A stretch of DNA of 64,000 nt from Hemileia vastatrix (taxonomy: Eukaryota; Basidiomycota; Pucciniomycetes; Pucciniales; Zaghouaniaceae), in assembly GCA_030280995.1 (NCBI GenBank), contig JASXTE010000005.1, positions 26,774,501-26,838,500 on the forward strand. The letters run 5' to 3'. Position 1 is the first letter of the stretch; each line of letters opens with the position of its first letter. Under the pieces are notes generated by a model that saw nothing but the letters and a program-made list of their open reading frames with translations, searched no databases and was not told the origin of the DNA. A program made the translations under genes and the position numbers. Shown piece by piece: positions 1-64,000 of this stretch.

Positions 1-416
1 ACTGATAAAAGATCACTCAATTTTCAGAAATGATTCTTGTTGTCCATAAAGAGATCCTCCTATTCAAATCTGTGTTGCACTTTGTCATTTTAGTTCAAAT
101 TAAAATGGTGGCACATTTACCCATCTTGAAAACCTCTTCCAGATCAGAGATGGAAATATATATTTTGATTGTAAAAAAATGCTTTGAATCTCTCTTATAT
201 GCATTGCATGTGTCTACTCTTGCTAATTTTTAGGATTTCAGTTGATTAAATGTTTTGTATTTAAAATATAAGTAATGTTTTTCTCCATATCTACATGACT
301 AAAATTCATTCTGGATTTCTATTAATAATTTGGTTAAATATGGTTTTTCAACAGCTTTATTAATCAACCCTTATGCACAAGATACATAAATTAACAAATT
401 TTTTTTTACTAAATCT
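1..416. other. AT-rich stretch with no recognised feature
   Basis: I see no conserved coding signal here. The short open frame near the start has no recognisable motif, and base composition alone explains it. Confidence 0.5.
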
Positions 417-662
417 AGAATTTTGGCAATACCCTCCCCTGCATTTCACTATATTAGGGGGTGGCGATTGCCATTTTTTTCATGTCAAAAATTTTTTTTA
501 TGTCTGAAAAAAAAATGGCAATACCTCATACTGAATTTTACTGTGGGAGGGGGTGGAGATTGCCAATTTTTTCATGTCAAAAATAATATTTATGTAAGAA
601 AAAAAAATTCACAATACCTCCCCCTGCAATTTACTGTGGGAGGGGGTAAAGATTACCAAATT
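417..662. repeat. Three tandem hairpin-forming repeats (GGCAATACC...GGTGGCGATTGCC)
   Basis: Three diverged units of roughly 85-90 bp each begin with a GGCAATACC-like arm followed by CCCCTGCA. Each ends in a G-rich arm that reads into GATTGCC or GATTACC, so each unit can fold back on itself. T-rich spacers containing CATGTCAAAA separate them. The same motif in reverse complement recurs at 35326-35760 inside transposon T. The arrangement is visible directly; a function is not. Confidence 0.6.
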
Positions 663-3600
663 TTCATTTTAATTTCATAAATTCTTAAATAAATCAATAA
701 AAAAATATAATCAGCCAAGTAAAAGTAATGGGATTCACAATTACACCTACTAATGATTTCAGATGTGACCAACGCCAAATAAATCATATGACAAGCAATT
801 TATTGACAATTCATCCATTCAATACAAATAAATAATTAAATGAACTAATTTATACAGCAGTGAGTCTCAATTGCACAAAAGTTTTATTTGATTGATTATA
901 TTTAATAATTGATAATTTAAAAATTTATGAAATAAAAAAAAATTGAAAATCTTCTAATTACCATATTTAGAACACCTCCCTAAAGATTTAATATAAATAG
1001 GGCCCTTCCCCCTTGCTTTACTTACCTGGTTTATCAGACTTTGGTTGATTTGGAATGAAAAACCAAAATGAGTAAGTGTTTCACAAGATTCCAAAAAAAT
1101 GATAACACTTTTTACAAGATATCAAACAAGGAGTTTCCTTGGTAGTTTGATGATTATCTCTTGGATTTTTGATTGATGATTATGCTGAGAAGAGTACCAA
1201 ATAGATTTGATGATTCCATCTCCTGAAAAAAACTCAAAACATCAACAAATCAGGGAAAAAATGATTTATTAAGAATAAAAATTGAGGAAACAAATGATAA
1301 AAAACAGTTGAGGAATAGATATACCTTGGGAGTGGTACAATGAAAAGTATCAGAAAAAACATTCATATTATGGAATATCAAAATCCAAAAATTTAAATTA
1401 GTTTACATAAAAAGACTCAACTTTAAAAGTAGATATCTCAGAAATTTCTGAGCCAAAATTGATTATGCTTTCTGGAAATGAAATTCATGCCTATAGAGAA
1501 CCTGTAATCAAAATAATATGAGATTTGAATGAACCAAAATCTAGCAAATGTTAATATTCATCCTCATAAAATAAAATTACAAAATTAAAAGGAATCATCC
1601 AAAACTGATATTTAGCTGATCAAATCAGAGCCAAAAGCCTGAAGTAGTATTTGAAATAGATTGCATAAGACCTATATGCATATTATGCAACATTGAACTT
1701 AGAAAATGTAAATTAGTCCATGAAACAAGATTCAACTTTGAAAGCAGTTATCTCAGCAACCACTGGACCAAATTCAACACCATTTGCTGGAAATAAAATC
1801 CATGATTCTTCATATTCTTCCAACAAAAGGATATGTCATTTAAAAAACCCTAACCCTATTTCTGACCTTTTATTTCTGACTTAAAAGAAAATCAAAAAAG
1901 GGTAATAAAATTTAAATCCAGGTATTATCAATGGTCTAAAAAGATCTATTTTAGCTACCTATGTTTTTTATAAGTATTATATTTGTTCCAGAGTAAGACC
2001 TACTTGAGAATATTAAAATAAAGTTGATGGAAGTTTGAGCCAAGTGGATGATAAATATCTCAAAAACCAGTGAGCCAAATCAGATGTTGCGTGGTGGATA
2101 TGAGAGCTAGGCTTCTGTAGAACCTTCTTAAAAGTGGAAATGTGATTTGAGAAAACAAAAAAATAAATAGAAACAATAACAAAAACAAATTCAGAAAAAG
2201 AACATCAGTTAAAATTGAAAAAAGATGGTGGGAGGATGACTTACCTGATGAGATGTCTTCAAAGATGTAAAAGGACCAGATAGAAGCTCAGGAAGTGATG
2301 GATAAAAGAAATATAAGAAAAGTTAAGGAAGTGAGAGAAGATGAAAAAAAGGATATGAGAGATCATTGAAAAACAGAAGAATGAATAATTATGTAATTTC
2401 TGAAATATCTAACTTCATGTTGAGATGATTAACCAAAATGAATCAGGAAGGGAAAAATTATGCTTTCAGTGAAAATTCAAAATAATAGTCAATATGCAAA
2501 TATAAAACAAACCCAAGTGGAGAGTACATGCAACTTGATCATTTTGAGAGCATGAAAAAAGGATTTAAAAGGGTTGTGTTGAAAATTTTGTAGTGTTCTT
2601 GGCATGATGACTAAGTTTTGAGGATATAAATTTGTTCAGGAATTGTCGTTAATGAAAGTAATGAAAAGCTCAAAATTTACTGTGGCACCATGTGTAAAAA
2701 TTTGTATCAAAAAAGTGGGAGGGGAAAGATGTGATGTGTGGTGAGTTGGGAGGATCTGTAGATTGGTTGGCTGTGCTGTGGTTGGAAAATTTTCACTAAA
2801 GTAGGACATATTTGACCCCATGTTTAAGATCTCATGTACCAAATCAGCCATGTTTCATCGTGTGTTTATGTGGTGGTTTTCAAATGAAATCCACCCGGAA
2901 TATTTGTTCAAGTTTGAGACCCCCTATTAATAATTAGATGGGTAGAGGAGGAGGAAGAGATCCTTAAGAAGATGAATAGAATAGTGCTTTAAAAATTTTT
3001 TACAGATAAATATTAAATTGAAATAAATTTTGTAAATATTTTTGTCATTATATTGGTTTCCACTTTTAAATGCAGTTACTATTTCACATGTACTCATACC
3101 AAAACTTGGTAAAGTGATTTATATAAGCATTAAATATTTACATCGGAAAACTTGCATATTAATTTCCATAACAACCATTCAAGTTATACACTTTAAGGAC
3201 TATTTTTTTTTATATAAATATAAATACTTCTTTTAGTTGAGTAACTGAAGATTTTATTTTCAATAGCCTGTAGGTCTTATATTTTAGGTGAAATTTCAAA
3301 AATTATACAAAATTTAGTTTTGCAAAGACTTAATAGATTAGAAGTGAGAAGTGACTATAATTTTTTTAAAATTTGAAAATAGGAATGGCATTAGTTATTT
3401 CAATCCCTTAATATTTGTGATCAAAAAATTTGCTAAATTTATCTATTGTTACAATTATGTAGTAAAAGATATTATTATTGTAAATTAAATTTACTTTCAT
3501 AATTTTATGGTTTATCTTTTGAATGCAAAGTAATGATTAGGTATGTTAAGGAATAATTTTCTTCCTCTAAATTGATAATAATATTGCATATTCAAAAGCT

Positions 3601-3890
3601 TATGTTGGATAAATGTGTACTCAATGTGTGCTCAATGAAGGATAAAATCATGGTTATAGTTGATCAACTTATGCATAACTTGAGATAAATTGAGGTTTGT
3701 TTTTGGACCAATCTGAGAATAAATGTAAACCTAACTCTAATTTACTTATGTTTATAAAGTATTCATAACCCTGGCATAATTAAGGGACACTCTAAATTTC
3801 AAGAGAGGGGATTGCTAGCAATTCACCCCTAGATTTCCCGTGGTGTCTCTGTTAAATTAATGCTTTCAAGATTAATTTAATTTCAAGTCT
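663..3890. other. Gene-free AT-rich region with decayed direct repeats
   Basis: No ORF here has recognisable motifs. Three diverged copies of a roughly 80-bp segment lie near 1420-1505, 1735-1820 and 2035-2130, about 300 bp apart. They share a core of the type TATCTCAG...GAGCCAAA...TGGAAAT. The minus-strand frame at 2636-2851 (71 codons) shows no known motif and I do not call it a gene. The segment is probably old transposon debris or intergenic DNA. Confidence 0.4.
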
Positions 3891-6800
3891 AAAAGGAAAG
3901 ATGGGGTCTATTTCTGTGGAATGGAAAAGTTTTGGGACAGTGAGATTGGGGTCTAAAAGTAAGTCCTTCCAATTTTGCAGCTCTAGGATTATTTCTACAC
4001 CTTTCAAATTAATATTACCTTGCCCACACATGTGAGCGATTGTGTGACCCTGGTGGCTGTTTTAGGAATGGTGCCCCATCAAGAAACAAAGAAAAAGACT
4101 TCAAGATAGTTGAAGATAATCCAAAAAGAAAAACTGAAGATAAAGAAGAAAGAAGATCAAAAAAATATATTTTATGACTATTTGGTTGAAGTAGTGAAGA
4201 GTGATGGAATTGAGGTTGATGGTGAGGAGGAGGATGAGAATTTGGAATGGAAAAGATTTGGGGAAGTGAGATTGGGGTCTCTAAGTAAGTCTTCCCAATT
4301 GTGCACCACTAGGTTTTCTTCTACACATTTCAAAAACATTACCTTGGCAACACCTGTTAGAATTGGGGAAACCACTTTTTAATTTTGTAGGAAGATTAAA
4401 GAAGTCCCTGTTGAAGATGAAGATTTGGAAGAGGATGCTGCCAAGTACAAGATGGTAGAAGTAAAAGTTAGCCCTTTCAATGAGCCTATACCAGCTGGGA
4501 TAAAACCACCTTTGAAGAGGCCTCTTTTGTAAAAAGATTCTTATGTGACACCCTTAGTGATGAATCCACCTGATTTTTTTGAAATTGTTAGTATTACTGG
4601 GGAAAGGTTGGTGGTGAATTTCAGCCCTAATTGGTGGTTACCTAAGAGGAGATGAAGTTGTTGTTGTATGTGATGATGTTGAGGAAAAATGAAATTGCTT
4701 TTTTGGAGGAGGAAAGAGGTAACTTGAAACATTCTTATGGTTCACCTTATCTGATTCCAGTTGTTTGTCATTTGCCTTGGAAAATCAAACAAATTCCAAT
4801 TCCTGCCACTATAAGGGATACTTTTTTGGAGATTTTTAGGGAACTTTTCAAGACAGGGTTCTATGAACCGTCAACTTCAAGTTAATCTAGTCCTGTGTTC
4901 TCTTTCAAGAAGTAAAATTTCAAGCTTAGGGTGGTTCATGATCTCAGGGCCTTGAATAGAGTGAATATCAAGGATTATGGAATGCCACCAATTGCAGAGA
5001 GTTTTTTGTAGGCTTTTTTAGGAAGCATGGGTTATAGTTTGTGAGATATAATGGTTGTTTACAATGAGAGGGAACTACATGTAGAATCTAGGCCTCTCAC
5101 TACTTTTGAGGCTCCATTGGGAAGGTTTCAATTGACCGGTACCTCAAGGGGCTACTAAATCTGTTGCTTTCTACCAGGCAAATATGGCTTGGATCTTGAA
5201 GGATGAAGTACCAACTTATGATGGTGGAATTAAAGAGCCAACATCTGATTATGGTAATGAGGTATTGAAGGAAAACCCTGGCATTTGGAGGTTTGTGTGG
5301 GAGTATTCTGTGACACTAAAGAGGATTTTTTTTAGGATAGAGGAGGCTTTTTTGACTGTCTCTGGATCAAAGTTTTGCTTTTTTGTACTAGCATTGGAGA
5401 TTTTGGGTCATGTGGTGTGTAATGAGGGTAGGATTATTGCAAAGAAGAAGGTTAATAAAATTCAAGCATGGCCAAGACAAAAGAATACCACTGAAGTCAG
5501 GGGATTCTTGGGTTTTTGTGTTTATGTGAGGATGTCTATTAAAGACTTCTCTTTGTTGGCTGCTCCTTTAAGGAAGTTTACCAGGAAGAATGTTTATTGG
5601 GAGTGGGATTTTGATTTTTGAGGAGGAATTTGTGAAGTTGAAGGTGGTAGGGGAGGATATTGTTTTGCATAAGCTGGATTATGGTTTTGGGGCTGGGAAG
5701 ATTTTTTGGCTGTGTATTTAATTTTTATTTCTGTTGGTGTTGTTCTGTCTCAGGAGGATTAGGATGAGAAGTTCAGGCCAGTCAGGTATCAATCTGTTGT
5801 GTATACTGAGGTCGAATCAAGGTACTCTCAGCCAAAATTGAAGCTCTGTGATGTGGCAAAAATCTTGAAGAAGTTTCAGACTGTTTTGTGGTGGCAGAAT
5901 TTTGAGCTTCAGGTTGATGCTAAATCCTTGGTGCAGATGATAAACTCTCCTAGTCTTCCTAATGCTCCTATGACTATGTGGGTTGCATTTATTCAGCACT
6001 AATCCTTTAATTTGGTACACAAGCTAGGCAAAACATTCACAATTCCAGATGTATTTTCAAGAAGGTCACAAACAGATGAATATTCTGAATCAGAAGAGTT
6101 TGAGGATGTACTTGTGTTAAGGGAAAGCACAAGAGGTTCTGAAACTATTTTTATTCATCCAGAAAGAGGTCAAACTGCACAATTCAGACCTCCCCAAAGA
6201 TTTTATACTAGCTGGATATGATCTTTATTCTGGTGATAAGTATGTTTTTGTTGATGAAGAAGGGGCTTTTGTTTGGGATGGCTCAAATATAGAGAATGGT
6301 AATTTTGTGGTTACACTGTATTCTCAAAAAATACAGTTAAGAGAGAAAGACATGCTTTAATCTAATGACTGGTCTCCTGAATTGACTGGTCAATTGGCTC
6401 ATGTGTATACTGGCAAATTTTATGACAGGGTTGTGCCCCTGTATGTCATTCTGTTGAATTTTGAAGATGATACTTGGGGTTAGTCTGTGTTATATTTTTA
6501 AATGGTGGAATATCTTTTGACCTTGGAGAGGCCAGATAGCTGTGATGATGATACTTGGCTGGAAATCAAGAAAAAGAGTCCTGGATTCTATGTGTCAAGT
6601 AAGAAGGTTGATGAGGAGACATCCAAATCCTCAAGTTGTGGTGACTCGGAAGAAGGGTCAGGAAGTTTTTTCGGAGTCTTTGCATGAAGACCTTGGTCAT
6701 AGGGTCTCCGGGGAGACTTATAGAACAGTAGCTGATAGATTTTGGTGGCCTGGAATGAAGTTGGTTGTTCATTTTTGGGTATAATCTTGTGAAGAATGTC

Positions 6801-7127
6801 AAAGAAGATGTCCCTTGAAACCAAATAAGGTTGGCCATGCTACTGGAGAATCAACTGTCTTTGGAAGAGTCAGTCTGGATGTTGTTCATATTAAAGAGGG
6901 CAGGTGTAAATATATGATTGTTACCAGGGATGATTTATCTGGTTGGGTTGAGGCAGTGCCTCTTGTTAATTTGACAGCCAAATATTTGGCAGAAGATTTG
7001 AAGAAGGAGTGGATTTATTGGTATGGCCTGATGAAATCGTTCACTGTTTATGGGAGAACAGAGTTTGGAGCAGAATTCAAGGAAGCTGTTACTAGTGTTG
7101 GGTCCAAGATCAGAGTGGCTACTCCAT
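3891..7127 (+). pseudogene. Element E1: Ty3/Gypsy pol remnant, part 1 (RT, RNase H, N-terminal integrase)
   Basis: This is a heavily broken + strand pol of the same family as the minus-strand copy at 18735-22336. Reading across frames shows the pol leader (about 3900-4640), reverse transcriptase (about 4640-5620, with VVHDLRALNRV and RPLTTF), RNase H (about 5640-6210, with SRYSQPKLKLCDVAK) and the zinc-binding start of integrase (about 6490-7120, with LHEDLGHR, RFWWPGMK and CEECQRR). At about 5210 the frame runs from EVPTY straight to DGGIKEP. Against element A this lacks about six residues containing the catalytic Asp pair, so this RT is dead regardless of its stops. No gag or 5' LTR is visible, so the copy is 5'-truncated. 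Chromovirus F interrupts it at TCCAT (7123-7127), and the integrase resumes at 29110. Confidence 0.85.
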
Positions 7128-7557
7128 TGTCACGCTCCATGTGACACTTGAAGCAAAAGTAGCTCATTAAATCAATAATAAGAGGCTCAAATCTATACTC
7201 GAAGCGCAGAAAGTAATTCTCCATAGCAACTGTGACTTTCCTTTGTGTACTCGCTATTCAACCACGCTAGCCTAAACTCTAAATCTAAATTAGTCAATAT
7301 CTCAATAGTGTGTCTCAGTCTTTTCTTCAATAAGCGACGCACAGTGCAACAGTCAATGTAATGGTGCGCTAGAAGGTTTATTAAATGTCTGAGAATTATT
7401 AAAAGGGGTAGTAAGCATGGACGGAATGGATAGTGGAGGATTAAGGGGTTAACGGATGTTAGTGAGGAGGGTCTAGGTGTAATGGATGTATTTTTAATGG
7501 TCTGTGGTGTGAGGAATAGTGGATGGGTATTAGGTCAATGCGAGGAGGAGTAAAGGA

Positions 7558-7564
7558 TATAAAA
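7558..7564 (+). promoter_or_regulatory. TATA box of the F LTR
   Basis: TATAAAA is followed by GGGG and is preserved in the 3' LTR at 28737-28743. Thirty bases downstream would place transcription start close to 7588-7594, directly before the self-priming sequence. Confidence 0.65.
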
Positions 7565-7593
7565 GGGGTTGGGTTTTTGGTTTGATATTCCTT

Positions 7594-7607
7594 AGAATTA
7601 AATTATA
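7594..7607 (+). promoter_or_regulatory. Self-priming sequence in the F LTR (complement of its PBS)
   Basis: AGAATTAAATTATA is the exact reverse complement of 7932-7945 just inside the LTR. In Tf1/sushi-type chromoviruses the 5' end of the transcript folds back on the primer-binding site and primes cDNA synthesis. The position just after the predicted start site fits that mechanism. Confidence 0.75.
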
Positions 7608-7931
7608 AAATATATTTATATTTAATAGTGGTAAAAGCTTTAAGTTAAATCATTATTATTGTATCTTTCTTTATTTTCTCAATAATCATTCCTAAATCCT
7701 AAATCTTGATTGTTGAGTTTCCAACCCTTTGTGAGATCTTAAGAATTTTAATATTACCTTTCAATTATATTAGAATCCTTCTTGAACATAGCTCAAAGCA
7801 GTAGTTCTTCCCTCGAGTCATCTTTGAATTACTTCCTCGAATCATTCCTCTGTACTTCGAAGAAGTCTCTAAACTCCTCATCTCACTTACAGGAACATCC
7901 TCGACCTTGTGCGTAGGTCATCCAGTGACAG

Positions 7932-7945
7932 TATAATTTAATTCT
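7932..7945 (+). promoter_or_regulatory. Primer-binding site of F (self-primed)
   Basis: TATAATTTAATTCT lies one base after the LTR end and pairs over all 14 bases with 7594-7607. I recognise no tRNA 3' end here, unlike the E-family PBS, which reads TGGCGCCCAACGTGGGG. Confidence 0.75.
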
Positions 7946-8007
7946 CCGTAGTTCTCATTCTTTGCACTACTACGTCCCTTTTCAGGTGTTTTCTCTAAAT
8001 TCTTAAA

Positions 8008-9194
8008 ATGGCACCTGTTCAACGCACTCCTCCTACAGGCACTACTACTAGAGCTCGCTCCAGAGGCAGGCCAACAGCCACTTGGCCTGTTTCCCACACT
8101 CACTCCTTGGAGCCACTCGACCTTAGGGAACAGCAACATTCAGTCCAATCTGTAGAAGACATCCCACAAGATTTTGATGATTCTAGTGATGATGAAGAAG
8201 GAGAGGATACAATGCACAAGGCACCATCCGCCCCTGCTAATCACCCTTCTGGTCAACCTTCAGAACCTGGACCATCTAATTCTCTGGAAGATTTCATGAG
8301 ACTTTTCATGAAGACTCTTTCAAATTCAACGTCTTCAGAGGGATCTAAGTTCAAAACTCCTTCTATGAAATCTCCTTATAAATTTGATGGAGAACATCCA
8401 GACAGATTGTGGCCCTTCTTGCAAACCTGCAAGCTCCTGTTCCATAATTACCCTTGAACCTTTAATAACGACTGATTGAAGGTTGTTTACGCTTCTTCAT
8501 TCCTAGCCGGGAAAGCAGCAAGATGGTTCAAACCTTATCTTCTCATGCTCTCTTTCACCAAAACCCACTTATTTATTAATAACAGAAAAATGTTTGAAGA
8601 CCAACTCTTCACGTTGTTTGGTGACCCTAATGAAACTGACAACGCAGAAATTAAACTTGATTTTCTTCGCATGAGTGATAATGGGAAAGTCTCTGAATAT
8701 ATCTCAAACTTCAGAGCGCTTCAAACCCAAGTAGGTTGGAATGATGCTGCCCTTAAGTATCATTTCAAGAAAGGACTTCCTTCAAGGATTCTGGATCAGT
8801 TAAATCTTCATGGTCAGAAGATGACTACTTTAACGGATTTAATGGATTGAACCCTTGAACTTGAAAGCGTTTACCAAGGATGACTTCAACATCATCGATA
8901 CGCCAACAAATCTCAAGGCCTAAATTTTAAATCGGGACCTTCTTCACACCCACGGACAACTCAATCTTCCTCGATTCAATCCAAACCCAATAAGGGAAAG
9001 GACAAACCTGGACCAAAAAGATCGACCCCAGGCGATATCAGTAAAGTAATGGATCCTAAAGGGGAACTTAAAGAAGCTGAGAGGAAGAGGCGAGCAGATA
9101 ATGGGTTATGTATGTATTGTGGGGGTAAGAACAAGCTGGAAGATTGTGTGAAATTGAAGGAAAGAGAAGGTACTAGTTTGAAGTCAAAAAACTA
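8008..9194 (+). pseudogene. gag: Gag of chromovirus F (broken)
   Basis: One frame starts at the ATG at 8008 and reads a low-complexity Ser/Pro/acidic N-terminus with DDEEGED. A capsid-like domain follows, with FDGEHPDRLWPFLQTC, FLAGKAARWFKPYL and FLRMSDNGKVSEYISNFRAL. The C-terminal part is basic, with a degenerate zinc knuckle (CMYCGGKNKLEDC near 9112-9150) whose histidine is lost. Internal stops near 8456, 8474, 8848 and 8879 break it. Gag normally assembles the virus-like particle and packages the RNA. The frame differs from that of the downstream protease-pol, as is common in Gypsy elements. Identification as Gag is confident from position and domain order. Confidence 0.85.
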
Positions 9195-9209
9195 GTAGAT
9201 ATTTTACTC

Positions 9210-12200
9210 ATGTGCAAAGCAAACTATCTTATCTCTCCCAGTGCACAGAACCTCCATGCCTTAAGGACTGGAGTTGCCTTAAATCGCTTGAGATTCATTC
9301 TTTTTAAAGAGGATATCCCCTTCAGTTGTCTTATAGACTCTGGAGCTTTAATTTATTTTGTCAGTTTGTCTTTTGCCAAGAAGTTACAGCTGAAATTTAC
9401 AGATATTGATCGAACTCCAATTTATTTGGTCGAATCAGAGGAACCCAAATATTGGGTCAGTAAGAAAGTTTTATAGGTTTTCAACTTTCCGAATTTCCCC
9501 CCCTTCAAGTGGGAATTATCAGTCTTGGACGCCCCAAGGATGGACGATACCATTCTTGGCCATGACTTTTTAACGCATTGGAATCCTGAAATTGATTGGA
9601 CACGGGGATGGATCACCCCACGTACTAAGTATATTTCTGATTCTTCAATGCAGATCAATAGGGAGTTAAACAACCCGCCTGACAACGTCCTGCTAGAGGA
9701 CAAATCTCTGCCAGATGACTTGCAAGCATCTGATCTTTCTTTAAATGAGCAATCGGCTAATCATTCTAGCTCAATGACTTCACTCAAAGAGGATTTAAAT
9801 TGCCTCGAAGTAATCAAATTATGCTCTCTCAATTCTGGTCTTCATTCAACAGATTCTCTCAAAGATGATGAGGACAACCAAATCCACGTTGAAGCCATTA
9901 AATCAACTCTACCAGAAATCTATCATGATTTCCTCAATGTTTTTTCAATCCGCAAGGCCAATAAATTACCACCTCATCGACCCTACGACCATCAGATAGA
10001 GTTAATAGGTCCAGTACCTCCGGCAGGTCCTGTCTATTCTTTGTCAAAGGACAAATCTCAAGTTCTTCCAGACTAAATTGCAGAGAATGTAACCAAAGGT
10101 TTCATCAGAACCAGTAAATCTCCAACCTGCTCCCTTGTTCTCTTTGTAAAAAAGAAAGATGGAAGTCTTAGGTTGTGTGTTGACTATAGAAAGCTCAACA
10201 CAGTCACTAAGAAGAATGCATATCCTGTTCCTCCTATGTCATTGCTTCTTACCCTTTTTAATGGTGCTAATTTCTTTTCTAAAATTGATCTTAGAGGAGC
10301 TTACAATCTTATTCGCATTGCGGAAGGTCATGAACCACTGACTGCAATGCGCACTAGATTTGGTAGTTTCAAATATTTAGTTATGCCTTTTGGATTGTGT
10401 AAGGCACCATCAACTTTTCAAACTTTTGTCAATGACATCTTCCAAGATGTTGTTGAAAAATTTTTTGTCGTCTATTTAGATGACATTTTAATTTTCTTGA
10501 AGACACTAGATGAACATATTCATCATGTTCGACAGGTTCTAAATCGACTTTGAGATCACAGTCTCTACGTCAAGCATAATAAATGCGAATTCCACCTAAA
10601 ATCTATTGATTTTTTGGGTTTTACGTTATCCACTGATGGATTAGTCATGGAAGACAAAAAAGTCCAAAAAGTCCTGGAACGGCCTGGGCCCAAATCCGTT
10701 AAATCCCTCCACGGATTTTTGGGTTTTGCAAATTTCTATAGAAGATTTATTAAAGATTACTCTTAAACTATTTCCAATCTTACCTCTCTTCTTAGAAAAT
10801 ATATTCCTTTTGTTTTTACTTCCACAGCACGAAAGGAATTCGAAGAATTGAAGATGGCGTTCACCACAGCTCCAATTCTTCGACACTTTGATCCTTCTGC
10901 TTTGACAATAGTCAAGACAGATGTGAGCGATTATGCTATTGCAGGGGTCATTTCTCAATTAAATCCTGAAACAAAATTGTTTAAACCTGTTGCTTTTGAG
11001 TCACACAAACTCATTGCAGCAGAATTAAATTATGAAATTCATGACAAAGAGCTTTTAGCTATTATTCATTGTCTTAAAAAATGGCGCTCTTTTCTTCTCA
11101 GCTTAGATAGTCCTTTTTAAATTTTAACAGACCATAATGCTTTGAAATACTTTATGACTTCCAAAGTGTTGACCAGGCATTAAGCCAGGTGGGCTGAATT
11201 TCTGTCTGAATTTCATTTTTCTACTTCCTATTGCCCAGATAAGAACTGCATTTTCCCAGATATCTTTTCAAGTCGGGACAACGTTTACCCACAGCGGGGG
11301 GATGCGTTTGCTGACAAGAAGCCAGCAAATGTGAAAAAAATCTTCAACAAATAAATTTTAACAACTCATCAACTTAATTCAATGACAATTCAATCCTTTC
11401 AAAATCCACTATCCAACATCCTCGAAGCTCAGTCAAAGGTCAATTATTGTTTAGGGTTAAAAGACAAAATACTCTCGAAGCAAGGGGCCAAAAGATTTAG
11501 TATTGAATCAGGTCTATTAGTTTTTGAGGGTAGAGTAGTCATACCCAAAAACAATGAAATAAAATTATGGATTTTCAATAGCCAACATGATTCTCCATTA
11601 GCTGGTCATTTTGGGGTTAATAAAACATACCAGTTAATAGCGAGGGATTTTTTATGGCCAGGCATGACCAGGGAAATCAAGGCCTATATAAAAGCTTGTT
11701 ACAAATGTAATAGGAATAAGGCTCCCCGTCACCAGAAGTATGCGTTGCTTCAACCGCTTCCTATTCCCTCTAAACCTTGGGAATCTTTATTGATGGATTT
11801 TATTTCTCAACTTCCTCTTTCTAATAATTTTGATGCTATATTAGTAATAGTAGATAGTTTTCAAAAATGTAGAGGCTCATTGTTTGTATCCACATTCTGG
11901 ACTCAACTGTGTTGACAACTCAATATCACAAGGAACCTCTCCACAGCTTATCACCATGAAACTGATGGGCAAACAGAAAGGGTCAACCAAATCCTCGAAC
12001 AATATCTTCAAATTTATGTCAGTTACCAACATGACGATTGGACCGCATGGTTACCATTGGCCAAATTTGCTTATAATAACTCGACTCATTCTTTGACACA
12101 ACAATCTCATTTCGAAACTGTTTATGGAAGACATCCTCGATTCAACTCAATCCATGTAGGAACTAATCATCCTGCGGAACATTATCTTCAAACCATATCA

Positions 12201-12734
12201 CGACTCCAAGAAGAACTTAAATCAAATTTGGAATTAGCGGTTCGAAGGTACAAGGAACAGGCCGACAAACATCGACAAACTGCTCCTTCTTTTAAACTAG
12301 GCGACAAAGTATGGTTCGACGCACAAAACATTTGAACAACTTGACCATCAAAGAAACTGGCCGAAAAACGCTTGGGACCATTCGAAATCAACTCTGAAGT
12401 CTGTAAAACTGAATTTCGACTCAAGTTACCTCCTAAATGGCAGGCTATTCACCCTGTTTTCCATGTATCTCTCCTGGAACTTGCTCGAGAAACATACCCG
12501 GGAAAGAACCAACCTCCTCCGGAACCGGTCAAAGTAGAGGACCATCTAGAGTGGGAAGTAAGCCGTATCCTTGATTCAAGAATGCGCAAGGGGAAACTTC
12601 AATACCTCATGGAATGGGAAGGCTTCCTTGATGACTCAGACAAAACATCCTGGGAACAAGCCATCAATGTTTCTAACTCCCCTGAACTCCTAAAATCTTT
12701 TCATCTTAAATATCCTTTAAAACCAAAACCTTAA
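9210..12734 (+). pseudogene. pol: Protease-RT-RNase H-integrase-chromodomain polyprotein of chromovirus F (broken)
   Basis: A single frame of about 1175 codons is interrupted only by roughly ten stop codons. In order, it encodes an aspartic protease (LIDSGAL near 9340, ILGHDFL near 9550), a reverse transcriptase with SLRLCVDYRKLN and the catalytic VVYLDDILIF (Asp pair at 10479-10484), and an RNase H (IVKTDVSDYA, EIHDKELLAI, LTDHNALKYF). It then encodes an integrase with an HHCC finger (HDSPLAGH, ACYKCNRNK) and HETDGQTERVNQ supplying the third acidic residue. The last domain is a chromodomain (12540-12720, LEWEVSRILDSR, YLMEWEGF, TSWE). Near 11866 the integrase jumps in frame from VDSFQK to RGSLFVSTFW. 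Compared with the family, this loses about 60 residues including the second catalytic Asp, so the element cannot integrate by itself. Chromodomains usually tether integration to histone H3K9-methylated chromatin. Confidence 0.93.
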
Positions 12735-13483
12735 AACCCTCTTTTATTTTTTTTCCTTTCTCTTTTTTTATTTCTTTCTTCTCTCTTCTTTCCTTCTTTT
12801 TTAAAATCTAAAACACCTTTACTTCTAAAAATTCCTTAATTTTGCTTTCTTCTTTTTTCTTTTCAAAATTTTTTAACCTTCTTTAAAATAATTAAAATTA
12901 AAATTAAAATAAAATAAAATGAAATAAAATTCAAATTAAAATAAATAAATAAAAAAATCAAATTAAAATAAAATAAAATAAAAATAAAATAAAACCAAAT
13001 TAAAATAAAATAAAATAAAACAAATAAAATTAAAATCTTTTTCTTTAAAAAAAAACTTTACTTTTTTTTCTTTTTTCCTTCTCAATTTTCTATATACATT
13101 CTTTCTTTAAAATTTTCTTTTCCTCGAACTATCAAGAATTTTACAGAAACATTACACGACCATCTTTTTTCAAACTTCACTTTAACCTCTAAATCACTCT
13201 TTTAAATTCTTCAAACAAATTACTTCTTTCAAAAAATCCTCTTAAAATTTTTTCTTTTTCTTTCCTTTCTTTTCTTTTTCAAATAACTAAAATCACTCAA
13301 ATCTTCAATTAATAAACTTAAATAACAAATTTTTTCTTTTCATTAAATTTAATTTTGCAACACAATTATTTCAATCAATTATTTCTTTTTTCTTTCTTTC
13401 TTTCTTCTTACTTAATTCTTTTTCTTTTTGAACTTTAAAACTAAAACTCCTTCAATCAAATATTCTGTCTTTTCCTCTCTCGT
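12735..13483 (+). other. 3' noncoding tail of F before the element A insertion
   Basis: The tail is pyrimidine- and A-rich with no gene, and has a TAAAA-type microsatellite at about 12890-13030. It ends in TCGT (13480-13483), the target duplication of element A, and resumes at 25941. Confidence 0.6.
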
Positions 13484-14572
13484 TGTAGACAATCCTATAG
13501 TACTAGCTATAGGCCTTGACCAAGGGAGTTGGAGAAAAACCAGAGAGAAAATCCCCTGTCCCTTTAGAAAAATAGAGTGAGATTTACTTGCTAAAGTAAG
13601 TAGGTTCCTGTTTTGCTAAAGCCCCTTTTCAACACACTTGACTGCTTGATGAGCCAAGAAAGTAGTCCCCAGATAGACTACCAGACCAAAGAACCAAAAT
13701 ATAGAACAATGTCCACACCAGAGACAGCAAAGATACTTGATGTAGGCTGCAAATCCACACCAGAGACAGCAATAATACTTGCTATAGCTTGCAAGACTAT
13801 AACAGAGAAACAGTTGCCAAAGTTAAGTTAAATGAAGAGCTCACTTGCAAAAAACACAGCCAATTGTGGCCAAAAACAGTGAAAACTGAGTGAGGAACAA
13901 TGATATCACCTCCCTATGGTTGTATGATGATTAAGGTTTCCCCAAACTGTCTTATTCACTATGTACACACAGACCACTAACTAAGAGCCCATGCGCACCC
14001 ACCAATCTGGCGCCTGTACCCGCCAACTTGCATAAAAAACCCTCCTGGAGCGCTCTCCAACCTCCTAAAACAGAGGCGGGCGGGCCGCCCGACGTCGGAG
14101 ATGCGGCCTGAAGTGGCCCGGCCTCCCTGAAGCCAGAAAACCAATAAAAACAACTAATCTACTTAGAAAAATTAGCTACAACTACTAAAACCTTTAAACA
14201 CGGAATTTCACTATAACAACATTGTGACATGAAATATAGAGAAAAATAAGCTCTATCCAATGGTACTAAGCACTTAACCCTAAGACTTAAGGTTAGCCCG
14301 AAAAACACGAAAAACAAAATTAAACAGCAATCTTTTATATATGAAAAATGAGGAAATGACCCCTTAAAACTCAGAATATGGAAAATGTCTTCAGGACATA
14401 AAATATAGAGAAAAGCAAGTGCTATCCAATGATAGTACCCACATACCTGCAGACCCAATATCCACGGAATTAAACCAGAAAAATACCCAATTCCTTAACA
14501 GATGTCAATTAAGACATGCACAAACAGCGCCAAATCACACAACAAAGGCCCTGCCAATGTTGGAAGACCACA
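13484..14572 (-). repeat. 3' LTR of Gypsy element A (minus strand)
   Basis: This 1089-bp copy, read on the minus strand, begins TGTGGTCTTCCAACA and ends GATTGTCTACA. It matches solo LTRs B and D nearly end to end. In the plus direction, TCGT (13480-13483) flanks it on the left and TTGT (25941-25944) flanks the other LTR. It carries a GC-rich block (about 13990-14140), two copies of a roughly 42-bp repeat (GCTGTCTCTGGTGTGGA) and, at its end, CCTATAG...CTATAGG. Confidence 0.92.
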
Positions 14573-14584
14573 TCCTCCCTCCAA
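14573..14584 (-). promoter_or_regulatory. Polypurine tract of element A
   Basis: On the minus strand TTGGAGGGAGGA immediately precedes the 3' LTR. The identical tract precedes the 3' LTRs of E3 (42587-42598), E1 (about 46842-46853) and E4 (about 62663-62674), which fits the plus-strand primer. Confidence 0.8.
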
Positions 14585-14698
14585 TTGAGAATGTCCACAT
14601 TCTTTCTTCATCCAACCACCATTTTCAACCTTCTTCCCAATTCTGCCTCTGAAATGGGTCCTTGCCAATACTGAATCGACAATAATTTAATCTGCACC

Positions 14699-15261
14699 AT
14701 GACACCACCTGTCCATCCATACAGAATGTCCTGCAATGTCTGCAAATCTAGAAAGAAGACCTGCCATAGACCTGGTCCACTATCTTCTGCAACAGATTCA
14801 CCTCCACCTCAACCTGATCCATCTTCTGCCAGCACCAAAAGATCTAGGCCATCCATTCTGATACCCAGATTAATCAAAAAGCTCCACCCTTCCCAGAAGA
14901 GTGCCACAACCCATAAAACAACTAGTTCCACCATCCCTGGTCCATCTGATGGTAAAGAACTTTCATTTCTTCCTTCAACTTTAAAACTGATGACTTCTCA
15001 GTTCCTCCATCTTCTGATAGTGATGATAACAATGTAGGATCCATTGCGCCACCAACACCAAACCACTTGCCCACTATCAAGGCCAAGTTCCAACAACACA
15101 CATCTCAACACAAACAACTTCTGCTTCACTACTTTCAATCCACTCCTGCTAGAGATCCACAGGACATTGAGAACAGAAGACACCTCATTCACCAGTTCAA
15201 GGCTAATTCTGAACACTTCATTTAATCTCTTGATTCACTCTGTAATTCCACTAGTACTTGA
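14699..15261 (+). pseudogene. Antisense ORF a in element A: Cys-rich half Zn-cluster protein
   Basis: This reading frame runs opposite to gag-pol, between the short-repeat array and the 3' LTR. From the ATG at 14699 it encodes SCNVCKSRKKTC, a C-x2-C-x6-C pattern with basic residues like the first half of a fungal Zn2Cys6 binuclear cluster. Ser/Pro-rich and basic segments follow. One frameshift near 14975 moves it into a frame ending at 15261 with LLHYFQSTPARDPQDIENRR. A diverged homologue in the same place in E1 (46130-46733, minus strand) keeps CHRPGPLSS and STKRSRPS. Conservation in two copies argues for a real protein. DNA binding is inferred from the motif alone, and the second half of the cluster is not visible. 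Confidence 0.65.
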
Positions 15262-15299
15262 GTTTGATCCAGAAAAGAAATATTTACCACACCCTCTAT

Positions 15300-15790
15300 A
15301 GGATGTAACCACAAAACAACCCTCAGTTTTAAGTCTTGGGGGACCATCCTCATTTTATAGTCTTGGGGGACTCAAAAACCCTCAGTTTAAAGTCTTGGGG
15401 GACTCAAAAACCTAAATCATAAACCCAGAACCAGAGATCAACCACATTAAGACACAGAGAAAAAACTAACATTCTGGGGTAATTGTAAATAGAGCAGCCA
15501 GCTCATCAATTACCCCCAAACTTGCCTTTGCTAAATTTGGAGGCTCCCCCTGTGGATACCCTCCACCAATCTTTTAAAACCAACTCCAACAACAAAAACT
15601 TTTTCCTCAGTTTATAGTCTTGGGGGACTTACAACCCTCAGTTTAAAGTCTTGGGGGACTAACACAGTGTTCAGTTTAAAGTCTTGACAGACTAGTCTTG
15701 ATAAAATCTTGAAACCAGCCAGTTTAAATTCTTGGAGGACTAACAGAAATCAGATTTCAGTTTAAAGTCTTGATGGACTGGTGGAATTTT
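15300..15790 (-). repeat. Short-repeat array (core AGTCCCCCAAGACTTTAAACTG) of element A
   Basis: Read on the minus strand, about eight imperfect copies of a 20-25 bp sequence AGTCCCCCAAGACTTTAAACTG occur at irregular spacing. One H1 hairpin (15476-15517) is embedded. The equivalent region is present in E3 (41540-42290), E1 (45690-46110) and, diverged, E4 (61540-61830). Confidence 0.8.
15476..15517 (-). repeat. H1 hairpin module inside the short-repeat array (A)
   Basis: The copy reads GGGGTAATTG, a spacer containing GAGC...GCTC, then CAATTACCCC. The changes in the two arms compensate each other relative to the GGGGTAACTG...CAGTTACCCC form seen elsewhere, which supports pairing. Confidence 0.7.
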
Positions 15791-15930
15791 GCATAAAATA
15801 TATGCAGCCAATTTCATACAGACCACCCCTACAGCCAACCTGCTGAACTTCCACCTTCACTTCATCATCTACCCATCACTGACAAAAATCTCCTCCTATC
15901 CCTTTTCATCATCTTTTCTCACCACAGATC

Positions 15931-17481
15931 ATGGCTGGATCTCCTGATGTTAAATCTTCTACTCTCCCTTGCTTCACTTCTCCCAAGGACTATGCCTGCA
16001 AACAGTGCATCCACATGTGCAGACCTTGCACATTCACTATTCCAACTCTTGAATCCAAATTCTACAACAGGGCTTGTGATTCTTGTTATTCCAAAAAGAA
16101 AAGATGTGACAGAGATGCCAACTACACTATTCCTCCTCCTTCACCTTCTCACAAATACATCTCTAGATCCCCTACCAGATCCCCAGAGCTTGGTCCTTCC
16201 TCTTCCTCTTTATCTTCAGCACCTTCCAGAAGATCCAGAAGCTCTGCTTCCAGAACTCTTCCCAAAAGACCAACCTTAGCTTCCCAAGAAACTGCTTTTA
16301 TCTCTGCCAAATTAGCTCCAAAAGCTTCAAGACCAACTCCCAGGCTTCTAGAACGCGTCCAGGCGGCCCGCCTGCCTCACTGGACAGTGAAAATCCGGCT
16401 CAAAATCACCAATCACAACCGTAAAACAGCCAAATTCCATCAATCAACAAAAACAACTCTACACAATCACCTCCCACTGCTCCCAGAGCAATACAATCCA
16501 CCCTTCCAAAGTCCAAAAGCACCAAAATTTCCCAGATTTCTAAGAGACCTGCCAGAGAATTCCAAGAAGAAACCAGAACACCACACACTGCTCCACAACA
16601 ACAACTTTTTCCCCAACTAAGAGAAAGAAACTACACCTCTCCTCTGTCAGCCAACTACTCTTCTGACAGTTCCATCTCTTCAAAATCTCCATCCAGAAGA
16701 GATCAATCTGCTTCCAAATCCCCCTCTCCTGCTCCATTCTTTAGCAACCCTGGTACTCCATCACCAGCACCTCCTCCAGCTGAATACATCAGAAATAACA
16801 ACCACAACCACAACAACAATCCCACTGCTCCAACTAGGCCCCAGGAACATCAGCCTCCTAGTTCATCTTCTCAAAATCTTTCAGAGGAAGATCATGAGAA
16901 TCCATATCTTTCCCTAGTTGATCCACCCACTATGACCATTACAAAATTGTCAGAGATCCGAATTACAGCTGCTTAAAAATTTGATGAGCTTCCAATCTGT
17001 AAGTACCAAATTAATTATCCCATTTCTTCAACAAAAATAATTACTGATCCAATTCTTCTTGTCTAGTTGGCACCCCTCCTCCTGAATCTATTATTGGAGT
17101 TGGCCAACCTCTTGAAAATTCTTTGACCCTGGATTATGAAGACATGAAGAAAAACCTAAGCACCATGTGTTCCAACATGCTAAAAGCCTTTGCCCTCCAT
17201 GGACCTTTGAATGACTTTGAAAAATCCCTGAGAAAGCGCCTGTTGGACGACCACTGGAAAATGTCTAGGATCATTAAGCACACCCTCCAGCACTCCATTC
17301 CTGCCTATTCATCTTCCTCCTCTGAACTTCCCTCTAATCCAATTCCTGATCATTAAAATCCCTATAATCTCTCCAGCAGGATGCACTTCAAGGAGCACAG
17401 TGCTTCCCACAATCCCAACAAAAAACAAAAATTTCATCACAATCAGGACCAGTCTCCAGAAGCTTCATCATCCAGACAATA
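15931..17481 (+). pseudogene. Antisense ORF b in element A: Zn2Cys6-like protein with one intron
   Basis: The gene runs opposite to gag-pol and has two exons. The N-terminus (residues about 22-65) has ACKQCIHMCRPC, a 15-residue linker, then ACDSCYSKKKRC. This matches C-x2-C-x6-C-x15-C-x2-C-x6-C, the fungal Zn2Cys6 signature. A Ser/Pro/Gln-rich middle follows, then, after an intron with GTAAGT...TAG ends (16999-17066), a conserved helical-looking C-terminal segment (LSTMCSN, DDHWKMSRIIKH). One frameshift near 16380, in a GC-rich tract, and stops near 16432, 16974 and 17354 break it. The homologue in E1 (44417-45580, minus strand) has the same start region and the same C-terminal block. The layout suggests a transcription-factor-like accessory protein of the element. 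That function is inferred. Confidence 0.75.
16999..17066 (+). other. Predicted intron in antisense ORF b
   Basis: This 68-bp intron has a GTAAGT donor and a pyrimidine-rich CTTGTCTAG acceptor. Removing it joins ELPI to GTPPPES in one frame, which supports the idea that the antisense gene is transcribed and spliced as drawn. Confidence 0.6.
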
Positions 17482-17661
17482 AGCTCCTGAAAAAGATTAG
17501 CAACTTAATAATATTATAAAACAATTTATAAAAATAATTTCAGATTTTTTTTTTAATTTACTAATATACTAATATACTAAAATTAAAAATTAATAAATAA
17601 ATGAAATGAAAAAAACATAAATGAAATAAAATAAAATATATGTAAAAAAAATTATACAAAT

Positions 17662-17930
17662 GGTATCCCCCAGCCAATTGATGAGCTGATCCCCTGATAC
17701 CTTACTCACATCCAAGTGCACCTTGATGTGGATACACAATTAAATATTTTAAATGATTAACAGAAAAAAAAATTATAAAATTTAGAAATTCAGAAGATAA
17801 TGAAAATAATGAAACACATAAACACATAAAATAAATAATAATAAATAAAAAAAAGAAAATAGCATTGCCCGGCCAATTGATGAGCCTTTACCCACCAATG
17901 CTTGCCCACATCCAGGTGACCCTGATGTGG
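17662..17930 (-). repeat. H2 hairpin modules (two) of element A
   Basis: Two near-palindromes of the form CCACATCAAGGTGCACTTGG-ATGTGG lie at 17707-17731 and 17906-17930. Each is paired with a second hairpin, for example GGTATC...GATACC at 17662-17701, whose loop keeps GCTCATCAATTGGC. Equivalent pairs are present in E3, E1 and E4. Confidence 0.75.
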
Positions 17931-18105
17931 TAACACCCTATATATTTTTTTTTATAATTTTAAACAACCCCCATAAAAAAATTAAAAGAAAAAAAGAGAA
18001 AAAAGAAAATAATCTAAAACTGCTATCTATCAAAAAAATAACTGCAAAATCAAAGAGTCAAGCTCCATAGATGGTCCAATAAGGGAAAGTCCGATCCATA
18101 GAAAT

Positions 18106-18161
18106 GATCACTGGGTGGGATCCCTCCAATATGTAAAAATGATGGGAGACCACCAGTGATC
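18106..18161 (-). repeat. H3 hairpin module of element A
   Basis: The terminal arms GATCACTGG and CCAGTGATC pair, and inner TGGGA...TCCC arms extend the stem. Counterparts lie at 41110-41165 (E3), 43669-43722 (E1) and 61084-61139 (E4), always between the H1 units and the H2 modules. Confidence 0.75.
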
Positions 18162-18169
18162 CACCACCA

Positions 18170-18650
18170 ATCTGAAAGAACCAAACATAAAGAATCCAGT
18201 CCCAAACCAGTTTAAAGTCATAGTGGACTTGAAACCTGAATAATAAACAACAGAACTAGAATTCAACTAGGAAAAAAAAAAGAGACAGACATTCTGGGGT
18301 AACTGTTCTACAGAGCAGCCAGCTCATTAGCTACCCCCACAATTGCAAAAATAAAATCTAAAAGCCCCCCCTGGGTACCTTCTAAAAAAACACAACATCA
18401 AACACAAAAAAACCAAAACCAAGAAGAGTGAAGAGACCAGCACAAGAAAAACAGAGGAAATTCCAGTTTAAAGTCATAGACGACTAAAACCTGTGAAAAG
18501 AAACCAATACTAGGGTTCAACCAAATTAAGAGAAAGGGTTGGAAACAGAAAATCTGGGGTAACTGTTGATAGAGCAGCCAGCTCATCAGTCACCCCTAAA
18601 TTTGTCAGGATCAAATCTAGAAGCCCCACCCATGGGTACCTTCTAAAAAA
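18170..18650 (-). repeat. Two tandem H1 units downstream of pol (element A)
   Basis: Two copies of a roughly 250-bp unit are present. Read on the minus strand, each has AGAAGGTACCC...GGGGCTTCT (small hairpin), the H1 hairpin (18296-18338 and 18556-18596), a GTTGAATTCTAG-like segment, and the core AGTC...TATGACTTTAAACTG. The same unit occurs three times in E1 (29760-30461) and twice in E3 (40610-41070). Confidence 0.78.
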
Positions 18651-18734
18651 AAGTTTCCAACACAAAAGTTGCTCTGCAACACCAAAAATTACAAAACAAA
18701 AAAGAACGTTCCATAGTTTATCTTCATTGCAGAG

Positions 18735-21700
18735 TCAATCTTCTTCATGCCTAGTGCCTCTGGGATAAAACCTCTTCACTTGGTCTGCAGCCACCCTCTT
18801 TTTAAAGACTGGACCATCCAACACTTCCAAAACATAAGAACCTCCAGACACCTGAGATCTGACTCTGTAAGGTCCATTCCATATGTCAGCAAACATTTTC
18901 CCCCACTGACTCTCCAAACTTCTATTATACACCAAAACCAAACAACCAGGTTTTCAAGGGATTCCTGAGTCTATGAGCCAACTTCTTGTCCCAGTACCTT
19001 ACTGATTGATTCCTAATCTTCATCATTCCAGAGTATGCCTTCTCTTGACATTCCTCTCTACATTCCAACTGTTGCATCCTGGCACAGAGCAAATCTTCTG
19101 TTGAGTGCAGGTCATCCCAATCAATTCCAATATAAGAGAAAGCTTCCAAGTCCACTGGTAGAACATCTTTCTTACCAGACATTAACTCATAAGGAGAATA
19201 GCCAGTTGTCCTCTTCACAGTGACCCTATCAGCAAATAACACCAAGGGTAAATAATGCCTCCACTTTTCAGCACTATCTCCACACATCTTCACCAAAGCA
19301 TTCTTGATAACTTGATGGCCTCTTTCAACCATGCCTTAAGCTTCAGGATAATACGGTGTAGCCACTCTAACTTTAGAACCAACACTAGCCACAGCTTCTT
19401 TAAATTTGGCACCAAACTCTGGCCCGCCATCAACAGTGACCAGCTTCATCAACCCATACCTATAAATCTATTCCTTCTTCAAAAACTCTGCCACACTCTT
19501 GGCAGTCAAATTAACCAGAGGCACTGCCTCAACCCAACCAGACAAATCATCCCTAACAACAATCAAGTATTTATACCTTGCCTCTTTAATATGGACAGCA
19601 TCCAGACTGACCCTTCCAAAAACAGTTGTTTCACCAGTAGCACGGCCTACCTCTTTAGGTTTCAAGAGACTTCTTCTTTGACATTCTTCACAAGATTGAA
19701 CCCAACCCTGCACAGCCAACTTCATACCTGGCCACCAAAATCTGTCTTCTACTCTTCTATAAGTCTCCCCAAAGCCTCTATGACCAAGGTCTTTATGCAA
19801 AGACTTCAAAACTAATTCTTGACCCTTCTTCTGAGTCACCACCACTTGAGGATTTTGATGCCTCCTCATCATCAACCGCCTTCCTGACACAAAAAATCCA
19901 GGACTCTTCTTCTTGATTTCCAACCAAGTATCATCATCACAACTATCTGGCCTCTCCAAGGTCAACAGATATTCCACCAAAACAAAATAAAATCCAGACT
20001 GACTCCAGGTCTCATCTTCAAAATCCAACAAAACAACATCCAAGGGTACAATTCTGTCATCAAAATCACCAGTATGAACATGAGCCAATTGAGCAGCCAA
20101 CCAGGACACCAATCCTTAAATTTTGGCACGTCCTTCTCTTTCCACTGAACCTTGTGAGAATGCAGTTCACTAACAAAAACTCCCTTTTCCAAATTGGAGC
20201 TGTCCCAAACAACAACTCCATCTTCATCAACAAAAACATCCTGATCACCAGAATCAAGATCAGATCCAGCCAGTTTAGCCTCTTGGGGGAGGTCAGAAAA
20301 ATCTTCAGCACCCTTTGTGCTGGCCCTAACCACTGGAACATCCTCATCAAACTCTTCAGCCCTAGAATCTTTATCTGTAGGTGGCCTCCTTGATCATCCA
20401 TCAGGAATAGTAAAAGTTTTGTCTGGTTTGTGTACCAGGTCAAAAGAAAATTGTTGAATAAATGCCACCCACCTAGTCATTGGAGCATTTGGAAGACTGG
20501 GCGTATTGATCATCTGAACCGAAGACTTTTCATCCACCTGCAGCTCAAAATTCTGGCCCCACAAAACTGTCTGCAGCTTCTTTAAAGGTTTAGCTACACC
20601 ACAAAATTCCAACTTAGGTTGAGAATACCTAGATTCCACCTCATTAAACAACACAGACTCATATCTTACTGGCCTGACCCTCCCAGTCTTATCCACCTGA
20701 GACAAAACAGCACCAGCAGCAATATAACTTGAGTCCACTGCCAGATAAAGTTTTCCAGCACCAAAACCATAATCCAACTTGTGAAGAACAATATCTCACC
20801 AACAACCTTTTTCAACTTCTGAAAAGCCTTTTCACACTCTTAAGTCCATTTCCAATCTGCATCTTTTCTGGTCAACCTCCTTAAAGGTGAAGCCAACAAA
20901 GAAAAATCCTTAATAAAAATCCTGACATATACACATACACCCAAAAATCCCCTGACTTCAGTAGTATTTTTAGGCCTTGGCCATGACTTATATTTATTAA
21001 TCTTCTTCTTTGCCATACTCCTTCCCTCTTTACATACCACATGACCCAGAATTTCCAAAGCAGGAACACAACAACAGAATTTTGACCCTGAAATTGTCAA
21101 ACCAGCCTCTTCAATCCTAAACAACACTCTCTCCAGAGTTATTTCATGTTCCCGCAAAAACCTCCTTATGCCAAGGTTCTCCACTTACACTTCATTACCA
21201 TAATCAGTGGATGGTCCTTTAATTCCACCATCATCAATAAAAATACCAGCATGAGTAGGAACCTCATCCTGTAAAATCCAAGCCATCTGTGCTTGATAAA
21301 CTGCCACTGAATTAGTTGCTCCTTGAGGCAACCTAGTGAGCTGAAATCTTCCCAAAGGAGTCTTAAAAGTTGTGAGAGGCCTTGAATCCGTATGGAGTTC
21401 CCTCTCATCATAACCACCCATAATATCACCCAAACCATAACACACCCTTCCCGCAAAAGCTTCAATGAAATCCTCTGCACTTTTTGGCATCCCAGTGTCC
21501 TTGATAGTGACTCTATTCAAGGCTCTAAGATCATAAACCACCCACAACTTTCCATTCTGCTTCTTTACACAGAACACCAGACTTGAGTAACTGGATGTCG
21601 ATTGTTCATATAACCCAGTCCTGACTCTTTCCCTAACAATCTCCACAAAATCCTCTCTAATAGGAGCTGGAATCGGAATAGGTTTGATTTTCCAAGGTTC

Positions 21701-22336
21701 ATGACAAACAACAGGAATCAAGTAAGGTTCCCCATAAGAGTACTTCAATACACCCCTTTCCTCCTCAACAAACCCCACAGCCTTTTCCATTAGCACAATA
21801 ACGTGCAACAACAAATTCTTTTCTTCAGACAACCACCCATCAGGACCAAAATTAACAACCTTCAACCTTTCCACAGTCACCCTAGCCGTCTCTACAAATT
21901 CTGGAGGATTCTTCACCAAAGGAGTGCAGTACGGATCTCTTGAAAAAGGAGGTCTCTTCAAGGGCCGATTCAAGCCCACAGGCATAGGCTCATTGACAGG
22001 CCTAATCTTCTGCGCTACCTTCTTATACTTTACCGCTCCACCTTCAACTTGAGGGATCTTCAGGAAATCTTCACCACCAGACCTGGAACAAAATCCAAGG
22101 GTTTCCCCATTTCTCACATGTGTGGCCAAGGTAATGTTTTTGAAAGGTGTAGAAGAAACCCTAGCGGTGCACAATTGGGAGGACTTACTTTTACACCCCA
22201 ATCTCACCACTCCAAAACTTTTCCGCAATTCCAAATCTTCATCTTCACTTCTGTCTTCCAAATCTTCAAATCTTGATTCATCTTCAGAATCAACTCTTTT
22301 AAAATTTTGCAGTTTAACCTCATGCTGGAGGCCCAT
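18735..22336 (-). pseudogene. pol: Pol of Gypsy element A: RT, RNase H, integrase (broken)
   Basis: This is the best-preserved pol of the E family. The long N-terminal frame (22336-21185) includes the leader and RT, with VVYDLRALNRV, RPLTTFKTPLGRF and catalytic IFIDDGG in place of the usual YVDD. The connection and RNase H follow (about 21184-20394, with LAVDSSYIAAGA and SRYSQPKLEFCGVAK). The integrase (20112-18735) has an HHCC finger (LHKDLGHR, CEECQRR), a DDE core (VSLDAVHI, TVDGGPEF, GMVERGHQ) and a C-terminal GPY/F-type module (WNGPYRVRSQ). No chromodomain is seen. Stops and at least two frameshifts break it. The FIDDG-type RT active site is known to me from basidiomycete Gypsy elements. 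Confidence 0.92.
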
Positions 22337-22690
22337 AAATTGATCTTGATGATCTACCTTCTTCCTAATTTTCTGCAGTTTAACCTGATGCTGGAGGCCG
22401 AAAAATTGATCTTAATGATATTCACAAACATATTTTGAAACATCTTTCTTCATTATCTTCAAATTTTTTTCTTGATTTTCTTGAATTATCTTGAAATTTT
22501 TATCTTCTTTTCTTGAGTTTTCTTCTGTCCTAAAAAAAAACCAGGGGTTTCCCCAATGCTCACAGGTGTGGCCCAGGTAATGTTTTTGAAAGGTGTAGAA
22601 GAAACCCTAGCGGTGCACAATTGGGAGGACTTACTTTTAGACCCCGATCTCACCGCCCCAAAACTATTCCGCATATATTTCAATAAAGAT
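22080..22690 (-). repeat. Duplicated leader segments upstream of pol (element A)
   Basis: A roughly 130-bp segment containing TCTAAAAGTAAGTCCTCCCA and a TTCTACACCTTTCAAA core occurs twice (about 22100-22240 and 22555-22680). A shorter CTCCAGCAT(G/C)AGGTTAAACTGC element also occurs twice (about 22315-22340 and 22376-22402). E1 keeps the doubled segment (3920-4045 and 4247-4380). The copies span the junction between protease and RT coding. Confidence 0.65.
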
Positions 22691-22734
22691 ATATAACCAA
22701 TCTTCTTCCTTGAACTTGAATTAAAAATAATTAA

Positions 22735-25316
22735 GAATCTTGAGAGAGAACAGAGACTTGATAAAAAACTTGATGAATACTTGCAGAGAAGAGAAACATT
22801 AAAAATAGAAAGTTGAAAATCCACTTGGTATATCTCCAAGGGAGCTGACCTACTACAACCTGGGATTTCCTCATCTTGGGAGAGGTTGTAGCACAAGGGT
22901 GATCAGCCCTCATTACTCTAAAAAAGACAGACTCTCAATAGAGCCTGAGCCACAATCCAAAAAAACCGGAGGCAGCACCCACTTCCTTCCTTCTCCTGCA
23001 GCAGTCCATGCACTGGCACATTGAAGATAAACCAGGCCTGGTCTCCCAACCATCCTCTCCAGGGGATGATAACCTCATATGAAGCCTCCTTTCATCTTCA
23101 CCAGTCAACTCCAAACTGATTCCCAAATCAAATTGATAACCAATTCTTTCCTGAAAATCCATCAAGAATGGCCCACCCAAAACTGCTTTTACATTACATT
23201 TAGCAATTTAAAAATGAGCCTTCCCTGAGGCTCCCCCAACATCTAACTTCACAAACTCTGAAGTTCCAACCAATTCAGTGACATGGCCACCGATCCCTCT
23301 CAAATTCCCACCAATACCAGTTTTGATGGGGAGGCCCATATGAGTTTCCTCAAACAAAGATATCAGGTTTATCTGAGAACCTGAATCCACCAATGCCCTT
23401 GCCTCCCTGCCATTCAGAGTGACATTGATGTATCCCAGAGGAGCAGAAAAATGAGTTTCCAACCCCTCACCAAACTTTTCAGTAGAATCACAAATGTATT
23501 CTGCCTCCCTGGAAGAAACCCTTCTCCTGGTCAACATTTTTTTCTGTCTATCAGCCAACCCTGGACTGATAGCATACAATTCCCCATAAGATAGGGAAAC
23601 CTGACCCTGATTCATCCTTTCCAGGACAGAGTCCATAACATTAACTTGACCAGAAACTACTGGCCTCTCAAAGTGAGCTCTTTGCTTCACTACCTTGGTC
23701 CTAGAAGCTTCTTGAGGACCAGCACCACCAACAGATTTACCATTAACAGGAACCAAACCAGATCCCTCACCAGAACCTCTTACTCCAGAAGGCTTTGGCA
23801 ATTAAGCCAAAGGGACATCCTAGTCAGAGTCAGAATCTACCTCCATTGGCATTGGCTCACCATTCATGTCCAATGCACCAAAACTAGGGGGGCCCATGTC
23901 AGCCATACCCTTCTGCATCTTGTACAGCTCCTCTTTGCTGTACCTCTTCCTAGCTGCACTCAGCTTAGGATCCACCTTTGAAGCATTTGGCTTTGGTTAG
24001 GCTTGAGAACTGCTCTTAGGCCTTCCCACCTTTCCTGCTTCCACATCATAAACACCATCCAAGCATTCACCACTTGACTGTCCACCACAAGAATACAACT
24101 CCATACCACCAAAGGAAGTAGAAAAAGAGACCTTATTGACCTCCTTCCCCTTTCCCTTGCCATCCTCATTCTCCTTACCAGAAGACTTCCCTTGATCAGG
24201 AATCTCCTCAAACCTTGGCCTCCTTTGATTGAGACCTTTCCTTCTCCTGACCAAATCAACAGGAGCCTGCCCCTCACTGGGCTTAACAAAAGAACCATCA
24301 GGGCACTTGAAAACCCTGCCATCAAAGTCCACCTTTCCTTCAGACACATCTCTGTTCAATGCCCAACAATCATTGAACCTGTTCCCCCTCCTTCTGCAAT
24401 AAGAGAAGAGCCAAGGATTACTCCTACCAGCCCTCCTATCAAAATCTCTAGGCTGAGAAGGTGCCTTATTGACCTTCTTAGCCTCCTGAACAAAAATATG
24501 CAGCTGCTTTGTAAGATCAGCCAACTGCTCCACCATTGGGTCCCTCTCCTGTTTGGGAACCTGCACCAAATTCTTCTCCTCCTTCTTCTCCCTAACTTTC
24601 TCTTCAGAAAAAGCCTCGCTGACTTTGCTGACATACTTGGCACACCCCTCCTGATAGGTGTCCACAGCCAATAACTTCAAATGGGCCTCAACAGCCTCCT
24701 TCACCTTATCCAAGGCAGGCAACTTCTGGTCTCCATTAGAAAGAGTCATCATCAATTCCTCTCTTTATAACTCCTTCAACACATCCATCCTGACATCTCT
24801 AGCCACGGCAGACCAAAAAACATCCTTGGCATCATTTTCATGTGCCAGCTCCTCCACTTCCACCAAGTATTCCACCACAGGATCAAACTAAAGCAGAACC
24901 TTCCTGTAACTATGTAAGTTGCCAACACCACCATAAGATTTCCATTCACTGACAGCCTTGTTCAGATCCACCATAGTGAACCTGACACCCCATCTATCCA
25001 CCATCTCCCTACACAACAATTTCAAATCTCTCTTCTTGTAGCCAGACATGGCCACAATCTCCTTCTCCACTGACCTATTACCAATGAAGAAGATATTCTG
25101 CTTCACCATGTCCAGGTAGGAAGCACCATCCACTCAAGCAGCAGTTTCATACTTCTCTAGAAACCACTTGACATCCTCCCCATTAAACTTGGTACCATCC
25201 CAAGTTTTAATCCTCACACACTCCCTAACCATCACAGAAGGAGGACCATCCCCCCCACTGACAGTCACCACAGGAATAGAGGAACCAGAAGCCATTCCTC
25301 CAGACCAAAACACCAA
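22735..25316 (-). pseudogene. gag: Gag-protease of Gypsy element A (broken)
   Basis: On the minus strand from about 25316 the frame gives a capsid-like domain (YLDMVKQNIFFIGNRSVEKEIVAM is matched in E3 and E4), then a Lys/Glu-rich segment. A degenerate zinc knuckle follows (FSYCRRRGNRFNDC, with the first Cys and the His lost). The protease has ALVDSGSQINLI near 23385, where D-S-G is the aspartic protease active site. Stops occur near 25135, 24892, 24770, 23998 and 23206. Gag forms the particle and the protease matures Gag-Pol. Compared with E3 and E4, whose Gag tails are acidic and lack a knuckle, this copy represents the autonomous form. Confidence 0.87.
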
Positions 25317-25365
25317 AAAGAGCCAACCAAAGAAAACAGAGATTCCAAAGAACTAGCAAGTTCTA

Positions 25366-25382
25366 CCCCACGTTGGGCGCCA
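25366..25382 (-). promoter_or_regulatory. Primer-binding site of element A
   Basis: On the minus strand TGGCGCCCAACGTGGGG begins five bases after the LTR end. It resembles a tRNA-complementary PBS. E3 has the identical site (38586-38602) and E4 a mutated one (about 54969-54985). The tRNA species was not determined. Confidence 0.8.
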
Positions 25383-25386
25383 GAAA

Positions 25387-25940
25387 TGTAGACAATCCTG
25401 TAGTACTAGCTATAGGCCTTGACCAAGGGAGTTGGAGAAAAACCAGATATAAAATCCCCTGTCCCTTTAGAAAAATAGAGTGAGATTTACTTGCTAAAGT
25501 AAGTTGATTCCTGTTTTGCTAAAGCCCCTTTTCAACACACTTGACTGCTTGATGAGCCAAGAAAGTAGTCCCCAGATAGACTACCAGACCAAAGAACTGA
25601 AATGTAGAACAATGTCCACACCAGAGACAGAAAAGATACTTGATGTAGGCTGCAAATCCACACCAGAGACAGCAATAATACTTGCTATTAAACAGCAATC
25701 TTTTATATATGAAAAATGAGGAAATGACCCCTTAAAACTCAGAATATGAAAAATGTCTAAAAGACATAAAATATAGAGAAACACCAGGGCTATCCAATGA
25801 TAGTACCCAATACCCGCAGACCCAATATCCACGGAATAAAACCAGAAAAATACCCAATCCCTTAACAGATGTCAATTAAGACATGGACAAATAGCACCAA
25901 ATCACACAACAAAGGCCCCTGCCAATTTTGGAAGACCACA
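25387..25940 (-). repeat. 5' LTR of element A with internal deletion
   Basis: The copy is 554 bp against 1089 bp for the partner LTR. The ends match, but about 535 bp are missing between CTTGCTAT and TAAACAGCAATC (junction near 25687), including the GC-rich block. TTGT flanks it at 25941-25944. Confidence 0.9.
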
Positions 25941-26128
25941 TTGTTTAAAATTCTTCTTTCAAAATTTTAAAAACAAAAATTCTATTTAAATCATTTTTCT
26001 GTCTTTTTTTTGTTCTCTCAAAATCTTATAAAAAAATAAAATATTAAAATTTTCATAATACAACAAAATAAAATAACTAAATACAAATTGTTTTTTACTT
26101 TACTTTTCTTTCTTTTCTTTTTTTCATT
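25941..26128 (+). other. F 3' noncoding region resumed after element A
   Basis: AT-rich sequence continues the F tail. No coding signal is seen apart from the end of the antisense gene that follows. Confidence 0.5.
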
Positions 26129-27106
26129 TTAAATTTTCTCTTTTATCTTCTCCCAAACCAATCCCTTCATCTTCTCCAAAATTCCCCTTATCTCCTTTCT
26201 ACATTTTTCAAAATTCTCCCCTTCTCCTACCGGAATCAATTCTCCAAGTTTCAGTAGTTCCTCAGCTACGTCAAAGCAAGCGGCGTCAACAATCTTATCG
26301 ATTTTGCCGCTCAAGTCTTCAATAAATTACGCTCGTCGAACCTGACGAGGCTTCTTCGACCATACCTGATCGAGGGTTTCTTCGTGTTCCTCCCTTGAGG
26401 TAACTGCCGGTAATCTATCTTTGACCAACACTGCCACTTCCACAGCAGTGGGTTCCACAAGGGTTGCTTCCACATTTGAATCATCCGCTGTAGGGACTTT
26501 GACGATGACTTCTGAATTCTAAAACAAGACCATCAGTACCTAAATTTCTAAAATATCAGGGAATAGACTTACTTCAAAAATAGGGTCAACCTCCAAAAAT
26601 AATTTCGGAGTGACCTCCACTGCCATATTCCTCTCCTCTTTGTCATCTTCAATGACCACCCGTTAGTTTTTTGGAGTCCTCCTTGAGATGGGAATCTCCT
26701 CTTCCTCCTCAACCAGCTCGTCGACTTCCTCTTCTACTACTCGCTTTTTGCTCGCAGCCTGAGTCACCCAGGTTGCCACATCATCCTCAACCTCCTCCTC
26801 ACTCTCCCCCACTGATTGATCGTCCCAAATGTCTTTGACTACTTCCTTCGTCTTAGGGATTACCCAATATTTTGTCTTAGTGAACCGACTCTTGATATCG
26901 GCATTCTTCGACAAGGCATCACACGCTACCCTTCTCCATTAGCGAAATTTGCACTTCTGGCGAGGCCCTAGTGTCGCTGTGCTTTTCACGCAAAAATATT
27001 CCATTGACTGGCAGGCCGTGCAAGTCTTGGAAAACTGTCGTGTAACAATACCCCCATCTGCTTTAGGGTGTGGAAGCGTGGGAGTTGGTGTGGGGAAATC
27101 CGTCAT
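26129..27106 (-). pseudogene. Antisense gene in chromovirus F: Cys-rich protein with one intron
   Basis: The gene runs opposite to F gag-pol between the chromodomain and the 3' LTR. From the ATG at 27104-27106 it encodes a short Pro/Thr-rich start, then CTACQSMEYFCVKST (C-x2-C-x6-C-V-K), later Cys residues and NADIKSRFTKTKYW. A long Glu-rich acidic stretch follows (SEEEVEDDVATW, EVDELVEEEEE). An intron with GTAAGT...TTTTAG ends (26519-26572) leads to a helical C-terminus (GEGENFEKCRKEIRGILEKM). Only about three stops interrupt it, for example near 26944. The Cys motif and the following region match a separate gene copy at 48289-49508, so I consider it a genuine family. Zinc or nucleic-acid binding is inferred from the cysteines. 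Confidence 0.7.
26519..26572 (-). other. Predicted intron in the F antisense gene
   Basis: The GTAAGT donor at 26572 and TTTTAG acceptor at 26519 bound a 54-bp AT-rich intron. Removing it joins DPIFE to NSEVIVK in frame. Confidence 0.6.
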
Positions 27107-27210
27107 AGTAAGTTAAAAAAAATAATAATAATAATTAAAAAAAGAAGGGAAATTAGTGTGGGAAGTATGTTTTACGCTCAACAGAGCTTGCGTTCTTATA
27201 CCCGGGCATC

Positions 27211-29109
27211 TGTCAAGTGCCATGTTGTGGTCTTCCAACATTGGTAGGGGCCTTTGTTGTGTGATTTGGCGCTGTTTGTGCATGTCTTAATTGACATCTG
27301 TTAAAGAATTTAGTATTTTTCTGGTTTTATTCCGTCGATATTGGGTCTACAGGTATGTGGGTACTATCATTGGATAGCCCTGGTTTTTCTCTATATTTTA
27401 TGTCTTGTAGACATTTTTCATATTCTGAGTTTTAAGGGGTCATTTCCTCATTTTTCATATATAAAAGATTTCTGTTTAATTTTGTTTTTCGTGTTTTACG
27501 GGCTAACCTTAAGTCTTAGGTTTAAGTGCTTAGTACCATTGGATAGAGCTTATTTTTCTCTATATTTCATGTCACAAAGTTGTTATAGTGAAATTCTGTG
27601 TTTTAAAGGTTTTAGTAGTTGTAGCTAATTTTTCTAAGTAGATTAGTGGTTTTTGTTGGTTTTCTGGCTTCAGGGAGGCCGGGCCACTTCAGGCCGCATC
27701 TCCGACGTCGGGCGGCCCGCCCGCCTCTGTTTTAGGAGGTTGGGGAGCGCTCCAGGAGGGTTTTTTATGCAAGTTGGCGGGTACAGGCGCCAGATTGGTG
27801 GGTGCGCATGGGCTCTTAGTTAGTGGTCTGTGTGTACATAGTGAATAAGACAGTTTGGGGCAACCTTAATCATCATACAACCATCCGGAGGTGATATCAT
27901 TGTTCCTCACTCAGTTTTCACTGTTTTCTGGCCACAATTGGCTGTGTTTGTTGCAAGTGAGTTCTTCATTTAACTTAACTTTGGCAACTGTTTTCTCTGT
28001 TATAGTCTTGCAAGCTATAGCAAGTATTATTGCTGTCTCTGGTGTGGATTTGCAGCCTACATCAAGTATCTTTGCTGTCTCTGGTCTGGACTTTGTTCTA
28101 CATTTCAGTTCTTTGGTCTGGTAGTCTATCTGGTGACTACTTTCTTGGCTTATCAAGCAGTCAAGTGTGTTAAACAGGAGCTTTAGCAAAACAGGAACCA
28201 ACTTACTTTAGAAAGTAAATCTCACTCTATTTTTTAAAGGGACAGGGGATTTTCTCTCTGGTTTTTCTCCAACTCCCTTGGTCAAGGCCTATAGCTAGTA
28301 CTATAGGATTGTCTACAACGTGACACTCGAGGCAAAAGTAGCTCATTAAATCAATAATAAGATGCTCAAATCCATACTTGAAGCACAGAAAGTAATTCTC
28401 CATAGCAACTGCGACTTTCCTTTGTGTACTCGCTATTCAACCGCGCTTGCCTAAACTCTAAATCTAAATTAGTCAATATCTCAATAGTGTGTCTCAGTAT
28501 TTTCTTCAATAAGCAACGCACAGCGCAATAGTCAATGTAATGGTGCACTAAAAGGTTTATTAAATGTCTGAGAATTATTAAAAATGGTAGTGAGAATGCA
28601 CGGAATGGATAGTGGAGGATTAAGGGGTTAACGGATGTTAGTTAGGGGGGTCCAGGTGTAATGGATGTATTTTTAATGGTCTGTGGTTTGAGGAATAGTG
28701 GATGGGTATTAGGTCAATGCGAGGAGGAGTAAAGGATATAAAAGGGGTTGGGTTTTTGGTTCGATATTCCTTATAATTAAATTATAAAACGTATTTATAT
28801 TTAATAGTGGTAAAAGCTTTAAGTTAAATAATTATTATTGTATCTTTCTTTATTTTCTCAATAATCATTCCTAAATCCTAAATCTTGATTGTTGAGTTTC
28901 CAACCCTTTGTGAGATCTTAAGAATTTTAATATTACCTTTCAATTATATTAGAATCCTTCTTGAACATAGCTCAAAGCAGTAGTTCTTCCCTCGAGTCAT
29001 CTTCGAATCACTTCCTCGAATCATTCCTCTGTACTTCGAAGAAGTCTCTAAACACCTCATCTCACTTACAGGAACATCCTTGACCTTGTGCGTAGGTCGT
29101 CCGGTGACA
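27211..29109 (+). repeat. 3' LTR of chromovirus F, split by solo LTR B
   Basis: The first 15 bp (27211-27225, TGTCAAGTGCCATGT) and the remainder (28322-29109) together match the 5' LTR. B inserted at an ACGT in the first 20 bp. The LTR ends GTGACA and is followed by TCCAT (29110-29114), which matches the left flank of F. Confidence 0.9.
27226..28317 (+). repeat. Solo LTR B of the element A family
   Basis: This 1092-bp LTR begins TGTGGTCTTCC and ends GATTGTCTACA, with flanks ATGT (27222-27225) and ACGT (28318-28321). No internal sequence is present, as expected after LTR-LTR recombination. It contains the GC-rich block (about 27665-27810) and tandem roughly 42-bp repeats near 28003-28095. The terminal CCTATAG...CTATAGG inverted repeat lies at 28289-28308. 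Confidence 0.9.
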
Positions 29110-29731
29110 TCCATATTGTCCTGAAGCTGAAGGCATGGTTGAAAGAGGGCATCAAGTGTTGAAGGATGCTTTGGTCAAGATGTGTGGGGATAGTTCTGAA
29201 AAATGGAGGTATTATTTACCTTTGGTTCTGTTTGCTGACAGAATTACTGTCCAGAGGACTACTGGATATTCACCTTATGAAATTATTTTTTGTCAGAAGG
29301 CTGTTTTACCAGTAGATTTGGAGGTAATTTCTTACATGAGAATTGATTGGGATGAAGTTTGTTCAACTGAAGATTTGATATGTGCCAGAATGAAGCAGCT
29401 TGAAAGAAAAGAGGAATTTTGTGAAAAATCCTATGAAAGGATGATGAATATCAGGAATCAGTCAGTCAGGTATTGGGATAAGACGTTTTCACACAGGCTG
29501 AGGAATCCTTTAAATCCTGGGTGGTTGGTATTGGTGTATAAGAGGAGTTTGGAGATTCAGTAGGGCAGGATGTTCTCTGAAAGGTGAAATGGTCCTTATA
29601 AATTCAGATCTCAACTCTCAGGCAGATTATATCAGTGTGAAAAATTGGATGGGGAATTCTTGAAGAAGAGAGTGGCTGCTGACCTGCTGAAGATATTTTA
29701 TCCTAGAGGCACAAGAAGGGAAGAAGACTAA
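29110..29731 (+). pseudogene. Element E1: integrase remnant, part 2
   Basis: The integrase continues directly from 7122 after removal of F. It gives EAEGMVERGHQVLKDALVKM with the catalytic Glu, then RTTGYSPYE and SVRYWDKTFSHRLRNP, followed by a decayed GPY/F-like end and PRGTRREED before the stop at 29731. The 142-codon open part (29135-29563) is unusually intact for this element. Confidence 0.88.
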
Positions 29732-30461
29732 CTCCACAATGAGAATAAATTATGAATCATTCTTTTTATTGGGTTTTTTTGTTGGTGATTCTGTGCAACT
29801 GTTGTTTTGGAAACCTTTTTTGTTAGATGGTACCCAGAGGGGGCATATAGATTTCATCTTGGTAATTGAGGGGGTAACTGATGTGCTGGCTGCTTTGTAT
29901 AACAGTTACCCCAGACTGACTGTTTCCAACCCCTTCTCTTAATTTAGTTGATCCCTAGACTATGTCTTCTTTTAACAGGTTTTTAGTCCTCTATGAATTT
30001 AAACTGGATTTATCTTTGGTCTTAAAGAGCTGGACCTTTCATTATTATTGGTTTTTGGCTTATTGTGTTGGTTTTTTTTTTGTTAGAAGGTACCCAGGGG
30101 GCTTCTAGATTTTATTTTGGAATTTTTTGGGGTAACTGATAATCTGGCTTGTCTGTAGAACAGTTACCCCAGAATTTCTGTTTCAAGTCTTTTGTTTGTC
30201 CTAGTTGAATTCTAGTTCTATTTATGACATTCAGGATTTCAGTCCCCTATGGATTTAAACTGGATTTCTGTAGTCTTCAAGTGCTGGTCTTTTCCCTGAT
30301 GGAATTTTTTTGATTGGTTGAATTGTGAGGTGGATGTTTTTTTAGAAGGTACCCATGGCGGGGCTTCATGATTTTATTTTTGAAAGTGTGGGGGTAACTG
30401 ATGGGCTGGAAGCTCTGTATAAAAGTTACTGCAGAATTTCTGTTTCAAGTCCTTGGTTTTA
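29732..30461 (+). repeat. Three tandem H1 units downstream of E1 pol
   Basis: Three copies of the roughly 250-bp unit each contain GTTAGAAGGTACCC-like and GCTTCTAG-like arms. H1 hairpins lie at 29871-29912, 30129-30170 and 30391-30432. A TTTTTAGTCC...TATGAATTTAAACTGGA core ends the units. The third unit is interrupted at TTA by transposon T and continues at 43605. Confidence 0.8.
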
Positions 30462-30546
30462 TTAGGGGGTATCAATGTTCAGGGATCCGCAATTAGTGAT
30501 CAGGATTTTTTTTTTGGGATCAGACATTATTAATTTCAGAAGATTC

Positions 30547-30578
30547 TTATCCACTAGCGCCGGGCCTAGTGGATAAGT
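30547..30578. repeat. Subterminal hairpin of T
   Basis: CTTATCCACTAG and CTAGTGGATAAG form a perfect 12-bp stem around CGCCGGGC, about 80 bp inside the left TIR. A CpG-containing loop is notable in such AT-rich DNA. Near the right end GCGGAAGATAAT...ATTATTTTCCGC (43529-43564) forms another stem. Confidence 0.7.
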
Positions 30579-30880
30579 AATCCACAATAATGCATTATCC
30601 TGCCTCTTATACCCCAATTTCCATTCCTAATTCCTGATCCCAAACTCATCTCATCCATGATGGATTTGCAAGAAAGTGACATGACTCATAATTGCTGATG
30701 CCATCCTTAAGTCTTTCCTCACTCTATGCTACTTAGTTTTGGTGGCAAAAACTTGAGTTTTTTTTCTATCTACACACCCCAACTGCACATTTGGCAGTGA
30801 ATTACCACTTCCCTCATCACATAACCCTTCCACCGGCAACAATGTAACATCTCTCTACTAGGAAGCTACTTCACTCAACA

Positions 30881-32204
30881 ATGAATGCTAATACTTTTCT
30901 TTTAGTTATTTACTATAAATCTGACTCTGATTTGGAAGATTCTTTAGCTTATATGTGTTTTCTTTCCAAAAAGCTTTACATCATCACCAGGGGGCCAAAT
31001 CTTTATCATGATCCCCAATATGATCTGGCCTCCATTCTCAACATTCCTCATTTAAACTTCACACAACTTTTTAGAACTTCTCCCATTTCTTTCTTCATAC
31101 TTTATCAACTCATCTCCAATCATCCTATCTTTCATAAAAATTCCCATAACAAACAGCGTAATCCTGCCATCCAACTTGCTGTTGCACTATGTTGCTTTGG
31201 CTCAAATGGAAACGGTGCTGCTGTAAGACGTTTGGATAATCTCTTTAACATAGGATATGGTACTGTGATATTATACACCAAGCGCTGTATTAATTCTATC
31301 CTTTCCCTCAAGTCTCAAACACTTGCTTGGCCAACTCCAGAACAGTGACTTGAATCCTCTCAAGTAATGCAAGCTGAAGGTTTCCTTGGCTGTGTAGGTT
31401 TTGTTGATGGCACAACTACACCTTTGAGTCAAAAGCCTGATCATGATGACAACCATTATTTTGATCACAAAAAAAGGTTTCTTCAAAATATTCTCCAATT
31501 TCTCATCCTTCATAAACTAACTTATTATCTTCTTTCTAGATACTCTATTGCCGTTCAACTTGTATTTGATGTCAATAAAAAATTAATTGCTTTTCATAGT
31601 GGCTGCCCTGGCTCATGTCATGACTTTTCCCTCTTCCAAAGAATGAGGATTTCTCAACCCCCTGACTCATACTTTGACAAATCTCAGTACCTTCTTGCAG
31701 ACTCAGCATATGCAAGTGGGAAGTACATTATACCTGCTTTCCGTGGTGCAAGTTAAGAAAGTGACTTCAAAACTGCCTTTAATTATCACCTTGCCCAATA
31801 AAGAGTATGAATTGAAAATGCTATAGTTATTTTAAAGGGACAATTTTCTAGTCTTGGGAGCTCAGAATCCAATTTCAAAAAAATTGGAGATCAAAACTTC
31901 AAATCATTGGATCATGACTTGCATTATACTCCACAATATCCTAGCTGATTTAAAGGATGATTGGAATGATCTTTATGAAGAAGAGGATCCTGAACCAGCA
32001 CCGGCTCTCCCTCCCTTGAATCACAAAACATTCATTCAACCGGCATACTCTTTGTCATTATGCTTATTACTCTCCAACATTTCTCTTCACCACCCTTTTA
32101 AATTATTTTTTTGTACTCTTGAAATGTCCTCATTGTGTACTTTATTCACTTGTTTTGGTATTTTGGTTTGTTGCATATTAATTTTTTTTTGGAATTTACA
32201 GTGA
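30881..32204 (+). pseudogene. Harbinger (DDE) transposase of T
   Basis: Exon 1 (from the ATG at 30881) reads through one TGA at 31346 in the same frame. It contains AVALCCFGSNGNGAAVRRLD and VGFVDGTTTPL with the first catalytic Asp. An intron (about 31478-31538) with an ACTAAC branch site and CTTTCTAG acceptor joins HKKR to YSIAVQLVFD. Then come GCPGSCHDFSLFQ, YLLADSAYASGKYIIPA (second Asp) and, after stops near 31755 and 31800, IENAIVILKGQFSSL with the Glu. A frameshift near 31858 leads to NHWIMTCIILHNILADLKDDW, a hallmark end of fungal PIF transposases. The tail beyond about 32070 is doubtful. The enzyme would cut and paste T at TWA sites. Confidence 0.88.
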
Positions 32205-32569
32205 ATATCTTTTTTTTGGATGGATCATTGATTTTCTTTCACCAGCTCAACATGAAATTGCATATTTTGTCAGTGATTTTTTTTTCATTCATCACTCATA
32301 TCCTTTTCATCGTCTCCTCAAACATCACTCAAATATTTTTTTTACTTTTATTTTCTCAACTCATCTCACCAGGTAAGTCTTTTTTTTTCTTTTTTCTTGT
32401 TTTTTATTTGCTAATCATGAATTTTTTCATTTTTCATTTCTTTCATTTTTTTGTTTTTTTTGTTTTTTTTGTAAGTCCTTTTTTTCATTTTCAAGGTTAG
32501 ACTAATTTTTTTTTTCTCTTTTTTCTCTTTTTTTTTCTTTTTTTTCTCTCCTTAACCCTCTTTAGCTGC
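32205..32569 (+). other. T-rich spacer in T
   Basis: This is a long pyrimidine-rich spacer dominated by T runs. The open frame through it has no recognisable motif. Confidence 0.5.
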
Positions 32570-33195
32570 CTCATTTCACCCCTTTTCCTCTCTCTTTACC
32601 TGCCTCAAGTACCTCCTTCTCCCCTCTCTTTACCTTCCACATATCCCCCTTATTTCACCCTCCTTGCCTGTCCCAAATCCCCCCTTTCCCCCCTCTTTAG
32701 GTGCCCCATGACCCCCCCTTCCCCTCTCTTTAGGTGCCTCATCACTCCCCCCTTCCCCTCTCTTTAGGTGCCTCATCACTCCCCCCTTCCGCTCTCTTTA
32801 GGTGCCTCAACTCTCCCCCCTTCTCCTTTCTTTAACTGTCTCAAACCCCCCCCCCTTCCACTCCCCTATAGCCACCTCTACCCCCCCTCCTTCTTAACAA
32901 AAAATTTCTAACAATCGTTTGTTAAGAAGGAGGAGGGGCTAGAGGAGGCTTAAGGGGAGTGGAAGGGGGGTGTTTGAAGCGGCTAAAGAGGGGGGGAAAT
33001 GGGGGGGTTTGGAACATTTAAAGAGGGGCGAGGGGGAGTTTTGGGGAGTTTTGTGGCAATTAAGGAGGGGGTTTGAGGGGGATTTTGAGACAGGAAAGGA
33101 GGAGATTTTAGGGTGGTTTTGAGGCAAGGAGGGAGGGATTTTAAAGGTGATTTCAGAGAAATAAAGGGGAGGAAAGGGGCTGTTATGGTAGTTAA
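32570..33195. repeat. Large inverted repeat with C-rich/G-rich arms in T
   Basis: The left arm (about 32570-32904) consists of roughly 36-bp units with CTCTTTAGGTGCCTCA and CCCCCC. The right arm (about 32920-33195) is the diverged reverse complement, with AAAGAGGGG units. They meet at CTCCTTCTTAACAAA...TTTGTTAAGAAGGAG around a loop near 32900-32920. The strands are strongly polarised, pyrimidine then purine. It lies between transposase and dioxygenase genes and encodes nothing recognisable. Confidence 0.75.
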
Positions 33196-33660
33196 AGAGG
33201 GGTTACCTATTTTTTAAAAAACATACTAAAATGTATTTTTTTTTTTTTTGGCAGAATTTTAGAAAAAAAAAAACTTTTACATTCTGTTAAGGTCTTTCCC
33301 TGTAAATTACAAAACAAAAAAGGTTTAGATTTTAATCTTTAATTTTTCTTACAAATAATTTTACTGAATTAATTTTTTTTTAATTTATTTGTTTTGATTT
33401 TTCTTTTACTGATTTTTTTTTTAATTTTTTTGACAGGATTTTCCGTGAAGGTTTTTATAACCAAACTTCAGGTTTTATTTTTTATTTTTTTTGATATAAT
33501 TTTTACTGAAAATTATTATTTTTTTTTCTTATTTTTTTTTATTTTTTTTAAAAGGATATTGCTTTAAATTTTATTTTAAAAGATATTATTACGTGAGTTT
33601 TTTTTTAAAAAATATGTGTTGAATTTTTTTTGAAATTTAAATTTTTTACAGATCAAAAAA
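33196..33660 (+). other. AT-rich leader before the dioxygenase gene
   Basis: T-rich sequence with no coding signal ends in TTTTTTACAG just before the ATG at 33661. That is compatible with a 3' splice site or simply low complexity. Confidence 0.4.
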
Positions 33661-34989
33661 ATGTCTTCTTCTTCATATTCACCCCTTACTTCTCTATCAT
33701 CTTCATCTTTATCCTCTTTATCATCGTTATCTTTATCATCTCTATCATCTTCTTCAAAATCAACTTCAATACAATCATCTTCTTAATCATCAAAAAAAAT
33801 TAATGATAATCAGTCTCATCAGAATAAAAGATATCTGGAAAAAAAATTCTTCTTCTAAATCATCAAAAAAAATTAAAGATAATCAGTCTCATCAGAAGAA
33901 AAGATATTTGAAAAAAAAAATTCATCATCTAAATCACCAAAAAAAATTAAAGATAATCAGTCTCATCAGAAGAAAAGATATCTGAAAAAAAATTCTCTGT
34001 GAAAGTTTTTTTTGTCATATCCTAATCATTTTTTTTCATAAAAACTAAAGTAGATAAAAAAAATCAATATCCAAAAAAATTACCAGAAGATATCAAATAT
34101 CTAACCATATTTGGAGATGATTAAGTTGCTGCAGTTATCAGTAATACTTATAAGGCTCAATTCATTTTGGAATTTCAGTCATTTGATGGTGTAAAAGATG
34201 AATCTTTTAATCAACTATCAGATGTTATCATAACTCTTTATCAAATAGCTTTGGTTTGGTTACCTATAAGGAATACAAATTTGTTGGGTGGTATCATGAT
34301 TGGATTTGGTTGGAGACCAGGTTTTGTTAAAGGATATTCTCTTGGTATGTCTAATAAATTTTTTTCTATTCTTAATATCATTTCACTTATTTCATTTATA
34401 TAGGTTATATTCATTGCTCAAGAGTATCACTAAAGCTCAAAAAGATGAAGATTTTTGCTTATGGGACACTCTACCTTCCTTTAACTCTTTTCTTGCTCTT
34501 TGACTCAAAAAGCTCTGTAATAAAGCATTTGAAAAAAATGATGAACTTGCAACCAAAGTTGGAATACCAAATTGGTGTGACTGTGAATGGGAAGATATCA
34601 CCCACAAATATCTTTTATTTTCAAATGTTATTATCCCTCATTCTGGATTCCACAATAGGATTCATATTGATAGGAATGTTGCCAATTTTCTTACTTTTGG
34701 TATATTCTCATATATCAATCCAATAACTGGCCAACCAATACCATATCCAGCTAAAATCAAAGGATATGGTTTATATTTTCCACAACACTGGTGCCTCATT
34801 GATTTTGGTTTGGGAAATGGTATCATCAAAATTATTTGGAATTCTTCTAAAGATAATCATCAAATGACCAAAGCTCCTTCTGGTTTGGAATCCTGTCAAG
34901 ATTTCACACATTTTGGTTGCTCATTTCAAATTAGTCATAAGTTGATTCAAAGAATCAGCAAGGTAAAGAAAGAAGGTAAAGTTAATTGA
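33661..34989 (+). pseudogene. TET/JBP-like 2-oxoglutarate/Fe(II) dioxygenase carried by T
   Basis: The N-terminus is a Ser-rich tract followed by three tandem copies of a basic repeat (SSKSSKKIKDNQSHQKKRYL, about 33783-33990). The catalytic part reads NTNLLGGIMIGFGWRPGFVKG, then after an intron (GTATGT...ATATAG, 34345-34403) WDTLPSFNSFLAL. It continues with HSGFHNRIHIDRNVANF, in which H-I-D at 34663-34671 is the iron-binding HxD, then TFGIFSY, IKGYGLYFPQHWCLIDFG and IIKIIWNSSKDNHQM, where the His at 34858 is the likely distal ligand. This order matches the Tet-like 2OG-FeII domain of fungal TET/JBP proteins as I know it. Those enzymes oxidise 5-methylcytosine. Stops at 33786, about 34121 and about 34500, poly-A length shifts and a one-base frame change at the intron make it a pseudogene. 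No similarity search was run. Confidence 0.75.
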
Positions 34990-35325
34990 TTTAAAAAAAC
35001 TTTATCTAGATCCAAAAAGTACGGGGATTAGAGTTGTCATCAAAAAATTTATATTTTTTCATAAATTTTTAATAAATATTTTTTATATATCAATTTTCTC
35101 AAGTAAAGTGATGAGCCAACAGCCTTTGGTTGTATAATAGGTAATCATGATAACATTTATTTGTTTCATGGGTTCCTCTAGCCTATATCTGTGAAAAATT
35201 CCAAACTTTTGTTTCTAGATTTGATCTGCATTTTGGCTTGAGGAATAGTCATTACTTTAAACTAGGGAGATTGATATATATATTTGATATTTATTTAATA
35301 ATTTATGTAATTATATTAAATTTAG
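34990..35325 (+). other. Spacer downstream of the dioxygenase gene
   Basis: This AT-rich stretch has no recognisable coding or structural signal. Confidence 0.45.
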
Positions 35326-35765
35326 ATGACTTCCACCCCTTACTTCAATAAAATGCAGGGGGGGTATTGCCAAATTTTCAAATTTTACATGTAAAATTGA
35401 TGACTTAGAAAAATTTTGGTGATACCCATCCCCTGGCTTCAACAAAATGCAGGGGAGAGTATTGCCAATTTTTTAAAACAGATATAGAGTTTTTTTGACT
35501 TGTAAATATTTTGGTGAAAATTTTTTGGTGATACCCGTCCCTTACTTCAATGAAATCCATGGGGGGTTTGCCAAAATTTCTTATAAGACTTGTGAAATTC
35601 TTTACATGTAAGAATTTTGGGGATACCGGGAAAATTTAGCGGGTAGTAAAGCCAAAGTTTCATATAAGGCTTTCAAGATTCATGACATAAAAGAATTTTT
35701 GTGATACCCACCCCTTACTTCAAAAAAATACAGGGGTGGGGGATTGTCAAATTTTCAAAGGAGAC
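35326..35765. repeat. Four tandem foldback repeats in T (GGTGATACCC...GGGTATTGCC)
   Basis: About four units of roughly 110-130 bp each have GTGATACCCACCCCTTACTT followed by AATGCAGGGG and GGTATTGCCAAA, so each can form a hairpin. The reverse complement matches the units at 417-662 outside the transposon. One unit near 35622-35660 is degenerate. Confidence 0.7.
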
Positions 35766-35913
35766 ATGAAAATTTTATTTAAAAAAAGAATATTTAACAT
35801 TAAAATATGAAAATTCAAGTAATGTTTGATAGAGTAATGAAATACAGGAAAATATTGTAAATTTTATGTACAAATAAATATGAACAGTTGAAGTGTGAGA
35901 GAAATAAAACAAA

Positions 35914-37264
35914 CTAGTCATCCAACAATTCCTTTAAACATTCAATTTCCTCAACAGATTTATTAGCTTTAAAACATTCTATCAAGAAATCTTTCTTTTT
36001 GGAATTTTCTTCGTGATCAAACTTATATTTCATCTGCTCTAATAGGTTTGGATTTTCAAGTGTTTTCTCCTCTTTTTTTTGATTTTTCAATATTTAGAGT
36101 TAACTCATACTTCCTTTCCTCCAAATCTTGGGCCCAATCATCCTTCCGTAAAGAGAGCTTGTACTTCCTCTCTTCCAAATCTTGTAGCCTATCATCCCTC
36201 CTTGAAGAGAGCTTGTATTTCTTCTTTTCAAAGCTTAGAGTCTCTTTAGCAATTTTCACTTGTTCTAGAGTGATAATAAAAATTAATATAAAGTGGAAGA
36301 AAATTAGAGTAAAGTAATAAGAGTTATGGTATCACTTACCAGCATCACTTTTCTCTAAAAGTTGTTCCATAGACGAAAAAGGGGTTTGTGATGAAGTATC
36401 ACCTTTTTGTCTTCTTTGTGAGTGGAAATTTAGACTACATGAAGCCCTACGCTTCTTGTTCAAGGTCATATTTTCCTCCTCATCATTGTAACTAACTTCA
36501 GACTCAGTTGATTCAGGATCCTGGGTTTGTTTGTCAGCCTTTTAAGAAATAAGAAGAAGATAAGTAAATAAAAAATAGAATTGATAAGATAAAAGAAAAA
36601 AGAAACAGACCTGAGTTAGATTTGGTTGGGTTAAATCACCAATAGGATCTACATAAAAGCTATCTAGATTTGTTTCATTCAAATGAGGGGAGGCTTGAGT
36701 GGAGGAAGAGGATGGGAAAAGATTTGCTTCAACATCATGTTCGGAGATAGTATCTTCTCCATCCAACATGTTTACAGGATTAACATTGGCTCGCTCTCCA
36801 AAAATTGAATCCATCTATTTAAAGTAAGGACATAAAGATTCAAGTTTATTGTCTATGGATTTGATACGCTTAGTTATATCAATTTCGGTAACCCCAAAAC
36901 CAGTGGAAGATGAAAGAGCCTTTGCCTTCTTTTATTTGGCTCAGTAATTCTTGAAGCATTCAGAAATCTGTTTAGGCAAAAGATCAATCCTTCCTTTGGT
37001 CTTATTCTGTAATTCATTTGCCATTAGAAGATGGCCATTAACTTTTGATGCTGGGGGCCGTCCTACTTTAGTTGCATACTCAGTACAAAAACAAGAATCA
37101 TAGTTAGATTTTGTTTTCAGCTAGTTGATAAGAATTAGATGATCATCTTTTTTTAATTGAAAAGTCTTAGATTTCTCAGCTGAGCAGGGGAAAGAGGAAG
37201 TAATGGGATTTGAAGAACAACTGGGTGATGGCTGCCTTTGAGATGATCTAGGACGAAGAGGCAT
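35914..37264 (-). pseudogene. Myb/SANT-like protein of T (Harbinger partner)
   Basis: The gene starts at the ATG at 37262-37264 (MPLRPRSSQRQPSPS). The DNA-binding-like domain reads DDHLILIN, LKTKSNYDSCF, KVGRPPASK, GRIDLLPKQISECFKNY and TGFGVTEIDITKRIKS, then MDSIFGERANVNP. Two introns (about 36539-36610 and 36266-36340, the latter with a GTAAGT donor) separate an acidic linker from a charged coiled coil with a 16-residue repeat (RDDRLQDLEERKYKLS). One frameshift near 36060 leads to a C-terminus ending ECLKELLDD at 35914. Stops near 37127, 36944 and 36832 break it. PIF/Harbinger transposons typically encode such a protein to bind DNA and assist the transposase. I recognise the TGFGVTE pattern from rust fungal proteins. 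Confidence 0.75.
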
Positions 37265-37630
37265 GTTAAAATATAAATGAAGATGAAAAGGAGCAGTAAC
37301 AAGCAGATGAGATAGAGAGATGAAAAGGAGCAGAAACAAGCTTATAAGATAGCGAGATGAAAAGGAGCAGAAACAAGCAGATAAGATGGTGAGGGGTTCT
37401 GAGCGGATAGAATGAACAGGATGGGATGAGAATAAGAGCGCACAGAAAGGTAGAAGGCATATCCAGAGAGTAGTCCAAGATGTGGTTATGGCAGAATGTA
37501 GGTCAAGATGTGGTTATGACAGAAAGTTGTCCAAGATGTGGTTATGAAAAATTGAGTAAAAAAATGTCGGATAAGAGGTGAACATTGAAAGGTAAAGTGT
37601 CTAATAACCCAATCATTAGCAAAAATAATT
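37265..37630. repeat. Subterminal tandem repeats of T
   Basis: Three roughly 38-bp copies of GATGAAAAGGAGCAGAAACA lie at about 37278-37390. Three roughly 28-bp copies of GTCCAAGATGTGGTTATG follow at about 37473-37550. They lie between the Myb-like gene and the right end, where transposase or Myb-protein binding sites might be expected. Confidence 0.6.
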
Positions 37631-37634
37631 GTGG

Positions 37635-38581
37635 TGTGGTGATCCAAACCTGGGTAGGCCTTTGGAGTGCATATTTGGAGGTATTTGGTATGTAGGGTGT
37701 TATTGGGGTTATGGTGTTATTAGTGGTTTTTTTCATCTTTAGGTGATATTTAGCAGTGTTTATGGAGGCTTAAGCTAGGGTCACTTATTATGTCTTAGCT
37801 TAATGTCCTTTCTTTTCTCTTAATTTTGGTATCCCTTATGGGTGGTTACCTTGCTTTATAGGGTAGTTATGGTGTTGTTATTGGTATTTATCAGATGTTT
37901 ATTGCTTAGTGCTGCTTATGTAGGCTTAAGCTAGGGTCACTTATTATGTTTCAGCTTATTTTCCTTCATTTTATTTTCATTTTGGTATGTCTTATGTGTG
38001 TTTATCTTGTTTATTAGTGAAGTTATGGGTTTTTAGGGTTTTTTAGGGTTTTTATGGGTTGTATGGGTGTTTTAGGACGTAGAAGTGGCCAGCCCGCCCC
38101 CAAGCGGCCTGCCTGCCCCTAAGCGGAGCCGCCTCTAAGCGGCCTGGCTGCCTGGGCGCTGGCGAAGCGCTAAAATGCACTTTTATGCATTAAAAAGTCT
38201 GGGAAAGCTGGATTTTGGGCAGGGAATTGGTCAGGGTGGTCTGTGCACTGGCTGTATGATGCGTGTGTGGGAAGATCTTTAGGGAATCATCTTATCTCTT
38301 TACTCATCGCCTCTCTATTCCTCACTGTCTTATTGGCTTGTGTTTTGTTGAAATATATATTACTGTTAATTTCAACTCTTTCTAGTAGTCTGTCTGGGAC
38401 TATTATCTTCACTTTTAAAGGGGTCAAGTGTGTTTAATTAGAGGGTCTAGCAAACAGATCTCCAATTTTCTGCAACAGATAAATCTAACTTGTTTTTCTA
38501 AAGGGACAGGGGTTATTCTCTCTGGTTTTTCTCCAACTCCCTTGTTCAAGGCCTATAGCTAGTACTATATGATTGTCTACA
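37635..38581 (+). repeat. 5' LTR of Gypsy derivative E3
   Basis: This 947-bp LTR begins TGTGGTGATCCAAACC, ends GATTGTCTACA, and nearly matches the 3' copy at 42599-43528. The flanks are GTGG (37631-37634) and GCGG (43529-43532). A GC-rich block lies at about 38080-38180. Confidence 0.92.
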
Positions 38582-38585
38582 TTTC

Positions 38586-38602
38586 TGGCGCCCAACGTGG
38601 GG
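38586..38602 (+). promoter_or_regulatory. Primer-binding site of E3
   Basis: TGGCGCCCAACGTGGGG starts five bases after the LTR and is intact and identical to that of element A. Confidence 0.8.
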
Positions 38603-38819
38603 TCAAATCTGTTGGCTTTTTGGAATCTCTGTTGATCTAGGCTTCTCTCTTTGGTGGATCTCTTTTGGTTGATTTTGAATTTGGTGCTATATCTCTTTGT
38701 GGCTGGTCTAGGGGTCTTCTTTTCTGTTGGTTTTGGTCCCTCCTAGGTCTCTAAGGCTACTGGGGGGGACTTTGGCTATCTTTGGTGGAGATTGGAGGCT
38801 GTAACTTGGAATTCCTAGG

Positions 38820-40107
38820 ATGGTTAGGATTCAGTCTTGGGATTGTTCAAGGTTTTGGGGAGAGGATTCAAAGGGGTTTTTGGCTAGGTTTGAGGTTGCT
38901 GCTGAGATTGATGGGGCCTCACTTTTGGACATGGTTAGGCAAGTAATCTTTTTCATTGGCAATAGGGAGGTGGAGAAGGAAGTTTCTGTTATGGAAGGAT
39001 ATAGGATTCAGGACTGGGGAAAGTTGAAGACTGAAATGATTAAAAGGTGGCCTAATACTTTCTCAATGGTGGATCTTCATGGGATTTCTAGGAAGTGGGA
39101 ATTGAAAGGTGGTGTAACTTCTCTTTCTCAGTATGGGGAATTTATGGAGGAGTTTGGGGAGGCTCTGGATTATCTGGTATATAATGATATATTACCACAT
39201 GAAGATGGGGCCAAATATGTTTTTTGGAGTTCCATGGGTAGGAATATAAAGGTGGAGGTTTTGGAGATTCTTTTCAAGGCTGACTTGATGAAGACTCTTC
39301 CAAATGGGGAAAATACGATTCCTGGTATGGCTATTCTGAAGGAGGTTATTTTGGGATATTTGGATGGTATGATGGATAGGGATGTGGAATCTGGAGAGGA
39401 AATCCTGTTGGATGGAGAGGTTCAGGAGACTGTTGTGGAAAATTCAGTCTCTAGGGAGGTGTTGGAGCCATCAATTTTGGAAGATGGGGACTCTGATGAT
39501 GTTTATGAAAATGATTTTTCTTTTCCAAAGGATTCCATAGGATCTCAAGAATGTGCTTCACTGGATGTTTTGGAAATGTACACACTGGAGGATCAGTGTA
39601 TTTCCTCAAGTTTGGGTGAATTATGTGGGAAGGAGGACTTGTCTGGTCATGAAGAAGGATTTTAAGATATTGAGAAGGAATCTGTGGTGGATGAATGGTT
39701 GTTGAGGGATGATTATTTTTCTTTCTCAAGTTCAGATAATGTCTTATTGGAGGAGGATGTATCAGTTGAATTTTTGGATGTACAGAAAGATTCTGTCTTG
39801 GATCGTTTTCAAATAGAGGAAGATTATTTTCAGGTGGTTCCCTCAAGATCAGAAGTTATCTGCTTGGAGGAGGATTTTTTATTTTGATGTTATGGATGTT
39901 ATTCTGGAGGATTTTTCAGATTCTAAGCAAGATTCCTGTAGGAAAGGGGAAAATTGTGATGTTTTGGATGTCACTGGTATAGAGGTTGATTTTAAAGATG
40001 TGGTGGAGGATCCAGATGTTTCACAGGGTGGAGAATTTATTGATTCTGCTAATGTGAAATATGGAAGACTCAGTGTAAGGAGGATGGAAGATTTTTTGGA
40101 GGTCTGA
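38820..40107 (+). pseudogene. gag: Gag-like protein of E3 with acidic tail
   Basis: The 281-codon open frame from 38820 is the longest intact Gag segment of the E family. It reads IQSWDCSRFWGEDSKGFLAR, DMVRQVIFFIGNREVEKE and KRWPNTFSMVDLHGISRKWE, matching element A Gag. After one TAA at 39663 the same frame continues to 39887 as a strongly acidic segment (DDYFSFSSSDNVLLEEDVS, LEEDFLF). The remainder to 40107 is in another frame. There is no zinc knuckle, protease, RT or integrase. E4 Gag has a similar acidic tail. The protein may use other elements' enzymes for movement, which I infer from the missing pol. Confidence 0.8.
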
Positions 40108-40600
40108 TGTTGGGATATCAGAATTGGAAGAGGAGATTAGGGGGTTCAAGCCCTAGGGGCAAACTTATTGGTTTAAACCTTGGGATTTCAAGAATCTGAT
40201 TCCTCCGAAATGAGGATAAGCTACTTAATTTGTTTTGGTTTTGCTTAATTTGGCCTCTATGTATTTGGTCAGGATTATTTTTGTTTTGTCCAATTCTTTT
40301 CAGTCTCTCTGGTTCAAGTCCCTATATAAAAAAGGGAGGCCGGGCGGCTTCAGGTGGCACCTCCGACGTTGGGCAGCCCACCCGTAATGAAAAAAAAAAA
40401 AATCTTAGTATAATGAAGATGGAAGAAAAGAAAAATTCAAGTGAAGATGGGTATTTTATTTAAAAGAAAATGAAGATAAAAATGAAGATTATTGGTTTTA
40501 TTTCACCTCCAGCATGAGGTTAAACTGCAAAATTTTATTTCTAAATTGGATTTTTTTTGGCTTTAAAGAATTTTAATGGTTTTTTATGGGAGAAGATTTG
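40108..40600 (+). other. E3 internal junction where pol is missing
   Basis: From the Gag end the sequence passes a GC-rich patch resembling an A/B/D LTR segment (about 40337-40385), then the CTCCAGCATGAGGTTAAACTGC leader motif. It then goes straight into the 3' H1 units. Relative to element A, nearly all of pol is deleted. Confidence 0.65.
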
Positions 40601-40609
40601 TGTTGGAAA

Positions 40610-41165
40610 ATCCTTTTTGTTAGAAGGTACCCAGGGGTGGGGCTTCTAGATTTTATTTTGGCAAGTGTGGGGGTGACTGATGGGCTGGCTGCTCTATCAA
40701 CTGTTACCCCAGATTGTATGTTTCCAACCCCTTCTCTTAATTTTGTTGAATTCTAGTATTGGTTTTTTTTCTTTAACAGGTTTTTAGTCCACCATGACTT
40801 TAAACTGGAAATTCTTTTGGTCTTCAAGTGCTGGACCCCTCATGTTTATTGGTTTTGTTTAATTTTGTTGGATGTTGTGTTTTTGTTAGAAGGTACCCAG
40901 GGGGGCTTCTAGATTTTGCGTTGGCAAGTGTGGGGGTAACTGATGAGCTGGCTGCTCTGTAGAACAGTTACCCCGAATGTCTGTTTCAAGCCTTTGGTTT
41001 TTTTCTAGTTGAATTCTAGTGTTGTTTTTTTGTAATTCAGGTTTTTAGTCCTCTATGACTTTAAACTGGATTGCCTTGGATGTCTTTTGGTGCTTTTGGA
41101 TTGGTGGTGGATCACTGGTGGTCTCCCATCATTTTTACTTATTGGAGGGAGCCCACCCAGTGATC
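40610..41165 (+). repeat. H1 units and H3 module of E3
   Basis: Two H1 units carry hairpins at 40669-40710 and 40933-40974; the second has perfect 10-bp arms GGGGTAACTG and CAGTTACCCC. They are followed by H3 (41110-41165, GATCACTGG...CCAGTGATC). Order and spacing match E1 and, in reverse, A. Confidence 0.82.
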
Positions 41166-41385
41166 TCTTCTGTTGACCTGGAGCTGGCTTTACTATGTGG
41201 TTCTAGGGTGTTGGCTGTGAAAGTGGTGGATTCAAGATTTTTTTCTTTTTTTCTCTTTTTTTTCTTTTAATTTTTTTATGGAGGCTATGTTTGTTCAAAG
41301 GCTCAACATAGGGCTCTGGCAATGTTTTTGGTAGAAGAGAAGGAGTCAAAATAAAAATAAAAAAATTAAATTTTTTTAGGTGTGA

Positions 41386-41455
41386 CCACATCAAGATGCA
41401 CTTGGATGTGGGTAAGGTATCAGGGGATCAGCTCATCAATTGGCTGGGGGATACC
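41386..41455 (+). repeat. H2 module of E3
   Basis: CCACATCAAGATGCACTTGG followed by ATGTGG, then GGTATC...GCTCATCAATTGGCTGGGGG...GATACC. Both hairpins are intact apart from single changes. Confidence 0.75.
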
Positions 41456-41539
41456 ATTTTATTTTGTTTTATTTGTTAAAGGAGGTTAAATGTTTGGCTT
41501 TGATGGTTTTTGGTTTGGGGATTTATGGGATATATCTTC

Positions 41540-42290
41540 AAGATTTTTTTCTGGAAGGTCCTTCAAGACTTCAAGCTGAATTTTTTTAATTATGGGATAT
41601 ATCTTCAAGATTTTTTTTCTGGAAAGTCCTTTAAGACTTTAAACTTATCTTTTAATTACGGGCTCAAGATTTTTTGACGTCCATCAAGACTTTAAACTGA
41701 AAATTCTGTTAGTCCTCCAAGACTTAAAACTGGCTGGTTGTTAAAGATTTATTCAAGAATTTAATTTTACTACTGTGGATCTAGTAGTCTTTTAAGACTT
41801 TAAACTGGCTTGTTTCAAGATTTTGTCAAGAATTAGTCTGTCAAGACTTTAAACTGAACACTGTGTTAGTCCCCCAAGACTTTAAACTGAGGATTGTTGA
41901 TAGTGAAGTCCCCCAAGACTATAAACTGAGGAATGGGAGGCAGTGTGAGGTGGAAGTTTAAAGGCAGAAGGATCCAAGGGGGAACTTCTGAATTTTGTAA
42001 AGGCAAGTTTGGGGGTGACTGATGGGCTGGCAGCTCTATATACAGTTACCTTAGAAAGTTAGTTACTTCTCTAAATCTTTTTCTGGTTGATCTCTGGTTC
42101 TGGGTTCTATGATTCAGGTTTTTTCAGTCCCCCAAGACTATAAACTGAGGATTTTTGGAGTCCCCCAAGACAAGAAACTGAGGGCTGTTAGTCCCCCAAG
42201 ACTTTAAACTGAGGGCTCTTAGTCCCCCAAGACTTTAAACTGAGGGTTGTGAGTCCCCCAAGACTATAAAATGAGGAAATTTTTATGCTG
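41540..42290 (+). repeat. Short-repeat array of E3
   Basis: At least a dozen copies of AGTCCCCCAAGACTTTAAACTG occur at irregular spacing, most conserved near 42125-42275. One H1 hairpin is embedded (42012-42051). There is no room for antisense ORF b between H2 and this array, so E3 has lost it. Confidence 0.8.
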
Positions 42291-42598
42291 GTAGAAGGTT
42301 ATAGTCGGGAAGACTTGTCAACTGGATATCACTTTTCATTGTTGGAGGCTGGTACAGCCAGAGTTGTAATTCAGGAAAAGAAGAAAGAGATTCTTTTCAA
42401 AGAGATAGATTTAATTTAAAGGCATGGTGAAAGAGAAGTTTTAAAGAAGAAGCTTGGATTGCTGGTTCAGAAGTTCACTTAGGATGGAATAAGATCTGGT
42501 GGAAGAGATAAATGGGCTGTTTGTAAAGATTCTGAAGAGGTGCTTTAACATGGTTGTTGGCAAAGGAAGAATGAGGAAATTCTTGATTGGAGGGAGGA

Positions 42599-43528
42599 TG
42601 TGGTGATCCAAACCTGGGTAGGCCTTTGGAGTGCATATTTGGATGTATTTGGTATGTAGGGTGTTATTGGGGTTATGGTGTTATTAGTGGTTTTTTTCAT
42701 CTTTAGGTGATATTTAGTAGTGTTTATGGAGGCTTAAGCTAGGATCACTTATTATGTCTTAGCTTAATGTCCTTTCTTTTCTCTTCATTTTGGTATCCCT
42801 TATGGGTGGTTACCTTGCTTTATAGGGTAGTTATGGTGTTGTTATTGTTATTTATCTGATGTTTATTGCTTAGTGCTGCTTATTTAGGCTTAATCTAGGG
42901 TCACTTATTATGTCTCAGCTTATTTTCCTTCATTTTATTTTCATTTTGGTATGTCTTATGTGTTTTTATCTTGTTTATTAGTGAAGTTATGGGTTTTTAG
43001 GGTTTTTTAGGGTTTTTATGGGTTGTATGGATGTTTTAGGGCCTAGAAGTGGCCAGCCCGCCCCCAAGAGGCCTTCCTGCCCCTAAGAGGCCTGGCGGCC
43101 TGGGCGCTGGGGAAGCGCTAAAATGCACTTTTATGCATGAAAAAGGTAGGGAAAGCTGGATTTTGGGCAGGGAATTGGTCAGGGTGGTCTGTGCACTGGC
43201 TGTATGATGCGTGTGTGGGAAGATCTTTAGGGAATCATATTATCTCTTTACTCATAGCCTCTCTGTTCCTCACTGTCTCATTGGCTTGTGTTTTGTTGGA
43301 ATATATTACTGTTCATTTCAACTCTTTCTAGTAGTCTGTCTGGGACTATTATCTTCACTTTTAAAGGGGTCAAGTGTGTTTAATTAGAGGGTCTAGCAAA
43401 CAGATCTCCAATTTGCTGCAAAAGATAAATCTCACTTGTTTTTCTAAAGTGAGAGGGGTTATTCTCTCTGGTTTTTCTCCAACTCCCTTGGTCAAGGCCT
43501 ATAGCTAGTACTATAGGATTGTCTACAG
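42599..43528 (+). repeat. 3' LTR of E3
   Basis: This 930-bp LTR is preceded by the polypurine tract TTGGAGGGAGGA. It starts TGTGGTGATCC and ends GATTGTCTACA, and GCGG follows at 43529-43532. It is about 17 bp shorter than the 5' copy, partly in the GC-rich block (about 43045-43130). Confidence 0.92.
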
Positions 43529-43604
43529 CGGAAGATAATTGTGGTATGCAGATTATTTTCCGCAATTAATTTAATTTCAGATCAGTGAACATTGATACCC
43601 CCTA

Positions 43605-44130
43605 TTAAGTTGAATTCTAGTTCTCTGCTTTTATTCAGGTTTTTGTCCTCTATGGCTTCTTGGTGGTTGATTACTGGTGGTCTCCCATAATTCTTATGTA
43701 TTGGATGGAGCCCACCCAGTGACCTTCTCTTTGGACCTGGATTTGCTTCTGTGATTTGTTGTGAAGAAATGGAATTGTAGTGGTCTTAGATTTTTTTTCT
43801 TTTATTTTCTTTTATTTTGTTGGTGAGGGTTATTTTATAAAATCAAAAAAATATTTGGGTGTACCACATCAGGGTCACCTGGATGTGGGCAAGAATTTGT
43901 GCAGAAATTCTCTTACATTGGCCAGGCAATGCTGTTTTTCTTTTTCATTATTATTTCATAAGTTTCTTTTATTCATTCATTTTATTTTGTTTCATTTTTA
44001 AGTTTTTCTTAATATGTTTAAATCATTTTTCAAATCTTTAAATCTTTGAAAGGTTTATCCACATCAAGGTGCACTTGGATGTGGGTAAGGTATCAGGGGA
44101 TTAGCTGACCAATTGGCTAGGGGATACAAT
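43605..44130 (+). repeat. E1 3' region resumed: end of H1 unit, H3 and two H2 modules
   Basis: The interrupted H1 unit continues with AGTTGAATTCTAG. H3 is at 43669-43722, H2-like modules are at 43865-43889 and 44059-44127, each with CCACATC...GATGTGG arms. Confidence 0.78.
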
Positions 44131-44416
44131 TTGTAATCATTATTTATTTTATCTTATTATTATTCATTTTTTTTCTCAACTCTCAAATATTTTTGGGAAT
44201 TATGATTTTAATTATTTTTCAAGTTTTTTTTAATATGTTAGTATATATAGGTGATATCTGAAAAATAAAAGAAATATATAAAAATATAGAAATATATAAA
44301 AATATATAAAAAATTAAAAAATTAAATAAATAAAAAAATTTTTAACTGCTAAAAATTGTTTTTTTTCTTTAATTGTTTTCTCTATTTATTAATTCATATT
44401 ATTTTTTTTCTATAAT

Positions 44417-45580
44417 TTAATCTCTGGAAGAAGAAGCTTCTTGAGGTTGGTTTGGGATGTTTTAGCGTTTTATTTTCTTGTTTGGATTGGAGGATGCACT
44501 GCATTCTTTCTAGTTTAGTCTGCTGGAAAGAGTGTAGGGGTTGTAATGGTCTGGGACTGGTTTGGAAGGTGGTATTTTGGAGGATAAAGAAGATGTTGGG
44601 ATAGAATGTGTGAAGATGTGCATAATTATCCTTGACATGTTCCAGTGGTTGTCCAGAAACTTCTTTCTCAGGGTCGTTTCAAACTCATTCAATGGTTCAT
44701 GAAAAGCAAAGTCCTTTAGCATGTTAGAACACATTATGCTTAGGTTCTGTTTCATATTAAAATAATCCAAAGTTAATGTATTTTCCAGAGGTGGCCCAGC
44801 TCTAATAGTAGTATCAGGAGGATGGGTACTATCTAAACAAGAATTTTATTGAGGGGTAAACTTTTGTCTTCTGTATGAATTATTTGAAGAGAAGGAACTT
44901 TCAGAGGAGTAGTTGGCAGGCAGAGGGGAGGTGTAGTTTCTTCTCCTGGATGGAGAAGATGATATGGTTTTTGAGCAGGTTTGGGAGCTCTGACTAGTAC
45001 TTGGGGGGATCTTTCAGGTCTTCTTGAAGCTTGGGAATTTTCGATGTTATTGGACCTTGAAACTTTTGCTTTAATTGCTCTGGGAGCACAATGAGGCTCT
45101 TGTGCAGAAGTGATCTTGTTTTTTGGAATTTCAGTTGTTTTAGAAGGTCTTGAGCCTGATTTTTATTTTCCAGAAAGGCGGGAAGGCCACCTGGATGAAG
45201 TCTAGCAGCCTAGAAGCTGAATTTGAAGAGATAAAGGTGGCTGTTTATAGAGAGTTCTGGGATGGATCTCCTGGATCTTCTGGAAGGAACTAAAGACAAA
45301 GCAGAAGAAGCATTACCTAGTTCTGGAGATCTGATAGGGGATCTGGAGATGTATTTGTGAGAAGATAAAGCTGGAGGTATAGGATAGTTGGGATCTCTAT
45401 GACATCTATTATTCTCTGAATTGCAAGAGTCAAAAGCCCTGTTGTACAGTTTGGCCTCTGGAGTTGGAAGAGTTAATTTGAAGGGTCTGCACATGTGAAT
45501 GCACTGTCTGAAAGCATAGTTTTTGGGGGCAGTTAAGCAAGGGTTGAGGGGTCAAAAGCAGGTGATTCAAGGTTTGACAT
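44417..45580 (-). pseudogene. Antisense ORF b in element E1 (broken Zn-cluster protein)
   Basis: This is a diverged homologue of the gene at 15931-17481, in the same orientation relative to its element. It starts at 45578-45580. The N-terminal cluster reads FRQCIHMCRPF then AFDSCNSENNRC, so several cluster Cys are Phe and the metal site is destroyed. SSHKYISRSPIRSPEL and the C-terminal block LSIMCSNMLKDFAFHEPLN with NHWNMSRIIMH are conserved. Frameshifts and stops break the middle part. Its value is as evidence that the antisense gene belongs to the family. Confidence 0.7.
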
Positions 45581-45689
45581 TTTCTGTATTGGAATAACAA
45601 TTAAGATGATAAAGAGATAAGAAAAAATTATTTATCAGTGATGGGTAAAAGATGAAGTGGATGTTGAAGGTCAACAAGTGGAATGTGGG

Positions 45690-46115
45690 TGAATGTGCAT
45701 AAGTCCATCAAGATTTGAAACTGAAACATGCATCAGTCCATAAAGACTTTAAATTAAAAATTGAGGGCTTTTAGTCCCTTAAGACTTAAAACTAAGGTTT
45801 GTGAGTCCTCCAAGACTATAAAGTGAGAAATGGATGTTGTTTTTGGTGTTGGTTTTGAATATTGGAAGATGGTATCCACAGGGGGAGCCTCTGAATTCAG
45901 CAAAGTCAATTTCGGGGATAATTGATGGGCTGAAAGCTCTATTTACAATTACCCAAGAATTTTATTTTTTTTTCTGTGTCTTAATTTTGTTGATCTCTGG
46001 TCCTGGGTCTATGATTTAGGTTTTTGAGTCCCCCAAGACTATAAACTGAGGTATTTTGAGTCCCCCAAGACTATAAAATGAGGATTGTCCCCCAAGACTC
46101 TAAACTGAGGGTTAT
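45690..46115 (+). repeat. Short-repeat array of E1
   Basis: About eight decayed copies of AGTCCCCCAAGACTATAAACTG are present, with an H1 hairpin (45914-45954) reading GGGGATAATTG...CAATTACCC. This is equivalent to 15300-15790 in element A. Confidence 0.75.
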
Positions 46116-46129
46116 TTCGTGCCCACATC

Positions 46130-46733
46130 CTATAAAGGGTTTTAATGTTTTTTTTCTAAATCAAACTCATGAGCTAGTAGAATTAAAGAAGGGTACAATG
46201 AGAGGTGGTAAAATGTTCTGCATTGGCCTTGAATTTTTGGATGAGGCTCCTTCTCTTTTTAATGTCTTGTTGGTCCTTGGAAGGAGCTGATTGGAAGTAA
46301 GAAAGGAGGAGTTTTTTCTTTTTTAGGGTGTGATGTAGGAATTTTTCTTTAAAAAGGGGTATTTTATTTGGGGGTGGTATTTAAATGGTCCCTAAAATGT
46401 TATCATCATCAATTACAGGTGGAGAGGCTGAAAAAAATGTTCAGTCTAGTCTGGTATGGAGTGATGGAATCTTACCTTCTGGTGAATCAGGATGATGAGA
46501 GGAAGAATAGGCTGTTGGAGTTACAGCTTTTACTCTGGATGAATGAAGTTTGTTGATTATTCTTTGAATGATGATGGAGGGTCTGGATCTTTTGGTGGAA
46601 GAGGATGGGCAAGGCTGAGTGTAGTAAGAAGCTAAAGAGGAGGATAATGGGCCAGGTCTGTGGCAATTTTTATTTCTGGAGTTTCAAGCATCACAAGAAG
46701 TCCTTTAGATATGAAGAGGTCCATTTATTGCAC
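46130..46733 (-). pseudogene. Antisense ORF a in element E1 (broken)
   Basis: On the minus strand the segment reads RTSCDA, a stop replacing the second Cys, then NSRNKNCHRPGPLSS and STKRSRPS. This aligns with the ORF a Zn-half-cluster protein of element A. It is broken by several stops. The surrounding GCCCTTGCCAGTACTG sequence also matches upstream of ORF a in A. Confidence 0.6.
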
Positions 46734-46853
46734 AGATGAGGTTGTTGTCATTGCAGTACTGGCAAGGGCCCAGGGCAGAAGCAGGTCTGGAGAGGTGTTT
46801 TAACATGTTTGTAAGTGGATGAAGAATGTGGAAATTCTTTATTGGAGGGAGGA

Positions 46854-47771
46854 TTTGGTGTTCCAAAGCTGGGTAGGCCTTTGGATTATGTATTTGGAGG
46901 TATTTAGTAAGTAGGGTATAGTTGGGGCTATGGTGTTTTCTATTGATGTTTTGTTAGTTTTTACAAGTTTATTTGTCTTTTTGTAGGCTTAAACTAGGGT
47001 GACTGATTATGTCTCAGCTTAATATCCTTCCTTTCTCATCATTTTGGTAAGTTTTATGTGTGATTAGAGTTCTTCTACATTTGGTTACTGATATTTTTCT
47101 GCTTAGAGGCTGTTTTTGGGTGTTTTTGGGCATTTAAGGGCCTAAAAGTAGCTACCTTCCTTTATGCGGCTGTCCCTACATTGAGTGGCCTGCCTGCCTG
47201 CACGGGTGGAAGCCTCTAGAGGTGTTCCTATCCATGTAGAAAGGTGGGAGAGTAAAATTTGGCTGGTAAAAGGCCAGGGTGGTCTGTGTGTGAGATAGTT
47301 AAGTAATTTTAACAACATTCTAGTTTATCATCAACCATCTGGTGTACCTGGAATCCCTGTTCTTAACTTCATTTTGTGTGTTTTTGGAATGTGTCTCTGG
47401 GTTGTGAAAAGGTTAGTTCTTACTTGACTTCAACTCTTGTCACTGTTTTCTCTGGTATAGTCTTGCAAGCTATATCAAGTATTATTGCTGTCTTTGGTGT
47501 AGCTTTGAATCCTATATCAAATATCATTGCTTTCTCTGGTGTGGACATTGGTCTACATTTCAGTTCTTTGGTCTGGTAGTCTGTCTGTAGACTACTTTCT
47601 TGGCTGATCAAGCAGTCAAGTATGTTGGATGGGGTTTTAGCAAAAAAGACTCAATTTACTTTAGAAGGTAAATCTCACTTTATTTTTCTAAAGGGACAGG
47701 GGATTTTCTCTCTGGTTTTTCTCCAACTCCCTTGGTCAAGGCCTATAGCTAGTACTATAGGATTGTCTACA
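46854..47771 (+). repeat. 3' LTR of element E1
   Basis: The LTR begins TTTGGTGTTCC after the polypurine tract GGAGGGAGGA and ends GATTGTCTACA. It resembles the E3 LTR at its start and the A/B/D LTRs in its second half (the repeated GCTGTCTTTGGTG segment near 47490). AAAC follows. No matching 5' flank is available because E1 is 5'-truncated. Confidence 0.85.
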
Positions 47772-48012
47772 AAACCATCTGTTGGGTACATCCAAGCCCC
47801 TAAAGCATTTTCCCCTTAACTTGATTAGTCAGAACTAGGTTCACACACACCCATTCCTTAAACTTTCTCTTCACCTAATCCTAATGAGCTTATTTATAAA
47901 TACACAGTACACAGTATATCAAGTCTTAAGGCATCTTAAAATTATAGTCTAACACTTAATTTATACAAAACTTGATAACTCTCACTCTTTCTTTTTCCCT
48001 CCAAACACTAAA
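47772..48012. other. Relic sequence between E1 and a Harbinger fragment
   Basis: I recognise no gene or repeat here. Confidence 0.4.
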
Positions 48013-48298
48013 ATGACTCTTTCACTTTATCAAAAGCTTCAAAAAACTACTGATTCTCTAGCCCTTGATCTTTTTGTTGAGAGTGATCTACATTCTGATG
48101 CTGAGATTAACTTTTTTGTATGAGTCACCTTTTAAAGAACCACTACCTTTCTTCCTGAACCCAATCCATTTGCCATCAACCACAATATACACTTCACAAA
48201 TTTCTGAAATACCAATGCGAATCTCTGTGGGACTTTGCCAATTTGGTTTAAATTGGAATGGTGCTGCCATAACTCATCTCAATATCCTTTATCTTTGA
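48013..48298 (+). pseudogene. Fragment of a Harbinger-type transposase N-terminus
   Basis: From the ATG at 48013 one frame gives DSLALDLFVESDLHSD, and a second gives ISVGLCQFGLNWNGAAITHLN. The latter aligns with AVALCCFGSNGNGAAVRRLD of the T transposase. The catalytic region is absent, and the fragment abuts the end of the minus-strand gene that follows. Confidence 0.5.
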
Positions 48299-49508
48299 CT
48301 ATGTTCTCCTTTTGAATCTACGTCATCATTAATAACCACTTGTTCATAATGAGTAGTTTTATCTAATTGCCTAGCAGAGTTCATACATATCAATCCAAAG
48401 TTTATCAATGAAAGTTAAAACTGGAATTTATCTTAAAGTATCTTTCTTTCCACCTCATTGGACCAGTATTTAGAAGATATATATTGGCCTTTATTATCTG
48501 AATTGAGCTTAAGGACATCAAATTGTAAATGACCCCATTGACAACATTCACAAGTTGAAGTGAATCTCTTTACTCTGGTGTTTTTAACACAATAGTAATT
48601 GGAACTTTCACAATGAGTGCAAGGAATGCAGTATCCCCATGTAAGCTTATAGTCTTTTGTACTATTCTCTTTTGAAGTAGATGATGATGATGGTAAAGAT
48701 GTCTTATTGAGAAGCTATAAAGGACTAGGTAAGATTTTTGAATGTTTCTAGAAAAGACAAGATGAAATCTTTGAATTTTCCTTGAAAGATACTATGATTT
48801 TTTGGGGAAGGTACTTTTACTGTATTATTATAATAAATATTACTATTTTTATGGACAAATGATAAATCAGGTGTATCTACATCAAATCCTGATTGTCCCA
48901 AGTCCTCCTCAATTTGCTGAACAGATTATACATCAATGAAATTACCTGCATTTTAATAATAAGTATTATGAATAATTTTAAAATTTGATTTACTTACCAA
49001 AGGATAGGAGCCAGCCTTGGCTTTTGACACTTTTCTTTTGCTTTAAGGGTTACTTGGAGTGGTCTGATGAGGGGCTGGATCCCTTTCTCAATCAATCTCA
49101 CTTCCATATTTCTACCAAGATCATGTCCTGGGACTGATTTGATCCTCCTGGGGTAGGGGTTTCTGGTTTCATTGTCCTCCCTTCAATTCCCCCAGTGTTT
49201 GACTCAACTTTTGGAATTACAACTTGCAGTTTTTTTGCACTTTTTCCATCTCCATGATGATAGCAGACTTTGACAACTCAAACTTCATAACTTTTCTAGC
49301 TAAATGGGGCAGTTAATCCTGAAGAGGAGGTCATTTCTTCTTTTTAGTCACCTTTTTTAATAGTTCCTCTTTTTACTCTATGCTTAATTTTTCTGGTTGA
49401 GTATAAGAGTGACCTTCCATAGTTATGTCCTGGTAAATTGTTTTTAGCTTTAGACTTGGTATTAAAAGCAGGTTTGTCACTTACATTGTCCTGTGGAGCA
49501 CTCATCAT
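48289..49508 (-). pseudogene. Cys-rich gene related to the F antisense gene
   Basis: The gene starts MMSAPQDNVSDKP at 49506-49508 and is basic at first (KIKHRVKRGTIKK). It has an intron (48946-48997, GTAAGT...TGCAG). The second part contains YCIPCTHCESSNYYCVKNT, then CECCQWGHLQFDVLKLNSDN and ISSKYW, and ends at 48289. The CTHC-x6-CVKNT segment and the following D-x-L...KYW spacing parallel CTACQSMEYFCVKST and CDAL...TKYW in the chromovirus F antisense gene. Many stops and frameshifts show that it is dead. It may be left from another chromovirus copy or be a separate family member; no pol lies beside it. Confidence 0.55.
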
Positions 49509-50883
49509 GTCTAAAAGAACTCTTTAATACACCTAAAAAAGGGAAAACCTATATGGTAATCAGTAGATAAAAATATTAGTAATATAAATACTAATAAAAG
49601 CACTGGAGCTTACCCTGAATTTATATTTTTATTAATTTAAATAAAATTTAATAAAAATTTGAAAAATTCTGATAAAAATTAAATAATAAGCTTAACTGGA
49701 ACTTTATGATTTGAGAATGTATCTTAAAAAGATTTAATTAAAAAAAATTAATTAGGCTGAATATTGTTGACAAAATACCAAGTTGAATTGGGGTTAAATT
49801 GGGTACAGTTACTACTTTAGATACCTAATTTTGATTTAATAAAATTAGTTAAATTATTATAAGGGCTCTTTTCCGCAATCACTGAGATTTTATGACCCAA
49901 AAATGTGCTGAATACCCAAATATTTGGCTTATAAGAGCTATAATAGAGTAAAAATCATTTCCTAAGGTTAAACAAAATAATAAGTAATAATTTCGGAAAG
50001 ACCCCCAATAGTCATTGTGTGCTAGGACTTGATTATGATTTAGTAGTAAATATTAATGGTCTTACTACTTAATATTAAGTTTTTTATAGATTGAACCTTA
50101 GAGAAAGACTAATAAAACTTTTATTCTCAATTATTAACTCACAATATTTGAATTGGTGCAGATTAGTGATGTAAAATAGGGTAATAAAATATAGTCATAG
50201 CTAAGATAAAGATAATATCAATTTATAAGGCCTTTAAAAGATATTTTTATTAACTAAAATTTTTTTAATAATTTTTCTTTAATTTTTATCTAGTAAGTGA
50301 TGTCCAATAGCCCCCAAATCCTCCTTTACTTATACCAAAGTCCACTGGAGTGCACAGACCTTCAATCCAGATGATGTCACTGCTATCCCTGGAAATTATA
50401 GCACTGTGAGGTCTCATCACCTGCCTGTGGAATACACTTCAAGAAGTTTGAACACCAAGACCTCCAGTAAGGAACTTTCATCACAATTAATGATATCATA
50501 CACCCATACCATAAATAGAGAAAACAGATAAAAGTGGATACCATAAAGAAACAGGTGAAATTGCTCATCCAAAAGAGAATAAAATGAAACCCATAGCATA
50601 TAAAGGAATCAAATGAACTTTCCAGTCCCCTTTTAAGATCCCCATTCATCCAAATCCACCCAGTAATCATATCCCAACCCATAAATTTGTGAAAATCAAT
50701 TAAAGAAGACGAATAAGTTGTTAGAGGGTTAAACTCATATATATACCAATATATACATAATGTAACTGTATATCTCACTTAATATGTGGTTTATGCATAC
50801 ATACAAGCCTATGTATGTCTATAACTACTTAATATCACTTAAGATAAATAAATAATGACTACCTTAGAACCTTAATATGTATT
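49509..50883. other. AT-rich region without recognised genes
   Basis: A 131-codon minus-strand frame at 50383-50778 is open but rich in aromatic residues without any motif, start context or homologue in the window. I leave it as an unsupported ORF. Nothing else is recognised. Confidence 0.4.
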
Positions 50884-50887
50884 ACAT

Positions 50888-51978
50888 TGTGGTCTTCCAA
50901 CATTGGCAGGGGCCTTTGTTGTGTGATTTGGCGCTGTTTGTGCATGTCTTAATTGACATCTGTTAAGGAGTTGGGTATTTTTCTGGTTTTATTCCGTGGA
51001 TATTGGGTCTGCGGGTATGTGGATACTATCATTGGATAGCTCTGTTTTTTCTCTATATTTTATGTCAAGAAGACATTTTTCATATTCTAAGTTTTAAGGG
51101 GTCATTTCCTCATTTTTCATATATAAAAGATTTCTGTTTAATTTTGTTTTTCGTGTTTTACGGGCTAACCTTAAGTCTTAGGGTTAAGTGCTTAGTACCA
51201 TTGGATAGAGCTAATTTTTCTCTACATTTCATGTCTCAATGTTGTTATAGTGAAATTCCGTGTTTAAAGGTTTTAGTAGTTGTAGCTAATTTTTCTAAGT
51301 AGATTAGTTGTTTTTATTGGTTTTCTGGCTTCAGGGAGGCCGGGATGCTTCAGGCTGCATCTCCGACGTCGGGCGGACCGCCCGCCTCTGTTTTAGGAGG
51401 TTGGGGAGCGCTTCAGGAGGGTTTTTTATGCAATTTGGCGGGTAGAGGCGCCAGATTGGTGGGTGCGCATGGGCTCTTAGTTAGTGGTCTGTGTGTACAT
51501 AGTGAATATAACAGTTTGGGGCAACCTTAATTATCATACAAACATCTGGAGGTGATATCCTTTTTCTTCACTCAGTTTTCACTGTTTTTGGCCACAATTG
51601 GCTGTGTTTGTTGCAAGGTTAGTTCTTCATTTAACTCAACTTTGGCAACAGGTTCTCTGGTTTAGTCTTGCAAGCTATATCAAGTATTATTGCTGTCTCT
51701 GTTGTGGATTTGAAGCCTACATCAAGTATCTTTGCTTTCTCTGGTGTGGACATTGGTCTACATTTCAGTTCTTTGGTCTGGTAGTCTGTCTGGGGACTAC
51801 TTTATTGGCTCATCAAGCAGTCAAGTGTGTTGAAAAGGGGGCTTAGCAAACAGGAACCAACTTACTTTAGCAAGTAAATCTCACTCTATTTTTTCTAAAG
51901 GGACAGGGGATTTTCTCTCTGTTTTTTCTCCAACTCACTTGGTCAAGGCCTATAGCTAGTACTATAGGATTGTCTACA
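50888..51978 (+). repeat. Solo LTR D of the element A family
   Basis: This 1091-bp LTR begins TGTGGTCTTCC and ends GATTGTCTACA, collinear with B and with the LTR at 13484-14572. The flanks are ACAT (50884-50887) and ACGT (51979-51982). A GC-rich block lies at about 51325-51470. Confidence 0.92.
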
Positions 51979-52329
51979 ACGTGGCTACTTATAGTCTATT
52001 TAAACTTATAAAAGTCATTTAATATTTTAATAAATATGTATAAGCATAATAACCATATATATAAATATTATAAGCTTGATGCAATTAAGGTAATCTTATT
52101 TGAAAAACTATTATAATTAGTCCTGTGATTACCTAGGCTGACATGTAGGGTAGAGAAATATAGGTTTTGTTAAAGAAGCTAATGGTAGAAATATGTGTGA
52201 AACTTTAGGCACTAATATCTAGAAACAGGCTGATGAGAGCATTTTACCTAAATAATGTGATTAATAGCTTACCGTTGTTGAAGCCTTAATTTTAGCATTG
52301 CAAAAAATTTCATTTAAAGAAGCTTTATT
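51979..52329. other. AT-rich region without recognised features
   Basis: No coding signal or repeat was identified apart from the target duplication at its left edge. Confidence 0.4.
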
Positions 52330-52871
52330 GGAGTAGATTATTGATATTGGAAAATTCAATCTAATTTTATAATGGTGTATAGTTAAAAGAATGAGTATTA
52401 AAAGTGGTTAAAAAAAGGGTTAATTATACAAGTCACAATTGAACAATTATTTAATGGGCAAAATCTGCATTTATGGGTCATCAAGGGTATGAAAATTAAA
52501 TTCAGGAGTCTCAAGAACCTTTTGAAATTTTTGGAGAGTTTTTACAATTTCTCTACTATATTTAATAAATTTATAAAGTATTTTTGATTATTTTTAATTT
52601 TTCATAATTTACTTAACTTTGATGATTTTAAATTAGATGAATAGGGTTGTGTCTGCTTAAAAAATTAGTTTAGAATACAGAGGGAATTTAGCTTTATCAT
52701 CTGTAATTTTTCTCAATTTTTATTAAGTTTTTAAGGTTCTAATTAAGTCTGGAAGTCTGTAAAAGCTTTATGTTACCTCTGGTTATCTCTAGACAAGTTA
52801 TGGAATGCTCTGTGCAACCTCTAGAAATGACTGGAAAAGCTCTGGAATGCTCTGGCTGGAAAGCGTATGGC
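52330..52871 (+). repeat. Partial LTR related to the E4 LTR
   Basis: The segment aligns loosely with 52925-53700 without the MITE. Shared features are ATTATTGATATTGG, TTCAGGAGTCTCAAGAA, and the CTCTAGACAAG...GCTCTGG...CATGT end. E4 seems to have inserted near the ATGT at 52872-52875 of an older LTR of its own family. Confidence 0.6.
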
Positions 52872-52875
52872 ATGT

Positions 52876-54964
52876 TGTGGCAGTCTAAAGTTTAGTAGGG
52901 TACTAAATTATATTAAAATTGGATGTTTGGGAGATGATTATTGAGGTTGGAAAAGACAATCTAATTATAAAATGATTATATTTAAGAGAATGAGTATATA
53001 AAAGGGTTTAAAAAGGATAATTTTACAATTCAAGATTAAAAAACTAATAAAAATTCTGGAAATAAAATTATATGTCTAAAAGTTCATGGAAATGTAATTC
53101 AGGAGTCTCAAGAAACTTTGGGAATTTTTGTGGAATTTTTACTATCACTACACAATATAGGGGGTGGACTTGCTAGCAAGTCCCCAACCTGAACTCAGAT
53201 GGAACTCAGACTGAACTCATATTAAACCCACACTGAACTCTTCTTGAACACCCACCTAAAACTGTTCTGCTGAGTGGTGTTCATCCCTGATTGTATGATT
53301 CCTTTGTCAATAGCTCACTGTGTGTTCAATCTGTGATAATTTCGGGTCCAAGGTTGCGGACTCGCTAGCAAGTCCGCCCCCTATATTGTGTGGTGTATTT
53401 TTCTACTATTTTCCATAATTCTTAAATTATTTTTGTTCATTTTTGATTTGTCATAATTTACTTAGCTTTGATAACTGTTTACTAGGTGAATAGGGCTGCA
53501 CAGAATTAAAAAGTTAGAATGGATTATAAAATATAAATAGCTCTATCATCTATAGTTTTTCTAGATTTTTTATTAGTATTTTAAGGTTCTAATTGAGTCA
53601 GGAAGTCCTTATGAGCTCCACACAAACTCCGGTGATCTCCAGACAAGCTCTGAAAAAGCTCCAGAATGTTCCAGTTAGGGAAAATAGGGCATGTTAAATA
53701 CTATGCATATAAATTGTCAGTGGGTCGTTTTGGTCTAGAAGATTTTTACAGTGATCCAACGGCAGTGAAAGGTTGAGAAATAAAGAATTACAAAGCTAGT
53801 ATGTAACTTTTTATCTTTGTGTTTTATAACTCAAGTAAAAGGTAAGGAATATTATTATTATTACTTGTAAGAATTTAAATTACACAAATGTAAATATTAA
53901 ATCACTAATAGTAGTAATAGAGTTGGTTTTTAATGTATATAATAAATTGTAATTTTTGTAAGGAAAGAATGAAAAAAAACCAAAATGGGAGGCCTTACAT
54001 AGGCAAAAAGGGAAGAAACCATAAAGCTAAATTTCTATATACAGAAGTATGAGAGAAGGAAAGTTCCAGAATAAGATATTGCAAATATTAAGAATGTTCT
54101 ATAAAGAATGTGTCCATTAAATGTATTTCCTGCATGTAAAAGTTCTTTGATTTATTTAAAGTTTTTCTGTAAATATCATTTTTAAAATAATATAATTTGA
54201 ATTTAAACTTTTGTATTACTATATTTTTATTTCACTCTTGACCTTTCATGAGGACAGTGTTGGGGAATAAAAATATGGGGGAAATTAATTTTTTAAATAT
54301 TAAATTCATTTACTTATTTTAATTAGTTAAACTAATACAAGTAATTTATTTAAGTAAATATAATTTAATTAATAATAAGAATTTGATGGTGTGGATTCAT
54401 CCCAGTAAATTATAAATTATTTTACTAGGTTAGTCTAGTAGCCTGGCTGACATAAAGTCTGTAGACTCAAAATTAGATAGAGAATTAATTGGGAGAACAA
54501 CTTAATCATTAACCAAAACAATGCATATTATCAACAACCATTAATATTTTAAATAAAAAATTCTAAAATTGTAATACCCTTAGAAATATAAAGATTTTAC
54601 ATAACAATTTTTTAATTTCACTAATCATCACATATATTAACTTATAGGGTACTATTTTAAAGGTCTCATCACCAGGGATCTGAAAATAACAACTAAATTG
54701 TATAAAAATAAAATTTTCATAAAAATATATTATTCATTTATTTAAATTAATTTTCTAAATACAGCTTCACTGTTGTGTTTCTTACCCTCATTATAAAGAA
54801 CACTGTTATTAACAAATATTTTATTGGTTATTTAATAAAAAGTAGAAGTTATAGCTTAGTTAATTTTGAACTCTTATTTTACTTAAAGGTACAGGGTTTT
54901 CTTCTTTTTATCAAACTCCCTTGAATTCTGCTTACAGCAAGGCAGCTGTAAGATTCTTTATATA
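52876..54964 (+). repeat. 5' LTR of Gypsy element E4
   Basis: The LTR is about 2.09 kb including a 250-bp MITE. It begins TGTGGCAGTCTAAAG, like the 3' LTR start at 62675. The right edge is placed from the PBS at 54969 and lacks a clean CA end, so it is approximate. The final part shares with other E LTRs the block of ACAGGG and TCAAACTCCCTTG near 54890. Confidence 0.75.
53146..53395. mobile_element. CACTA-type MITE, copy 1
   Basis: This 250-bp element has ends CACTACACAATATAGGGGG and, inverted, CACCACACAATATAGGGGG. TAT flanks both sides (53143-53145 and 53396-53398). The empty site in the E4 3' LTR near 62940 keeps the expected length. The subterminal GGACTTGCTAGCAAGTCC is a perfect 18-bp palindrome. 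CACTA ends with a 3-bp TSD point to the CACTA (EnSpm) superfamily. No coding capacity. Confidence 0.8.
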
Positions 54965-54968
54965 TTGG

Positions 54969-54985
54969 TGGAACCCAATGTGGGG
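54969..54985 (+). promoter_or_regulatory. Primer-binding site of E4 (mutated)
   Basis: TGGAACCCAATGTGGGG differs from the E3/A site TGGCGCCCAACGTGGGG at three positions, all of them at the two CpG sites of the original. Confidence 0.65.
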
Positions 54986-55101
54986 CTTGAATTTTCAGGA
55001 TTTTAAACAAACTTACTTGATACTTGGACTATCTTAGTCTACAAGAGGCATATTAAACAAACACTTATATTATTTTAATGGTTTAATCTTATGTTTTTTA
55101 G

Positions 55102-56090
55102 ATGTCATTTTCTATTGGATCTGGTTTTTTGGCTGCTGGTGTACCTGTTAGGGCATTAGTAAAGATTGTATCTTGGGATGCGCCCGAGCTTGTTGATGAT
55201 GATTTGGAAGGATTTTAACATTGGTATAAAACTTCTGCAGGATTGTATAAAGCAATACCTTTTGATATGGTGAAGCAGATTAGGTTTTTTATGGGAGACA
55301 GAGAGGTGGAAGAAGAGGTTACTGCTATGGATGGCTATAAAGGTCAAAATTGGGAAAAGCTGAAAATGGAAATGCCAAAAAGGTGGCCATAGGTTTATTC
55401 ATTGAAGGATCTGAAGAAAATAGCTAGGAAATTGGAATCAAAAGTTGGTGTAAAATCTCTGGGCCAATATAATCAGTTTATGGTTGAATTTCAGGTGGTT
55501 TTGGATTATTTGTTGGAGTATGAAATTTTATATCATTATAATGTATCAAAGTATTTTTTTTTAGGATGCTATGGGGGGAAAGGTTAAGGAAAATGTTTTG
55601 ATGGTGCTTTTTAATTCTAATTTGATGAAGAATCTCCCAGATGGAGAAACTAGAATTCCTGGAATGGAGGTTCTAAAGAAGTTTTTATTTGAAACATCTG
55701 AATACTCATAATACTGTTGATTTGGACTCTGGATCAGACCCTGTGATGACTCCAGAGGTAGAAGATGTAGCTTGTGTTGTAATTTTGGACTCATATTTTC
55801 CTGAAGATTTTGGTCAACCTGAAGATAAAGTGGTTGAAGATAAATTTATTGGAAAACTAGTGGTTACTGAAGATGATTAAGTTATTATCAATGATGAAGA
55901 ATATTTGGATTTTATGGAAAATTTTGGGATGGTTGATTTGAAGTGTAATACTGAGGATTATTTCCCTCAGGTTTTTACTTTAGAAGAAGAAACTTTCTGC
56001 AATGAAAAGCTTAATATGGCTAATGGATCTTGAATAGTGAAAGCTGAAGATGGAGCTAGGGTTATGGTAGATGAAGATCTTATTATGAAG
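55102..56090 (+). pseudogene. gag: Gag of E4 (broken, acidic tail)
   Basis: The gene starts at the ATG at 55102. It reads VSWDAPELVDDD, DMVKQIRFFMGDREVEEEV and SLGQYNQFMVEFQVVLDYL, matching Gag of A and E3. The C-terminal half is acidic (EDFGQPEDKVVEDKF, NDEEYLDFMENF, EDYFPQVFTLEEE) like E3, without a zinc knuckle. Stops near 55216, 55390 and 55584, and frameshifts near 55565 and 55690, break it. Confidence 0.78.
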
Positions 56091-56099
56091 GGGTGAAGA

Positions 56100-56735
56100 T
56101 GGCAATGTGGGTCCTCAGGAGGTGCCCAGGGCCAAGGATTTTAAAAATAAATCTCAGTATGAAAGGCTAGTAGAGGCTGTGAAGAGAATGCATTAGCTAA
56201 TGTTTTTTCTGCACTAATAAAGGGTCAATAGGAGTTTAAAGATGGGGCGCATAACTTGGATACACATAAAATTTGGGAAAAGGTATTTTATTCTTTTTGT
56301 CCTTTGGTAGGACAAAATCTGGTGAATGGTTTTGGTGAGTTTTGGAATTGGTGGATATGCCCTTGGGGCAAATTTATGGCATTTTAACAAGGGATATCAA
56401 GAATATGATTCCTCCAAAATGAGGTTAAACTACCTTTAAATTGGCTGGATTTTCTTTATCTTTTATTTGGATTATTTTGGATTCTTTTATTCTCTTCAAT
56501 AATTTTATGAAGACTCTCATTTCTTGGGGTAGTTAGGGCTTATTGCTCTAATTTTGCAATCTCTCCTCAAGAATGGATCTTGTATCACAATAGGCCAGCT
56601 CACTTGGAGATAATTCAAGTGGATTCTCAATTATTTCTGTTTATATTTCATTGTAATATCATTATGTGTTGGATTTCTCTATTTGTTTATAATCTTTATC
56701 AAATTATTCTATAAAATTTAAAAATGATTCAAAGG
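56100..56735 (+). other. E4 region between Gag and pol leader
   Basis: Remnants contain the leader motif ATGAGGTTAAACTACC near 56422 and a decayed segment with no protease motif that I can recognise. Confidence 0.5.
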
Positions 56736-56740
56736 GAAGG

Positions 56741-59700
56741 ATGGGATGTATTATGTTGGATAAAAGATGGAAAGTAAATTTGGTTAATTATGGTGATATG
56801 AGTGATGGGTTATTTAATGGCCTCCAGCAAGAGGATAAGCTGCATTTATGTTCTATTTATTTCATCCAGGAAGAGGTTAAACTTCCAACTTTATTTACTG
56901 GTGATTTTATGGTGGAAATTGAAGGGGAAAAAAGTGTTAGAAAATTATATGATAAATTAGACAATGGAAAAGGGGGTGGTAATGAAACTATTGAGAAAAA
57001 AAATTATATTTCAACTTACTCAATTTCAGATTCTGGTTCAGAAACTGAAGAAATTTGTCATGAAAAATTATATAATAGTGAAACTATAATGGATCAAGTA
57101 TCTCAAGTAAAAGTGGACATTGGCATGGAAAAATATAAAAGTTAGCAAATAAAATTAGACCAATAAATGAGTCTCTTCCAGCTGAATTAAATCTTCCTTT
57201 GAGAAGACCAAATTTATCTAGAGATCCATATGACTCTCCTTAAGTCAAGAATCCGCCTGAATTTTCTGAAACTTCTAGTATCAGTTTCAAGAGATTAGAG
57301 GTTGTTAATTTTGGACCTGAAGGATGGCTGTCAGGTGAAGAAAAGATGTGGTTGTTAGATGTAATGGTTAATAGGGAGAAGGCAATTGCATTTTTAGAAA
57401 AGGACAGAGGTGTGTTAAAGCATTCTTATGGGGAGCCCTACAAGATTCCAGTTGTTTTCCAGAAACCATGGCAACAGAAGCCAATGCCAATCCCTTCCAT
57501 TTTAAAGTAAGATTATATCAAATTCATTAAAGAAAGAATTCAAATTGGATTATTCAAAAAAACTTCATCAAGTTATTCAAGTCCAGTATTCTGTATAAAA
57601 AAACCTAATTACAAGCTTAGGGTAGTTCATGATTTAAGAGAACTAAATAGGGTTACAATAAAAGGTGCAGGAATACCACCTAGCACAGAGGAGTTGGTAG
57701 AAACTTTTTCAGGGATAGTATGTTATTGTCTGGGTGATATAATTACAGGATATGAAGAAAGAGAGTTGCATCTTGACTCTAGACCTCTCACAACTTTTGA
57801 TACACCACTTGGAAGATTACAGCTAAAAAGTTTACCTCAAGGAGAAACAAATTCAGTTGCCATTTATCAAGATCAGATGGTTTGGATTCTACAAGACAAA
57901 ATTCCAAAATGTTCTGGTATAATAATTGATGATGGCGGAATAAAAGAACCTTCAAAAGATTTTGGTAATGAAGTATTGAAGCAGAATCTAGGGATAAGAA
58001 ATTTTATCTTGGAATATGCTGTTATTTTATAGAGAATTTTGTTTAGGATTGAAGAGGCTGGTTTAAATATTTCAGATGTCAAATTTTCTAGTTGTGTGCC
58101 AGCTTTGAAAATTTTAGATCATGTGATATGTAAAGAGGGTAGGATTATGTCAAAGAAGAAGGTAAATAAAATTCAGTCCTGGCCAAGACCCAAGAATACA
58201 ACCATGTCAAATAAAACTTTAATTACAGAGCCAGTAACTCCAGTGAGTATTGAAAGCAGGAGATAATGGCAAAGTTAAGATTAATTTAGACAACCTTTAA
58301 TTACAGAGCCAGTAACTCCAGTGAGTATTTCAAGCAGGAGATAATGGCGACGTTAAGATTAATTTAGCCAACCTATTGTTCCAGTGCAAGAGGAAATGCT
58401 ATGAGAAGAATAAATAATAATATTGCTTTTAAGTAATGATAATAAAGTGAGGATGATCGAAATAAAATAGCAAAAATAATGAGATTGATGGTGGCTTGAT
58501 CTAACCTTTAATTACAGAGCCAGTAACTCCAGTGATTATTGAGCAAATGAGATAATGGAGATTTTAAGATTAATTTAGCCAACCTGACAATGAAGAAAAA
58601 TTAACTAATGTAGATGGAGAAGTAAGTAGTAATGGTACCTATTGTTCCAGTGCAAGAGGAAATTTTATGAGCAGAATAAATAATAATATTGCTTGTAAGT
58701 AATGATAATAAAATGAGGATGATTGAAATAAAATAGCAAAAATAATGATATCAATGGGTATAAAAATATAGGAGCTAATGTATTATATACTAATGGGTCC
58801 CATCAATCTCATGTAACTTCTACTCTTCTAACATCTAATAACAGCAATATGTATTTGCACATGCCATTTGTGATACCATTAGCGTGTGGAAATTGTGGCT
58901 TAGCCAAAAGAGGAAGGTGTGGCTTAAGGATTGTATGTTATAGGATGATGGGTTATGAGGAAGATTTCAATATCTGACAAACCAAAGTCAGAGGGTTTTT
59001 AGGAATGTTTGTTTATGTCAGAATGTTTATCAAGGACTTTTTTTCATTGGCTACTCCTTTGAGATGGTTGACTAGGAAAGACGCTGACTGTGAGTGGGAT
59101 GAAGAGTGTGAAGAGGCTTTTTTTAGGATGATGAAGGTTGTTGGAGAGGATATTATCCTGCATGAGTTGGATTATGGGAATGATGCAGGCCAGATTTATT
59201 TAGCAGTGGTTTCAAGTCAGATTGCTGCTGGGTACTTTCGGTCTCAAATGGATAACGCTAGTTATATAAGATCAGTCAGGTATGAATCTGTAGTGTTTTC
59301 TGAGGTGGAATCAAGATGTTCACAGCCAAAATTGGAACTTTGTGGTGTGGCAAAAATTTTAAAGAAACTTCAAAATGTTTTTTGGGGAAAATACTTCAAA
59401 TTACGAGTGGATGTAAAATTTTTGATTCAAATGATCAATTCCCCTAGTCTACCAAATGCACCCATGACCAGATGTGTAGCTCTTATACAACATTTTATCT
59501 TTGATTTAGTTAACAAGCCTGGAAAGATGTTCACTCTGGCAGATGGTTTATCAAGAAAACCACCAACTGAAGAGGATTCTTAATCAGAAGAATTTGACAA
59601 AGATATTCCTTTTATCAAGGCCAGCACAAAAGGTGCTCAATATTTTCCTTACCTCCCCCATGATATTTTACTTGCAGAATTAATATTTGTAGATAATGAA

Positions 59701-60615
59701 GAGGAAAATTACCTCCACCATGAGGATAAACTAGAAAAAAATAAAAATATGATAAATTATGTGCTTGGGGATTTTAATGATTCTGTGAATAAATTTGGTA
59801 AAAAAAAAATTGGAGATGTTGTTTATATGGATGAGGATGGTGAAATTGTGTGGAATAGTAAAAATTTGGTGAATTGAGTATATGTTGGAGTTTTAGAAAA
59901 TTCAGTTAAAGAGAGGCTGGGTGTTTATAAAAATTCAGTGAAAAGGAGGTTTGAAAAAAATGAAGATGACAATTCTGAAAAGGGTAAAAAGGTAAAATAA
60001 GAAAATGTTGTTGATAATAGGTTGGAAGGTTCAAAGATTGAAAATTCAAAATATTTAATGATAAAAAGGTAAAGTCTAGGATTAAAATTATTGGATCATT
60101 CATTTTCAGGTAATATAGGAGATAGGGAAGCTCTCATAGATATAATATTAAGGAGTTTTCAAGATTATTTCTCTTGACAGACAGAATTTTATAATAGAAT
60201 GGTTAGATACTTATTAACGCTAGAGAGACCTGAAAAAAGTGATAATGATGAATGGGTGGATATCAAAGTGAAGTTATTGGTATTTTATTTCTCTGGAAGA
60301 AGATTAATGAGGAGGAGGTATCCAGATCCTCAAGTAGTTGTTACTCAAAAGAAAGGGTAAGAATTGGCTATGAAATCACTGCATGAAGATCTTTGGCATA
60401 GAGGAGTTTGCAAAATTTATAGACAAATTACTGATAGATTTTGGTTTCCAGGAATTAAGCTGACTGTTAAAAAATAGGTTCAGTCATGCAATGAATTTCA
60501 AAGAAGAATTTAATTAAGTCCAAAGGAACCTGGACATGCAATCTGTGAAAACACTCTTTTTGGTAGGGTTAGCTTGGATGCTGTTCATATTGATGAGGGA
60601 AGATATAAATAACTA
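56741..60615 (+). pseudogene. pol: Pol of E4: RT, RNase H, partial integrase (broken)
   Basis: The leader ORF (56741-57145) is followed by RT with VVHDLRELNRVTI and RPLTTFDTPLGRL. The catalytic IIIDDGG is intact (Asp pair at 57928-57933). The connection domain is interrupted at 58204-58983 by an insertion. RNase H (59005-59583) keeps SRCSQPKLELCGVAK and a 192-codon open frame. The integrase begins near 60190 (YLLTLERP, SLHEDL, RFWFPGIK, VSLDAVHI) but stops near 60615, before the second catalytic Asp. The sequence then moves to the 3' region, so the integrase core is deleted. Confidence 0.87.
58204..58983. repeat. Insertion in E4 pol made of interleaved tandem repeats
   Basis: An insertion of about 780 bp is flanked by AACC on both sides. 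It contains three copies of an 80-bp block (TTAATTACAGAGCCAGTAAC; near 58215, 58290 and 58505) and two copies of a roughly 110-bp block (ATTGTTCCAGTGCAAGAGGA; near 58373 and 58650). The last part (about 58740-58978) has a short + strand open frame with CGNCGLAKRGRCGLRIVC. That is reminiscent of a CXXC-type zinc finger but incomplete. The origin is unknown. Confidence 0.7.
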
Positions 60616-60719
60616 ATTTTAGCCAGAGTATTGCTCAAATATAATTTACTCCGCAAGAAAGTATAAACTAAAACTATCATTGAAACTAATTATCATTAAA
60701 TTTGAATTTTAAAAATTTA

Positions 60720-61290
60720 GTTGGGATGTAATTATTTTGGTAGAATTGTTCACAGGGGAACCTTCTTGATTTAATATTGGAAATTTTAGGGGTGATTGAT
60801 GGGCTGGATGCTCTATAAAAAATTACACCACAATGTTTTTTACCATAGTTTCCCTGTTTCTAGTTGAATCCTGGCTTTGTTTTTGTTATATAGGAAGTCT
60901 ACTAAGACTATAAACTGTATTAACACAATACCAATTTATTACGCTCATTTGAAGCCAGATTCTAGGATTTTTTTATATTTATTTTTGATTTATGAAATTT
61001 TGTTTTTGAATTTTTTTTTATTTTAGAATTTTATTTTATTTTCATTTTAAAATTATTTAAAATTAATTTTTTTAAGATATAATGATCACTGGTGGTCTCC
61101 AATCATTTTTACAAATTTGTGGGAGCCCACCCAGTGATTATTTCTATTTTTGTTGATTAAGTTTTTCAAATTTTTCAAAAATTATTTATGTTTATTTTCA
61201 ATTTTGTTCTTGTGTATCCCACATCAAGGTGAACTTGGATGTGAATATGATGTCAGGGGTACAGCTAATCAAATGGCTGGGGGAATCATT
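60720..61290 (+). repeat. H1, H3 and H2 modules of E4
   Basis: A decayed H1 unit (hairpin 60789-60829), H3 (61084-61139, both arms intact) and H2 (61218-61288, CCCACATCAAGGTGAACTTG then GATGTG) occur in the same order as in the other E elements. Only one H1 unit is seen. Confidence 0.75.
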
Positions 61291-61539
61291 TATATTTTTA
61301 AATATTTTAAAATTAGAGCATCTTTTCAATTTCTTATTTTAATCAAAAAAAAATCTAATTGAAAATTAATTTAACAAAATTGTTATATAATATATAAAGT
61401 TAAATTTTCTTTTTCTTATAATTATTATTTTAATTATTCTATTTTCTTTTATTATATCTTGAAACAATAGAAACTAATTTTCAAGATTATGTTAAAATTT
61501 TGTTGTCATGCTTATTTTGGATCTTTTATTCCTCCATGA

Positions 61540-61830
61540 CTTTAAACTGGCTAGTTTTTTCAAGAATTTATGAAGAATTTTGGCATTCTATGGGATCTGC
61601 TAGTCCATCAAGACTTAAAACTTAATTTTAAAGAAGAAGATTTCTAGAATATATGAATAACCCAATCTTTGGTCCTCTATGACCTAAAAACTGGAAATAA
61701 AATATAAGGATTCTGTCCTCTATGATCTTAAAATGGAAATAACAGCAAAATGTCAATCATTGGTCCTCTATGACCTTAAACTGGAAAATTACTTTCTCTT
61801 TGGTCCACCAAGACTAGAAACTGGCAATCA
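61540..61830 (+). repeat. Short-repeat array of E4
   Basis: About six copies of GGTCCTCTATGACCTTAAACTGG and variants are present. They correspond to the AGTCC...GACTTTAAACTG core of the other elements but are of the TCTATGA type. Confidence 0.7.
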
Positions 61831-62674
61831 ATTAAAAGTTTGGTTTTTCAAGGATATAAGGAGGAAATTTTAATCTAGTAGGATATTAAATTCAGTCATT
61901 TTTAATTTATCACTGGTTAATAAGTACTCCAACTGGTACTCACTCATTTGAACAATTCAGTCATTAATGAAAATATTGCAACTAACTTTAGGCAATGGAG
62001 ATATCATTAACTTGATTTATTTAGGGTTAAAGAAAGATGGATATTTTAAAGGTTATTGATGAAGATTGTTAAAATGAAAATAAAAGGTCCAAGAATTTCT
62101 GAAAAATTATGATTTATGATTAAAGCAGGAGTTATTTTAAAAGGGTTGGAAATTTATTTGAATTTTCTGATGCTGAATCATAGACGAAGGATAGGATCTA
62201 GATTTATTGGGTCTCTTTGGTAGATTATTTTAGTTAGAAGCTTGGAGGACCTTATGGAAAGAATGGAACCAAAGTATTTGGCTCATGGGGAAGCCCAATG
62301 GAAGTGGAATAAAAAATTTTCAGCTCATTAGGGAGGCCTTCTCTCTCATGCTGTGAAAAAGATGGAGACTGGTAGAGGACAGTCTGAAGGGATTCAAACC
62401 TTTCTCTCAGTAGTGGAATCATCACAAGGCAAATATGGTATATTAAAAGTATATTTCAAAAATGATGATTATATGAAATATAAGAAGAATTAAAATCAAC
62501 CAGTCAATAACATTTATCAGCACCAAAATGAAGTAAAGAATTAAAGTTTAAAATTTTAAAGAAGAGAAGGCAATCAAAACAAATAATCTCCTGAAATATT
62601 TCAACATCATTATCAAATCTTTCCTTCAAAGATGAAAATTTAAAGAATAGGGAAATTCTTCATTGGAGGGAGGA

Positions 62675-63500
62675 TGTGGAAGTCTAAAATTTAGTAGGGA
62701 ACTAAATTTTATTAAATGCAGATTTTTGGGAGATGATTATTGAGGTTGGAAAAGCTAATCTAATTTTAAAATGGTTATATTTAAGAAAATGAGTATATAA
62801 AAGGGTTTAAAAAAGATATTTTCACAACTCATAATTGAACAATTAATTAACTGTCTGGAAGTACAAGTGTAGGTCTAAAAGTACATGGAAATTTTATTCA
62901 GGTCTCTCAAAAACAATTGCAAATTTTTGTGGAATTTTTACTGTTTTTCTACTATTTTTAATAATTTTATTAAGTATTTTTGGTTATTTTTAATTTTTCA
63001 TAATTTACTTAATTTCATGACTTTTTACTTGGTGAATAGGGTTGCGCAGACTACAAAAATTAGAATGGATTATAAAGGATAAGTAGCTCAATTATCTACA
63101 ATTTTTCTAAATTTTTATTAGTATTTTAAGGCTCTAATTGAGTCCAGAAGTCCATATGAAACCTCACAATATAGGGGGTGGACTTGCTAGCGAGTCAGCA
63201 ACCTTGGACTCAAACTCACCACAGATTGAACACACATTGAGCTATTGAAAAAGGAACCATACAATCAGGGATGAACACCACTCAGCAGAACAGTTTTATG
63301 TGGGTGTTCAAGAAGAGTTCAGTATGGGTTTAATATGAGTTCAGTCTGAGTTCCATCTGAGTTCAGGTTGGGGACTTGCTAGCAAGTCCACCCCCTATAT
63401 TGCGTAGTGTGAGCTCCATACAAACTCTAGTGATCTCCTGATAAGCTCTGTATGAGTTCCAGGATTCTCCAGTTAGGGAAACTAGAGCATGTGACATACT
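62675..63500 (+). repeat. 3' LTR of E4 (start clear, end not resolved)
   Basis: After the polypurine tract GGAGGGAGGA the LTR starts TGTGGAAGTCTAAAATTT. It aligns with 52876 onward, up to CAGTTAGGGAAACTAGAGCATG near 63490. Beyond that I cannot follow the match, so the copy may be truncated or may diverge. Confidence 0.7.
63160..63409. mobile_element. CACTA-type MITE, copy 2 (opposite orientation)
   Basis: This is again exactly 250 bp. It is flanked by TGA (63157-63159 and 63410-63412), and the right end reads CACTACGCAATATAGGGGG in reverse complement. Its interior matches copy 1 in reverse complement, with GATGAACACCACTCAGCAGA shared. The two MITEs sit at different positions of the two LTRs, so they inserted independently. 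Confidence 0.8.
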
Positions 63501-64000
63501 ATAACAGGGGTAAAAAATCCTGAACTAGATTTTGAGTTCAGTTTTTGGTCACAGGGTACACTTCTGGGTTTGTTTTATGGAGTAAACCTGTTTTGACACA
63601 TTCAGAGTGACCCTGGTTGTGCTCAGATTCTTTTTGTTTTTCTGAAATTGGCATCCCTCCTCCTGGCGCCTTTTCCCCCACTTGTCCCATCCACAGATAA
63701 TTTTTAACCTCATATCTGTATTTCCTCCCTTTCTCACTCCACCTCACACCCTCTTATACACTCCTTGTTTAATTTTTCTTTCTTCCTTCCATTCCTGATT
63801 TCTATTTAAATTCTGGTGTCCCTCTCAATATCCATCACTGGTTGACTTTCAATTGTCCTTCACAAAATTAAATACTGGTTCTAGAAAGTAGTCTTCTTGA
63901 TTGTAATCAGCAAGAAGTGCGGATGATGCATGTTGCCCCTATTACCTTCATTTTAGATGAAAGCCATGGCACCTCTTTATTCTTGTCACCTCATTCATGT
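63501..64000. other. Window end without recognised features
   Basis: No coding or repeat signal was recognised. The minus-strand frames near 63540-63750 are short and motif-free. Confidence 0.4.

What the first reader, a model, noticed from the sequence alone, without database searches (positions are those of the whole stretch)
30465..43604. A Harbinger transposon that carries a TET/JBP-like DNA dioxygenase
The 17-bp perfect TIR and the TTA duplication delimit a unit holding a PIF/Harbinger transposase, a Myb/SANT-like protein and a dioxygenase with H-I-D and distal His in a Tet-like context. Fungal TET/JBP expansions have been linked in the literature to other DNA transposons (the KDZ group). 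A Harbinger with this cargo is, to my knowledge, not a standard type. Oxidising 5-methylcytosine could protect the transposon from silencing or open its target chromatin. The element boundaries are seen in sequence. The enzyme family is a recognition from motifs. The role is inference.
Basis: partly seen in the sequence, partly recalled or inferred. Interest (0 to 1): 0.95.

Follow-up and report, generated by a model that had tools for sequence, protein, structure and literature searches.

The report
Rust-fungus Harbinger transposon carrying TET-like dioxygenase
This is a decayed jumping gene, apparently from a rust fungus, that carries its own copy of a TET-like enzyme presumed to lift DNA-methylation marks; the combination is real but was described in print in December 2025, so this is another member of a known kind.

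Summary
A perfect 17-bp inverted repeat bounds a 13,138-bp unit (30465-43602) with a DDE_Tnp_4 transposase, a dioxygenase hitting Pfam's Tet-like family PF20515 (E=2.1e-19), and a third gene on the opposite strand. About 5.9 kb (37635-43527) is a later LTR retrotransposon; the Harbinger itself is about 7.2 kb, and its genes are broken. Two corrections: the flanks read TATTA on both sides, so a TA, TTA or TATTA duplication all fit; and no Myb/SANT domain was detected in the third gene. A second, more decayed relative with dioxygenase and transposase fragments lies at 1-2924. The class is published: Kojima 2025 (PMC12730594) describes 15 TET+ Harbinger families ('PHISTA', TA duplications, a third protein) in rusts. 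So this is a new member of a known kind, host species unidentified. One point that paper's text does not raise: the 2-oxoglutarate-anchoring arginine of known TETs appears to be histidine in the relatives found (47 of 49 rows with a letter; Arg in none), so co-substrate use is an open, testable question. Other genomic copies could not be searched: the genome tool did not complete (17 tries).

The parts
30465..30481 (+). left terminal inverted repeat GGGGGTATCAATGTTCA; flank TATTA at 30460-30464
   Evidence: exact match; flank read
43586..43602 (-). right terminal inverted repeat; flank TATTA at 43603-43607
30848..31985 (+). PIF/Harbinger-type DDE transposase, interrupted (frame open 30848-31345, stop, open 31349-31753, stop, further pieces to 31985)
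   Evidence: DDE_Tnp_4 E=3e-9 on 31349-31753; tblastn with P0057 31058-31717 55% identity and P0059 to 31985; D at 31406, D at 31700, E at 31814 (positions; catalytic assignment inferred)
33661..34986 (+). TET-like dioxygenase gene, interrupted: Ser-rich and basic N-terminal part, piece 34125-34343, probable intron 34344-34403, piece from 34405 with stop at 34501-34503, catalytic piece 34504-34986
   Evidence: PF20515 E=2.1e-19 on 34504-34986; P0025 aligns 34164-34349 and 34405-34944; intron and gene start inferred from the sequence
34663..34671 (+). HxD iron-binding motif (His-Ile-Asp)
   Evidence: invariant columns H205 and D207 in A3
34858..34860 (+). distal iron-binding His
34909..34911 (+). 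His of the T-H-F-G motif, at the probable place of the 2OG-anchoring Arg of TET2/NgTET1/CcTET
   Evidence: equivalence inferred
33766..33986 (+). three 74-bp tandem repeats encoding a Lys-rich stretch near the dioxygenase N-terminus
   Evidence: repeat family D9; reading frames
35917..37262 (-). third gene, opposite strand, in pieces; no family match above a curated cut-off; limits approximate
37635..43527 (+). LTR retrotransposon inserted into the Harbinger (LTRs 37635-38581 and 42599-43527, 94.4% identical; flanks GTGG / GCGG)
1..2924 (-). second, more decayed relative: dioxygenase C-terminal fragment 1238-963 (-), transposase fragment 2-178 (+), GGGGGTCTCAA-type terminus ending at 2924; other end presumably off the window

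Best explanation
This is a dead copy of a PIF/Harbinger-superfamily DNA transposon of the rust-fungus kind described as TET+ PHISTA. In an intact copy, the DDE transposase would cut at the GGGGG...CCCCC inverted repeats and insert at TA-rich sites. The TET-like dioxygenase would oxidise 5-methylcytosine, or another modified base, on the element's DNA, easing methylation-based silencing and possibly C-to-T hypermutation. Shown here: element bounds, transposase and PF20515 homology, catalytic letters, later LTR insertion, broken frames. Inferred: co-mobilisation, DNA as the substrate, the anti-silencing role, the rust host.
Against: No other genomic copy could be examined (17 unanswered calls to the genome search). 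The duplication length is not settled; removing 5 nt fits paralogous target copies as well as or better than removing 2 nt in all eight comparisons (two of them ties), a weak point against a TA duplication and so against PHISTA. The transposase was not placed in a tree. No activity is shown, and the 2OG-anchoring Arg seems absent. The model has mean pLDDT 61.6, TM-scores normalised by the model below 0.5, and its lowest TET rows (CcTET 7vpn 10.8, NgTET1 5cg9 10.5 and 5cg8 9.4) tie with or fall below prolyl hydroxylases; no TET2 or NgTET1 row is among Foldseek's 50 shown.
Confidence: 0.8

Rival explanations
1. The dioxygenase is not cargo: it is a remnant of another element or a host gene that landed inside a Harbinger by chance.
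For: The genes are broken and the region is full of nested elements. Rust TET genes also sit in hAT, IS3EU, EnSpm, ESTA, Dileera and Helitron elements (paper section).
Against: Among the 25 inverted pairs shown of 333 found, none closely bounds 33661-34986 except A/T-rich ones (the other 308 were not seen). A second decayed relative has the dioxygenase and flanking non-coding DNA in colinear order, with a transposase fragment nearby, though on the other side and in the other orientation. Rust TET+ Harbingers are published.
Confidence: 0.1
2. A canonical Harbinger/Nuwa element with transposase plus Myb/SANT protein and a TTA duplication, in which the dioxygenase is an extra recent capture.
For: TTA is one reading of the flanks, and the paralogue comparison slightly favours removal of 5 nt, which TTA also predicts. 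One piece of the third gene is predicted as three helices, at pLDDT 56 only.
Against: No Pfam Myb/SANT hit on the third-gene pieces at E up to 10 or up to 1. No usable fold match. The TA|GGGGG...CCCCC|TA layout is symmetric, whereas TTA needs asymmetric ends.
Confidence: 0.15
3. The rust family kept the TET fold but no longer uses 2-oxoglutarate in the usual way: it uses another co-substrate, as algal CMD1 uses vitamin C, or is a catalytically changed base-modifying or binding protein.
For: His instead of Arg in 47 of 49 rows with a letter. CMD1 is the closest solved fold, and CMD1 could not use 2OG (PMC7854593 passages). CcTet R385A, the matching Arg, abolishes activity (PMC11040006 passages).
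Against: Equivalence of the His to that Arg rests on sequence register, not a superposition. The homologues were gathered by shared 5-residue words, which can favour relatives with the same motif. His may still anchor 2OG. CMD1 itself keeps an aligned Arg (Arg410) that points away, so the parallel is loose.
Confidence: 0.2

Closest known systems
TET+ PHISTA (Harbinger) transposons of Pucciniales (Kojima 2025, PMC12730594)
   Same: Harbinger-superfamily transposase, TET/JBP-like dioxygenase with HxD as in the PU type, third protein without detected Myb/SANT, TA next to the termini.
   Different: The window's dioxygenase is 45% identical or less to every hit aligned over 130 residues or more, and 48% to the best over about 110; it joins no supported clade. 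The flank duplication could be 5 nt. The copy is dead and split by an LTR element.
Canonical PIF/Harbinger and Nuwa
   Same: DDE_Tnp_4 transposase, short TIR starting with G's, possible TTA site.
   Different: Extra dioxygenase; no Myb/SANT protein detected.
KDZ (Kyakuja/Dileera/Zisupton) TET+ transposons
   Same: DNA transposon carrying a TET/JBP dioxygenase in basidiomycetes.
   Different: Different transposase; the rust Dileera example has 8-bp duplications (paper text).
CMD1 (Chlamydomonas), CcTET, NgTET1, human TET2
   Same: Double-stranded beta-helix fold and HxD...H.
   Different: 11-14% identity to CMD1 in the fold alignments; His at the probable place of the 2OG-anchoring Arg.

Membership tests
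PIF/Harbinger superfamily | DDE_Tnp_4-type transposase | tested here: met
   E=3e-9, 37.1 bits against cut-off 24.8
PIF/Harbinger superfamily | terminal inverted repeats bounding the unit | tested here: met
   exact 17-bp pair
PIF/Harbinger superfamily (canonical) | 3-bp TWA duplication | tested here: inconclusive
   TATTA on both sides fits TA, TTA or TATTA
PIF/Harbinger superfamily (canonical, Nuwa) | Myb/SANT companion protein | tested here: inconclusive
   no Pfam Myb/SANT match on the pieces searched; weak three-helix model; gene is in pieces
TET+ PHISTA | TA target-site duplication | tested here: inconclusive
   TA abuts GGGGG/CCCCC at both ends and follows the terminus at 2924; paralogue comparison leans to 5 nt
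TET+ PHISTA | PU-type TET-like dioxygenase within the element | tested here: met
   PF20515 E=2.1e-19; HxD rather than HxE; relatives with names all in Puccinia/Austropuccinia
TET+ PHISTA | transposase clusters with PHISTA in a tree | not tested
TET/JBP dioxygenases | double-stranded beta-helix with HxD...H triad | tested here: met
   (model of relative P0025, not of the window copy)
TET/JBP dioxygenases | Arg that anchors the far carboxylate of 2OG | tested here: inconclusive
   His in 47 of 49 rows with a letter, Arg in none, but positional equivalence not checked on structures
TET/JBP dioxygenases | oxidation of 5-methylcytosine | not testable with these tools
   needs an enzyme assay
KDZ transposons | KDZ transposase | tested here: not met
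   the transposase ORF 31349-31753 hits only DDE_Tnp_4 and DDE_Tnp_1 at E up to 1

The most novel reading that the evidence does not exclude
The rust transposon TET-like branch sampled here has lost the arginine that anchors 2-oxoglutarate and carries a near-invariant histidine instead. These selfish enzymes may therefore use a different co-substrate (as CMD1 uses vitamin C), or leave a DNA modification other than 5hmC/5fC/5caC on rust transposons.
Probability: 0.15. Interest if true: 0.75.

Novelty: new member of a known kind. Interest (0 to 1): 0.33.

Why it matters
It is a further, divergent case of a transposon carrying a presumed methylation-erasing enzyme, in a rust whose species is not identified. 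It fits the published view that rust TET genes travel with DNA transposons. The Arg-to-His change seen in the relatives gives a sharp biochemical question about what this enzyme branch does.

Tried and rejected
The genome search ('own', DNA of 33661-34989) was asked 17 times and never answered. Genome-wide copy number, same-TIR copies and the host species therefore stay open.

CpG loss as a special mark of the dioxygenase was rejected: the 862-bp piece 34125-34986 has 0 CpG (21.5 expected from composition), but 75 of 983 overlapping windows of that size outside the element also have none.

The pair at 53146-53394 and 63161-63409 was considered as a related miniature element because it has GGGGG/CCCCC next to TA; its inverted repeat seems to run on beyond that point (sequence), so it was not counted.

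One literature query failed, two found nothing, and the 2014 PNAS paper on fungal TET/JBP and KDZ is not held; what is said of it comes from Kojima 2025.
Full report
Observation. The 17-bp repeat GGGGGTATCAATGTTCA is exact at 30465-30481 and, inverted, at 43586-43602, and occurs nowhere else in the window at up to 3 mismatches; shuffles average 0.24 matches, and 3 of 100 reach two. The unit is 13,138 bp. Both flanks read TATTA directly outside GGGGG and CCCCC. TA and TATTA fit symmetric ends; TTA needs an extra TA on the right end. The insertion lies in retroelement-like DNA with paralogues elsewhere in the window. In the empty-site comparison, removing 5 nt scores as well as or better than removing 2 nt against all eight paralogous stretches that cross the site under both versions (two ties; six of the eight run nearly end to end on the left flank). 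The stretches are related to each other, so this is weak evidence for TTA or TATTA over TA.

Later insertion. The part 37635-43527 is an LTR retrotransposon: its LTRs (37635-38581, 42599-43527) are 94.4% identical, they start TG and end CA, and the flanks GTGG and GCGG look like a 4-bp duplication with one change. Without it the Harbinger is about 7.2 kb.

Genes. Of ten ORFs searched, 31349-31753 hits DDE_Tnp_4 (E=3e-9) and 34504-34986 hits PF20515, Tet-like 2OG-Fe(II) oxygenase (E=2.1e-19); the other eight had no hit above a curated cut-off. Transposase relatives align along 31058-31985. The dioxygenase pieces align to P0025 in order, 34164-34349 then 34405-34944, across a probable intron, with a stop at 34501-34503. 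The copy looks dead.

Second relative. At the window's left edge, a dioxygenase C-terminal fragment (1238-963, minus strand; best E 7e-8 against 4.3 kb, 1e-6 against the window) lies about 0.8 kb from a transposase fragment (2-178, plus strand; E 9e-13 against 4.3 kb, 1.5e-11 against the window). The DNA is colinear with this element (295-2591 with 35705-33433, E 2.7e-45; 2147-2615 with 32494-32050, E 1.3e-31), against a best of 2e-12 in 30 approximate dinucleotide shuffles, some of which may be shortened. Most of the weaker matches in that call, some in the other orientation, are at shuffle level, including the DNA match of the transposase fragment. A GGGGGTCTCAA-type terminus followed by TA ends at 2924. 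The transposase fragment is on the far side and in the opposite orientation, so the arrangement differs from the main element. This is one more association of the two genes, not proof of co-mobilisation.

Literature. Kojima 2025 (PMC12730594; abstract, passages, sections 3.1 and 3.4, the first of two parts of the discussion, and figure legends read) reports 15 TET+ Harbinger families from five Puccinia species and Austropuccinia psidii, with TA duplications, a third protein without Myb/SANT, and the name PHISTA. It proposes that the enzymes counter methylation-based silencing. The window's element fits this class. Searches for PHISTA/Harbinger/TET (20 of 47 papers listed) and rust fungi/Harbinger/dioxygenase/transposon (10 of 48 listed) put that paper first, and no other listed title describes such an element; titles and abstract openings only were seen.

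Active site. Aligning all 56 homologues plus the window (57 rows), the column at P0025 position 287, in the motif T-H-F-G after the distal His, has His in 47 of 49 rows with a letter, Ile and Thr in one each (P0011 and P0012, which look frame-shifted there), Arg in none, and gaps in 8. One of the 47, P0014, also looks frame-shifted, so its His may be chance. Many rows are near copies, and the homologues were collected by shared short words, which can favour this motif. At the matching place TET2 has Arg1896 and NgTET1 Arg289, which hold one carboxylate of the 2OG analogue (PMC7854593, passages). CcTet has Arg385, whose loss abolishes activity (PMC11040006, passages). The equivalence is inferred from motif order and could be off by one residue. 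A term search of Kojima's text finds no 'Arg' or 'arginine' (figures not seen); it does leave open activities other than TET's.

Judgement. Real and recognised rightly in the main, but the class is already published; the addition is a divergent member, a second relic beside it, and a specific active-site question.

Noticed in passing
1-2924: Second, more decayed Harbinger-like relative with dioxygenase and transposase fragments in opposite orientation; its other end presumably lies off the window.
   Followed up: partly
27225-28322, 50887-51983, 13478-14572, 25387-25940: Several 93-97% identical LTR-like copies of one retroelement family lie around the Harbinger, which sits in retroelement-like DNA.
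   Followed up: no
4230-7125 and 19355-22246: A 2.9-kb inverted pair, 75% identical.
   Followed up: no
53146-53394 and 63161-63409: Two 249-bp copies, 94% identical, in opposite orientation, with GGGGGTGGACTTGCTAGC-type inverted ends; look like a miniature element.
   Followed up: partly
31505-31717: P0058, filed as a Xanthomonas hawaiiensis transposase, is 82% identical to this rust-type transposase and also matches a stretch that looks like intron here; fungal DNA in that bacterial assembly is the likely reason (inferred).
   Followed up: partly
33766-33986: Three 74-bp tandem repeats giving the dioxygenase gene a basic, Lys-rich N-terminal stretch.
   Followed up: no
34311-34316: Trp-Arg in the N-terminal piece resembles the GFR motif of relatives, where several relatives show Cys, His or Gln instead of Arg; a candidate for the other active-site Arg of TETs (inferred).
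   Followed up: no
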